Positions 1 through 39,889 of a DNA stretch of 39,889 nucleotides are shown here, piece by piece (within the stretch, counting starts at the first letter, position 1; every line of letters begins with the position of its first letter). The DNA is from a virus. Where the stretch lies: the IMG/VR virus record IMGVR_UViG_3300032073_000071, positions 1-39,889 of that record. The stretch is one strand, 5' to 3'. Below the pieces are notes generated by a model. That model had not been told where the DNA came from and made no database searches. It saw nothing but the letters and a program-made list of their open reading frames with translations. The position numbers and the translations under genes are program-made.

Positions 1-174
1 TACTCTTGTTTTTATATATTGTACTAATTCACAATATTCATCATTTTCTTTATCTTTAGAAAATTCTCCGTCAATTACCCACTCAATTGATTTTAATAAA
101 TCGTCATCAGTTTGTATTTTAACTCTATCAATCATTTCTCTTAATTCACTTGTTTTACTCATTTTCATATTCAT
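1..174 (-). CDS. Small hypothetical protein, partial (3' end beyond window)
   Basis: A minus-strand reading frame is open from the ATG at 174 down to base 1, giving 58 residues with no stop, so the gene continues past the left edge. Alternative in-frame ATGs are at 168 and 162; the one at 162 overlaps the stop of the upstream gene by 8 bases (ATGAGTAA) and is the likeliest start. The residues are mostly charged and helix-forming (SELREMIDRVKIQ, then an acidic stretch ending in DKENDEYCELVQYIK). No family is recognised. It is the last visible gene of a minus-strand run of tiny genes, a layout typical of early phage genes that modify the host, but that role is inference from position only. Confidence 0.6.
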   Translation of the reverse strand, partial: MNMKMSKTSELREMIDRVKIQTDDDLLKSIEWVIDGEFSKDKENDEYCELVQYIKTRV

Positions 175-313
175 TTATTAATCTTAATCTTATTTTTTGG
201 GAAGTTTCTTCAGTAAATAATTCACTGTCATATCTATTTCTATATTCTTCAATTAAATCTTGTCTAGATATAATCTTATTGAAATCTACTATTTTTCCAT
301 TTCTAATTTTCAT
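155..313 (-). CDS. Small hypothetical protein (52 aa)
   Basis: A complete minus-strand frame runs from the ATG at 313 to a TAA at 157-155. The product starts MKIRNGKIVDFNKIISRQ and is charged throughout, with no membrane segment or cysteine. It is not recognised. Its stop overlaps the start of the next minus-strand gene (ATGAGTAA), which suggests coupled translation. No Shine-Dalgarno is present. Only its position in a co-directional run, the clean overlap and the protein-like composition support it as a gene; a plus-strand frame over the same bases looks less natural. Confidence 0.6.
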   Translation of the reverse strand: MKIRNGKIVDFNKIISRQDLIEEYRNRYDSELFTEETSQKIRLRLINEYENE

Positions 314-316
314 TTT

Positions 317-457
317 TTATTGTAGTTTATTATTAGTTTTTAATATTGAATCAATTTCTTTTTTATTTAAATTTAATTCTTTTTCATTTTCAAGATAGAA
401 AAAGAAAGATTTAGTTATATTATTGTAGTCAGTTTGAGTTAATTTAATTGATTTCAT
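317..457 (-). CDS. Small hypothetical protein (46 aa)
   Basis: The minus-strand frame can be read from base 502, but the start at 457 (MKSIKLTQTDYNNITKS) is preferred. It sits 10 bases downstream of a 43-bp module that recurs at the same distance from the neighbouring gene, and the extra upstream codons would fall inside that module. The protein is lysine/asparagine-rich with an FFFYLENEKELNLNKKE stretch and has no recognised domain. The gene ends 3 bases before the start of the next one. Function unknown; an early host-takeover protein is one possibility. Confidence 0.55.
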   Translation of the reverse strand: MKSIKLTQTDYNNITKSFFFYLENEKELNLNKKEIDSILKTNNKLQ

Positions 458-467
458 ATTATTATTA

Positions 468-510
468 TTTATTATATTATCTATTAGACATCGTATTAAC
501 ATTGTATTAT
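468..510 (-). promoter_or_regulatory. Repeated upstream module, copy A (candidate promoter)
   Basis: This 43-bp stretch matches the one at 657-699 at 38 of 43 positions by hand alignment. It ends 10 bases before the minus-strand ATG at 457. On the minus strand it contains ACGATGT followed by GATAATATAATAAA, which includes a TATAAT hexamer. The same spacing from two neighbouring genes suggests a shared promoter or a regulator-binding site. It does not match the usual Bacteroidota promoter (TTG...TAnnTTTG), so a phage-specific signal is possible. It overlaps the last codons of the gene at 507-647 by 4 bases. Confidence 0.5.
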
Positions 511-647
511 ACTATTGAATAATAAATTTCATCTAGATTATAATATTCTTTTATATTATTTTCTATCTCTTTTTTATTATTAATATTAGTTAAATACATC
601 TCGTCAATGTAATTATTATTGTCGTTATTGTAAATATATATAGTCAT
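507..647 (-). CDS. Small Asn/Tyr-rich hypothetical protein (46 aa)
   Basis: A complete minus-strand frame runs from the ATG at 647 to a TAA at 509-507. The product starts MTIYIYNNDNNNYIDEM and is rich in Asn, Tyr and Ile; no family is recognised. The start lies 9 bases downstream of copy B of the repeated 43-bp module, matching the arrangement at the next gene. It is the first gene of the minus-strand run bordering the divergent intergenic region. Very low GC makes chance frames likely here, so the repeated upstream module is the main support. Confidence 0.5.
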   Translation of the reverse strand: MTIYIYNNDNNNYIDEMYLTNINNKKEIENNIKEYYNLDEIYYSIV

Positions 648-656
648 ATTTTATTG

Positions 657-699
657 TTTATTATATTATCTAATACACATCGTATTAAGATTGTATAAA
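657..699 (-). promoter_or_regulatory. Repeated upstream module, copy B (candidate promoter)
   Basis: Second copy of the 43-bp module (see 468-510), starting 9 bases upstream of the minus-strand ATG at 647. The conserved core reads ACATCGTATTAA on the plus strand, flanked by TTTATTATATTATCTA. On the minus strand a TATAAT hexamer lies at 665-660. If that is the -10 element, the transcript would have almost no leader. Promoter function is inference; the repetition itself is directly visible. Confidence 0.5.
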
Positions 700-740
700 G
701 GTGTAATTGTATTTGTATAATAAAAATGTTGAGTATGTAT

Positions 741-796
741 ACCACATGACATTGTGACATATAATAATAATTAATATGACAATATGGCATTGTGGT
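741..796. repeat. Imperfect inverted repeat (operator, origin or hairpin)
   Basis: The left arm reads ACCACATGACATTGTGACAT and the right arm ends in GGCATTGTGGT. The reverse complement of the right arm (ACCACAATGCCATATTGTC and on) matches the left arm with a few mismatches or small gaps. An A/T-only spacer separates the arms. There is no U-tract directly after it, so a terminator is less likely than a protein-binding site or an origin element. It lies in the middle of the divergent region. Confidence 0.45.
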
Positions 797-1154
797 AAAT
801 GAATTATAAATATAAATTATAATATAAGATAAAGAATTAGTTTTAGTTATATAGTCTAAACATTTTCATACATGTACAGAAAAAGCCGAAAACTTTTCAT
901 AAAATTATGACAAAAAGGGGTCCGTGGGCCTAAATGAAAACCATTTTGGTAACTGGTTGATAATCAGGAGGATAGGTGAAATACAAAACCCCAATATATC
1001 TTACAAACTAAATACGAGGTAAATAGTGACAATAGCTAATAAAGATAGGTTAAGTAGTACCCTAATGTCACACTTATGTAAATATACTGATTTATGCGTA
1101 AAAAATGACAATTTCGTGTGAATATAGTAAGTATACACTTTAAATATAACAAAC

Positions 1155-1535
1155 ATGAAAGAACAACCACCTTTTTATAAGACTGGAACATCTCGTTCTC
1201 CTTTTAATAAACATGAACCAGGACATGAAGAACTACCTAAGCATCATGTAAAAGAAATGCAAAAGAATAAAAAATTTGTTCCAATTATAAATACTCCAGA
1301 CCCTACAATATTAAATAAACATAAAGTAGATAAGACTAGAGCTTTAATGAAAAGCTTTTCAGGAGGAAAATATCAGGCAACGAGATTGGATATTCATAGA
1401 GATGCACCAAAACCACGTGGTGTAATTAAACCTAAAATTACAGCTTCCACAGAAATAAAACCATTACAATACAAGAGAGAAGGAGCTTTGAGAACAAGTA
1501 AGCATGTTAGCTTGAGCTCTACAAAAAAATCATAA
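1155..1535 (+). CDS. Basic hypothetical protein with an SPF motif (126 aa)
   Basis: This is the first gene of the long plus-strand structural run. It begins MKEQPPFYKTGTSRSPFNK and is highly basic (many Lys, Arg and His), proline-containing and probably disordered in its N-terminal half (EPGHEELPKHHVKEMQ). There is no membrane segment or recognisable fold. The SRSPFNKHEPGH stretch resembles SP(L/F) motifs in several small proteins at 17.4-20.5 kb, including the later GSPLHDKGHGG, so it may be another virion-associated member of that set. The next gene starts 3 bases after its stop. Function is unknown. Confidence 0.65.
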   Translation: MKEQPPFYKTGTSRSPFNKHEPGHEELPKHHVKEMQKNKKFVPIINTPDPTILNKHKVDKTRALMKSFSGGKYQATRLDIHRDAPKPRGVIKPKITASTEIKPLQYKREGALRTSKHVSLSSTKKS

Positions 1536-1538
1536 ATC

Positions 1539-1643
1539 ATGGCAGTAGATATTAGATTAGGGAGTTTAACTCCTACTGGAGTTTTCATAGGATCCCAAAC
1601 AGTAGTAAAAATATATTTAGGCGATATAGAAGTATATTCATAA
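1539..1643 (+). CDS. Very small phage protein with a KIYLGD motif (34 aa)
   Basis: A short frame from ATG 1539 to TAA 1641-1643 encodes a product starting MAVDIRLGSLTPTGVFIGSQ and ending VVKIYLGDIEVYS. Short phage proteins with the pattern LGS...(G)xxxVxKxYLGxxxVY are common beside tail-fibre genes and within tail proteins, as far as I recall; their role is not known. It is spaced 3 bases from both neighbours, so it belongs to the operon and is probably a real gene. A minor structural peptide is the best guess. Confidence 0.6.
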   Translation: MAVDIRLGSLTPTGVFIGSQTVVKIYLGDIEVYS

Positions 1644-1646
1644 AAT

Positions 1647-4439
1647 ATGGCAATAATAGATAAGTACCCGGCAGGAACACTCACAGCCTCTGATTATTTA
1701 ATCGGTGTAGATGTTAGTGAGAAAAATGTCACAAGAAACATTCCAGTTAGTGAGATTTCTGCTGTTATACTTGCCGCTAAAGGGGTAAGTACGGTATCAT
1801 CTATTAAAACCACGAGTTCACCATTTGTAAATTTAGGACTTACCAAAGGCGGAATTGCAATACCAGCAATTACAACAACGGGTGTTATTACCCCTGTTAT
1901 ATCCGCTACTGGTACCGCTTCAAGAAATACTTATTTAAGAGGTGATGGCACATGGTCTACACCCGGACCAGTACCTGAAGAACTTCCAATTAGAAAGGAA
2001 GGTTTCGATATTACAACAGTGGGTGGAGGAGCAGTAACTTTAGACTTTACAGACGGCGGAGTTGTTGCTTCAAATTTTTTAGATGCTGTCACAGTTAAGA
2101 TCGAAGGGCCAAATGCAGTTGCAAATAATATAATACCTGGGGGTGGAATCTCAACGAGCGGACCCACTGGTGCAGTTACAATTACAAATGAAGGAGTAAC
2201 ACAAGTTCAAGCGGGAGGTAATATAACATTAAGTGCAACAAGTGGTGATAATGTGAAAATTAGTTCAACTGCAAATCCTGGTACTGTTACTGGATTTTCA
2301 AGTGGTCCTGGCTTAACTGAACCTGTATTGGGTAAATTAGCAGTATCTTACTCAGGAACTGGTAATATTATAGAATCAATAGGTAGCAATGCACATATTG
2401 GTCTTAATGATGAAATATCATTTAATCAAACAACTTCTAGTATTGTAAAAAATACACAACCAAGAGATTTTACCCAAGACATGTTAGTCAAGGTTAAGGA
2501 AGATATAGACAGTGGAGATGAACATAAAGTATTAAATAACAATGACACTTATAACACTACAGCTGTTGCTAAATATGCAGTTACTTTAACTCAATCTCAA
2601 TATAATACAATACCTACTAAAGATCCTAATACTTTATATATAATAATTGGGGAAACAGGGGAATTTACAGTTACAGCAGAATATGATGTTTCAGGTTTAA
2701 TAGTAAATGGTGGACCATGTGATAGTTCTTATAGTTTTGATCCTCCCCTGCCACAATCAATTACAGGGCCTACTGGCACACCTTATGATTTTTTAACTAC
2801 TTTAATTTTTGCTCCAGGTACTAGTTACAGTGGTATGGGTCCTGCTTTTGGGACGGCGGGAAGTATAGGTTCTGCAAATTCTACAGCTACTATAGCAATA
2901 ACTGGTACAATTACTTGCCCTGTTATTCCAAGTGTAAGAGCTTTACTTGACATTAATTTACAAGGAAATATCACAGATGGATTAAATACAGTTTGGGAAT
3001 ATGATACATCACACGCATTACCTGGCGCTTTTGATCCCGCAAGTGGATATTCAACAACACTTCCATATAATTATTCATTTGGACCACTTATAAAAATAAA
3101 AGATACAAATACATATAAATGGAGTGTAAATCCAACATATGATGGGGGAGCATGGGGAGCAGCGTGGGCCAGTGGATCAATTACAACAACCGCACCTTCT
3201 ACTACTATCACTGTTACTCACAATATTGATGCTACTTGGGATTATGTAGAATATCCTGCAAATATTGTAGTTGATACTTCAAGAATAACACTTGATACAA
3301 CAGGTAGTTGTCAAGGATCAGGCGTAGCTCCAGCTGACTCTTATAATTTAAGTCCAATGATAGTAGCTACTCCAACTAGATTAGCAGGACAAGGAGATAA
3401 TGTAATAGCTAGATATAATGAAACTGTTACTTGGGGAGTTCAAACATTAACAGCTAGTTCTCCAGATTATACAATTACATCAGCACTTACGTATGAAGAT
3501 GCATCAGGCGCTGCATTAACACCCGCAGATTTAAAAGTTATTGCTACATTAACAACTGGTAATACAGTTACTGTATATGCAAAAGCTTTACTATGTAATG
3601 ATCCAGCTGCTAAACCTCTTGAATATAGAATGCTTGATGCTTATACTGCGGCATCAACAGGAGTTACTTTTAGCGGTGGTTTTAATCCCGTAAGTATAGC
3701 TAATTTAACAATTACTCCAAACGCTCCATGTTCTTTTGCGCCGGCCTGTACTGCGGGTCAACAAAAAATTAACGGGGCTATAGGAGAAAGTTATAGTTAT
3801 GCTCCAATTAGTGTTGTTAACGACGCTGGAACTTTTTGGAATCAAGCAAGTAATACATATACTATTACTCCTGGTGCTACATTAAGCGGAACTTTTGGTA
3901 CAACGCCTGCAGCTTCAGGAACCGGTACTCAAGGTGATCCAAAAGTAGAAACATTATCAATTACAGGGCCGTTATCTCGTAGCAGTGCACGTTTAACAGT
4001 AATTTCTAGTTTAGGACAAGTAGTAGATGGAGGTGATGTAGAAAATATTACATATGAAGTATATATAAAAGGATTAAATTCAGATGGAAGTTATTTAGAT
4101 GGCACTGGTTCTAGTTCTGGACAAATGAGTATTACTCAAACCACTCCTGGCACAACAAGTCCTAGTTTTTCTATTCAATATGGAGATGCTGGAGCAGTGG
4201 AATGGATAATTACCAGAACATCACCTGCTCAAACTGAAGCAGCTTTTGATGGGTATTTTAAATTTTCTGTTTCAGATGATGGCATTAGTTATACAGAAGT
4301 AAAAAATATACCTTTTTTAGCAACACAAGATATACATAATTTAGATGGCACAGGAGGTTGGCCAACTTATACTTTCACAGGGCTTGTAAGGACATTTGCA
4401 ACAACAAAATATATGAAATTAGAAATATCAGAAATATAA
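1647..4439 (+). CDS. Tail fibre/adhesin, MAII-type N-terminus (930 aa)
   Basis: A large beta-rich protein dominated by Ser, Thr, Gly, Ala and Asn, as in phage receptor-binding fibres. The N-terminal module (MAIIDKYPAGTLTASDYLIG, residues 1-20) recurs in the next two genes and probably anchors the fibre to the virion. A fibre-repeat signature, YLRGDGTW, lies near residue 100. Around residue 310 is SQYNTIPTKDPNTLYII, a motif often seen in phage fibres and shared with the next gene. The C-terminal two-thirds has repeated Ig-like-looking segments and several cysteines (such as GGPCDSSYSF), likely the variable receptor-binding part. No chaperone or peptidase ending is evident. Receptor unknown. 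Confidence 0.75.
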   Translation: MAIIDKYPAGTLTASDYLIGVDVSEKNVTRNIPVSEISAVILAAKGVSTVSSIKTTSSPFVNLGLTKGGIAIPAITTTGVITPVISATGTASRNTYLRGDGTWSTPGPVPEELPIRKEGFDITTVGGGAVTLDFTDGGVVASNFLDAVTVKIEGPNAVANNIIPGGGISTSGPTGAVTITNEGVTQVQAGGNITLSATSGDNVKISSTANPGTVTGFSSGPGLTEPVLGKLAVSYSGTGNIIESIGSNAHIGLNDEISFNQTTSSIVKNTQPRDFTQDMLVKVKEDIDSGDEHKVLNNNDTYNTTAVAKYAVTLTQSQYNTIPTKDPNTLYIIIGETGEFTVTAEYDVSGLIVNGGPCDSSYSFDPPLPQSITGPTGTPYDFLTTLIFAPGTSYSGMGPAFGTAGSIGSANSTATIAITGTITCPVIPSVRALLDINLQGNITDGLNTVWEYDTSHALPGAFDPASGYSTTLPYNYSFGPLIKIKDTNTYKWSVNPTYDGGAWGAAWASGSITTTAPSTTITVTHNIDATWDYVEYPANIVVDTSRITLDTTGSCQGSGVAPADSYNLSPMIVATPTRLAGQGDNVIARYNETVTWGVQTLTASSPDYTITSALTYEDASGAALTPADLKVIATLTTGNTVTVYAKALLCNDPAAKPLEYRMLDAYTAASTGVTFSGGFNPVSIANLTITPNAPCSFAPACTAGQQKINGAIGESYSYAPISVVNDAGTFWNQASNTYTITPGATLSGTFGTTPAASGTGTQGDPKVETLSITGPLSRSSARLTVISSLGQVVDGGDVENITYEVYIKGLNSDGSYLDGTGSSSGQMSITQTTPGTTSPSFSIQYGDAGAVEWIITRTSPAQTEAAFDGYFKFSVSDDGISYTEVKNIPFLATQDIHNLDGTGGWPTYTFTGLVRTFATTKYMKLEISEI

Positions 4440-4445
4440 AAACAC

Positions 4446-6008
4446 ATGGCAATAATATATAGTTATCCACTCGAAGGAACACCAACAACTTCAGATTTGT
4501 TATTAGGAACTTCAATAGGTAATGATAGTAAACCTACAAAAACATTTACCATTGGTAGTTTAGCAGCTTTAGTTACAGCAGATGCAAATGATGGAACTGT
4601 AACTGAGGTTTCAACAGCAAATTCTACTTTTATAGATATGGCGGGCGGTCCTATTTTGAATTCTGGCACATTAATAGCTTCCTTATCTGCAACAGGTACT
4701 CCATCTAGTAGTACATTTTTAAGAGGAGATAATAAATGGATGCCTGCTTCTACATCTGGAGTAATTACTTTACCTGTATTAGATGAGGGTAGTGTAATAA
4801 CCAATGAAGTAAGTTCATTTAATTTTACAGGTGCAGGAGTAACAGTAACCAATGATGGAAGTGATAATATAACAATTCAAATACCAGCAGCTACAGGAGG
4901 TGTATCTAGTATTTTAGCAGGAACAGGGATTGGAATTGATGCAACAACAGGTGATGTAACTGTTTCAAATACTGGCGTAAGATCTTTAGTTGCTGGAACC
5001 AATGTAACTTTAGCACCAACAACCGGCGTAGGGAATGTTACAATTAATGCCACAAATAATCCTGGTACTGTACAGAGCATAATTCCAGGTGATGGTTTAG
5101 TATTAGATTCTGGAACTTTAACTACTAATCCAGTGATCGGTGTTTCATATAGTGGATCTAATAATTACATTTTAAATTCATCTTCTCTTACTTTAGCTAC
5201 TTCAGATGATATAATTGCATTTAATAAAATATCATCAAATGATGTAAAAACAACTACGCTTGGTGAAATTCCTATAAGCGCGCTGCCTAAAGTACAAAAA
5301 TATATAGATGATGCGGATGAGCCTGCGCTAAAAAACAATACTGATACTTATACTACTACTGCAAAAGTTATGAATGTAGTGAGTTTACAAAATTCTGAAT
5401 ATCTTGCTTTACCTACTCCAGATCCTAATACATTATATATTATAGCAACTGGACCAGTTAGTGCTAATGATGTTGTATTAACTACAATTACTAATGGCAT
5501 TGTAAGTCCAGATGGAACAGGTACAGGTACAGGTTATATTTTAAGTGGAGATACACCAGCACCTAAAACACAAAGTGGTATTGAAGGTGAACCTTATTCA
5601 TTTGAAGTAATAGCTACTCCTCAAGCGGGATATTATTTTTCTACTCCTGTAAGTGGAAATGTAACAAGTGGTACAATACCTTCTGCAGCTTCTACAAATG
5701 TTACTATGACATTAGCTGGGGAAGTTGTGGCAGTACCAACCCCGGAAATTAAAGCTACTCTTTTAGTAGTAACAGATATTCAAGGAGGACCAGCTTCAGC
5801 ATATAATCTAACAGGTGACGTAACAGGTGCAACACAATCAACGCTTGTAGCATCATCTTTAACATATAGTTTTACTACAGCAATTTCTATTGTAGATCCA
5901 ACTGCTTACTCGTGGGCAGCAGGACCTACAATTGTACAAGCAGCAGGAACTATAAATGGTTCTCAAACAGTAGTAACAACAATAACAGGAACATTACAAT
6001 TAATATAG
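4446..6008 (+). CDS. Tail fibre/adhesin, MAII-type N-terminus (520 aa)
   Basis: A paralogue of the preceding gene. It begins MAIIYSYPLEGTPTTSDLLL, has FLRGDNKW near residue 95 and SEYLALPTPDPNTLYII near residue 330, matching the same landmarks upstream. It is Ser/Thr/Gly-rich throughout with no obvious enzyme motif. The C-terminal 180 residues look like one or two beta-sandwich repeats (GYYFSTPVSGNVTSG). It starts 6 bases after the previous stop and is probably co-transcribed. The shared ends with a different remainder indicate duplication followed by divergence of the binding domains. Role as a receptor-binding or virion surface protein is inferred. Confidence 0.75.
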   Translation: MAIIYSYPLEGTPTTSDLLLGTSIGNDSKPTKTFTIGSLAALVTADANDGTVTEVSTANSTFIDMAGGPILNSGTLIASLSATGTPSSSTFLRGDNKWMPASTSGVITLPVLDEGSVITNEVSSFNFTGAGVTVTNDGSDNITIQIPAATGGVSSILAGTGIGIDATTGDVTVSNTGVRSLVAGTNVTLAPTTGVGNVTINATNNPGTVQSIIPGDGLVLDSGTLTTNPVIGVSYSGSNNYILNSSSLTLATSDDIIAFNKISSNDVKTTTLGEIPISALPKVQKYIDDADEPALKNNTDTYTTTAKVMNVVSLQNSEYLALPTPDPNTLYIIATGPVSANDVVLTTITNGIVSPDGTGTGTGYILSGDTPAPKTQSGIEGEPYSFEVIATPQAGYYFSTPVSGNVTSGTIPSAASTNVTMTLAGEVVAVPTPEIKATLLVVTDIQGGPASAYNLTGDVTGATQSTLVASSLTYSFTTAISIVDPTAYSWAAGPTIVQAAGTINGSQTVVTTITGTLQLI

Positions 6009-6021
6009 TAAAAAATTAACA

Positions 6022-8493
6022 ATGGCAATAATTTATAGTTATCCCAGTGAAACCAATATACAAGGTACAGATCTTTTAGTAGGAACTTCTACGGTTGAGG
6101 TTAATGGCAAAAAGAAAAATACAACTAAAAGCTATTCGATAGATAATCTTATAGCATATATTAAAAGTGTAGGTGGGATTGGAGTTACATCTATTCAATT
6201 TACAGCTCCATTAACTGGTGGCACTATAACTGGGAGCGGTACAGTGGGAATTCCACAAGCTGGTTCTACTTCTGATGGTTATTTATCCTCTACTGATTGG
6301 ACTATTTTTAATAGTAAATTAGGAGGGCTTGCAGGGAGTACTGATAAAATACCTATATGGACTAGTACTTCAACTCTTGGTAATTCATCTTTTGAAGAAA
6401 CTTCAGGAGGTACTACCATAACTTCTGCTAAAACTTTTGCACCATTTGCAGATGCAACTTATGATTTAGGCGTTACAGGAACAGGTAGATGGAAAGATTT
6501 ATTTTTATCAGGTACAGCAACTTCTACTAATCTTGTTATAACAGGAACTCTTAGCGCTAATGGAGGTCCGGGTACAGCTGGTCAAATATTACAATCACAA
6601 GGTGCAGCAGCGGTACAATGGGTAAATTCTACTTCAGTTGGAGATACATATGATATTAATGCAAGTGATGCAGGTGGTGGTAATGTAGCGCTTAATTTAA
6701 CAGCTACTACTGGATCTTCATCATTAGTACAATTAACTGCCGGTACAAATATTGGTTTAACTAGATTAGGTTCAGGAGAAATAGAAATAGTAGCAAGTTC
6801 TCCTACATCAGGAACAGTTACCGATGTAAGTAGTGGTGACGTAAATACTATTACTATTACAGGTACTCCAAGCGTAAGTCCAGTAGTTAATGCAATTACT
6901 GGTGACCCAACTGCTAATAGTGGAAATAATTTAGCTAAAGGTAGTGATATAACAGCATACGTTACTGGTCTTGGAATTAATGCTTTATCAGCAGCAAGTG
7001 GTTCATATAGTATGGGTAGTAATATAATTGAAAATGTTACTGATCCTACTAACCCACAAGAAGCTGCAACTAAAAATTATGTAGATACATCTATAACAGG
7101 TTCAGGTACTTTAATTTATCAAGGTGGTTATAATGCAAATACTAATGTACCAGATTTAACAACTAGTCCTAATAGTATAAAACAAGGATTTACTTATGCT
7201 GTTACACACGCGGGTACTGCAACTGGATTTTGGACAATTACTTTAGAACCAGGAGATTTATTAATTGCTAATACAGATAATCCTACAACAGAGGCAGATT
7301 GGACAGAAATTCAAAGAAATGTAGATCTTGCAACAGCTAATACTTCAGCGCTAGCGGTTATTGGTATTGCAGGATTTGATAATACTTATTTTACAGATAA
7401 TGGATCTGGTTGGATATCTCTTCCAGCTGGTGGTGTTGCGGGTCAATATTTAGATGGAACAGGTTCATGGATTGCAGTTCCAAGTGGTGTTGCACAATAT
7501 TGGGTATTAGAAGGTGATAATGCAACAACGGTTAATGTAACAAATACATTAAGAGTAGAATATGAAGGAGGAACTGGTATAGGTACTACTGTAACAGCTG
7601 GAACACCAAATAAACTAACAATTGAAAATACAGGGGTAACTCAAGTTGCTGTGGGTACAGGACTTACAACATCTGCTGGAACAGGTAATATAACAATTAG
7701 TCCTGATTTTGCGGGAACTGATAATATTGTTTTAGCACCTGCTACTACTATAACTGCAGCAGCCGATGGAGATAGCATGCTTATTAGTGATGCTGATGAT
7801 AACAATGTTAAAGATATTGCATTATCTGATCTTAAAACTTATTTTCAAACCGGAGCTGCTGGTACTGTAACATCTGTAGGTATGGATGTAAGTGCTTTTG
7901 GAGCATTTTCTATTACAGGTAGTCCAATTACTAGTTCTGGTACTTTAACTTTAGGTATATCTGGTGGAGTTGCTGGACAATTTTTAAAACAAGATGGAAC
8001 TTGGGCTAATGTACCAGCTGCTTATGATTGGACATTACAAGCAGATTCTGGCGCTAATTTAACTGTAGATACAGCAGCTACAGTAGATATTGCCGGTGGT
8101 ACAGGAATAACAACAACTTTAACAGGTACAACAGCAGCACCAAATGTAGAAGTAAAATTAGACGATACAGTAGTAACTCCCGGAAGTTATACTACTGCAG
8201 ATATAACAGTAGATCAACAAGGTAGAATAACAGCTGCTAGTAGTGGAACTGCTGGTGGAGGTGTGACAAGAGGAGTTGAAGTTAAAACAGGAGATGGTCT
8301 AAATAATATTTTTACAGGTGTAACAGGTGCTTTAACTGTAGGTAGTAAAGATAATATTGATATTTATATATCCGGTGTATATCAACAAAAATCAACTTAC
8401 TCTTATACTGCAGCCGCAAGTGGTACCGTAACATTCACAGCAATTCCACCTGTAACAGCTGCTAATGGAATAGAATTTGTAACAACAGTATAA
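6022..8493 (+). CDS. Tail fibre/adhesin, MAII-type N-terminus (823 aa)
   Basis: The third member of the set, starting MAIIYSYPSETNIQGTDLLV. Its body contains several fibre repeats of the GQxLxxDGTWxxVP kind (GVAGQYLDGTGSW, GVAGQFLKQDGTWANVP) and a TYDLGVTGTGRWKDLFLSG segment like those of phage fibres with surface repeats. The last 80 residues (DGLNNIFTGVTGALTV to the end) look like a separate small beta-domain. It lacks the DPNTLYII motif of its two neighbours. Likely a trimeric, elongated fibre; trimerisation is inferred from the family, not visible in sequence. Confidence 0.75.
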   Translation: MAIIYSYPSETNIQGTDLLVGTSTVEVNGKKKNTTKSYSIDNLIAYIKSVGGIGVTSIQFTAPLTGGTITGSGTVGIPQAGSTSDGYLSSTDWTIFNSKLGGLAGSTDKIPIWTSTSTLGNSSFEETSGGTTITSAKTFAPFADATYDLGVTGTGRWKDLFLSGTATSTNLVITGTLSANGGPGTAGQILQSQGAAAVQWVNSTSVGDTYDINASDAGGGNVALNLTATTGSSSLVQLTAGTNIGLTRLGSGEIEIVASSPTSGTVTDVSSGDVNTITITGTPSVSPVVNAITGDPTANSGNNLAKGSDITAYVTGLGINALSAASGSYSMGSNIIENVTDPTNPQEAATKNYVDTSITGSGTLIYQGGYNANTNVPDLTTSPNSIKQGFTYAVTHAGTATGFWTITLEPGDLLIANTDNPTTEADWTEIQRNVDLATANTSALAVIGIAGFDNTYFTDNGSGWISLPAGGVAGQYLDGTGSWIAVPSGVAQYWVLEGDNATTVNVTNTLRVEYEGGTGIGTTVTAGTPNKLTIENTGVTQVAVGTGLTTSAGTGNITISPDFAGTDNIVLAPATTITAAADGDSMLISDADDNNVKDIALSDLKTYFQTGAAGTVTSVGMDVSAFGAFSITGSPITSSGTLTLGISGGVAGQFLKQDGTWANVPAAYDWTLQADSGANLTVDTAATVDIAGGTGITTTLTGTTAAPNVEVKLDDTVVTPGSYTTADITVDQQGRITAASSGTAGGGVTRGVEVKTGDGLNNIFTGVTGALTVGSKDNIDIYISGVYQQKSTYSYTAAASGTVTFTAIPPVTAANGIEFVTTV

Positions 8494-8499
8494 TATAAA

Positions 8500-10644
8500 A
8501 TGGCTTTAACCAAAATATCAACCGATACTATAGATCTTAGCGCGGATACAAATGCGTTAAAGATGCCTAAAGGTACTACAGCTGAAAGACAAATAGAATA
8601 TTTAGTTGTTGCTGGTGGTGGCGGAGGTGCTGGTAATTCTTCTGGTGGCGGAGGTGGTGGTGCCGGTGGTTTACTAAGTGGAACTACAGATATGATTGCC
8701 ACTACAAATTTAACTATAACTGTAGGAACTGGAGGGGCAGGTACAATTGGTGAAGGAAGTACCGATGTTGGAGGTAATGGGACTGATTCTGTTTTTGACA
8801 ATATAACAGCTACAGGAGGTGGGGGTGCTGGAAATACAGGTGCTGGAAATAGTGCTAATGGTGGATCTGGCGGTGGTGCTTCAGGAGGAACTGCTGTTAC
8901 CCCTGGAAATGGTATTCCCCCACAAGGAAATAATGGAGGTACAGGTTCTGATCCAAGTGATATTGGTGGTGGTGGCGGAGGCGCCGGAGGAGTTGGTCAA
9001 CCAGGTGGTAGTTTAGGATCTATTCCATCAAGTGGAACATTTACTGGAACTGATGGTCAAGGTGGCGCTGCTTTATCTAATAGTATAACTGGAACCGCAG
9101 TATTATATGCTGGTGGAGGTGGTGGTGGTGTTTGTGATTTTGTTTATAATGTTGGTACTCCTGCTACTACTGGTCTTGGAGGTGCTGGAGTTGCTGGAAC
9201 TGGAGGAAATGGTGGTCAAAGTGATGGGTCTACTACAGCTGCTGTTAATGGGGGTAATGGAACTGCTAACACTGGAGGTGGTGGTGGTGGTGGTTCAAGA
9301 AGTGCTAGTGGATCATGTAATGGAGGTGATGGAGGTTCTGGTATAGTTATTTTAAGATATGCATCTAAGTATACTTTAGTTGCCAGTGCAGGATTAACAA
9401 CTGGAGTTTTAAATGGAACTGTTGGAGATGATAAATATACAACTTTTACTGCAGGAACGGGAACAATTAGTGGCCTTAATTTGGATATTGCTATAGGTAC
9501 TATGAGAGAAAATACTACAACCGGTAACATGGAAATATATACTGGCGCTAAAGGTTGGAGAGCTTTACAACAAACTGGGCAAGATGCAGGTGTGGTAGCA
9601 TCAAATGGTTTTGGTACAGCATTATATACTGGAAATGGAGGAGCAGATAATATAAATTTAAATTTTCAACCCGATTTAATTTGGATAAAAGGTAGAGATA
9701 CAAACGGAAAATTTAATGCTGTATATGATTCTGTAAGAGGTGCTACAAATATGATTTCAACTAACTCAACAGATTATGGTAGTTGGAATCCTTATGGAAG
9801 TGTAACGCCTACTGCTAGCGGTTTTGAAATAGGTTCAGCTTCTGCTGGTGATGTAAATGCTAGTGGAGAAGAATATGTTTCGTGGTCATGGAAAGCTGGT
9901 GGAAATTCTAATACTTTTAATATAGATGGTGTAGGTTATGCAACAGCTGCTGCAGCAGGAATGAATGCAGGTAGTATTTCACCTAATGCATGTTCAGTTA
10001 GCACAGAGTATGGGTTTTCTATTACTAAGTATGACTCTGGAATTTGTGGTACATCAAATCCTCCCTGTTTTAATTGGTCTCATGGTTTAAATCAAGAACC
10101 TGATTTTGTAACAAATAAAATGCTTAATTATAGTTATGGATGGGATAGTATATTTAAACCAGCAGGTTATAGTGGAGGTTCAAATACCGGTGGTTGGCAA
10201 TATCTTCAATTAAATACCACCGCAGCAATGGCTTCTAGTCCTCATTACTCCGCAGATAGTACATTAATATATGAAACTATGAGTTCTGGTGCTAGTTATC
10301 CTTTAGTTACATATGCTTGGCATTCAGTTCCAGGTTATTCACTAATAGGAAGTTATACTGGAACAGGTAGTGCTACTGACTCACCGAAAATTTATACAGG
10401 CTTTGAACCGGCATGGTTAATGACAAAACCGGTTTCTACAACTGGATGGTGGTATATATTTGATAATAAAAGAAGTACGAACAATCCAAGAGATATAATA
10501 TTAGGTGCTAATTCATCTGATTCAGAATATACTAGTTCTAATTATGATGTTAATTTTTATAACGATGGTTTTCAATATAGAAATAGTACTATATGTTGTA
10601 ATGATGCTGGGGTTGAATATTTATTCATGTGTTTTGCATCTTAA
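8500..10644 (+). CDS. Glycine-rich adhesin with DUF7483-like C-terminus (714 aa)
   Basis: The N-terminus MALTKISTDTIDLSADTNAL is a second kind of attachment module shared with the next two genes. Residues about 33-287 form a glycine-rich domain beginning EYLVVAGGGGGAG and ending GSGIVILRYASKY, the usual borders of phage Gly-rich adhesin domains, which probably form stacked polyglycine helices. A linker with GTMRENTTTGNMEIYTGAKG follows. From about residue 376 (GADNINLNFQPDLIWIKGR) to the end it resembles the DUF7483 domain found in many phage fibres. The C-terminus has a Cys-Cys pair (STICCNDAG). Gly-rich runs create long false frames in other phases. Confidence 0.8.
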   Translation: MALTKISTDTIDLSADTNALKMPKGTTAERQIEYLVVAGGGGGAGNSSGGGGGGAGGLLSGTTDMIATTNLTITVGTGGAGTIGEGSTDVGGNGTDSVFDNITATGGGGAGNTGAGNSANGGSGGGASGGTAVTPGNGIPPQGNNGGTGSDPSDIGGGGGGAGGVGQPGGSLGSIPSSGTFTGTDGQGGAALSNSITGTAVLYAGGGGGGVCDFVYNVGTPATTGLGGAGVAGTGGNGGQSDGSTTAAVNGGNGTANTGGGGGGGSRSASGSCNGGDGGSGIVILRYASKYTLVASAGLTTGVLNGTVGDDKYTTFTAGTGTISGLNLDIAIGTMRENTTTGNMEIYTGAKGWRALQQTGQDAGVVASNGFGTALYTGNGGADNINLNFQPDLIWIKGRDTNGKFNAVYDSVRGATNMISTNSTDYGSWNPYGSVTPTASGFEIGSASAGDVNASGEEYVSWSWKAGGNSNTFNIDGVGYATAAAAGMNAGSISPNACSVSTEYGFSITKYDSGICGTSNPPCFNWSHGLNQEPDFVTNKMLNYSYGWDSIFKPAGYSGGSNTGGWQYLQLNTTAAMASSPHYSADSTLIYETMSSGASYPLVTYAWHSVPGYSLIGSYTGTGSATDSPKIYTGFEPAWLMTKPVSTTGWWYIFDNKRSTNNPRDIILGANSSDSEYTSSNYDVNFYNDGFQYRNSTICCNDAGVEYLFMCFAS

Positions 10645-10654
10645 ATAATAAAAT

Positions 10655-13204
10655 ATGGCGATAACAAAAGTAATTAACGATCTTGCCGATTTAAATCAAT
10701 TAGGTTCTACCAACGCTTTAAAAGGATGTGCTGGTACAACTGCTCAGCAACCAGTAGTTTCTTCATCTATTGAATATGTAATCGTTGGAGGAGGCGGTGG
10801 AGGTGGTACTAATGGTTCAGCTACCGGTGATGGTCTTGGTGGTGGTGGTGCTGGGGGTTATGTTACGGGTACAACTACAGTTTATCATGGAACACCTACT
10901 GTTCTTACCGTAGGAGATGGTGGTAACGGTGGTACAACAACTAATGGTTATGATGGAATAAACGGTGATGATTCCGGGTTTAATGGTATTAGAGCTATCG
11001 GTGGCGGTGGCGGTGGTGCTGGAACAGGGTTTGGTATAGATGGAGGTTCTGGTGGTGGAGGTGGAAGAAATGGCGGTGCTGCAGGAAGTTCTTTAAATAG
11101 TCAAGGAAATGCTGGTGGAACTGGCGGAACTGGAAGTACATATTATAATTCTACTGGTGCTGGTGGTGGTGGTAGTGGTGAACCATTCTTAGACACTAAT
11201 GGAACGGGTGGTAACGGAGCAAATAGTCCCTCAGGTAATGGTGGATCTGGAGGTTCTGGTACAAATATAAATGGATTTATAGATTATACTAATGCAACCA
11301 CAGCAGGTATAGGGGATATATCGGGAACTGATGTATATATTTCTGGTGGTGGCGGTGGTGGTGCTTATAGTGGTACTAAAGGAACTGGAGGAGATGGCGG
11401 TGGCGGTGCTGGTGGTCAATCAGGAACTACTGCTACAAGTGGAAGTGATAATACTGGTGGTGGCGGTGGTGGAGATGGTAATGCTGAATCGCTTGGTGGA
11501 GGTGGAGGATCTGGTGTTGTAATTTTACAATATGATAATAACGAAGTAACTGGATATACAATTACAGGGTCATTAGTTGGAGGTGTAAATACCGCGGATA
11601 ATTCTGCTGTCGTAGATTTTCCCGCAGGAGCAGGATGCCAAGCTTTATATCAATTTGAGAATAATACAAATGATTCAAGTAGTAATAGCTATAATCCAAC
11701 TTCTGAGGCTAATACAAGTTTTCCAACATCATCTCCTGCTCCAAAATTTGGTACTTATTCTTTATCTCTTAATGGTTCAACTACTTATGTTAATGGCATT
11801 CCCTCAGGATTAACGACTAAAATAAGGACAGCTGGACAATTTAGTATTTCTGTCTGGATAAATCCAAAAACTAGACCATCGGGAAGTGGATATTCTGGAG
11901 GAGATAACTTTATTAAGCTTCTAGATGATATTTATCTATCAATTTTTCTTGATAAAGAGTTAACATTAAATTATTCGGTAATTCCTAGTCCAGGCGTATA
12001 TATTGAATCTCCACAAACTACGTCTGTAAGAAGAATTAATTTAAATGAATGGTCTCATATATGTCTTACAGGAAGTGCTACTAATGGTATAAAGTTTTAT
12101 ATAAACGGACAACAAGAAACATATAATCCTTCTTGGCCTGGAACATTTATTACTTATACTGATAGTAACTATAAAACTAACGGTCTTACGGCTAATTATC
12201 CTAGTTTGCCAGGAAATCCTACTAAAGTATTAGATGGTAATTTAGATAATCTTAGAGTTTATGATAATGAACTAACAGCTTCACAAGTGTTAGAACTTAC
12301 TAACACTAATTTAACAACTAAATTTGTAGACAGTCCAACTGTTGGTACTGATACATTAGTATTTAAAGGAGGAACAGGAAATATATCCTTTGAAAATAGT
12401 GGACCTCCAGGAGGAGAAATAGGTATGTTAAGGTACAATAGTACTTTAGGTCAAATGGAACATTTTAATTCCGGTGGTTGGAAAGATTTTACTGATTGCA
12501 CAACTTCTGTATGTAATTATCCTACTACAGCTCGATGTTTATACACATTTGACGGAAATATTATAGATTCGTGTGGAAATACAACACCTGATCTTATTCA
12601 AAATATTTATTATAATTCCACAGGAAAATTTGATCAACGAGGATGGACTGCACTTGGAACATCCAGTTCTTTAGGTTATAGTAAACTTGGTTGGTCTTCC
12701 GGATTAGGAGTTAATTATAATACTTCAGATTTTAGTATTTCTTTATGGTTAAAACAAGATTCTTATGCAAGTTATAGTGCGTGTAGTAGTAATCCTTTAT
12801 GTTATGGATATATATGGTCAGGATGGTCAAATTCATATTGGACATTAGCTACAGATCACCAACTCGCAGGTAATACAATAGCATGGAAAAGTTGGGGACC
12901 TGGAGCAGGACAAATTCAAACAGCTGAAAGTGGAATAGTAGATTTAAATACGTGGTATCATATTGTAGCTACAAGAAGTACAACAGATGGTATCCAATTA
13001 TGGTTAAATAATCAACTAGTTGCTAGTGTAAGTGGATCATTTACCGCAGGAACAGCGTCGGTTTATGATATGATGGGAGGGTATGGAGATACAGGTTATA
13101 CTAGACAAGGATTGAATGGGTCGATTAGTCAATTTAGACTTTTTGAATCTGTATTAACTTCAACTCAGATATCACAATTATATAATGAAATTTCATGTCC
13201 TTAA
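10655..13204 (+). CDS. Glycine-rich adhesin with two LamG-type domains (849 aa)
   Basis: It starts MAITKVINDLADLNQLG, followed by a Gly-rich domain (about residues 38-292, from IEYVIVGGGGGGG to GSGVVILQYDNN). Two LamG/concanavalin-like modules follow, at about 326-550 and 626-849, each with the typical sequence LYQFENNTND or LYTFDGN, then FSISVWI or FSISLWL, W(S/Y)HI and YDNELTASQ-like endings. Between them lies a linker module (GMLRYNSTLGQMEHFNSGGW, then CNYPT) also present in the next gene. LamG modules usually bind glycans, so this is probably a carbohydrate-binding host-recognition protein. No catalytic residues are apparent. Confidence 0.8.
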   Translation: MAITKVINDLADLNQLGSTNALKGCAGTTAQQPVVSSSIEYVIVGGGGGGGTNGSATGDGLGGGGAGGYVTGTTTVYHGTPTVLTVGDGGNGGTTTNGYDGINGDDSGFNGIRAIGGGGGGAGTGFGIDGGSGGGGGRNGGAAGSSLNSQGNAGGTGGTGSTYYNSTGAGGGGSGEPFLDTNGTGGNGANSPSGNGGSGGSGTNINGFIDYTNATTAGIGDISGTDVYISGGGGGGAYSGTKGTGGDGGGGAGGQSGTTATSGSDNTGGGGGGDGNAESLGGGGGSGVVILQYDNNEVTGYTITGSLVGGVNTADNSAVVDFPAGAGCQALYQFENNTNDSSSNSYNPTSEANTSFPTSSPAPKFGTYSLSLNGSTTYVNGIPSGLTTKIRTAGQFSISVWINPKTRPSGSGYSGGDNFIKLLDDIYLSIFLDKELTLNYSVIPSPGVYIESPQTTSVRRINLNEWSHICLTGSATNGIKFYINGQQETYNPSWPGTFITYTDSNYKTNGLTANYPSLPGNPTKVLDGNLDNLRVYDNELTASQVLELTNTNLTTKFVDSPTVGTDTLVFKGGTGNISFENSGPPGGEIGMLRYNSTLGQMEHFNSGGWKDFTDCTTSVCNYPTTARCLYTFDGNIIDSCGNTTPDLIQNIYYNSTGKFDQRGWTALGTSSSLGYSKLGWSSGLGVNYNTSDFSISLWLKQDSYASYSACSSNPLCYGYIWSGWSNSYWTLATDHQLAGNTIAWKSWGPGAGQIQTAESGIVDLNTWYHIVATRSTTDGIQLWLNNQLVASVSGSFTAGTASVYDMMGGYGDTGYTRQGLNGSISQFRLFESVLTSTQISQLYNEISCP

Positions 13205-13214
13205 TTAATATAAT

Positions 13215-14753
13215 ATGTCACTAACAAAGATAACAACACCAGAACTTTTAGATTTTCCAAATGACACTACAACAAGTATTAATACATCTGGTACTGTAAT
13301 ACCTACAGGCTATATAGCTTCATGTACATTTCCGGATACTGCTAGTAATGTAGCTTTATATACTATGTTTCTTTCGGGTAATGATTCATGTAGTGGTTCA
13401 TTAAATTTAACAAATAATAATGGGGTACCATTTGTTGCTAATTCGCCTTTTGGTGGTGTATCCTTTTCTGCTGATTTTGATCCCGCAGCATCTCCTAGTG
13501 AATATTTAAGTATTACATCTGGTTTAGGATCCGTACAAGACAGAACTAGATCTTTATGGATTTACTTAGACGCTATACCTAGTGTTTTTGCAACAGTTTT
13601 ATATATTGGTTATGCTGGACTTCCTAATCAAAACTATGAAGTGTTAAGCGTTAGTTCTGCTACTACAGGACACGTAAGATTTCAATCAAGATATAGTACT
13701 AGTACTGATGCTGCTATAGAAAGTTTAAGCGCATTAAGTACAAGTACTTGGTATCATGTTGCTTGGGTTTATCAAGGTGCTTCAATTTATTTATATATAG
13801 ATGGAGTTTTACAAGGTTCTACAACAAACACTGTAACAGATACTAGTAGTTATCCCGCTTTTTTTGGGGCTTGGCACGACGGAGATACTCAATTTGATGG
13901 ACAAATAGCTCAAGCGAGGTTTTATAATCAAGCTTTAACTAGCGATCAGATAGTTGATTTATATAATGAAACTAAAACTATAGATTATAGGCCTACAACT
14001 AGTTTAAATGCAGGTGAATTTAGATATAATGAACAATTAGGGTATGTAGAATACTATGATGGTAGTATTTGGCGCCAAATAGCAGATGAATATATAACTG
14101 GTCAACCTACTACTTGTATATGTAACTATCCTACTCAAGGAGTTTCCTTGTATGAATTTCAAGATAATGCTAATGATGTTTGCGGATTTTATCCTTTAAC
14201 AGAAGTTGGAAGTCCTTCATATGTAACTGGTAAATTTGGTAAAGCAATACAGTTTAATGGAACTTCTCAAGGCGTTACAAGTACATCTGCAGTAATTCCT
14301 AATCCAGCAACAACTATTTCCTTGTGGTATAATGGAAACGGTACAGCTTTAACTGAATTTTATATTATTGGAGCAGGTGTTGGTGGTGGAAGTTATGGGC
14401 TTGATATACATTATTATGATTCAGGTTTTTGGGCTGGGGTGGTAGATGGAGGTAGTTTTGAAGGAGTTGGTGGTGGAGTAACTACAGTTAATACAAGTAC
14501 TTGGTATCATCTGGCTTTAACATGGGATGGATCAACAACAACAAATTCTCTGAAACTTTATTTAAATGGTGCTTTAGAAACTAATATTACTCCTACTGTT
14601 GCAGCTTCTAGTCTTACTTATAGTTCTTTTGGAATTGGAAAAACCGCAACAGCAACTTATGCCCCCGGAATAGTAGATCAAGTAAGAATATTTGATAGTG
14701 TTCTTACGCCTACGCAAATAACAGAATTATATAATGAAGTAATATGTAATTAA
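13215..14753 (+). CDS. Adhesin with two LamG-type domains (512 aa)
   Basis: It begins MSLTKITTPELLDFPNDTTT, related to the N-termini of the two preceding genes but with no Gly-rich domain. LamG-like domain 1 spans about residues 38-255 (VALYTMFLSGNDSC, RSLWIYLD, STWYHVAWVYQG, ARFYNQALTSDQIVDLYNE). A linker (GEFRYNEQLGYVEYYDGSIW, then CICNYPT) follows, then LamG-like domain 2 at about 306-512 (SLYEFQDNANDVCG, TISLWYNG, STWYHLALTWDG, FDSVLTPTQITELYNE). Glycan binding on the host surface is expected from the fold. It is the last gene of the adhesin block; 77 bases separate it from the next gene. Confidence 0.8.
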   Translation: MSLTKITTPELLDFPNDTTTSINTSGTVIPTGYIASCTFPDTASNVALYTMFLSGNDSCSGSLNLTNNNGVPFVANSPFGGVSFSADFDPAASPSEYLSITSGLGSVQDRTRSLWIYLDAIPSVFATVLYIGYAGLPNQNYEVLSVSSATTGHVRFQSRYSTSTDAAIESLSALSTSTWYHVAWVYQGASIYLYIDGVLQGSTTNTVTDTSSYPAFFGAWHDGDTQFDGQIAQARFYNQALTSDQIVDLYNETKTIDYRPTTSLNAGEFRYNEQLGYVEYYDGSIWRQIADEYITGQPTTCICNYPTQGVSLYEFQDNANDVCGFYPLTEVGSPSYVTGKFGKAIQFNGTSQGVTSTSAVIPNPATTISLWYNGNGTALTEFYIIGAGVGGGSYGLDIHYYDSGFWAGVVDGGSFEGVGGGVTTVNTSTWYHLALTWDGSTTTNSLKLYLNGALETNITPTVAASSLTYSSFGIGKTATATYAPGIVDQVRIFDSVLTPTQITELYNEVICN

Positions 14754-14830
14754 AAATTCACTTAAAAACCAAGAAAAACAAGTAACTATATATTTATAAA
14801 CCTAATGTCAAACAATTAAAACCAAAACCA
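14754..14830 (+). promoter_or_regulatory. Candidate promoter and A/C-rich leader
   Basis: The gap before the chaperonin cluster contains TATAAACCTAA at 14795-14805, matching TATAAATCTAA at 19186-19196 at 10 of 11 positions. Both are followed by a leader rich in A and C ending in runs of AAAACC/CCAAT before the ATG, with no Shine-Dalgarno. CCTAATGTCA (14801-14810) also occurs in the divergent region near 1060. This is consistent with a new transcription start for the chaperonin genes. No matching -35 element is clear. Confidence 0.35.
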
Positions 14831-15118
14831 ATGACACTATTTTACCAGACTCATTCGTGGAGTAGTCAACCACAAATTTCAGAAAAAACCCAAAACCTTT
14901 GGAAGCATATTGCTCAAAAGAAAAATTGGCGGATAACCCAATTACCTAATGGTTTTTATCAAACTGAATACCAAGATCCCGAAGCTCAAGAGTGGATGGA
15001 TGTAACCCGTAGAGAAACACTTGAAGGTGCTGAAGAAGCTGTAATAGCTTCTGTAAAGCATTACGAGAAAAAAATAGAGTTCTTAAACGGTCCAAAAGTC
15101 GTTAAGACCTTTAAATAA
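14831..15118 (+). CDS. Conserved hypothetical phage protein (95 aa)
   Basis: A small soluble, Trp/Gln-rich protein starting MTLFYQTHSWSSQPQISEK. The middle (NGFYQTEYQDPEAQEWMDV) is followed by TRRETLEGAEEAVIASVKHY and a C-terminal GPKVVKTFK. I believe similar short proteins occur in other phages, but no function is known to me. There is no membrane segment or cysteine. Its position 27 bases ahead of GroEL, behind a candidate promoter, places it as the first gene of the chaperonin transcript. A DNA-binding or assembly-helper role would be guesswork. Confidence 0.7.
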   Translation: MTLFYQTHSWSSQPQISEKTQNLWKHIAQKKNWRITQLPNGFYQTEYQDPEAQEWMDVTRRETLEGAEEAVIASVKHYEKKIEFLNGPKVVKTFK

Positions 15119-15145
15119 AATAAATCAAATCAAATTTAATCTAAT

Positions 15146-16696
15146 ATGTCAGACTTAATAGTCAAAAATCTTAATTTTGGGCAAGAAGCCCAAAGTCAAG
15201 TATTTAAAGGAATCGATAAACTCACACAAGCTGTTAGCTCTACTTTAGGGGCTAGTGGCAAGTGTGTTTTACTAGAAGATGATAAAGGAACTCCTGTTAT
15301 TACTAAAGATGGTGTTACTGTTGCTAATTCAATTGTTTTATTAGATCCTGTAGAAAATATGGGGGCTACTCTTTTAAAAGAAGCAGCAAGAAAAACAGTT
15401 TCCGAAGCAGGTGATGGCACTACAACAGCAACAATACTTGCTCATGCTATATTAGAAGAAGCTAAAGATATTAATATTAATTCAAGAGAATTAAAAGAAG
15501 GTATTCAAAGTGCTGTTAAAAAAGTAATTAAATATTTAGAAAAAATAGCTATTCCAGTAAAAGGAGATATGATTGATCAAATAGCTACAATTTCAACTAA
15601 TAATGATGCTAAGCTAGGAAAAATTATCGGGGATGCATTTAGATCTGTTGGTGAAACAGGCGTAGTAATGATGGAACATTCTTCCTTACCGGAAACAGAA
15701 GTTGAATTAGTTGACGGTGTACAATATGAAAAAGGATTGACAAATCCGCATTTTATTACTAATAAAGCAAAAAAGACCGCAGAACTAGAAAACCCCGCAG
15801 TATTACTTATAGAATCTCCAGTAGAAAATATAAGACAAATTCAATCAGTATTAGAGTATGTTATAAAGAATAATACACCTTTACTTATAATAGCAGATGT
15901 AGAAGCTCCTGTTATGGCTACACTTGCTATGAACAAAACAAAGGGTAATATAAAAATAAATATTATAAATGCCCCTACATTTGGAGTTAACAAAAGAGAA
16001 ACTTTAGATGATTTAGCAATGCTTACCGGGGCTACTGTCATAAATGAAGATCTTGGTGATGATATGGATTTAATACAACCTGAATTATTAGGTAGTTGTT
16101 TAAAATCTATAACTGATGAAAAAGATACGATTTTACAAGTTGAAGAGCAGAGTGAAACGGTTTTAAATACAATAGAAACTGTTAAAGAAGAATTAGCCAA
16201 TAAACCTAATCCAGCTCATTTAATAAGACTTGAGAAAAGATTAGCTAGATTATCAGCAAAAATTGCAATAGTAAAAGTTGGGGCAAATTCTGATATAGAA
16301 CTAAAAGAAAAATCGGATAGAATAGAAGATGCTATTTGTGCGACAAAAGCCGCTATAAAAGAAGGAATTGTTCCAGGAGGTGGAATAGCGTTATTAAACG
16401 CGGCAACTAATATAAAAGAAAATAATAAAGCAGAAGAAGTATTAACAAAAGCAATTTTATCACCGTTTACAACTATTTTAGATAATGCGGGTATTAAAGT
16501 TAAACTTCCTACTGAAACAGGAATTGGGATAAATGTAGTAAGCGGTAAAGAAGTAAATATGCAAAAGGCTGGTATTATTGATCCATTACTGGTTACTAAA
16601 AGTGCCCTTATAAACGCCGCTTCAGTAGCTACTACAATATTGTCGACAGATTGTGTAATCAATAATTTAAGAATTGATGAAAGCAATAGGAAATAA
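15146..16696 (+). CDS. groEL: Chaperonin GroEL (phage-encoded, 516 aa)
   Basis: A clear group I chaperonin large subunit. The ATP-site motifs are present: KDGVTVA at 54-60, GDGTTTAT at 89-96, D395 in RIEDAICAT (equivalent to E. coli D398) and GIVPGGG at 407-413. The apical domain is recognisable (NNTPLLIIADVE about 242-253, then INIINAPTFGVNKRETL). At 516 residues it is shorter than the 548 of E. coli, and the C-terminal Gly-Met repeat tail is missing. It should form a double-ring ATP-driven folding cage with the GroES encoded next, whose ATG overlaps its 3' end by 20 bases. By analogy with other phages, capsid or tail proteins are likely clients. Confidence 0.95.
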   Translation: MSDLIVKNLNFGQEAQSQVFKGIDKLTQAVSSTLGASGKCVLLEDDKGTPVITKDGVTVANSIVLLDPVENMGATLLKEAARKTVSEAGDGTTTATILAHAILEEAKDININSRELKEGIQSAVKKVIKYLEKIAIPVKGDMIDQIATISTNNDAKLGKIIGDAFRSVGETGVVMMEHSSLPETEVELVDGVQYEKGLTNPHFITNKAKKTAELENPAVLLIESPVENIRQIQSVLEYVIKNNTPLLIIADVEAPVMATLAMNKTKGNIKINIINAPTFGVNKRETLDDLAMLTGATVINEDLGDDMDLIQPELLGSCLKSITDEKDTILQVEEQSETVLNTIETVKEELANKPNPAHLIRLEKRLARLSAKIAIVKVGANSDIELKEKSDRIEDAICATKAAIKEGIVPGGGIALLNAATNIKENNKAEEVLTKAILSPFTTILDNAGIKVKLPTETGIGINVVSGKEVNMQKAGIIDPLLVTKSALINAASVATTILSTDCVINNLRIDESNRK

Positions 16697-16937
16697 TATT
16701 ATTATAAAACCTGAAAAAGTATCTACACAAAAAACTAAAGGTGGATTGCTTATAATAGAAAAAGATAGAGAAGATATTAGATATCAACAAGGAACGATTG
16801 TTTCAGTAAGTAATGAAATAAAATTTCTTAAAGAAAAAGACGTAATATTTTACGATAAGCATGCTGGGCATGGAATTGAATTTAATAAAGAAAAATTTAC
16901 TATAATTAAAATACAAGATGTTGTTGTGGTTTTATGA
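16677..16937 (+). CDS. groES: Co-chaperonin GroES (86 aa)
   Basis: A small protein starting MKAIGNNIIIKPEKVSTQKT, with the GroES layout: an N-terminal strand with IIIKPE, a mobile-loop region around KTKGGLLIIEK, then QGTIVSVSNE, a KEKDVIFYDKHAG segment like the GDxVxFxxxxG of GroES, and a C-terminal IIKIQDVVVVL. A TTG three bases upstream would add one Met; the ATG at 16677 is preferred. It overlaps the end of groEL by 20 bases and shares ATGA with the next gene, so the three are coupled. It is shorter than the 97 residues of E. coli GroES. It should cap the GroEL ring. Confidence 0.85.
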   Translation: MKAIGNNIIIKPEKVSTQKTKGGLLIIEKDREDIRYQQGTIVSVSNEIKFLKEKDVIFYDKHAGHGIEFNKEKFTIIKIQDVVVVL

Positions 16938-17386
16938 GAAAATTAAACGCAGCAGATATAAAAAAATTAAATTTATTAAAACATTATCGATTAATAAGAA
17001 AGTGGGCTTGTAGAAATAATAATTTAAATGATGCCGATTTAGAATTACTTATTTATTTTGATTGTATGGAGTTATTTACTAAGCAAGACTTTAAAGTCGG
17101 TACTTATGCATATAGTTGGGACAACAGACGCTGGAACAAAATGATAAAAAACAACTGGATTGTGGTTTGGAGAAATCGAAACAGAACAAGTCAAAAGTAT
17201 AATATCTATAAAGTTTCTTTCAAGTGTAAACAACTAATTGCTAGAATGTACCGAATTATGCTAGGAGAAGAAGATGTTCCCACAAGTAAAAGAAGAAATT
17301 CAATTATGCATGGAAAAACTTATACAGATAAAGTTTTAATAACAGCTATTAAAAATGTTAACAAAGATAAAAATAGATATGAATAA
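16934..17386 (+). CDS. Winged-helix-like (MarR-like) protein (150 aa)
   Basis: A basic, mostly helical protein. LNLLKHYRLIRKWACRN is followed by DLELLIYFDCMELFTKQDF and then SWDNRRWNKMIKNNWIVVW, RNRNRTSQKYNIYKVS and FKCKQLIARMYRIMLGEE. This order of helices, a recognition-helix-like segment, a basic beta-hairpin (the wing) and a C-terminal helix resembles MarR-type winged-helix proteins; I recall similar unnamed proteins in other phages. It overlaps groES by 4 bases (ATGA) and the next gene by 8. It could be a transcription regulator or a DNA-packaging factor; neither is demonstrated. Confidence 0.6.
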   Translation: MRKLNAADIKKLNLLKHYRLIRKWACRNNNLNDADLELLIYFDCMELFTKQDFKVGTYAYSWDNRRWNKMIKNNWIVVWRNRNRTSQKYNIYKVSFKCKQLIARMYRIMLGEEDVPTSKRRNSIMHGKTYTDKVLITAIKNVNKDKNRYE

Positions 17387-18239
17387 AAGTCCATTAAATC
17401 ATAACCAACCCAGAGGTAATAATAATCCCAATGCTTTAAACAACGTACGAACTTTAGCTAAAAAAGGAGGTATACATGGTGCGGCAAGAAGAATTCGAGC
17501 TTTACAACAAAGTGGAGGTGATGCTATTAATAATGCAAATGCAATGCAAAATGAGGCTTTAAATAATGTAGAAAACACTGGTGTAGTTAATCCTATTGAT
17601 ATACAAAAAAATCAAGTAGCTGAAGCAAGTGGTTTAACAGCTTTAACAGAAGGACCGGCAAGTGCAGGGTCATCAATTATTCCACAAAAACCAGGCACTT
17701 TAGCTGATCAACAATATAATACTATCTTAGGAGGTTTAGGTAGTAATTCAAGTTTTGCAAATAAAAGTCCATTAAAATTAGCTGAGGTTAATTCTAAAGA
17801 TTTTAGTGAATATGGAGGTTCTTATAGTCAAGGAGGAGATCAAGGAGTTTTTTCCCCTGATAGTGATAACGATGGTATTAGTGATGATACAGAAGCTGTT
17901 GTAGATACGGCTAATTCTTTATCTCAAAATGCTTATAATATAATATCTAGTGCGCAAAATAATAAAGGAAAAGAAAAAACCACTAGAAAACAACGTATTC
18001 AATCAAAAATAGATTCAACTGATAATCCTGCTAAGAAAGAAAGAATGAAAGGAAGATTAGAGAGAATTAATATGAGACAAGAAGGAAGAGCTGCTAGGGG
18101 TGAGAAAAAAAATGAACTTAAAGGTAAGTTTGTACAAGGTATACAGGATTTTAAAAATAAACTCTGGGACGTTGAAGTAAATGATGAAACTGAAGAAATA
18201 CATCAACGTGATTTAAATAAAAGCTTGGGTAAAATATAA
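17379..18239 (+). CDS. Probable virion/cargo protein with SPL motifs (286 aa)
   Basis: The start at 17379 (MNKSPLNHNQPRGNNNPN) is chosen over an in-frame ATG at 17355. It gives the usual 8-base overlap with the upstream gene, and the protein then begins with a motif seen in its neighbours. The sequence is hydrophilic, Asn/Gln/Gly-rich and probably partly disordered. Residue pattern NKSPLK recurs at nt 17760-17780, encoded by an identical 17-nt string. SPDSDNDGISDDTEA resembles a calcium-binding thrombospondin type 3 repeat. The C-terminal third is highly charged and helical (KQRIQSKIDSTDNPAKKERM), perhaps binding nucleic acid. No family recognised. Confidence 0.65.
   Translation: MNKSPLNHNQPRGNNNPNALNNVRTLAKKGGIHGAARRIRALQQSGGDAINNANAMQNEALNNVENTGVVNPIDIQKNQVAEASGLTALTEGPASAGSSIIPQKPGTLADQQYNTILGGLGSNSSFANKSPLKLAEVNSKDFSEYGGSYSQGGDQGVFSPDSDNDGISDDTEAVVDTANSLSQNAYNIISSAQNNKGKEKTTRKQRIQSKIDSTDNPAKKERMKGRLERINMRQEGRAARGEKKNELKGKFVQGIQDFKNKLWDVEVNDETEEIHQRDLNKSLGKI
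17382..17398 (+). repeat. 17-nt direct repeat, copy 1 (copy 2 at 17760-17776)
   Basis: AATAAAAGTCCATTAAA occurs identically here and at 17760-17776, both in frame in the same gene and encoding Asn-Lys-Ser-Pro-Leu. The nucleotide identity points to a recent internal duplication or to conserved function of the encoded motif. It is too short for a mobile element. Confidence 0.6.
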
Positions 18240-18256
18240 TATTAAAGAACAATAAC

Positions 18257-18499
18257 ATGAAAAGTAATTCACCATTTTTAAAAAAGACTATTTCAGAAAT
18301 AAGGGAAGAACCAGGTATGTCAAATGCTGGTAAATATCCTAATGTAAAAAAATCAGATTTTTGTGGTCCTAAAGGAACATATCCTGTTAATACAGTAGAA
18401 AGAGCAAAATCAGCACTTAAATTAGCTCATAATGCTAAAAATCCTGGAAAAGTTAAAGCTTGTGTATACAGAAAGTATCCAGAGCTAAAAGATGACTAA
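18257..18499 (+). CDS. Small basic protein with DUF6582-like region (80 aa)
   Basis: It begins MKSNSPFLKKTISEIREEPG, carrying an SPF motif. From residue 35 it reads FCGPKGTYPVNTVERAKSAL, then LAHNAKNPGKVKACVYRKYP, matching the pattern of the short DUF6582-type segment found in phage head-maturation or structural proteins (aromatic-x-G-x-YP-(V/I), a helix with RAxxAL, then KxxVxRKYP). The role of this segment is unknown. The stop overlaps the next start (TAATG). It is probably a small virion or assembly protein. Confidence 0.65.
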   Translation: MKSNSPFLKKTISEIREEPGMSNAGKYPNVKKSDFCGPKGTYPVNTVERAKSALKLAHNAKNPGKVKACVYRKYPELKDD

Positions 18500-18567
18500 T
18501 GAGTAGTTATCTAATTGCTGGTATAATTATATTTTTATTTATAATTATATTAGAGAATGCACTATAA
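18499..18567 (+). CDS. Single-pass membrane peptide (22 aa)
   Basis: ATG 18499 overlaps the preceding stop (TAATG) and the frame ends at TAA 18565-18567. The product MSSYLIAGIIIFLFIIILEN is almost entirely one transmembrane helix. Such tiny membrane peptides are common in phages and may act in lysis or superinfection, but nothing ties it to a function here. The tight overlap and strongly membrane-like composition are the support; AT-rich chance frames also encode hydrophobic residues, so confidence is moderate. Confidence 0.45.
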   Translation: MSSYLIAGIIIFLFIIILENAL

Positions 18568-18584
18568 CAATAAAAAAAATCATC

Positions 18585-18809
18585 ATGCACGAAGATAAAG
18601 CATATAATAAAGCAAGTAAACAAAAAAAAGTTGGTATTGTTGGAGAATCTCATATATGGGATGGTCCTTTAAACCAAGTAGGAAGAATCCATCAAGTTGG
18701 ATCTAGTTCAGGTATAAAAGGTATGCAAGTATCTAAATACCCAAACTCTAAAGTGGATATGCAAGTAAAATATCCAATTACCGCTATTGCGCAAGGTAAA
18801 AAAATATAA
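18585..18809 (+). CDS. Small basic hypothetical protein (74 aa)
   Basis: It starts MHEDKAYNKASKQKKVGIVG and contains HIWDGPLNQVGRIHQ, where DGPLNQ loosely resembles the SPLN-type motif of its neighbours. It is positively charged, Gly/Ser-containing and has no membrane segment or cysteine. It is not recognised. The gene lies in the run of small genes between the chaperonin and terminase clusters, where minor virion proteins are expected. A short A-rich leader (AATAAAAAAAATCATC) precedes the ATG with no Shine-Dalgarno. Confidence 0.6.
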   Translation: MHEDKAYNKASKQKKVGIVGESHIWDGPLNQVGRIHQVGSSSGIKGMQVSKYPNSKVDMQVKYPITAIAQGKKI

Positions 18810-18840
18810 AAACAAGTAATAAATCATTATAAGTATTAAT

Positions 18841-19167
18841 ATGGAAAAAGGACATTTTGGAGAATATTCTGGCAACGCTAGACATTCTCGTACACCAGTA
18901 ACTAAACATAATGTACATGCTGCAGAACGAGATGATGCTGCACATATAGATTATCTTAAAAGAGATGTTCTTTGGGATGATAAGCATGGACATAGTGATA
19001 TCGATATGACAGCTGATGAAAAACATATATCTAAATTAGCTGGAGATATGAAATACGACAAAAAACATCATTCACCTTTACATAAGGAAGGAGACTGGAG
19101 AAAAGACCTTAAGAAAAAACAAGTAGGGACAAATCCTGATGGTACAAAATATAAAATTAAGGACTAA
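18841..19167 (+). CDS. His/Asp-rich hypothetical protein with SPL motif (108 aa)
   Basis: A charged protein starting MEKGHFGEYSGNARHSRTPV, unusually rich in His and Asp (HVHAAERDDAAHIDYL; DDKHGHSDIDMTADEKHIS). Near the C-terminus is KKHHSPLHKEGDW, a close relative of GSPLHDKGHGG in the protein at 20100. The His/Asp density suggests possible metal binding, but no known site is recognised. No membrane segment. Probably a minor virion or cargo protein by context. Confidence 0.6.
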   Translation: MEKGHFGEYSGNARHSRTPVTKHNVHAAERDDAAHIDYLKRDVLWDDKHGHSDIDMTADEKHISKLAGDMKYDKKHHSPLHKEGDWRKDLKKKQVGTNPDGTKYKIKD

Positions 19168-19185
19168 TAAAACAGAATAGAACTG

Positions 19186-19238
19186 TATAAATCTAACCAA
19201 AACAAAACCAATAACAACAACAAAAACAATAACAAAAA
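19186..19238 (+). promoter_or_regulatory. Candidate promoter with G-free A/C-rich leader
   Basis: TATAAATCTAA at 19186-19196 resembles the element at 14795-14805. From 19194 to 19238 the leader has no G and is mostly CAA/ACA repeats up to the ATG. It cannot form a Shine-Dalgarno and should be unstructured. Such leaders suit Bacteroidota translation, which relies on A-rich, open start regions. High expression of the downstream protein is inferred. Confidence 0.4.
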
Positions 19239-19589
19239 ATGGCAAAATTTATAAAATTTAACATTACTGCAACTGATGTTGCAAATGCACCTAAATCTGT
19301 ACTTATCCCTTTGGATGATATTACAGGAGTAGTTGTACAAGCTAATAATGTATTAGACATTCACTGTGTTGGAGCTCACGCGGCTACTCAATTATGGAAA
19401 TGTACTCCTACAACTGATCAAGGAGGTTCTGCTGCACCAACTATTACTGACGGAGATTCAGTTTATGATGCACTTATATCAGCTATGACAGCTAACCCAG
19501 GTGGTGTTGCTTCAAGTGTAATTTTAGGAAAAGATCAAGCAGCTACTCCAGTTCAAATGTATTGGAGATCTGTAGCATTTACTGCATAA
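19239..19589 (+). CDS. Probable small structural protein (116 aa)
   Basis: It starts MAKFIKFNITATDVANAPKS and has the layout of small beta-rich phage proteins I recall from environmental phages: a first strand pair with VLIPLDDITGVVV, an HCVGAHAATQLWK segment, then DGDSVYDALISAMTANPGG and a final strand with MYWRSVAFTA. Function is not known; decoration or head-surface protein is plausible. It is preceded by an unusual G-free leader and a candidate promoter, suggesting it is made in large amounts. Length and composition fit a virion component. Confidence 0.65.
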   Translation: MAKFIKFNITATDVANAPKSVLIPLDDITGVVVQANNVLDIHCVGAHAATQLWKCTPTTDQGGSAAPTITDGDSVYDALISAMTANPGGVASSVILGKDQAATPVQMYWRSVAFTA

Positions 19590-19599
19590 TAATTAGTTG

Positions 19600-19761
19600 A
19601 TGAAATCACGAGGATTAGGCGATTCTATTGAAAAGTTTACTACTAAAACAGGTATTAAGACCATCGTGGATTCGGTCTCCGAAGGTCTTAATATTCCTTG
19701 TGGATGTCAACAAAGAAAAGATGCACTAAATAAAATGTTTCCATATTCAACAAAAAAATAA
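19600..19761 (+). CDS. Small conserved phage protein with CGC motif (53 aa)
   Basis: The frame from ATG 19600 to TAA 19759-19761 encodes MKSRGLGDSIEKFTTKTGIK, then a helix and IPCGCQQRKDALNKMFPYS. The GLGDxIEKxTxxTGI...CGCxxRKxxLNxxFP pattern is one I recognise as recurring in small proteins of unrelated phages, with no assigned role. The CxC pair could bind metal or form a disulphide. Its stop overlaps the next start (TAATG), which supports it as a gene although it is short. Confidence 0.7.
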   Translation: MKSRGLGDSIEKFTTKTGIKTIVDSVSEGLNIPCGCQQRKDALNKMFPYSTKK

Positions 19762-20087
19762 TGGCTTTTAAACTAAATACTCCTCCTTACGTAGCAACAG
19801 CTCCAGTTCATGAGATTGATATGGAAGATGGTGTACTTGGTAAAGCTGATAAAAATGGAAACATATTAATTAATAATAAAATAACAGATTCTAAACAAAG
19901 ACAAGAAGTTATTAATCATGAACAAGTTCATATTAATGATATTCAATCTGGTCTTTTATATTATGATGATGAAAACGTATATAGTCGTAAATCAGTAAAT
20001 GATAAATGGCAAATTCATTCTCGAGCTAATATGAAAGAAGGTAGTAAGTCTTTGAGTTGGGAGAAAAAAGCACATAAACATTCATAA
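19761..20087 (+). CDS. Putative zinc metallopeptidase-like protein (HExxH, 108 aa)
   Basis: It starts MAFKLNTPPYVATAPVHEID. A helix before and through RQEVINHEQVHINDIQSG places H53-E54-x-x-H57 as a zincin motif; E71, 14 residues after H57 in YYDDENVY, is a candidate third ligand. Metallopeptidases of this minimal size are known in phages and toxins. The N-terminal half may form the usual beta-sheet, and the C-terminus is basic (KEGSKSLSWEKKAHKHS). No signal peptide. It could process virion proteins, act in the host after ejection, or be a non-catalytic structural relative. Zinc binding is inferred. Confidence 0.55.
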   Translation: MAFKLNTPPYVATAPVHEIDMEDGVLGKADKNGNILINNKITDSKQRQEVINHEQVHINDIQSGLLYYDDENVYSRKSVNDKWQIHSRANMKEGSKSLSWEKKAHKHS

Positions 20088-20099
20088 AAAACAAATAAA

Positions 20100-20480
20100 A
20101 TGGGAAAAGGTAAAAAAATGGCTGGTGGTTCATTCATGAGTAAACATGCTAAAAATCTATTGAACTATATGCCTATTGATGACAGAGCTGGTTCAGGTTC
20201 AGATTCAGATTTAAATTATAATGGTAGTCCGTTACATGATAAAGGGCATGGGGGCGCAGAAGGTCATACACACTCTACTATGTCAAATGTAAAAAATTAT
20301 ATTCAAAATAGTTCATTTAATAATTTTAGAATAAAAGGTGGAGGAGACTTACAAAGTCAAAGACGCCCTGCAAACACAAAACCTTTTGGAGAAAGTCGAC
20401 AACAAAAATTCAACAGAGAAGAAACGCGAAAAAAGAATTTAGCTCGTAAAGCTGAAATAAATGCTTTAAAAAAAGGATAA
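20100..20480 (+). CDS. Basic hypothetical protein with SPL-HDKGHGG motif (126 aa)
   Basis: It starts MGKGKKMAGGSFMSKHAKNL and is probably largely disordered, with many Lys, Arg, Asn and Gly. Residues 41-58 read YNGSPLHDKGHGGAEGHT, the clearest instance of the SP(L/F) motif, here followed by Gly/His. The C-terminal part (RQQKFNREETRKKNLARKAE) is a strongly basic helix, suited to nucleic acid or capsid-interior binding. No recognised family. A packaged cargo or scaffold-associated role is inference from composition and position. Confidence 0.6.
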   Translation: MGKGKKMAGGSFMSKHAKNLLNYMPIDDRAGSGSDSDLNYNGSPLHDKGHGGAEGHTHSTMSNVKNYIQNSSFNNFRIKGGGDLQSQRRPANTKPFGESRQQKFNREETRKKNLARKAEINALKKG

Positions 20481-20486
20481 AAATAA

Positions 20487-20906
20487 ATGAGTAAAAAAAA
20501 AGCCTTTAAAGATACAGGTGTAGGTAAATTTCTTATTGAAAAAGCACCTAATATCTTAGGTATTGTTGGAGATGCAATATTACCAGGTAACGTTATTTCA
20601 GAATTAATAACAGGTAATAAAGATTTATCTACTGAAGATAAAGAAGTTGCTTTACAAAAACTAACAATAGAAAGGGCTGAAATTGATGGAACAACAAGGC
20701 GGTGGGTCGCGGATGCTCGTTCAGGGGCGTGGCTTGCTGCTAATGTTCGTCCATTAACTTTAATATTTTTAACAATTAGTTACGTAGTAGGATGGTATTT
20801 ACACTATCCACTTGACTCTATAACTGGACTTCTTTCTATAGTAATAGGAGGTTATTTTGGTTCTCGTGGAGTTGAAAAAGTATTCGGAAACAATAAACAT
20901 AAATAA
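20487..20906 (+). CDS. Holin, 3TM/GTA-type (139 aa)
   Basis: The layout matches the holin-of-3TMs (GTA holin) family: a hydrophobic/amphipathic N-terminal segment (FLIEKAPNILGIVGDAIL, about 16-33), a charged helix (TEDKEVALQKLTIERAEI), then the signature ADARSGAWLAANVRPLTLIF, in which W-L-A-x-x-V-R-P is typical. Two membrane helices follow, about 89-105 and 111-128, ending GGYFGSRGVEKVFG. It would permeabilise the host inner membrane at lysis. No endolysin is visible nearby, so the partner lies elsewhere or is unrecognised. Confidence 0.8.
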   Translation: MSKKKAFKDTGVGKFLIEKAPNILGIVGDAILPGNVISELITGNKDLSTEDKEVALQKLTIERAEIDGTTRRWVADARSGAWLAANVRPLTLIFLTISYVVGWYLHYPLDSITGLLSIVIGGYFGSRGVEKVFGNNKHK

Positions 20907-20912
20907 ATAAAA

Positions 20913-21623
20913 ATGGGATTTTATCAAAAAAATTTAAGCGATGGGTCTACTCAGGCTGTAGCAATTGAAACGGTTGCTACATTAAGGGCTCCTGGAGCTT
21001 CAGCAGATGGTATACCTGTAGGGCAATTTACAGATACTACTGCAAATATAGCTGCAACCGCTCAAGTTGTTACGGCATATGCTTCTGGAGGTACTTTTTT
21101 AGGTTCAGCTGCTAATGTTCAAAATAAACAATGGGGTGCATATTATACTATTGAAGCAGATGGTACAGGAGCTATAACAAAAGTAAGAGTTGTACAAACA
21201 CGACCTGATGGATTAAATCAAGGAGCTGCACCAGGTGCACCTGCTAATCCAGGAGCTGGTCCAAATATGGCGGTTGCTACACAAACAATTATTTTTAGCG
21301 CATCAGATTTAAATACAGCTTTTGGCCAAACTAATATAACAGGTACATTAGAAATAGCTTTAGCTGGTACTGATCTTCAAGCACCAACAACCGGTGCTGA
21401 TGCTGGTACAAACGCAATATATGAAGCAGACCCGGGTTATAGTGGTTTTGGATTATATGTAGGCGGTACAGGTGATATTAAATTAGAATTTGCTGCTGCT
21501 CCACCAAATCAAACAGTAACAATACAAAGTATTCCAGCAGGAACTACTTTAAATATGCTAGTAAGAAAAGTATACACAAATGATGGTACTACAACTGCAT
21601 CAGAAATGGTTGCATTATATTAA
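20913..21623 (+). CDS. Phage structural protein with C-terminal beta-module (236 aa)
   Basis: It starts MGFYQKNLSDGSTQAVAIET and is Ala/Gly/Thr-rich with no charged helices. The last 70 residues (GFGLYVGGTGDIKLEF, QSIPAGTTLNMLVRKVY, ASEMVALY) match a small module I recall widely in phages, with the pattern LYVGxxGDVKV...F.N(V/I)P.G..L.I.V..V...GT.A..IVALY; it is usually regarded as a decoration or minor virion protein. The first 150 residues may be a separate beta-domain. Nearby holin and small structural genes fit this reading. Confidence 0.65.
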   Translation: MGFYQKNLSDGSTQAVAIETVATLRAPGASADGIPVGQFTDTTANIAATAQVVTAYASGGTFLGSAANVQNKQWGAYYTIEADGTGAITKVRVVQTRPDGLNQGAAPGAPANPGAGPNMAVATQTIIFSASDLNTAFGQTNITGTLEIALAGTDLQAPTTGADAGTNAIYEADPGYSGFGLYVGGTGDIKLEFAAAPPNQTVTIQSIPAGTTLNMLVRKVYTNDGTTTASEMVALY

Positions 21624-21650
21624 TAATTAAATTAAATTAAATTAACTCTA

Positions 21651-21920
21651 ATGAAAAAAGAAGAAAAAGAATTAAAAGTTACAGAAGAACAACTATCAAA
21701 AATTAAACAATCACAAGAAGATATTGCTACATTATTAAGAGATGTAGGGTTTTTAGAAACACAAAAACACGCTATATTACATAAATATGCAGGTGTAGTA
21801 CAGGATTCAGAAAACTACAAAGCAGAATTAGAAAAAGAATATGGTGCAATAAATGTTAATCTTGAAGATGGTAGTTATACTATAATAAAGACTGAAGATA
21901 AAGATAAAGATAGTGAGTAA
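21651..21920 (+). CDS. Coiled-coil hypothetical protein (89 aa)
   Basis: It starts MKKEEKELKVTEEQLSKIKQ and is almost entirely a charged helix, with LETQKHAILHKYAGVVQD and a C-terminal GAINVNLEDGSYTII. The combination (long coiled coil, then a short 'EKEYGxxNxNxxDGxYT' strand) is one I recall from small phage proteins of unknown role found close to terminase genes. It overlaps the next gene by 8 bases. It might be an assembly or packaging accessory; this is not shown. Confidence 0.65.
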   Translation: MKKEEKELKVTEEQLSKIKQSQEDIATLLRDVGFLETQKHAILHKYAGVVQDSENYKAELEKEYGAINVNLEDGSYTIIKTEDKDKDSE

Positions 21921-22140
21921 CATTATAAGAAAAATCAGTGTTGGACCTGATTATAAAAATGATGCTATGCACTATGCCGTAGGGCAACAAGTGTATGGTG
22001 GTCATACTATTTCTCATATTTTAAATAATGAAGAAGAACAATCTTATAATATTTTTATTAAAAAAGATAATGAAGTTTTGCCTTGGAAAAAATTTAATTC
22101 TAATATGGCTATTTCAGTAGAATATGATTTAGAATATTAA
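21913..22140 (+). CDS. Conserved hypothetical phage protein (75 aa)
   Basis: The apparent start is GTG at 21913 (GTGAGTAAC), overlapping the preceding stop by 8 bases; the next in-frame ATG would remove the conserved-looking beginning. The product reads MSNIIRKISVGPDYKNDAMH, then VGQQVYGGHTISHIL, FIKKDNEVLPWKKFN and a C-terminal SVEYDLEY. It looks like a compact beta-rich protein of a type I associate with phage terminase neighbourhoods; function unknown. Its stop overlaps the next start (TAATG), so it is coupled on both sides. Confidence 0.65.
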   Translation: MSNIIRKISVGPDYKNDAMHYAVGQQVYGGHTISHILNNEEEQSYNIFIKKDNEVLPWKKFNSNMAISVEYDLEY

Positions 22141-22745
22141 TGAATAGTATTTATCAATTTATTATAAAACCTATTGGTGAAAGATATAAAAATAAAATAA
22201 ACATAGAAGGAAAAGAACTTTTAGTAAATACTAGTATATCTAATCATAAATTTATAAATAGAGAAGCTGAAGTAATAAGTATTCCACTTAATTATAAAGG
22301 TAATATAATAAAAGGAGATAAAGTTATAGTTCATCATAATTTATTTAGAAGATATTATTATGTAAAAGGTAAATCAGTAAATAGTAGTAAGTATTTTAAA
22401 GATGAATTATATTTTGCTATACCTTCTCAAATATATTTATATAATAAAAATAATGAATGGTGCACACATGAAAATTTTTGTTTTGTTAAACCAATTATAA
22501 AAAATAGTAAGTTTAAGAAAGAAAAATTACAAAAGCATAAAGGAATACTAAAATTTGGTAATAATACCTTAGAGGCACTTCAAATTACTCCTGGGGATGT
22601 AGTAGGGTTTAAACCCAATAGAGAGTTTGAGTTTATTATAAATAATGAACTTTTATATTGTATGGAATCTAATGATATTGTAATTAAATATGAACACGAA
22701 ACAAACCAAGAAGAGTATAATCCAAGCTGGGCAAAAAGCTGTTGA
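22140..22745 (+). CDS. Probable tandem GroES-like co-chaperonin (201 aa)
   Basis: The sequence appears to hold two GroES-like beta-barrel units. Unit 1 (about 1-115) has FIIKPIGERYKNKINIEGKE, then REAEVISIPLNYKGNIIKGD, KVIVHHNLFRRYY and QIYLYNKNNEW, like the GxVxxxP...KxGDxVxxHHxxF of phage GroES proteins. Unit 2 (about 116-195) repeats it with CFVKPI, KGILKFGN, ITPGDVVGFKPNREFEFII and DIVIKYE. I recall similar roughly 200-aa GroES-like proteins in other phages. It would be a second co-chaperonin besides the one at 16677. It overlaps the next gene by 56 bases. Fold assignment is by eye. Confidence 0.55.
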   Translation: MNSIYQFIIKPIGERYKNKINIEGKELLVNTSISNHKFINREAEVISIPLNYKGNIIKGDKVIVHHNLFRRYYYVKGKSVNSSKYFKDELYFAIPSQIYLYNKNNEWCTHENFCFVKPIIKNSKFKKEKLQKHKGILKFGNNTLEALQITPGDVVGFKPNREFEFIINNELLYCMESNDIVIKYEHETNQEEYNPSWAKSC

Positions 22746-22962
22746 AGAATTAATTAAAGTAGCTAAAGAAAAAATAGTTGATTCAGAAGATGATGTTTCA
22801 GCTGATAGATTAAAAAATGCTGCAGCTACAAAAAAATTAGCTATTTTTGATGCTTTTGAGATTTTAACACGTATAGAAGAGGAAGAAAATATGTTAAAAG
22901 AAATAAAAGATGAAAACCGCGGAAATAATTTTAAAGGTTTTGCAGAAGGTAGATCAAAATGA
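22690..22962 (+). CDS. Candidate terminase small subunit (90 aa)
   Basis: A small all-helical, acidic protein starting MNTKQTKKSIIQAGQKAVEE, with ADRLKNAAATKKLAIFDAFE in the middle and a basic Gly-rich tail. It lies immediately before TerL with a 4-base overlap (ATGA), the standard place of TerS. Similar small helical proteins precede TerL in other phages as I recall. There is no evident helix-turn-helix, and no direct DNA-binding evidence, so this is a position-led call. Its first 56 bases lie inside the 3' end of the preceding gene in another frame. Confidence 0.5.
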   Translation: MNTKQTKKSIIQAGQKAVEELIKVAKEKIVDSEDDVSADRLKNAAATKKLAIFDAFEILTRIEEEENMLKEIKDENRGNNFKGFAEGRSK

Positions 22963-25184
22963 TATATAATCAAACTTTATTTAAAGTATTACCTAACTAT
23001 ATTAGGTCAAGTATAATAAAAAGAAACAATAGATATAAAAAGTGGAAATATGGGTACGATCAAGAACATGATATCGTGGTTATTAGTAAAACTGGGAAAA
23101 TTGGTGAAATATATCAAATACAAAATCTCACAATTGCTTTACCATTAGAAGAAAATACATACAAAAGATCTAAAAAGAAAGATGAACAATATTGGGAAGT
23201 ATTTGAATATCCTAAAATATTATCAAAACTAAAAACAGTTTTTGATTGGAATAATACTTCTCTAGATTTTAAAAACAAATGGTATGATTATATTGATGAA
23301 GAATTTAAAAGACGTGAAGAAGGTTTTTGGTTTTATAACCAAGGCAGTAGCACTTATCTTACTGGTTCTCATTATATGTACTTGCAGTGGACCAAGATTG
23401 ATGTTGGGAAACCAGACTTTCGAGAGTCCAATAGACTTTTCTTTATTTTTTGGGAAGCGTGTAAAGCCGATAACCGGTGTTACGGAATGTGCTACCTTAA
23501 GAACCGTAGATCTGGATTTTCTTTCATGGCATCCTCAGAATTGGTACACCAAGCCACTATATCCTCGGATTCACGATATGGAATATTATCTAAAACTGGA
23601 GCTGATGCGAAGAAAATGTTTACTGACAAAGTGGTACCAATATCAGTTAACTATCCCTTCTTTTTCAAACCAATCCAGGACGGTATGGATCGCCCCAAGA
23701 CGGAACTCGCGTATAGAGTCCCTGCCTCGAAACTTACCAGAAAAAAGTTGGACCAGAATAGTCAAATCGAAGACATCCAGGGGTTGGATACAACCATCGA
23801 TTGGAAGAACACGGGGGACAACTCCTACGATGGGGAGAAGTTACAAGTCCTTGCCCACGACGAATCAGGGAAATGGGAGAGGCCGGATAATATCCTCAAC
23901 AACTGGAGAGTCACGAAAACGACGTTAAGATTAGGAAGTAGAATAGTAGGAAAATGTATGATGGGTTCTACTTCAAACGCTTTAGATAAAGGAGGAGATA
24001 ATTTTAAAAAATTATATGAAGCTTCAGACGTTACAAAACGAAACCGCAACGGACAGACTAATTCAGGACTTTATAATTTGTTCATTCCTATGGAATGGAA
24101 CTACGAAGGATACATTGATTCTTATGGCGTACCTGTCTTCGAAACTCCAAAAAAAGCGGTTAAAAGTATTGATGGATCCCAAATTAACATCGGAGTTATC
24201 TCACATTGGGAAAATGAAGTAGAAGGTTTAAAAACTGATCAAGATAGTTTAAATGAATTTTATAGACAATTTCCCAGAACTGAAAAACATGCCTTTAGAG
24301 ATGAGGCTAAACAGTCTCTTTTTAATCTTACTAAAATATACGAGCAGATAGATTATAATGAAGATTTAAAACACTCTAATGTTTTAACACGTGGAGGTTT
24401 TCAATGGGAAAATGCAATAAAAGATACTAGAGTTGTTTTTGTACCTCATAAAACTGGGAGATTTTTAGTTAGTTGGGTTCCTCCTGCCCGTTTACAAAAT
24501 AGATATATAATAAAAAATGGAATACGGTTTCCTGGTAATCCGGACTGTGGGGCTTTTGGTTGTGATCCATACGATATTTCAGGAACAGTAGATGGAAGAG
24601 GTTCAAAAGGATCTTTGCATGGTTTAAGTAAATTTACTATGGAAGACATTCCTCCTAATATGTTTTTTTTAGAATACATTGCACGACCTCAAACTGCAGA
24701 AATATTTTTTGAAGATGTGTTAATGGCTTTAGTTTTTTATGGAATGCCATTACTTGCAGAAAATAATAAACCAAGATTATTATATTATTTAAAACGTAGA
24801 GGATATCGGGGATATTCTATGAATAGACCAGATAGAATTTATAATAAATTATCTGTTGCGGAAAGAGAAATAGGTGGTATACCTAATTCAAGTGAAGATA
24901 TAAAACAAGCTCACGCCGCTGCTATAGAAGATTATATAGAAAATTATATAGGATATACAGAAGATAGATATGGTGATATGTATTTTCAGAAAACTTTAGA
25001 AGATTGGGCAAGTTTTAATATTAATAACAGAACTAAGCATGATGCGGCAATAAGTTCAGGTTTAGCAATTATGGCTTGTAATAAAAACAGATATACACCA
25101 GTAGTGAATAGAACAATAACACAAGTTCCTTTAGGTTTTAAAAAATACGATAATAAAGGGGTAAATTCAAAAATTCTAAAATAG
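22959..25184 (+). CDS. terL: Terminase large subunit (741 aa)
   Basis: The packaging motor ATPase/nuclease. N-terminal region: GSSTYLTGSHYMYLQWTKID near residue 130, typical of crAss-like and related TerL. A deviant Walker A, LKNRRSGFS, is at 180-188; Walker B, VLAHDES, has D301-E302; a coupling-motif-like GSTSNAL follows. The nuclease domain begins near D529 (NPDCGAFGCDPYD, D536) and its last acidic residue is probably D695 in KHDAAISSGLA. The length fits the crAss-like group. The stretch of roughly 23380-23940, covering the ATPase core, is far GC-richer than the rest and uses C/G-ending codons, yet the frame is intact. The portal starts directly after its stop. Confidence 0.9.
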   Translation: MIYNQTLFKVLPNYIRSSIIKRNNRYKKWKYGYDQEHDIVVISKTGKIGEIYQIQNLTIALPLEENTYKRSKKKDEQYWEVFEYPKILSKLKTVFDWNNTSLDFKNKWYDYIDEEFKRREEGFWFYNQGSSTYLTGSHYMYLQWTKIDVGKPDFRESNRLFFIFWEACKADNRCYGMCYLKNRRSGFSFMASSELVHQATISSDSRYGILSKTGADAKKMFTDKVVPISVNYPFFFKPIQDGMDRPKTELAYRVPASKLTRKKLDQNSQIEDIQGLDTTIDWKNTGDNSYDGEKLQVLAHDESGKWERPDNILNNWRVTKTTLRLGSRIVGKCMMGSTSNALDKGGDNFKKLYEASDVTKRNRNGQTNSGLYNLFIPMEWNYEGYIDSYGVPVFETPKKAVKSIDGSQINIGVISHWENEVEGLKTDQDSLNEFYRQFPRTEKHAFRDEAKQSLFNLTKIYEQIDYNEDLKHSNVLTRGGFQWENAIKDTRVVFVPHKTGRFLVSWVPPARLQNRYIIKNGIRFPGNPDCGAFGCDPYDISGTVDGRGSKGSLHGLSKFTMEDIPPNMFFLEYIARPQTAEIFFEDVLMALVFYGMPLLAENNKPRLLYYLKRRGYRGYSMNRPDRIYNKLSVAEREIGGIPNSSEDIKQAHAAAIEDYIENYIGYTEDRYGDMYFQKTLEDWASFNINNRTKHDAAISSGLAIMACNKNRYTPVVNRTITQVPLGFKKYDNKGVNSKILK

Positions 25185-27578
25185 ATGGTTAAGATTAACT
25201 ACAATAGTGCTTTCCCAGATCAGGTGGTACCTGAAGAAGAGAAAAAATCTAAAGAATATGGTTTACAAGTAGCACAAGCCATTGAAGGAGAGTGGTTTAA
25301 AAATTCAAGTGGCAGAAATAGATTTATTAATAATTTTCAAAATTTTAATAGATTAAGATTATATGCTCGTGGAGAACAACCTGTTCAAAAATACAAAGAT
25401 GAATTAGCTATAAATGGTGATTTATCATATTTAAATTTAGATTGGAAACCCGTACCTATTCTTTCTAAATTTGTAGATATAGTAGTTAATGGTATGACTG
25501 ATAAAGGTTATAAAGTTAACTCCTTTGCAACAGACCCTTTTGCAATGAAACAAAGAACACATTACGCATCAACTGCATTAAGAGATATTCAAAGTAAAGC
25601 TGAAATAGATGCCTTAGCTCAAGCCACTGGTCGTAATTTTTATTCTTCTCCAAATCCACAGTCATTACCAGACAACCCAGAGGAATTAGATCTTTATATG
25701 CAATTAGATTATAAACAGAGTGTAGAAATTGCAGAAGAAGAGGTTATAAATAATGTATTAGATTTTAATAAATACGAAGAAACAAAAAAAAGAATAGCCT
25801 ACGATTTAACTGTTTTAGGTATTGGATGTGTAAAAACTAATTTTAATTTAGCAGAAGGAATTACAGTAGATTATGTAGATCCAGCTAATATAGTTTATTC
25901 ATATACAGATGATCCAAACTTTGAAGATATTTATTATGTAGGGGAAGTAAAAAATATGTCATTATCCGAAGTTAAAAGACAGTTTCCTTACTTAACAGAT
26001 AGTGATTTAGAAGAAATACAAAAATATCCAGGAAGAAATTCATATGTAAATAACACTTGGTGGGGACAAGAAGCACAAGATCAAGTTCAAGTTTTGTTTT
26101 TTGAATATAAAACATATCAAAATCAAGTATTTAAAATAAAAGAAACTGATCAAGGATTACAAAAAACTTTAGAAAAACCCGATACTTTCAATCCTCCTGA
26201 AAATGATAATTTTGAAAGAGTAAGTAGAGCAATAGAAGTATTATATAGTGGGGCTAAAGTTTTAGGATTGGGAGGAAATTTATTGCAATGGGAATTAAGT
26301 GCTAATATGACTAGGCCGTTTAGCGATACTACAAAAGTTAATATGAATTATGCAATAAGTTCTCCTAGAATGTATCAAGGAAGAATTGAATCTATTGTAA
26401 GTAAGTGTGTTGGATTTGCTGATATGATACAATTAACACATTTAAAATTACAACAAGTACTTGCTAGATTAGTACCAGATGGAGTTTATTTAGATGTAGA
26501 TGGTTTAGCAGAAGTAGATCTTGGAAATGGAACTAATTATAATCCAGCTGAAGCATTAAACATGTATTTTCAAACTGGTAGTATAGTAGGAAGATCTTTA
26601 ACACAAGATGGGGAATTAAACAGAGGTAAAGTACCTGTACAAGAGCTACAAAGTTCATCTGGAATTTCTAAGATACAATCGATGATCCAAACATATCAAT
26701 ATTATCTACAAATGATTAGAGATGTTACGGGACTAAACGAAGCTAGAGATGGTAGCACTCCGGCAAAAGACTCTTTGGTAGGTCTTCAAAAACTTGCTGC
26801 CGCTAATTCAAATACAGCAACAAAACACGTTCTTCAGTCTCTTATGTATCTAACTGTTCGTGCGTGTGAGAATATAGCATTAAGAGTATCTGATATGTTG
26901 CAGTTTCCTTTAACAAAGAATAGTTTATTAAACAGCATTAACACATTTAATGTTAACACTTTAAAGGAACTAGAACATTTGCACTTGCATGATTTTGGTA
27001 TATTTTTAGAATTAGAACCAGAAGAAGAAGAAAAAGCTGAATTAGAAAAAACAATTCAAATAGCTTTACAAGCAGGTAATATAGGATTAGAAGATGCAAT
27101 AGATATAAGAGAAATTCAAAACATCAAACTTGCTAATCAACTTTTAAAAAATAGACAAAAGAAAAAACAAGAAGCAGAAAGAGCTGCTCAACTAGAGAAT
27201 ATTGAAGCACAAGCCGCTGCAAATGCAGAGGCCGCTGAAAAGGCAGCTTTATCTGACGTACAAAAACAACAAGCAATTGCACAAACTGAAGTACAAATAG
27301 AACAAGCAAAGTCGCAATTTGAAATTGAAAGGATGGAGCAAGAGGCAATTATAAAGAAACAATTAATGGCAGAAGAATTTAATTATGATATGCAATTAGC
27401 TCAAATTCAGGCTCAATCACAACAACAAAAAGAAGCTGCTATAGAAGATCGTAAAGATAAACGAATAAAAATACAAGGTACACAACAAAGTGAACTTATA
27501 GATCAACGTCAAAATGATTTATTACCTAAAGATTTTGAATCTACTGGTAGTGATAGTTTAGTGGGTTTTGGATTATAA
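25185..27578 (+). CDS. Portal protein (797 aa)
   Basis: It follows TerL without a gap. MVKINYNSAFPDQVVPEEEK is followed by EGEWFKNSSGRNRFINNFQN and LNLDWKPVPILSKFVDIVVN, typical of large portals in short-tailed phages. DYVDPANIVYSYTDDPNFED and IRDVTGLNEARDGS are further portal-type segments. The last 180 residues are a Gln/Glu/Ala-rich coiled coil (KKKQEAERAAQLENIEAQAA), probably the barrel reaching into the capsid. The size agrees with the crAss-like group (about 800 residues). It forms the dodecameric DNA entry ring between head and tail. Confidence 0.9.
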   Translation: MVKINYNSAFPDQVVPEEEKKSKEYGLQVAQAIEGEWFKNSSGRNRFINNFQNFNRLRLYARGEQPVQKYKDELAINGDLSYLNLDWKPVPILSKFVDIVVNGMTDKGYKVNSFATDPFAMKQRTHYASTALRDIQSKAEIDALAQATGRNFYSSPNPQSLPDNPEELDLYMQLDYKQSVEIAEEEVINNVLDFNKYEETKKRIAYDLTVLGIGCVKTNFNLAEGITVDYVDPANIVYSYTDDPNFEDIYYVGEVKNMSLSEVKRQFPYLTDSDLEEIQKYPGRNSYVNNTWWGQEAQDQVQVLFFEYKTYQNQVFKIKETDQGLQKTLEKPDTFNPPENDNFERVSRAIEVLYSGAKVLGLGGNLLQWELSANMTRPFSDTTKVNMNYAISSPRMYQGRIESIVSKCVGFADMIQLTHLKLQQVLARLVPDGVYLDVDGLAEVDLGNGTNYNPAEALNMYFQTGSIVGRSLTQDGELNRGKVPVQELQSSSGISKIQSMIQTYQYYLQMIRDVTGLNEARDGSTPAKDSLVGLQKLAAANSNTATKHVLQSLMYLTVRACENIALRVSDMLQFPLTKNSLLNSINTFNVNTLKELEHLHLHDFGIFLELEPEEEEKAELEKTIQIALQAGNIGLEDAIDIREIQNIKLANQLLKNRQKKKQEAERAAQLENIEAQAAANAEAAEKAALSDVQKQQAIAQTEVQIEQAKSQFEIERMEQEAIIKKQLMAEEFNYDMQLAQIQAQSQQQKEAAIEDRKDKRIKIQGTQQSELIDQRQNDLLPKDFESTGSDSLVGFGL

Positions 27579-27626
27579 AACAAAATTCCTAGCTAATATT
27601 TATTATTAATTTTATATTATTTTATT

Positions 27627-28922
27627 ATGTCAAAAAAAGAAGAAGAAACAATAAAAGAAAAAGTATTGGAAACAGTACAAAAATCTAAAACCGCTGCAGA
27701 AACTAATAGCAATGAACCAGCTAAGGAAGAAGGTAGTTTTAAAATAAAAAAGGTTACTAAACCAAAACAACTAGGGGATAATAAAGTTCCTAATCTTATA
27801 AAGGTAGATTTATCAAAACCTGCCTCACAAACTAAAAACAAAGAAAAAGATGCCGTTCCTACACAAGAGACAAATGTGGGCGATGCTACTCTCGAAGAGC
27901 AAAAAGACAGTGGCGACAGCGAAAAAGTGGTTAGCGAAGTACGGTCCACCGACGAAGAAGTAAAAGAAGAATCAGATTCACCAATAGAAGAAATTAAAAA
28001 TGAAGACGATAATACTGACACGCCAGGAGTGGCAGGAAGCGATGAAACTACCACTACCACACAAAAACAAGAAGAAATATTACAGGAAGACAAAACACAA
28101 GAGCTTCCGGAAAATGTAGAAAATTTAGTAAAATTCATGAAAGAGACGGGAGGAACCGTTGAAGATTATGCTCGTTTAAACGCTGATTATAGCGGAATTA
28201 GTAATGATGCATTATTACATGAATATTATAAACAAGCTAAACCTCATTTGAATGCTGAAGAAAGAAACTTTATTATTGAAGATTCATTTCAGTATGATGA
28301 AGAGGTGGACGAGGAGCGAGATATAAAAAAGAAAAAACTCGCTTACAAAGAAGAGATAGCTAAAGCCAAAAACTTTTTAGATGATCTTAAAGACAAGTAT
28401 TATGCCGAAATCAAGTTGAGACCCGGTGTTACTCAAGAACAACAAAAAGCAATGGACTTTTTCAATCGCTATAACGAAAATCAAGAAGTAAATAAAGCTA
28501 AGCACGAAAGATTTATATCTGCTACAAAATCTATTCTTAACGAAGATTTCAAAGGTTTTGATTTTAAATTAGGAGACAAAAAATTCAGATATGGAGTAAA
28601 AGATCCTTCAAGCTTAGGTGAAAGTCAAAGTGATATATCTAACTTTATTAAGACGTTCTTAAATAAAGAAGGTGAGGTAGAAAATCCTAAAACTTATCAT
28701 AAAGCTTTATATGCTGCACGAAATGTAGATACTATAGCTAATCATTTTTACGAGCAAGGTAAAACCGACGCAATTAAAGAACAGATAGCAAAATCTAAAA
28801 ATATTAGTACTGAACCCAGAAAAACAGGTTCAGGAGAAGTATTTGTAGGTGGATTAAAGGTAAAAGCAATTAGTGGCCTTGATTCTTCAAAACTGAGAAT
28901 AAAAAAGAAAACGTTTAATTAA
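27627..28922 (+). CDS. Scaffolding-like capsid assembly protein (431 aa)
   Basis: It lies between portal and capsid genes. Residues 1-165 are acidic, low-complexity and likely disordered. From ELPENVENLVKFMKETGGTV the protein becomes a charged helical rod (DEERDIKKKKLAYKEEIAKA, YYAEIKLRPGVTQEQQKAM). The C-terminus is short and basic (LDSSKLRIKKKTFN), like the capsid-binding tail of phage scaffolds. These properties and its position support a scaffold that shapes the procapsid. No protease motif is visible. The disordered part includes a GC-richer patch (about 27841-27960 and around 28030). Confidence 0.7.
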   Translation: MSKKEEETIKEKVLETVQKSKTAAETNSNEPAKEEGSFKIKKVTKPKQLGDNKVPNLIKVDLSKPASQTKNKEKDAVPTQETNVGDATLEEQKDSGDSEKVVSEVRSTDEEVKEESDSPIEEIKNEDDNTDTPGVAGSDETTTTTQKQEEILQEDKTQELPENVENLVKFMKETGGTVEDYARLNADYSGISNDALLHEYYKQAKPHLNAEERNFIIEDSFQYDEEVDEERDIKKKKLAYKEEIAKAKNFLDDLKDKYYAEIKLRPGVTQEQQKAMDFFNRYNENQEVNKAKHERFISATKSILNEDFKGFDFKLGDKKFRYGVKDPSSLGESQSDISNFIKTFLNKEGEVENPKTYHKALYAARNVDTIANHFYEQGKTDAIKEQIAKSKNISTEPRKTGSGEVFVGGLKVKAISGLDSSKLRIKKKTFN

Positions 28923-28939
28923 AAATTAATAAATAAATT

Positions 28940-30394
28940 ATGGGAATTTTAACTCCACAATTTGGTTCAATAGTTCCTGCTCCTAATCAGCAGCTATTAG
29001 CCAGTAACTACCTATCTTTTACAGATGGTACAAGTGATTTTGCTCAGCAATATCTACCTGAAATATATGAACAAGAAGTAGAGAGATATGGAAATAGAAC
29101 TCTATCTGGTTTCTTACGTATGGTAGGTGCTGAAATGCCTTTAACTTCAGATCAAGTTGTTTGGTCAGAACAAAATAGATTACATATTTCTTATGACGGC
29201 GTAGCTAATGGTTGCCCTGGTAATTGTGATACTCTTACAATACCTGCTCCAACAGCTCCAGGCGTTACTAGAAATGTAATTTCACCGGGTCAAACTATTG
29301 TTGCAATGGATGATGTTGGTAATGAATTAAAATGTGTTGTCTTAACTTCACAAACAGCTACAGGTGTACTTACTGTTGCTCCTTATACAGCTCAAACATT
29401 AGCTACTTTAGGTGCGACTGTAAAAATATTTGTATTTGGTTCAGAATTTCAAAAAGGCGCTGCAACAAGTAATGCAGTTGCTGGTTTACAAACAGGGAAT
29501 TTAGCTAACCAACCACAAATTACTATTACTCCAGCTTTTCAACAATATAACAACTCACCAGTTATTATCAGAAATGTTTATACAATAAACGGATCAGATA
29601 TGGCTCAAATAGGTTGGGTTGAAGTTGCTACAGAAGATGGAACTACTGGTTATCTATGGTACTTAAAAGCAGAATCTGAAACTAGATTACGATTTGAAGA
29701 TTATCTTGAAATGGTATGTGTTGAAGGAGAACTTGCTGCAAATATTGGAGCTGGTGATGCATTCGCTGCTGGTTACAAAGGTACTGAAGGTCTTTTTGCT
29801 GCTATCTCTTCAAGAGGTAATGTAGAAGTTGGATTTGCTGGCGCTGCTGGTATTGATGATTTTGACGAAATACTTAAAAACCTAGATACTCAAGGTGCTA
29901 TTGAAGAAAATATGTTGTTCTTACAAAGATCAACTGCATTAGAATTTGATAACATGCTTGCTAATGTATCTTATGGTGCAAACGGTGGTACTGCTTATGG
30001 GTTATTTGAAAACTCAGAAGAAATGGCTTTAAATCTTGGATTTAGCGGTTTCAGAAGAGGATCTTATGACTTTTATAAAACTGATTGGAAATACTTAAAT
30101 GATGCTTCTACAAGAGGTGCTATTTCAGGTACACAATCAATTGAAGGTGTTTTAATACCAGCAGGTACTTCAACAGTTTACGATCAAATTTTAGGTACTA
30201 ACATCAGACGACCATTCTTACACGTTAGATATAGAGCTTCTCAAACAGAAGACAGACGTATGAAGTCTTGGTTAACTGGATCAGCTGGAGGTGCTTACAC
30301 TTCTAATCTTGATGCAATGGAAGTCAACTTCCTTTCAGAAAGATGTCTTGTAACTCAAGCTGCTAATAACTTTGTGTTATTTAAAGGTATTTAA
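28940..30394 (+). CDS. Major capsid protein, HK97-fold (484 aa)
   Basis: It begins MGILTPQFGSIVPAPNQQLL. YLPEIYEQEVERYGNRTLSG and LRMVGAEMPLTSDQVVWSEQ are segments I associate with crAss-like major capsid proteins. FEDYLEMVCVEGELAANI and a central helix with NLDTQGAIEENMLFLQRSTA fit the HK97 core, and the C-terminal region has FLHVRYRASQTEDRRMKSWL. The length (484) fits that group (about 490). More C/G-ending codons than neighbours fit high expression. A strong terminator lies 30 bases after the stop, so it can be transcribed at a higher level than the genes behind it. Confidence 0.88.
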   Translation: MGILTPQFGSIVPAPNQQLLASNYLSFTDGTSDFAQQYLPEIYEQEVERYGNRTLSGFLRMVGAEMPLTSDQVVWSEQNRLHISYDGVANGCPGNCDTLTIPAPTAPGVTRNVISPGQTIVAMDDVGNELKCVVLTSQTATGVLTVAPYTAQTLATLGATVKIFVFGSEFQKGAATSNAVAGLQTGNLANQPQITITPAFQQYNNSPVIIRNVYTINGSDMAQIGWVEVATEDGTTGYLWYLKAESETRLRFEDYLEMVCVEGELAANIGAGDAFAAGYKGTEGLFAAISSRGNVEVGFAGAAGIDDFDEILKNLDTQGAIEENMLFLQRSTALEFDNMLANVSYGANGGTAYGLFENSEEMALNLGFSGFRRGSYDFYKTDWKYLNDASTRGAISGTQSIEGVLIPAGTSTVYDQILGTNIRRPFLHVRYRASQTEDRRMKSWLTGSAGGAYTSNLDAMEVNFLSERCLVTQAANNFVLFKGI

Positions 30395-30423
30395 TCCTGT
30401 GAAACCAAAAGGGATTTAATATC

Positions 30424-30464
30424 AGTAAAGACGGGGCATCTTTATGGTGCTCCGACTCTTTACT
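30424..30464 (+). terminator. Strong hairpin terminator after the capsid gene
   Basis: AGTAAAGA (30424-30431) pairs with TCTTTACT (30457-30464), and CGGGGCAT pairs fully with GTGCTCCG allowing G-U pairs, around loop CTTTATG, with a 2-base bulge (AC). The stem is about 16 bp. It is followed by T/A-rich sequence (TTAACTATTTAATT). Its place 30 bases after the major capsid gene fits partial termination that sets capsid protein in excess. Confidence 0.85.
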
Positions 30465-30488
30465 TTAACTATTTAATTATATTATATC

Positions 30489-31313
30489 ATGGCAAAAAAA
30501 ATAAAAAATGAAGAGGTTGTTTTAGAAGAATCTATACAAGTTGAACAACCAAAAAAACCAACAAATACTCCTAATAATACTTGGGAAGCAAAAGATAGAA
30601 CTTATATATTAGCTGGAAATAAAACTCCATTAACTTATAAAATTCCATCAAGACATACTACTAGACACGCTCTTTTGTGGTATGATCCAAAATCACGAGA
30701 GCAAAGAGAAATTAGATATGCTACTAATCAAAACTCTCCTTTCAAAGATGAACAAAAAGGCGAAGCAACTCTAGGACATATAGTGTTTAGAGATGGAGCG
30801 TTGCTTGTAAAAAAAGAAGAAGAAGTATTACAAAAAATATTATCTTTATATCATCCTTTAAAAGGTAAAAGATATAGAGAAGTAGATGAAGTTGTACAAG
30901 CTCAAGATGAGTTACAAGATTTAGAACTTGAAATAGATGCTTTAAATGCTGCTAGAATTATAGAAATAGATCAAGGTGAAGCAATTTTAAGGGTTGAATC
31001 CGGTTCTAAAGTATCGGAGATGAGTTCTAAAGAGATTAAAAGAGATTTATTAGTATTTGCTAAGAAAAACCCTAAACTCTTTTTAGATTTAGCTAATGAT
31101 GAAAATGTACAACTACGGAACTTTGCTATTAAAGCTGTAGAGGCTGGAATAATAAAACTTAGTTCTGACCAAAAAACATTTTTATGGGCATCTAATAAAA
31201 AGAAACTAATGACAGTTCCTTTTGATGAACATCCATATTCTGCTATGGCTCAATTTTTTAAAACCGATGAGGGATTAGAAATATTTAAATCAATAGAGAA
31301 AAAACTTTCTTAA
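30489..31313 (+). CDS. Conserved hypothetical phage protein (274 aa)
   Basis: It starts MAKKIKNEEVVLEESIQVEQ. Residues 30-100 carry WEAKDRTYILAGNKTPLTYK, RHALLWYDPKSREQREIRYA and SPFKDEQKGEATLGHIVFRD, which I recognise as a recurring block in crAss-like environmental phages, without a known role. The block has features of a small beta-domain. The C-terminal half is helical and charged (EMSSKEIKRDLLVFAKKNPK), with a hydrophilic end. It sits between two terminators, so it is a separate transcription unit. It may be a head completion or decoration protein; unproven. Confidence 0.7.
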   Translation: MAKKIKNEEVVLEESIQVEQPKKPTNTPNNTWEAKDRTYILAGNKTPLTYKIPSRHTTRHALLWYDPKSREQREIRYATNQNSPFKDEQKGEATLGHIVFRDGALLVKKEEEVLQKILSLYHPLKGKRYREVDEVVQAQDELQDLELEIDALNAARIIEIDQGEAILRVESGSKVSEMSSKEIKRDLLVFAKKNPKLFLDLANDENVQLRNFAIKAVEAGIIKLSSDQKTFLWASNKKKLMTVPFDEHPYSAMAQFFKTDEGLEIFKSIEKKLS

Positions 31314-31321
31314 TATAAATT

Positions 31322-31350
31322 AATAAGGGAGGCTCTACGCCTCCTTTATT
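31322..31350 (+). terminator. Hairpin terminator
   Basis: AATAAGGGAGGC (31322-31333) pairs with GCCTCCTTTATT (31339-31350) over 12 bp, with one G-T pair, around loop TCTAC. The T-rich run is inside the 3' arm, and A/T-rich sequence follows. It lies 8 bases after the 274-aa gene and ends 17 bases before the next ATG. Confidence 0.85.
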
Positions 31351-31367
31351 ATAATAACACAATACAA

Positions 31368-32099
31368 ATGGCTATAAACGTAAATACGGTATATCAAACT
31401 GTTTTACTTATCTTAAACAAAGAGCAAAGAGGATATATTACTCCAACTGAATTTAACAGTTTAGGAACACAAGTACAACGAGAAGTTTTTGAAAAATATT
31501 TTGATGATATAAACCAACAACTTCGTATTCCTCAAACTAACACAGACTACGCAGACAGGGTTGAAAATTTAGACGAAAAAATAGCTATTTTTAAAACATT
31601 TGGTAACGCTAGTTATGTTACTTTTAATAACCTTTCTTACTGGGTACTTCCTAATGCAACCGCTTATGGCGATGGGGCAACGTTTTATCGTTTAGGTACA
31701 GTACTTTATAATAATGAAACTGAGGTCCAACGTCTTGACCGTAAAGATTTTTATCAAATAGATAAATCATTATTAACAAAACCCTCAACTACTTTTCCTG
31801 TATATTTATATGAGAATGAAAAACTGTTTATTAAACCTACCACTATTACTACAGCGGGAGATATACAGATAGATTATTTACGTACACCGGTTAACCCAGT
31901 GTGGGGATTTACTACAGGTAGTTTAGGTCAATATATATATGAAACCTCAAGTTCTACTGATTTTGAACTTCATATTTCTGAACAAACAAATGTAATTTTA
32001 CAAGTATTAAAATATGCTGGGGTAATAATAAAAGATCCTGAAATTATACAAGTAGCTGCTCAAGAAGTTGCTATGAATGAACAAAACGAAAAAATATAA
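31368..32099 (+). CDS. Head-tail connector/ring protein (243 aa)
   Basis: It starts MAINVNTVYQTVLLILNKEQ. FNSLGTQVQREVFEKYFDDI and NQQLRIPQTNTDYADRVENL form a conserved helical N-terminal block that I recognise from crAss-like and related marine phages, where this gene follows the capsid genes. The second half is beta-rich and Thr/Tyr-containing (YLYENEKLFIKPTTIT), ending in a helical segment (QVLKYAGVIIKDPEI). It probably forms a ring below the portal; the exact structural name is not certain. The next gene begins 6 bases after its stop. Confidence 0.7.
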   Translation: MAINVNTVYQTVLLILNKEQRGYITPTEFNSLGTQVQREVFEKYFDDINQQLRIPQTNTDYADRVENLDEKIAIFKTFGNASYVTFNNLSYWVLPNATAYGDGATFYRLGTVLYNNETEVQRLDRKDFYQIDKSLLTKPSTTFPVYLYENEKLFIKPTTITTAGDIQIDYLRTPVNPVWGFTTGSLGQYIYETSSSTDFELHISEQTNVILQVLKYAGVIIKDPEIIQVAAQEVAMNEQNEKI

Positions 32100-32105
32100 T
32101 AAATC

Positions 32106-33329
32106 ATGCCACAACCCGACGGAGGACTATTAACCGAAACAAATTCGCAATATTACGCAGGATCTCAAGTGTTTATCGCAACGGCTGATCAAACTACCTT
32201 TACAGCTACATTTAATACAGATATAAGTTTTGGTAGTTATGATCCTACAGAATCTGAATATAATAATAATAACTTTAGATTATATACTAGTGCTACAGGT
32301 GCTCCTGCTTCTTTTACAGAATATATAACTAGCTATACGGTTGTAAATAATGTATTTACTTTACCAGCACAGGCAGATGGTACATATGTAGTAATTCAGC
32401 TTTTAAATCAGTATGGAGGAGAATATGGTAATCGCGATGCTTTTGGTAAAGTAGTAGAAAAAAATTACAATAGTTATTCTTATATAAAAGTACAAGATTT
32501 GGTTAATAATTTTCTTGTAGCTTATGTAGGAGCAGGTAAGTTAATTCCTAGTGTAAAACGTACAGATGTAATTTTTCACACTAAACGAGCATTACAAGAG
32601 TTTAGTTATGATACTCTTAAAAGTATAAAGTCACAAGAGTTAAATATCCCTCCTAGTTTAAGTGTTCCTATTCCACAAGATTATGTAAATTATGTTAACG
32701 TGTCTTGGGTAGATGAATCTGGGCAAACACATATTATATTCCCTAATCGGTTAACAACTAATCCATATACTAAACCCGTACAAGACGCTCAAGGAATTCC
32801 AACTCAAGATAATCAAGGAAGTGATATTACAGGCACATCCTTAACAGAAGAAAGATATAGAGATCAAAATAATGCTATTTTAAAAGAACTAAGAGACGAA
32901 ACAACAGGAAGATTAATTTCAGATGGGTTATATGGTTTTTGGGGAAATTACTTATGGGGTTATGGTCAGAGATATGGAATGCAACCAGAGTTTGCTCAAA
33001 TGAATGGATGGTTTACTATAAATGAAAGAGATGGTAAGTTTTCTTTTTCAAGCGATCTTAAAGATAAGTTAATAGTATTAGAATATATTTCAGATGGATT
33101 ATCTTATGATCAAGATATGAAGGTACCTAAACTAGCTGAAGACGCTGTATATTCTTATATTAGTCACGCTATATTAGCTAGTAGAATAAATCAACCTGAG
33201 TATGTAGTTCAACGTTTACGTAGAGAAAAAAGTGCAAAATTAAGAAACGCAAAAATAAGATTATCAAATATAAAGTCTGATGAATTTATTCAGGTGATGA
33301 GAGGTAAATCTAAATGGATTAAATTTTAA
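32106..33329 (+). CDS. Tail tubular/ring-type adaptor protein (407 aa)
   Basis: It starts MPQPDGGLLTETNSQYYAGS. The first 130 residues form a beta-domain (GSQVFIATADQTTFTATF) resembling neck/fibre-attachment domains. From VKRTDVIFHTKRALQEFSYD on, the layout (helix, LNIPPSLSVPIPQDYVNYVN strand region, then an insert, and EYISDGLSYDQDMKVPKLAE with C-terminal helices) resembles the tail tubular protein A/gp4-like adaptors of short-tailed phages. The C-terminus is strongly basic (RRLRREKSAKLRNAKIRLSN in essence). It would join the portal to the tail. The role is inferred from similarity and order. Confidence 0.7.
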   Translation: MPQPDGGLLTETNSQYYAGSQVFIATADQTTFTATFNTDISFGSYDPTESEYNNNNFRLYTSATGAPASFTEYITSYTVVNNVFTLPAQADGTYVVIQLLNQYGGEYGNRDAFGKVVEKNYNSYSYIKVQDLVNNFLVAYVGAGKLIPSVKRTDVIFHTKRALQEFSYDTLKSIKSQELNIPPSLSVPIPQDYVNYVNVSWVDESGQTHIIFPNRLTTNPYTKPVQDAQGIPTQDNQGSDITGTSLTEERYRDQNNAILKELRDETTGRLISDGLYGFWGNYLWGYGQRYGMQPEFAQMNGWFTINERDGKFSFSSDLKDKLIVLEYISDGLSYDQDMKVPKLAEDAVYSYISHAILASRINQPEYVVQRLRREKSAKLRNAKIRLSNIKSDEFIQVMRGKSKWIKF

Positions 33330-33333
33330 ATAA

Positions 33334-36300
33334 ATGGCGGAAGTTAAAAATGCTTTTATTAAGTCTAAAATGAATAAAGACCTGGATGCCAGGTTGTTAC
33401 CCAATGGGGAATATCGTGAAGGAGTTAATATACAAGTAAGTAAGTCAGAAGGTGCCGACGTTGGAGCGTTAGAAAATGTATTAGGAAACAACAAACTGGT
33501 TGATTTTACAGCGTTAACTGGTGTCAATGATTTATATACTGTTGGTCTTTATACTGATGAGGTAAACAATAATATTTATGTATTTTTAACTGATTATGAC
33601 GACACTAAGTTAACTGACTCTAGTGGTAACAATATATATAACAGTCAACTTTTAAATTATTCTCCTACAGCTAACAACTTTGTATATGTATATAACATTG
33701 CAACACAAGAACCGATCCAACTACTACAAGGATCGTTTTTAAACTTTTCCATTAATTTTCCTATCCATTCTATTAATTTAGTAGAAAATATATTATTTTG
33801 GACAGACAATCGTAATCAACCTAGAAGAATAGAAGTTGACAAAGCTGTTGAAGTTTCCAATTATTACACTACAGAAGATCAAATTTCAGTAGCGTCGTAT
33901 TCTCCGTTTCAACCTATTGAATTATATTATAAATTTGAAGGATTTTATAAAAATGCTGATGGAACCGTTATTCCAGTTAATGCAAATGGAGGAAAAGGTA
34001 TAACAAGCGGTATAACAACAGCTGGAGCAACTACTATTTTATTAACATCAAATGGGTTTGCAGGAATAGATATTAGTGGGGCAGGTAATAAAAATTTAGT
34101 TGGATCTACCATTATAGCTGCGGATGCTAGTACAGGATTACCTATAGATCCATCACCAATCCCTGTTAATACAGTATTATTAAGTTATACTCCTACTACT
34201 ATTGAACTAGGAGATGCTTCTGGGGCTACAGTTGCAACAACAATTGATATTCCTGATGGTTCTATAATATATTTTAATTATAATAGTTTAATAGGTAACG
34301 ATGAATATGTTACAAGCATGCTAGACGTTAGTAGCAAAATGAATCCTGGGGGTACATATGATGTAGCTAAACCCGGAATGACTACTAATACTAATTTTAA
34401 TCCAAATTATAGTGGAGATCCTGATTTTTTAGAAGATAAATTTGTACGTTTTAGTTATAGGTTTAAATATGAAGATGGTACGAATTCTATTATGGCCCCT
34501 TTCACGCAAGCCGCATTTATTCCACAGCAAGATGGATATTTTATGGGTCAAGGAACATTAACAGGAATATCCTTAGATGAAGAAGCAACGTACCGTAGTA
34601 CAGTTGTTGGGTTTATGGAAAATAAAGTTAATAATATTTTATTACAAATTCCATTACCTTTAGATAGTGCTAATAATGGGATAAATGCAAGTAGTTTGTT
34701 TAGTAAACTTAAAGTAGATGAGATTGAAATTTTATATAAAGAATCTGATAGTTTAGCAGTTCAAGTAGTAGATTCTATACCGAGAACTGGAAACACTGGT
34801 TATGAAAGATTTGGAAGTGATACGGTAATAGAATATAATTACCAAGGTACTAAACCATATAAAACTTTACCAGAAAATGAAATAGTTAGAGTATATGACA
34901 AAGTACCAGTAAGAGCTCATGGTCAAGAAATTATAAGTAATCGAGTGGTATATAGTAACTTTCAAAATAAACATACTCCCCCTGAGTCTTTAGATTATAA
35001 TGTAACAATATCAGATAAATATACAAACTTTGTAGTAGATGAACCTGGAAATCCTATATTACCACCATTGGAAAAAACAGTTTCTCGAGAATACCCAATG
35101 CACACGGTAAAGCAGAATAGAAACTATCAAGTAGGAATTGTATTGTCTGATAGATTTGGTAGAAGTTCTACTACCCTTTTATCTTCTTCTAAAACACAGA
35201 GTACTAATGCCGACGATTTAATATTAGATGGTGATACTATATATTTTCCATATAACGATGTTACTCAAGATAGTAGTAATAGCATACATTCATGGCCTGG
35301 TGACTCAATTAAAATATTATTTAATAGTCCGGTACCAGAAAACATAGCGGCTAACGTTAGTACAGGTTGGCCAGGACTATACAATGGAAATCCTGCATTA
35401 AGTAGCTACAACCCTTTGGGTTGGTATTCTTATAAAGTTGTTGTAAAACAAACAGAACAAGAATATTATAATGTATATTTACCTGGTTTAATGAATTTTT
35501 ATCCTAATATTCCAGTTACCCCACCAGACCCAACCGGAACTACTTCTTTTATTACTTTGTTAAATGATAACATTAATAAAGTGCCTAGAGATTTAAGTGA
35601 AGTTGGTCCAGAACAAAAACAATTTAGAAGTTCAGTGGTATTATATGGTAGAGTAGCACCAGAAAATGATGCGGTCACTCCTAATCCTACTTTTAATTAT
35701 CAATTTAACCCCACTCCGTCCGCTGTAAATATTGCTATTCCAGATACAGTATCTACTATTTCAACACAAAATGATATGTTTAATAATCCTGCTGCTGATC
35801 CAGGAGGTGCCAGTCAAACAGTTGAGTATAGTTCTATTTATCAAACTTTATCTAATCCTTTATTAGCTAGAGTAAGTATTGGAGGAAATACTATTGGATC
35901 TTATATTCCTGCCGCTGTAACCACAGCTTATAATACGTGGTTAAGTGTTTATGAAACTGCTCCGGTAGAATCTCGATTAGATATTTATTGGGAAACTACT
36001 TCTAGTGGGACTATTTCACAATTAAATGAAGCTATAAAAGAAGGAACTTCTAATATCAAAGGCTTTACAACAGAAGATTCACCAACAGCGCCAGAAACAT
36101 GGACATTTAACCTTTACGAAGATATAACTCCTGGAGCATCACCCACTGCTTCTTATAACACCGGCACATATACAGAAGTTAGATTCTTTCCTTATGTTGA
36201 AGATAGCAGTGGAACTATTTCAGCCGTTAAAAGAAGCAATATTGAAACAAGTGGATTTAGTGTAAGAAATGGAAATAATACAGTTGTAACAGATAAATTT

Positions 36301-38889
36301 ATTTTAAATAAATATCCGGCCCCTAGTACTTCTAGTGATCCAGATAAATATTCTATTACAATAGCAGCTAATACCTTCTTTTATTTTAACGAAAAATCTG
36401 ATGTAGAAGGTTCTTATACTTTTACTTTTGAAGTAGAAAATTTAGATGGAACTCCTGGAGCTGTAGGCTCACAATATGGGCAAAAAACTAAAGTTGCTTT
36501 AACTGAAAAATTAAGTAATATAAAACCATCTATAGATAATTGTGAAACAAATATAGTAGTATTACCCGGGGCAACTTCTGTTTATACATTTACTGGGGTA
36601 AACGGTAGTGCTGATACTAGTAGAAACACCGATGATTTAACCTGGTCAATGACTCAAAGTCCAGCTGCTGATGGTGGTACTATTCCTCAATTATCAATAA
36701 ACGCTCAAACAGGGGAAGTAACTGTTGATGAAGACGCGTTGATTGATCAGTCAATAACTATGACGGTTGTTTTAAGAGATGCTGGCAATGACTCAAACAC
36801 TTATAATGCTCCTAATAGTTATGCACAGTGTATAACTGCTATAAATGGAAAATTAGGTTATGAAACTTTTGATTTAAATGAAGATTTTTACAGTGTTAAA
36901 AATATGTGTATTAACCAAGGGCCGGAAAGTTCTGGATTTTATTGGGCAACAGTTGATAATAGCAGTACACAAAACCCTGCAGATACTGGACCTTACCCTA
37001 GCGCAAGTAGCGGACCTGGAGGTTCTCCGGTAAACAACGACAATAGAGTTCCTGTTAGTGGATCAGGGAAAATTACTGAAATTGATCCAGGAACTGGAGT
37101 AACTAGTGTTTCAGTAAATACCGCTAATAGCGCGTGTAATACTGCTGGTTGGAGATGGGCAAATACAAATAGAAATGGAACAGTGCAATTTACTGCAAAC
37201 AATTCTGGGTTTGAAACTGAAAATGGAAGAGTTGATGCTACTACTTCAAGAAACACTTATAGTCAACCACAAGCGTGGCTTAAAGAAGGTACCACAGAAC
37301 AACCAGGGGGAACTGCTTATATTATTGTAGATTTTGAATTTACTAATCCTACAAGTTATGATACTACTTTAGGACCACCCTCTGATAGACCTGAGGTTAT
37401 TTGGCCAGTTTATTTACAATATAGACCAACAAATGTTTCGGGGGTTCCCATTGGACCTTGGGAAACTGCTAAGGATATTGAAGGTAATGAAATACGTTTT
37501 GGCGGTACACAAGGAAATAATTATCAAATGCAGGTACCCGCAAATGAAAATGATAAACCAAAATTTGGCCCTAATCCTTTTACAACTGATACAGGTGTGT
37601 TAGATAAATTATCAGAAGCTAAAACACCAGCTACTACTTCAGTAAGTCAAATTAACCCTTTCCCTGCTAAAGAAGATTGTTTTGATGCTTGGTTTGATGG
37701 TATTTCAGCTACAGGTGAACAAGGGCTTAGTTCTGTTGGTAGAAAAATGTTTTGTATAGGTAGAAATCAAGGATATAGAAATGCTTCAACTGGAATACCA
37801 GATTCTCCAGATATGTTTGGAGAATATAGATTATTAACTCGTTATCCTTATAGTAATAACATTGAGGTTAATACTAATAATAAAGTTTTACCTACTTTAA
37901 CACCTGATGGCTGTCCTACTTCAGCGCCATATAATAATCCTCTAACCGCTCAAGTAACACAAAAAGTTTATTTAAGTTTTGGGGATTTTTATAATCCAGT
38001 TCAATTAAGAAATACATATAATAATAATACACTTGTTTCTACTGGATCTCTTGAGCGTGCTTATCAGTATAATATTAGTCCTCCTAAAGATACTAGAACA
38101 GAAGCAGAACAAGCTTATCCTACTCCGCAATCTGGGGGAGTTGGAGGAAGAACAGTGTGGGCTAAAGAATGGGGTTTTAAATATGTTACACAATTTTATA
38201 AAGATTCAGCTTTAAGTGAAATATTTAGACCTAGTGAAGAATGGCCAGCAATTGGCACAGATACTAAATATTATTCCTACGCCACAACAGGTGATTATTT
38301 AAATGCTGATTGGGGAAATGATAATGCTAGCACTAGAAACGGTTCACCTATTTGGACAGATTCTACTGGGTATGTATTTGGACAAAACGTAACAAATAAA
38401 AATCAAGATAGAAAATGGACTGCTCAATTTGATTATTTAGGAGAAAAAATTATAAGTACAGCCCAACCTTGTGCAGCGAATTTAGTAACCCCTGACCCAG
38501 GGCCCACTCAACCTTCTAATACCTATAGTTTTGGAGTAACCGTACTAGAACAAAGTGGATCCTTTTTTACAGTAAATTTTGAAAGTCAAATATATCAAGC
38601 AGCGGCTTTCTCATTAAATATGCTTGAACAATTAACAGGAGGAAAAACTGGAAACGGGGTTCCTCATTACATGCAAAAATCTGTTATATCTATTTTTCAA
38701 CCGGAGGCACCATATACACTTGTAGGAGAAATTAGAAATACTGGATCAGCTACAATACTGAGAACAGAAAATTATATTTCAGGATCATTTGCTATTATTC
38801 AATTAGCTTTTAGAAATATAAGTGGAACACTACCTTTTCAACCAGGTAAAAAATACTTGTGGACTTGGCCGGGTATTACTAGTCCATAA
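33334..38889 (+). CDS. Giant stabilisation-type tail protein (1851 aa)
   Basis: The largest gene. Residues 1-50 (KSKMNKDLDARLLPNGEYRE, then SEGADVGALENVLGN) match the N-terminal signature of the crAss-like 'stabilisation protein', which I recognise from related phages. ILFWTDNRNQPRRIEVDKA near residue 150 is a beta-propeller-like blade motif. Much of the remainder is Thr/Ser/Asn-rich and beta-sheet-like, with YPMHTVKQNRNYQVGIVLSD a conserved-looking block near 590. The C-terminal half has many Cys (SNACNTAGW, KEDCFDAWFDG) and fibronectin- or cadherin-like segments, possibly surface exposed. Such proteins form the outer collar of the short tail. No enzymatic motif is recognised. Confidence 0.75.
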   Translation: MAEVKNAFIKSKMNKDLDARLLPNGEYREGVNIQVSKSEGADVGALENVLGNNKLVDFTALTGVNDLYTVGLYTDEVNNNIYVFLTDYDDTKLTDSSGNNIYNSQLLNYSPTANNFVYVYNIATQEPIQLLQGSFLNFSINFPIHSINLVENILFWTDNRNQPRRIEVDKAVEVSNYYTTEDQISVASYSPFQPIELYYKFEGFYKNADGTVIPVNANGGKGITSGITTAGATTILLTSNGFAGIDISGAGNKNLVGSTIIAADASTGLPIDPSPIPVNTVLLSYTPTTIELGDASGATVATTIDIPDGSIIYFNYNSLIGNDEYVTSMLDVSSKMNPGGTYDVAKPGMTTNTNFNPNYSGDPDFLEDKFVRFSYRFKYEDGTNSIMAPFTQAAFIPQQDGYFMGQGTLTGISLDEEATYRSTVVGFMENKVNNILLQIPLPLDSANNGINASSLFSKLKVDEIEILYKESDSLAVQVVDSIPRTGNTGYERFGSDTVIEYNYQGTKPYKTLPENEIVRVYDKVPVRAHGQEIISNRVVYSNFQNKHTPPESLDYNVTISDKYTNFVVDEPGNPILPPLEKTVSREYPMHTVKQNRNYQVGIVLSDRFGRSSTTLLSSSKTQSTNADDLILDGDTIYFPYNDVTQDSSNSIHSWPGDSIKILFNSPVPENIAANVSTGWPGLYNGNPALSSYNPLGWYSYKVVVKQTEQEYYNVYLPGLMNFYPNIPVTPPDPTGTTSFITLLNDNINKVPRDLSEVGPEQKQFRSSVVLYGRVAPENDAVTPNPTFNYQFNPTPSAVNIAIPDTVSTISTQNDMFNNPAADPGGASQTVEYSSIYQTLSNPLLARVSIGGNTIGSYIPAAVTTAYNTWLSVYETAPVESRLDIYWETTSSGTISQLNEAIKEGTSNIKGFTTEDSPTAPETWTFNLYEDITPGASPTASYNTGTYTEVRFFPYVEDSSGTISAVKRSNIETSGFSVRNGNNTVVTDKFILNKYPAPSTSSDPDKYSITIAANTFFYFNEKSDVEGSYTFTFEVENLDGTPGAVGSQYGQKTKVALTEKLSNIKPSIDNCETNIVVLPGATSVYTFTGVNGSADTSRNTDDLTWSMTQSPAADGGTIPQLSINAQTGEVTVDEDALIDQSITMTVVLRDAGNDSNTYNAPNSYAQCITAINGKLGYETFDLNEDFYSVKNMCINQGPESSGFYWATVDNSSTQNPADTGPYPSASSGPGGSPVNNDNRVPVSGSGKITEIDPGTGVTSVSVNTANSACNTAGWRWANTNRNGTVQFTANNSGFETENGRVDATTSRNTYSQPQAWLKEGTTEQPGGTAYIIVDFEFTNPTSYDTTLGPPSDRPEVIWPVYLQYRPTNVSGVPIGPWETAKDIEGNEIRFGGTQGNNYQMQVPANENDKPKFGPNPFTTDTGVLDKLSEAKTPATTSVSQINPFPAKEDCFDAWFDGISATGEQGLSSVGRKMFCIGRNQGYRNASTGIPDSPDMFGEYRLLTRYPYSNNIEVNTNNKVLPTLTPDGCPTSAPYNNPLTAQVTQKVYLSFGDFYNPVQLRNTYNNNTLVSTGSLERAYQYNISPPKDTRTEAEQAYPTPQSGGVGGRTVWAKEWGFKYVTQFYKDSALSEIFRPSEEWPAIGTDTKYYSYATTGDYLNADWGNDNASTRNGSPIWTDSTGYVFGQNVTNKNQDRKWTAQFDYLGEKIISTAQPCAANLVTPDPGPTQPSNTYSFGVTVLEQSGSFFTVNFESQIYQAAAFSLNMLEQLTGGKTGNGVPHYMQKSVISIFQPEAPYTLVGEIRNTGSATILRTENYISGSFAIIQLAFRNISGTLPFQPGKKYLWTWPGITSP

Positions 38890-38924
38890 TAGTAATAATA
38901 TTAATAAATATGCAATTATAAAAT

Positions 38925-39889
38925 ATGGCGGCAACTATAGAAGTTAAATTTTTCAATAGCTTTATTTTACGTAAAACTGTAGATAGTACTAATGAACCAA
39001 AATGGAATGGGTCTAGAGGGGATGGTACATACCCTCAATCTGCCGTTGCTGGTACCGCTTATTATAATGATTGGGCTGTAGAAGAAGCGCGAATCAGAGG
39101 TGGTTATAATAATACATATGTGGGTCAAGGAGTAAAAGCATATTTAGTAGAAGATAATCCAAATGCTTCTAATAGAATAAACTCTATGATTTATTCAGGT
39201 ATTTTTAATTCAAGAACTGGTATTAATGATACAAATGTATTTTCTGTTGGGCAAGATATAACTAAAAGTGTTGATCCTGCTAATGGAAGTATACAAAAAA
39301 TATATGCTGAAGATTCATATTTGATTATTTTTCAAGAGAAAAAAGTAAGTAGAGCTCCTATTGATAAAGATATTATATACACAGCAGAAGGTAGTCCAAC
39401 TTTAACAGCAAGTAATATGGTAATAGGTAGTGTTCAACCATATGCTGGTAACTTTGGAATTAGTAAAAATCCAGAAAGTTTTGCTGTTTATGGAAGAAGA
39501 AAATATTTTGCTGATAAAGATAGAAGTGCAGTAATGCGTTTATCAAATGATGGACTAACAGAAATATCTCAGTACGGGATGATAGATTTCTTTAGGGATC
39601 AGTTTGCTAGTTTAGGTAATGGTAAATTAACGGGAGGATGGGACATTTATAACAAACAATATGTTTTATCTATACAACCAAAAGATTTGTCTGTACCTTA
39701 TAAAACATTATCTTTTGATGAGCAAATTAATGGTTGGACTAGTTTATATTCATATAAACCTGGAATGATGTTGAGTTTAAAAAATAAATTTTATACTACT
39801 GGTCCATCTACCGTAGGAGAAACAAACACAGCTTCTTTATACCAACACTATGTAGCATCACAGCCAAGAGGTAATTTTTATGGTGCTCA
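38925..39889 (+). CDS. crAss-like tail stabilisation/hub protein, partial (321+ aa)
   Basis: An open frame from ATG 38925 runs to the end of the window and is cut there. It starts MAATIEVKFFNSFILRKTVD. GGYNNTYVGQGVKAYLVEDN, YAGNFGISKNPESFAVYGRR and KYFADKDRSAVMRLSNDGLT are segments I recognise as highly conserved in crAss-like and related short-tailed phages, where the protein is called a stabilisation or tail protein. The pattern of repeated blades suggests a beta-propeller. It begins 36 bases after the preceding gene and probably acts with it in the tail. The full length cannot be judged. Confidence 0.75.
   Translation, partial: MAATIEVKFFNSFILRKTVDSTNEPKWNGSRGDGTYPQSAVAGTAYYNDWAVEEARIRGGYNNTYVGQGVKAYLVEDNPNASNRINSMIYSGIFNSRTGINDTNVFSVGQDITKSVDPANGSIQKIYAEDSYLIIFQEKKVSRAPIDKDIIYTAEGSPTLTASNMVIGSVQPYAGNFGISKNPESFAVYGRRKYFADKDRSAVMRLSNDGLTEISQYGMIDFFRDQFASLGNGKLTGGWDIYNKQYVLSIQPKDLSVPYKTLSFDEQINGWTSLYSYKPGMMLSLKNKFYTTGPSTVGETNTASLYQHYVASQPRGNFYGA

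Follow-up and report, generated by a model that had tools for sequence, protein, structure and literature searches.

A marine Flavobacteria-type phage encodes, near its DNA-packaging genes, a two-in-one GroES that is, on the strength of its predicted structure, a tandem co-chaperonin with two GroES barrels in one chain. The same DNA, a stretch of 39,889 nucleotides (the window), also encodes a GroEL and an ordinary GroES. Hereafter, dES denotes the 201-aa tandem GroES, sES the 86-aa single-domain GroES, and TerL the terminase large subunit. The features discussed are the following.

15146..16696 (+), phage GroEL (Cpn60), 516 aa; Pfam Cpn60_TCP1, phrog_5725, alignment to 8wuw_A
16677..16937 (+), sES, single-domain GroES, 86 aa; Pfam Cpn10, 7.9e-12
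21913..22140 (+), conserved 75-aa gene abutting the dES start; similar proteins of 71-80 aa in relatives
22140..22745 (+), dES, tandem GroES, 201 aa; phrog_13932, AlphaFold2 model, match to 7ekq_R
22140..22454 (+), dES domain 1, residues 1-105, predicted GroES barrel; 4pko_O (Z 7.7), hhalign to sES
22218..22226 (+), hydrophobic tripeptide LLV of the domain 1 mobile loop, residues 27-29, followed by N30
22455..22694 (+), dES domain 2, residues 106-185, predicted GroES barrel; 8wuc_a (Z 8.1), hhalign to sES
22494..22541 (+), shortened mobile-loop region of domain 2, 16 residues between P118 and G135
22695..22742 (+), C-terminal tail of dES, YNPSWAKS type, overlapping the next frame
22690..22962 (+), possible small terminase gene (90 aa) between dES and TerL, from its position
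22959..25184 (+), TerL; phrog_6681, E 1.8e-162
25185..27578 (+), portal protein; phrog_6547, E 3.4e-143
28940..30394 (+), virion structural protein, 484 aa; phrog_13704 'virion structural protein', E 6.2e-89

Sequence and predicted structure of the three proteins

GroEL is recognized by Pfam Cpn60_TCP1 (E 8.5e-60; 203.3 bits, cut-off 34.3) and by phrog_5725 (E 3.1e-134), and its residues 7-505 align nearly end to end with the solved GroEL 8wuw_A (E 5.4e-113), preserving GDGTTT and the D of RIEDA, which we take to be ATPase motifs of GroEL. It scores over the cut-offs of the NCBIfam subfamily models NF009487 and NF000592 and under that of the equivalog TIGR02348 (452 against 582.1). The sES gene begins with an ATG at 16677 and shares a 20-base overlap with the end of the GroEL gene. 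Its product reaches 45.5 bits with Pfam Cpn10 (cut-off 21.1) and, with the NCBIfam GroES models listed, falls short of all cut-offs, its highest score being 38.8 bits where 109 is required. The mobile loop of sES reads KGGLLI, and a GGLL[IL]-type loop is present in most of the 26 sequences of our alignment A3. GroEL has been reported previously in this phage group, in 36 EVGs of group 2 (78 EVGs), in the excerpts of PMC5332604.

dES matches phrog_13932, 'co-chaperonin GroES', over residues 1-182 (profile positions 1-197 of 200; E 8.6e-27), as do the tandem proteins of Pachyviridae, phi38:1, Panino, elemoF, and MW202828; the one-line description of this profile is silent on the tandem nature and on the shortened domain 2 loop of some lineages. 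Thus, all three chaperonin-type genes named in an earlier sequence-only reading were recovered, GroEL and sES above their Pfam cut-offs and dES as phrog_13932. The 201 aa of dES match no Pfam and no NCBIfam family, and the cut-off of the Cpn10 profiles is not reached by the tandem proteins of the window, Panino, elemoF, or MW202828. Domain 2 does exceed the Pfam Cpn10 cut-off of 21.1 in phi38:1-like relatives (24.1-28.2 bits), in L148 and L149, and in Pachyviridae (32.7-34.2 bits). In elemoF, the GroES profile phrog_3188 picks up domain 1 (residues 14-64, E 3e-4).

Profile-profile comparison by hhalign aligned both halves moderately with sES. Domain 1 gave E 1.7e-4 and probability 49.5; domain 2 gave probability 80.5 over 35 columns against sES and, against the sES profile, E 6.5e-5 (alignment A2) or 5.6e-5 (alignment A1) with probabilities of 64 and 66. 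The two domains compared with each other gave a probability of 3.6. Searching the PDB with the single dES sequence returned chance matches only, and the A2 profile returned an unrelated acyltransferase as its top match (E 0.013), with Thermus cpn10 at E 2, so the fold of this dES is not proven by sequence alone. An HHN.FR motif is conserved in dES (A1) and missing from the sES alignment A3, and the YNPSWAKS-type tail occurs in A1 only in the window's clade. A2 consists of 84 rows thinned at 93% identity, drawn from IMG/VR loci only, with no named-record loci. Five loci with no full-length ATG-started frame (L056, L063, L123, L124, and L131) were left out of A2 and are still counted among the 161 IMG/VR loci, which together with 5 named ones make up 166 dES loci.

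The AlphaFold2 model of dES (pLDDT 88.4) contains two GroES barrels, in agreement with the tandem that had been read by eye; neither of the outcomes named beforehand as refuting that reading, a lack of barrels or of any likeness to GroES, was observed. In VIA-align, the best solved match of the whole model was Cpn20 of Chlamydomonas (7ekq_R; Z 10.1, 154 residues, 3.8 A, model residues 1-185), and chain Q of the same entry matched too. Domain 1 matched GroES 4pko_O (Z 7.7, 81 residues, 3.3 A, model 1-104) and T4 gp31 1g31_A (Z 6.8, 84 residues, 4.2 A), and domain 2 matched GroES 8wuc_a (Z 8.1, 78 residues, 2.1 A, model 106-185), so that the anticipated likeness to both GroES and gp31 was found. 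The next structures after GroES were dehydrogenases, at Z 4.9 and below. A Z below 8 is by itself middling; the GroES rows nevertheless exceed the dehydrogenase rows. The tandem protein of L149, 33% identical, also has Cpn20 as its best solved match (Z 10.2, 166 residues, 4.9 A).

Plastid Cpn20 (Cpn21/Cpn23; chloroplast and apicoplast) is likewise a single chain of roughly 200 residues with two head-to-tail GroES barrels, and in plants and algae it coexists with a single-domain Cpn10, as dES does with sES (excerpts of PMC5780408). dES differs in being viral, in having only 12-14% identity in the aligned region, and in the shortened domain 2 mobile loop of its lineage, whereas apicomplexan cpn20 keeps the loop in both domains (excerpts of PMC3542282). 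In 79 of the 84 sequences the domain 2 loop region is 11 or 16 residues long, and we therefore class dES as a protein that would work like plastid Cpn20 rather than as a member of that family. Tandem co-chaperonins were first described as chloroplast-specific and later found in the apicoplast too, according to the accessible parts of PMC3542282 and PMC5780408. No description of a phage tandem GroES was found in the literature searched, a weak negative, as most subscription journals and preprints lay outside that search. Annotation of the gene as GroES is known, and the tandem nature may be what we add.

Distribution of dES and its pairing with sES

We found dES relatives in 86 phage records and in 161 examined IMG/VR loci. 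What had been presented as a feature of one segment proved to be an arrangement conserved across several flavophage lineages, and many public records already annotate the gene as 'co-chaperonin GroES' or 'cpn10'. All 135 loci that extend 1500 bases or more beyond dES have it upstream of TerL; wherever TerL was matched, its start lies no more than 767 bases past the end of dES (668-767 in four loci). In Panino, elemoF, phi38:1, and MW202828, the gene immediately preceding dES encodes a protein of 71-80 aa that resembles the 75-aa product; the 90-aa gene on the other side matches phrog_445 weakly (E 0.12).

Because tblastn with the small GroES found only 3 phage records, we used the Cpn10 profile to assess pairing. 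The dES profile matches 9 of the 14 named records searched whole. These 9, out of about 85 dES-bearing named records, are not independent and represent five lineages (Panino, elemo, MW202828, phi38:1/Calle, and Pachyviridae with four records). All nine carry sES, and five carry GroEL; the four without a GroEL match (phi46:3, phi18:3, phi19:3, and phi13:2, recorded as complete and circular) are the Pachyviridae, a single lineage. The 72.8-kb record L148 also holds dES and sES and no GroEL match. The 161 IMG/VR loci include 14 records of at least 48.9 kb; all 14 were searched whole, with sES in 14/14 and GroEL in 13/14. Together with 11 loci whose 7 kb upstream had no GroEL or GroES match (some of them also in the large-record set) and some others, these formed a hand-picked set of 28 whole IMG/VR records, seven of which have dES and neither GroEL nor sES; none of the seven exceeds 42.1 kb, and they could be fragments. 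Of the 58 loci where GroEL was matched, 7 have GroEL and sES encoded on the other strand from dES, an arrangement also seen in elemo.

The presence of sES in all nine named dES genomes, four of these lacking GroEL, suggests that dES and sES cooperate and speaks against each GroEL having a lid of its own. It had been proposed that dES caps the host GroEL while sES serves the phage ring. This division of labor would fit the overlap of sES with the phage GroEL gene, with dES lying elsewhere, and the domain 2 loops, which in a small sample vary with whether the lineage has a phage GroEL; however, the four complete Pachyviridae and L148 retain sES in the absence of a phage ring, and we consider the proposal very unlikely. 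If both proteins are lids, both must act on the host GroEL in Pachyviridae. Pairing would also be expected if dES and sES acted separately in one pathway.

We also compared the evolutionary distances of the three proteins, given TerL. The mirror-tree partial correlations were 0.61 (dES-sES), 0.74 (dES-GroEL), and 0.56 (sES-GroEL) in 27 loci, and 0.45, 0.40, and 0.55, respectively, in 24 loci of the window's clade. They are raised in all pairs and similar for all three, so a dES-sES contact is not singled out.

Mobile loops and composition of the lid

Residues 27, 28, and 29 of domain 1 are V, I, L, M, or F in 84, 82, and 76 of the 84 sequences, respectively, and N30 is present in 84/84. By analogy with GroES, we infer that this is the GroEL-binding tripeptide. 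The loop region of domain 2 has 16 residues in 70 of the 84 sequences, 11 in nine, and 26-27 in three, the last being phi38:1-like sequences; the shortened form has no conserved tripeptide. This loop is eroded in several lineages, being short in four of five lineages with a phage GroEL and long in both lineages without one (a small sample), and in phi46:3, L148, and L149 both loops appear intact by eye. Lids thus seem tuned to whichever GroEL is available.

An eroded loop would also be expected if dES were a repurposed GroES fold that had lost GroEL binding for a packaging or head-assembly role beside the terminase, as would its constant place upstream of TerL (135/135 loci) and the HHN.FR motif missing from sES. 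Nevertheless, the domain 1 tripeptide is conserved across the 84 sequences, both loops look intact in the three relatives just named, dES is paired with sES, and the phi38:1 record labels several neighbors structural and not dES (annotation only). Such a change of role thus appears improbable.

A GroEL ring has seven subunits. Each dES chain contributes two domains, so the lid is most likely completed with sES, and on balance we favor dES as a Cpn20-like lid subunit that would form a seven-domain lid with sES on a GroEL ring, the phage's own in the window and the host's in GroEL-less relatives. The most likely composition would be three dES chains and one sES chain, and with anchoring loops presumably confined to domain 1 and sES in this lineage, a 3:1 lid would have four anchors. 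Plastid Cpn20 and Cpn10 form functional seven-domain hetero-oligomers, among which three Cpn20 with one Cpn10 has been suggested to dominate, and GroEL binding is said to need at least four working subunits (excerpts of PMC4242682 and PMC5780408). By analogy with this chloroplast double lid, our data suggest that phages may fold their own proteins under lids of mixed composition.

The dES gene sits with the terminase, portal, and capsid genes, so dES is probably made late and would adapt the folding chamber to head proteins. A candidate client is the 484-aa virion structural protein, the probable major capsid protein; the Calle_1 gene at the equal place in the gene order is annotated as such (positional correspondence). 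A stricter version, possible rather than probable in our view, would make the lid of three dES and one sES obligate, with exactly the minimum of four anchors, and late dES would then switch the chamber from general to capsid folding. If true, it would be the viral counterpart of the chloroplast Cpn20/Cpn10 lid.

Like dES, T4 gp31 is a phage-encoded co-chaperonin with the GroES fold; it is single-domain and uses the host GroEL, whereas the window encodes a GroEL and, besides dES, a further GroES (excerpts of PMC5780408 and PMC6318259). dES could act alone in a gp31-like manner, as a homo-oligomeric special lid for a phage client, with sES as the ordinary seven-fold lid; four dES chains, for example, would give eight domains with one unused, as proposed for plastid Cpn20 tetramers. 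The match of domain 1 to gp31 (1g31_A, Z 6.8) and the kilobases separating the dES and sES genes in the loci seen are consistent with this. Plastid and apicoplast Cpn20 can function without Cpn10 (excerpts of PMC3542282 and PMC5780408), and At-cpn20 and Pf-cpn20 are mostly tetramers that do so (excerpts of PMC3542282). However, sES accompanies dES in 9/9 named genomes, even those without GroEL, though the host presumably has a GroES too, and a tetramer in this lineage would probably offer only four loops. We regard dES acting alone as rather unlikely.

A second phage tandem supports the mixed lid. ORF64 of the Flavobacterium phage MaF61 (187 aa) has two Cpn10 matches (59.6 bits) and, dissimilar as it is, is also accompanied by a separate single-domain Cpn10 match elsewhere in the genome. 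Unlike dES, it adjoins GroEL and is not matched by the dES profile; it is probably an independent or very diverged tandem, and its exact patterns found no relatives in viral contigs. Being widespread, paired with sES and partly loop-less, the phage tandem co-chaperonin provides a natural test of the reason for even-numbered lids and of the minimum number of anchors per lid, and the cultured members phi38:1, elemo, and phi46:3 make it testable in laboratory phages.

Other candidate proteins

One pattern searched in bacterial and archaeal genomes gave 9 dES loci, all in records titled metagenome-assembled genomes (4.2-78.9 kb), which we read as phage contigs. A 218-aa frame of DAC19 with a weak second Cpn10 match (16.3 bits) was dropped, as its sequence does not read as GroES. 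We also considered a tandem family in crAss-like phages. The 195-aa protein of phi14:2, just upstream of the terminase, and the 182-aa protein of cr111_1, near the terminase, had no Cpn10 match and sequences unlike GroES, and we leave crAss-like phages out of the tandem family. Both records contain GroEL and no PF00166 match. A 136-aa protein of cr111_1 matches phrog_3188 weakly, and a 129-aa protein of phi14:2 is among the weak viral fold matches (E 1.5e-2); these two look like single GroES-type proteins.

Chaperonin genes of the window and their neighborhood

The 39,889-base window is probably a fragment of a longer genome, because near-identical copies of its chaperonin genes sit on a contig of 69,119 bases (L004). 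The relevant genes are as follows.

15146-16696, GroEL (516 aa), passing the Pfam cut-off
16677-16937, single-domain GroES (sES, 86 aa), overlapping the GroEL end by 20 bases and passing the Pfam cut-off
21913-22140, 75-aa gene whose end meets the start of dES
22140-22745 (+), dES (201 aa), 5.2 kb downstream of sES, matching phrog_13932

The sES protein scores below the NCBIfam cut-offs. dES gave no matches in Pfam or NCBIfam and matched phrog_13932, 'co-chaperonin GroES', across almost its full length. On its 3' side lie a 90-aa gene, the terminase large subunit (TerL), and the portal gene.

The 75-aa product is a possible functional partner of dES. Similar proteins of 71-80 aa occupy the same position in Panino, elemoF, phi38:1, and MW202828; phi46:3 carries a different gene there. 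The C-terminal tail of dES (YNPSWAKS, 22690-22745) shares its bases with the beginning of the next frame. Its strong conservation is confined to the window's clade and may therefore stem from overlapping coding. Upstream, at 8500-14753, three large proteins lie side by side, the first two very glycine-rich, and by eye they resemble tail fiber or adhesin proteins.

Predicted tandem fold of dES

The sequence-only reading had seen two GroES-like units in dES by eye, and the predicted structure bears this out. An AlphaFold2 model built from 84 sequences was confident (pLDDT 88.4, pTM 0.83). Compared with solved structures using Foldseek, its top match was 7ekq_R, a chain named as a subunit of the plastid tandem co-chaperonin Cpn20 (E 5.1e-4, TM 0.55/0.57), followed by GroES-type chains. 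VIA-align superposed the model on 7ekq_R over 154 residues covering both domains (Z 10.1, 3.8 A), and domain 1 (residues 1-105) and domain 2 (residues 106-185) each matched GroES on their own. A second model, of the L149 relative with 33% identity to dES (pLDDT 82.3, pTM 0.75), again had 7ekq_R as its best match (Z 10.2, 166 residues, 4.9 A). Among viral predicted structures, the first match to dES was unnamed and the second was the phi18:3 'Chaperonin cpn10'. The models thus predict two GroES domains in one chain.

Profile comparison with single GroES supported domain 2 (E 6.5e-5 and 5.6e-5, probabilities 64 and 66) and, more weakly, domain 1 (E 1.7e-4, probability 49.5); compared with each other, the two domains showed no detectable sequence likeness. 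In some relatives, but not in Panino, elemoF, or MW202828, domain 2 scores above the Pfam Cpn10 cut-off; the elemoF domain 1 matches phrog_3188 (E 3e-4).

GroEL in the window's phage group (PMC5332604) and GroEL and GroES in Panino (PMC11590407) have been reported, and many records, like PHROGs, already label the dES gene 'co-chaperonin GroES' or 'cpn10'. In the literature searched, we found no statement that this phage gene encodes a tandem co-chaperonin, and a term search of the article on Baltic Flavobacterium phages (PMC7077304) returned no mention of chaperonins. On the present reading, dES is a viral tandem co-chaperonin of the Cpn20-like kind.

Distribution of dES and its chaperonin partners

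With the window protein as query, 77 phage records carried a relative spanning at least 80% of it, 68 of them from phages of Flavobacterium sp. BAL314, all elemo among the matches listed. The L149 protein retrieved 86 phage records, and in 85 of them coverage was 80% or more. The named hosts are Flavobacterium, Cellulophaga, and Maribacter. A profile scan of IMG/VR found at least 595 stretches encoding relatives, 80 of which were kept, and the working set comprised 161 IMG/VR loci. TerL was found in all 135 loci with at least 1500 bases downstream of dES, and in every TerL-matching locus no more than 767 bases separate the end of dES from the TerL start (668-767 in four). One relative with 55% identity (L213) comes from a contig that had been assigned to a Euryarchaeota genome; most likely this is a phage contig placed in the wrong bin.

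Fourteen named records were searched whole, nine picked for dES and five for other phage GroELs; the dES profile matched the former nine. These represent five lineages, and all nine carry single-domain GroES and five carry GroEL. The four without GroEL (phi46:3, phi18:3, phi19:3, and phi13:2) are complete circular genomes of one lineage, Pachyviridae. GroEL was matched in 58 of the 161 IMG/VR loci (51 on the dES strand, 7 on the other), each with a single GroES match. Among 28 hand-picked IMG/VR records searched whole, three of which duplicate isolates (phi38:1, Calle_1, and an elemo phage), GroEL occurred in 20 and single GroES in 21. The seven with dES and neither partner are all at most 42.1 kb; at 48.9 kb or more, all 14 records carry single GroES and 13 carry GroEL. 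A whole-record search of the 72.8-kb G009 (locus L148) found dES and single GroES and no GroEL match. From these counts, in genomes that can be judged, tandem and single GroES form the constant pair, and GroEL is the optional partner.

It had also been proposed that the two lids serve different GroEL rings. This reading fits poorly, as both lids occur in genomes lacking a phage GroEL.

Mobile loops and a proposed mixed lid

Across the 84 dES sequences, three hydrophobic positions in domain 1 are kept in 84, 82, and 76, directly followed by an invariant asparagine. These positions sit where GroES has its mobile-loop tripeptide and, by analogy, would bind GroEL. A role in packaging without GroEL binding is less likely, because this loop is conserved and dES is paired with single GroES.

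The domain 2 loop region has 16 residues in 70 of the 84 sequences, 11 in nine, 17-18 in two, and 26-27 in three, the last being the phi38:1-like sequences. In a nine-sequence lineage alignment, it is long in phi46:3, L148, L149, and phi38:1 and short in the window, L062, Panino, elemoF, and MW202828. It is shortened in four of five GroEL-owning lineages (the window group, Panino, elemo, and MW202828, but not phi38:1) and in neither of the two lacking GroEL, a small sample.

A lid of seven GroES domains made from dES and single GroES best fits our data. Because dES would supply domains in even number, a single-domain subunit would have to contribute the seventh. Plant and algal Cpn20 and Cpn10 form functional seven-domain hetero-oligomers, with three Cpn20 and one Cpn10 suggested as dominant (PMC5780408, PMC4242682). 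A lid is described as binding GroEL only if four or more of its seven subunits work (PMC4242682); by arithmetic, a lid of three window-type dES and one sES would provide exactly four. The main alternative is that dES is a self-sufficient tandem lid, since tetramers of Cpn20 function by themselves (PMC3542282). Mirror-tree correlations did not tell the readings considered here apart.

The head genes around dES suggest that it is expressed late and serves a client in the head, on the model of T4 gp31 and gp23 (PMC5780408); a candidate client is the 484-aa structural protein at 28940-30394. The phi38:1 GroEL is made during infection: PMC13288928 names it, with methylated residues, in a table of phage proteins that reads as the free-virion table.

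In the Flavobacterium phage MaF61, a diverged GroEL is directly preceded by a dissimilar tandem GroES (L178:3412-3975), which has two Cpn10 matches (59.6 bits); a separate single-domain Cpn10 match lies at 91662-91916 of the MaF61 record.
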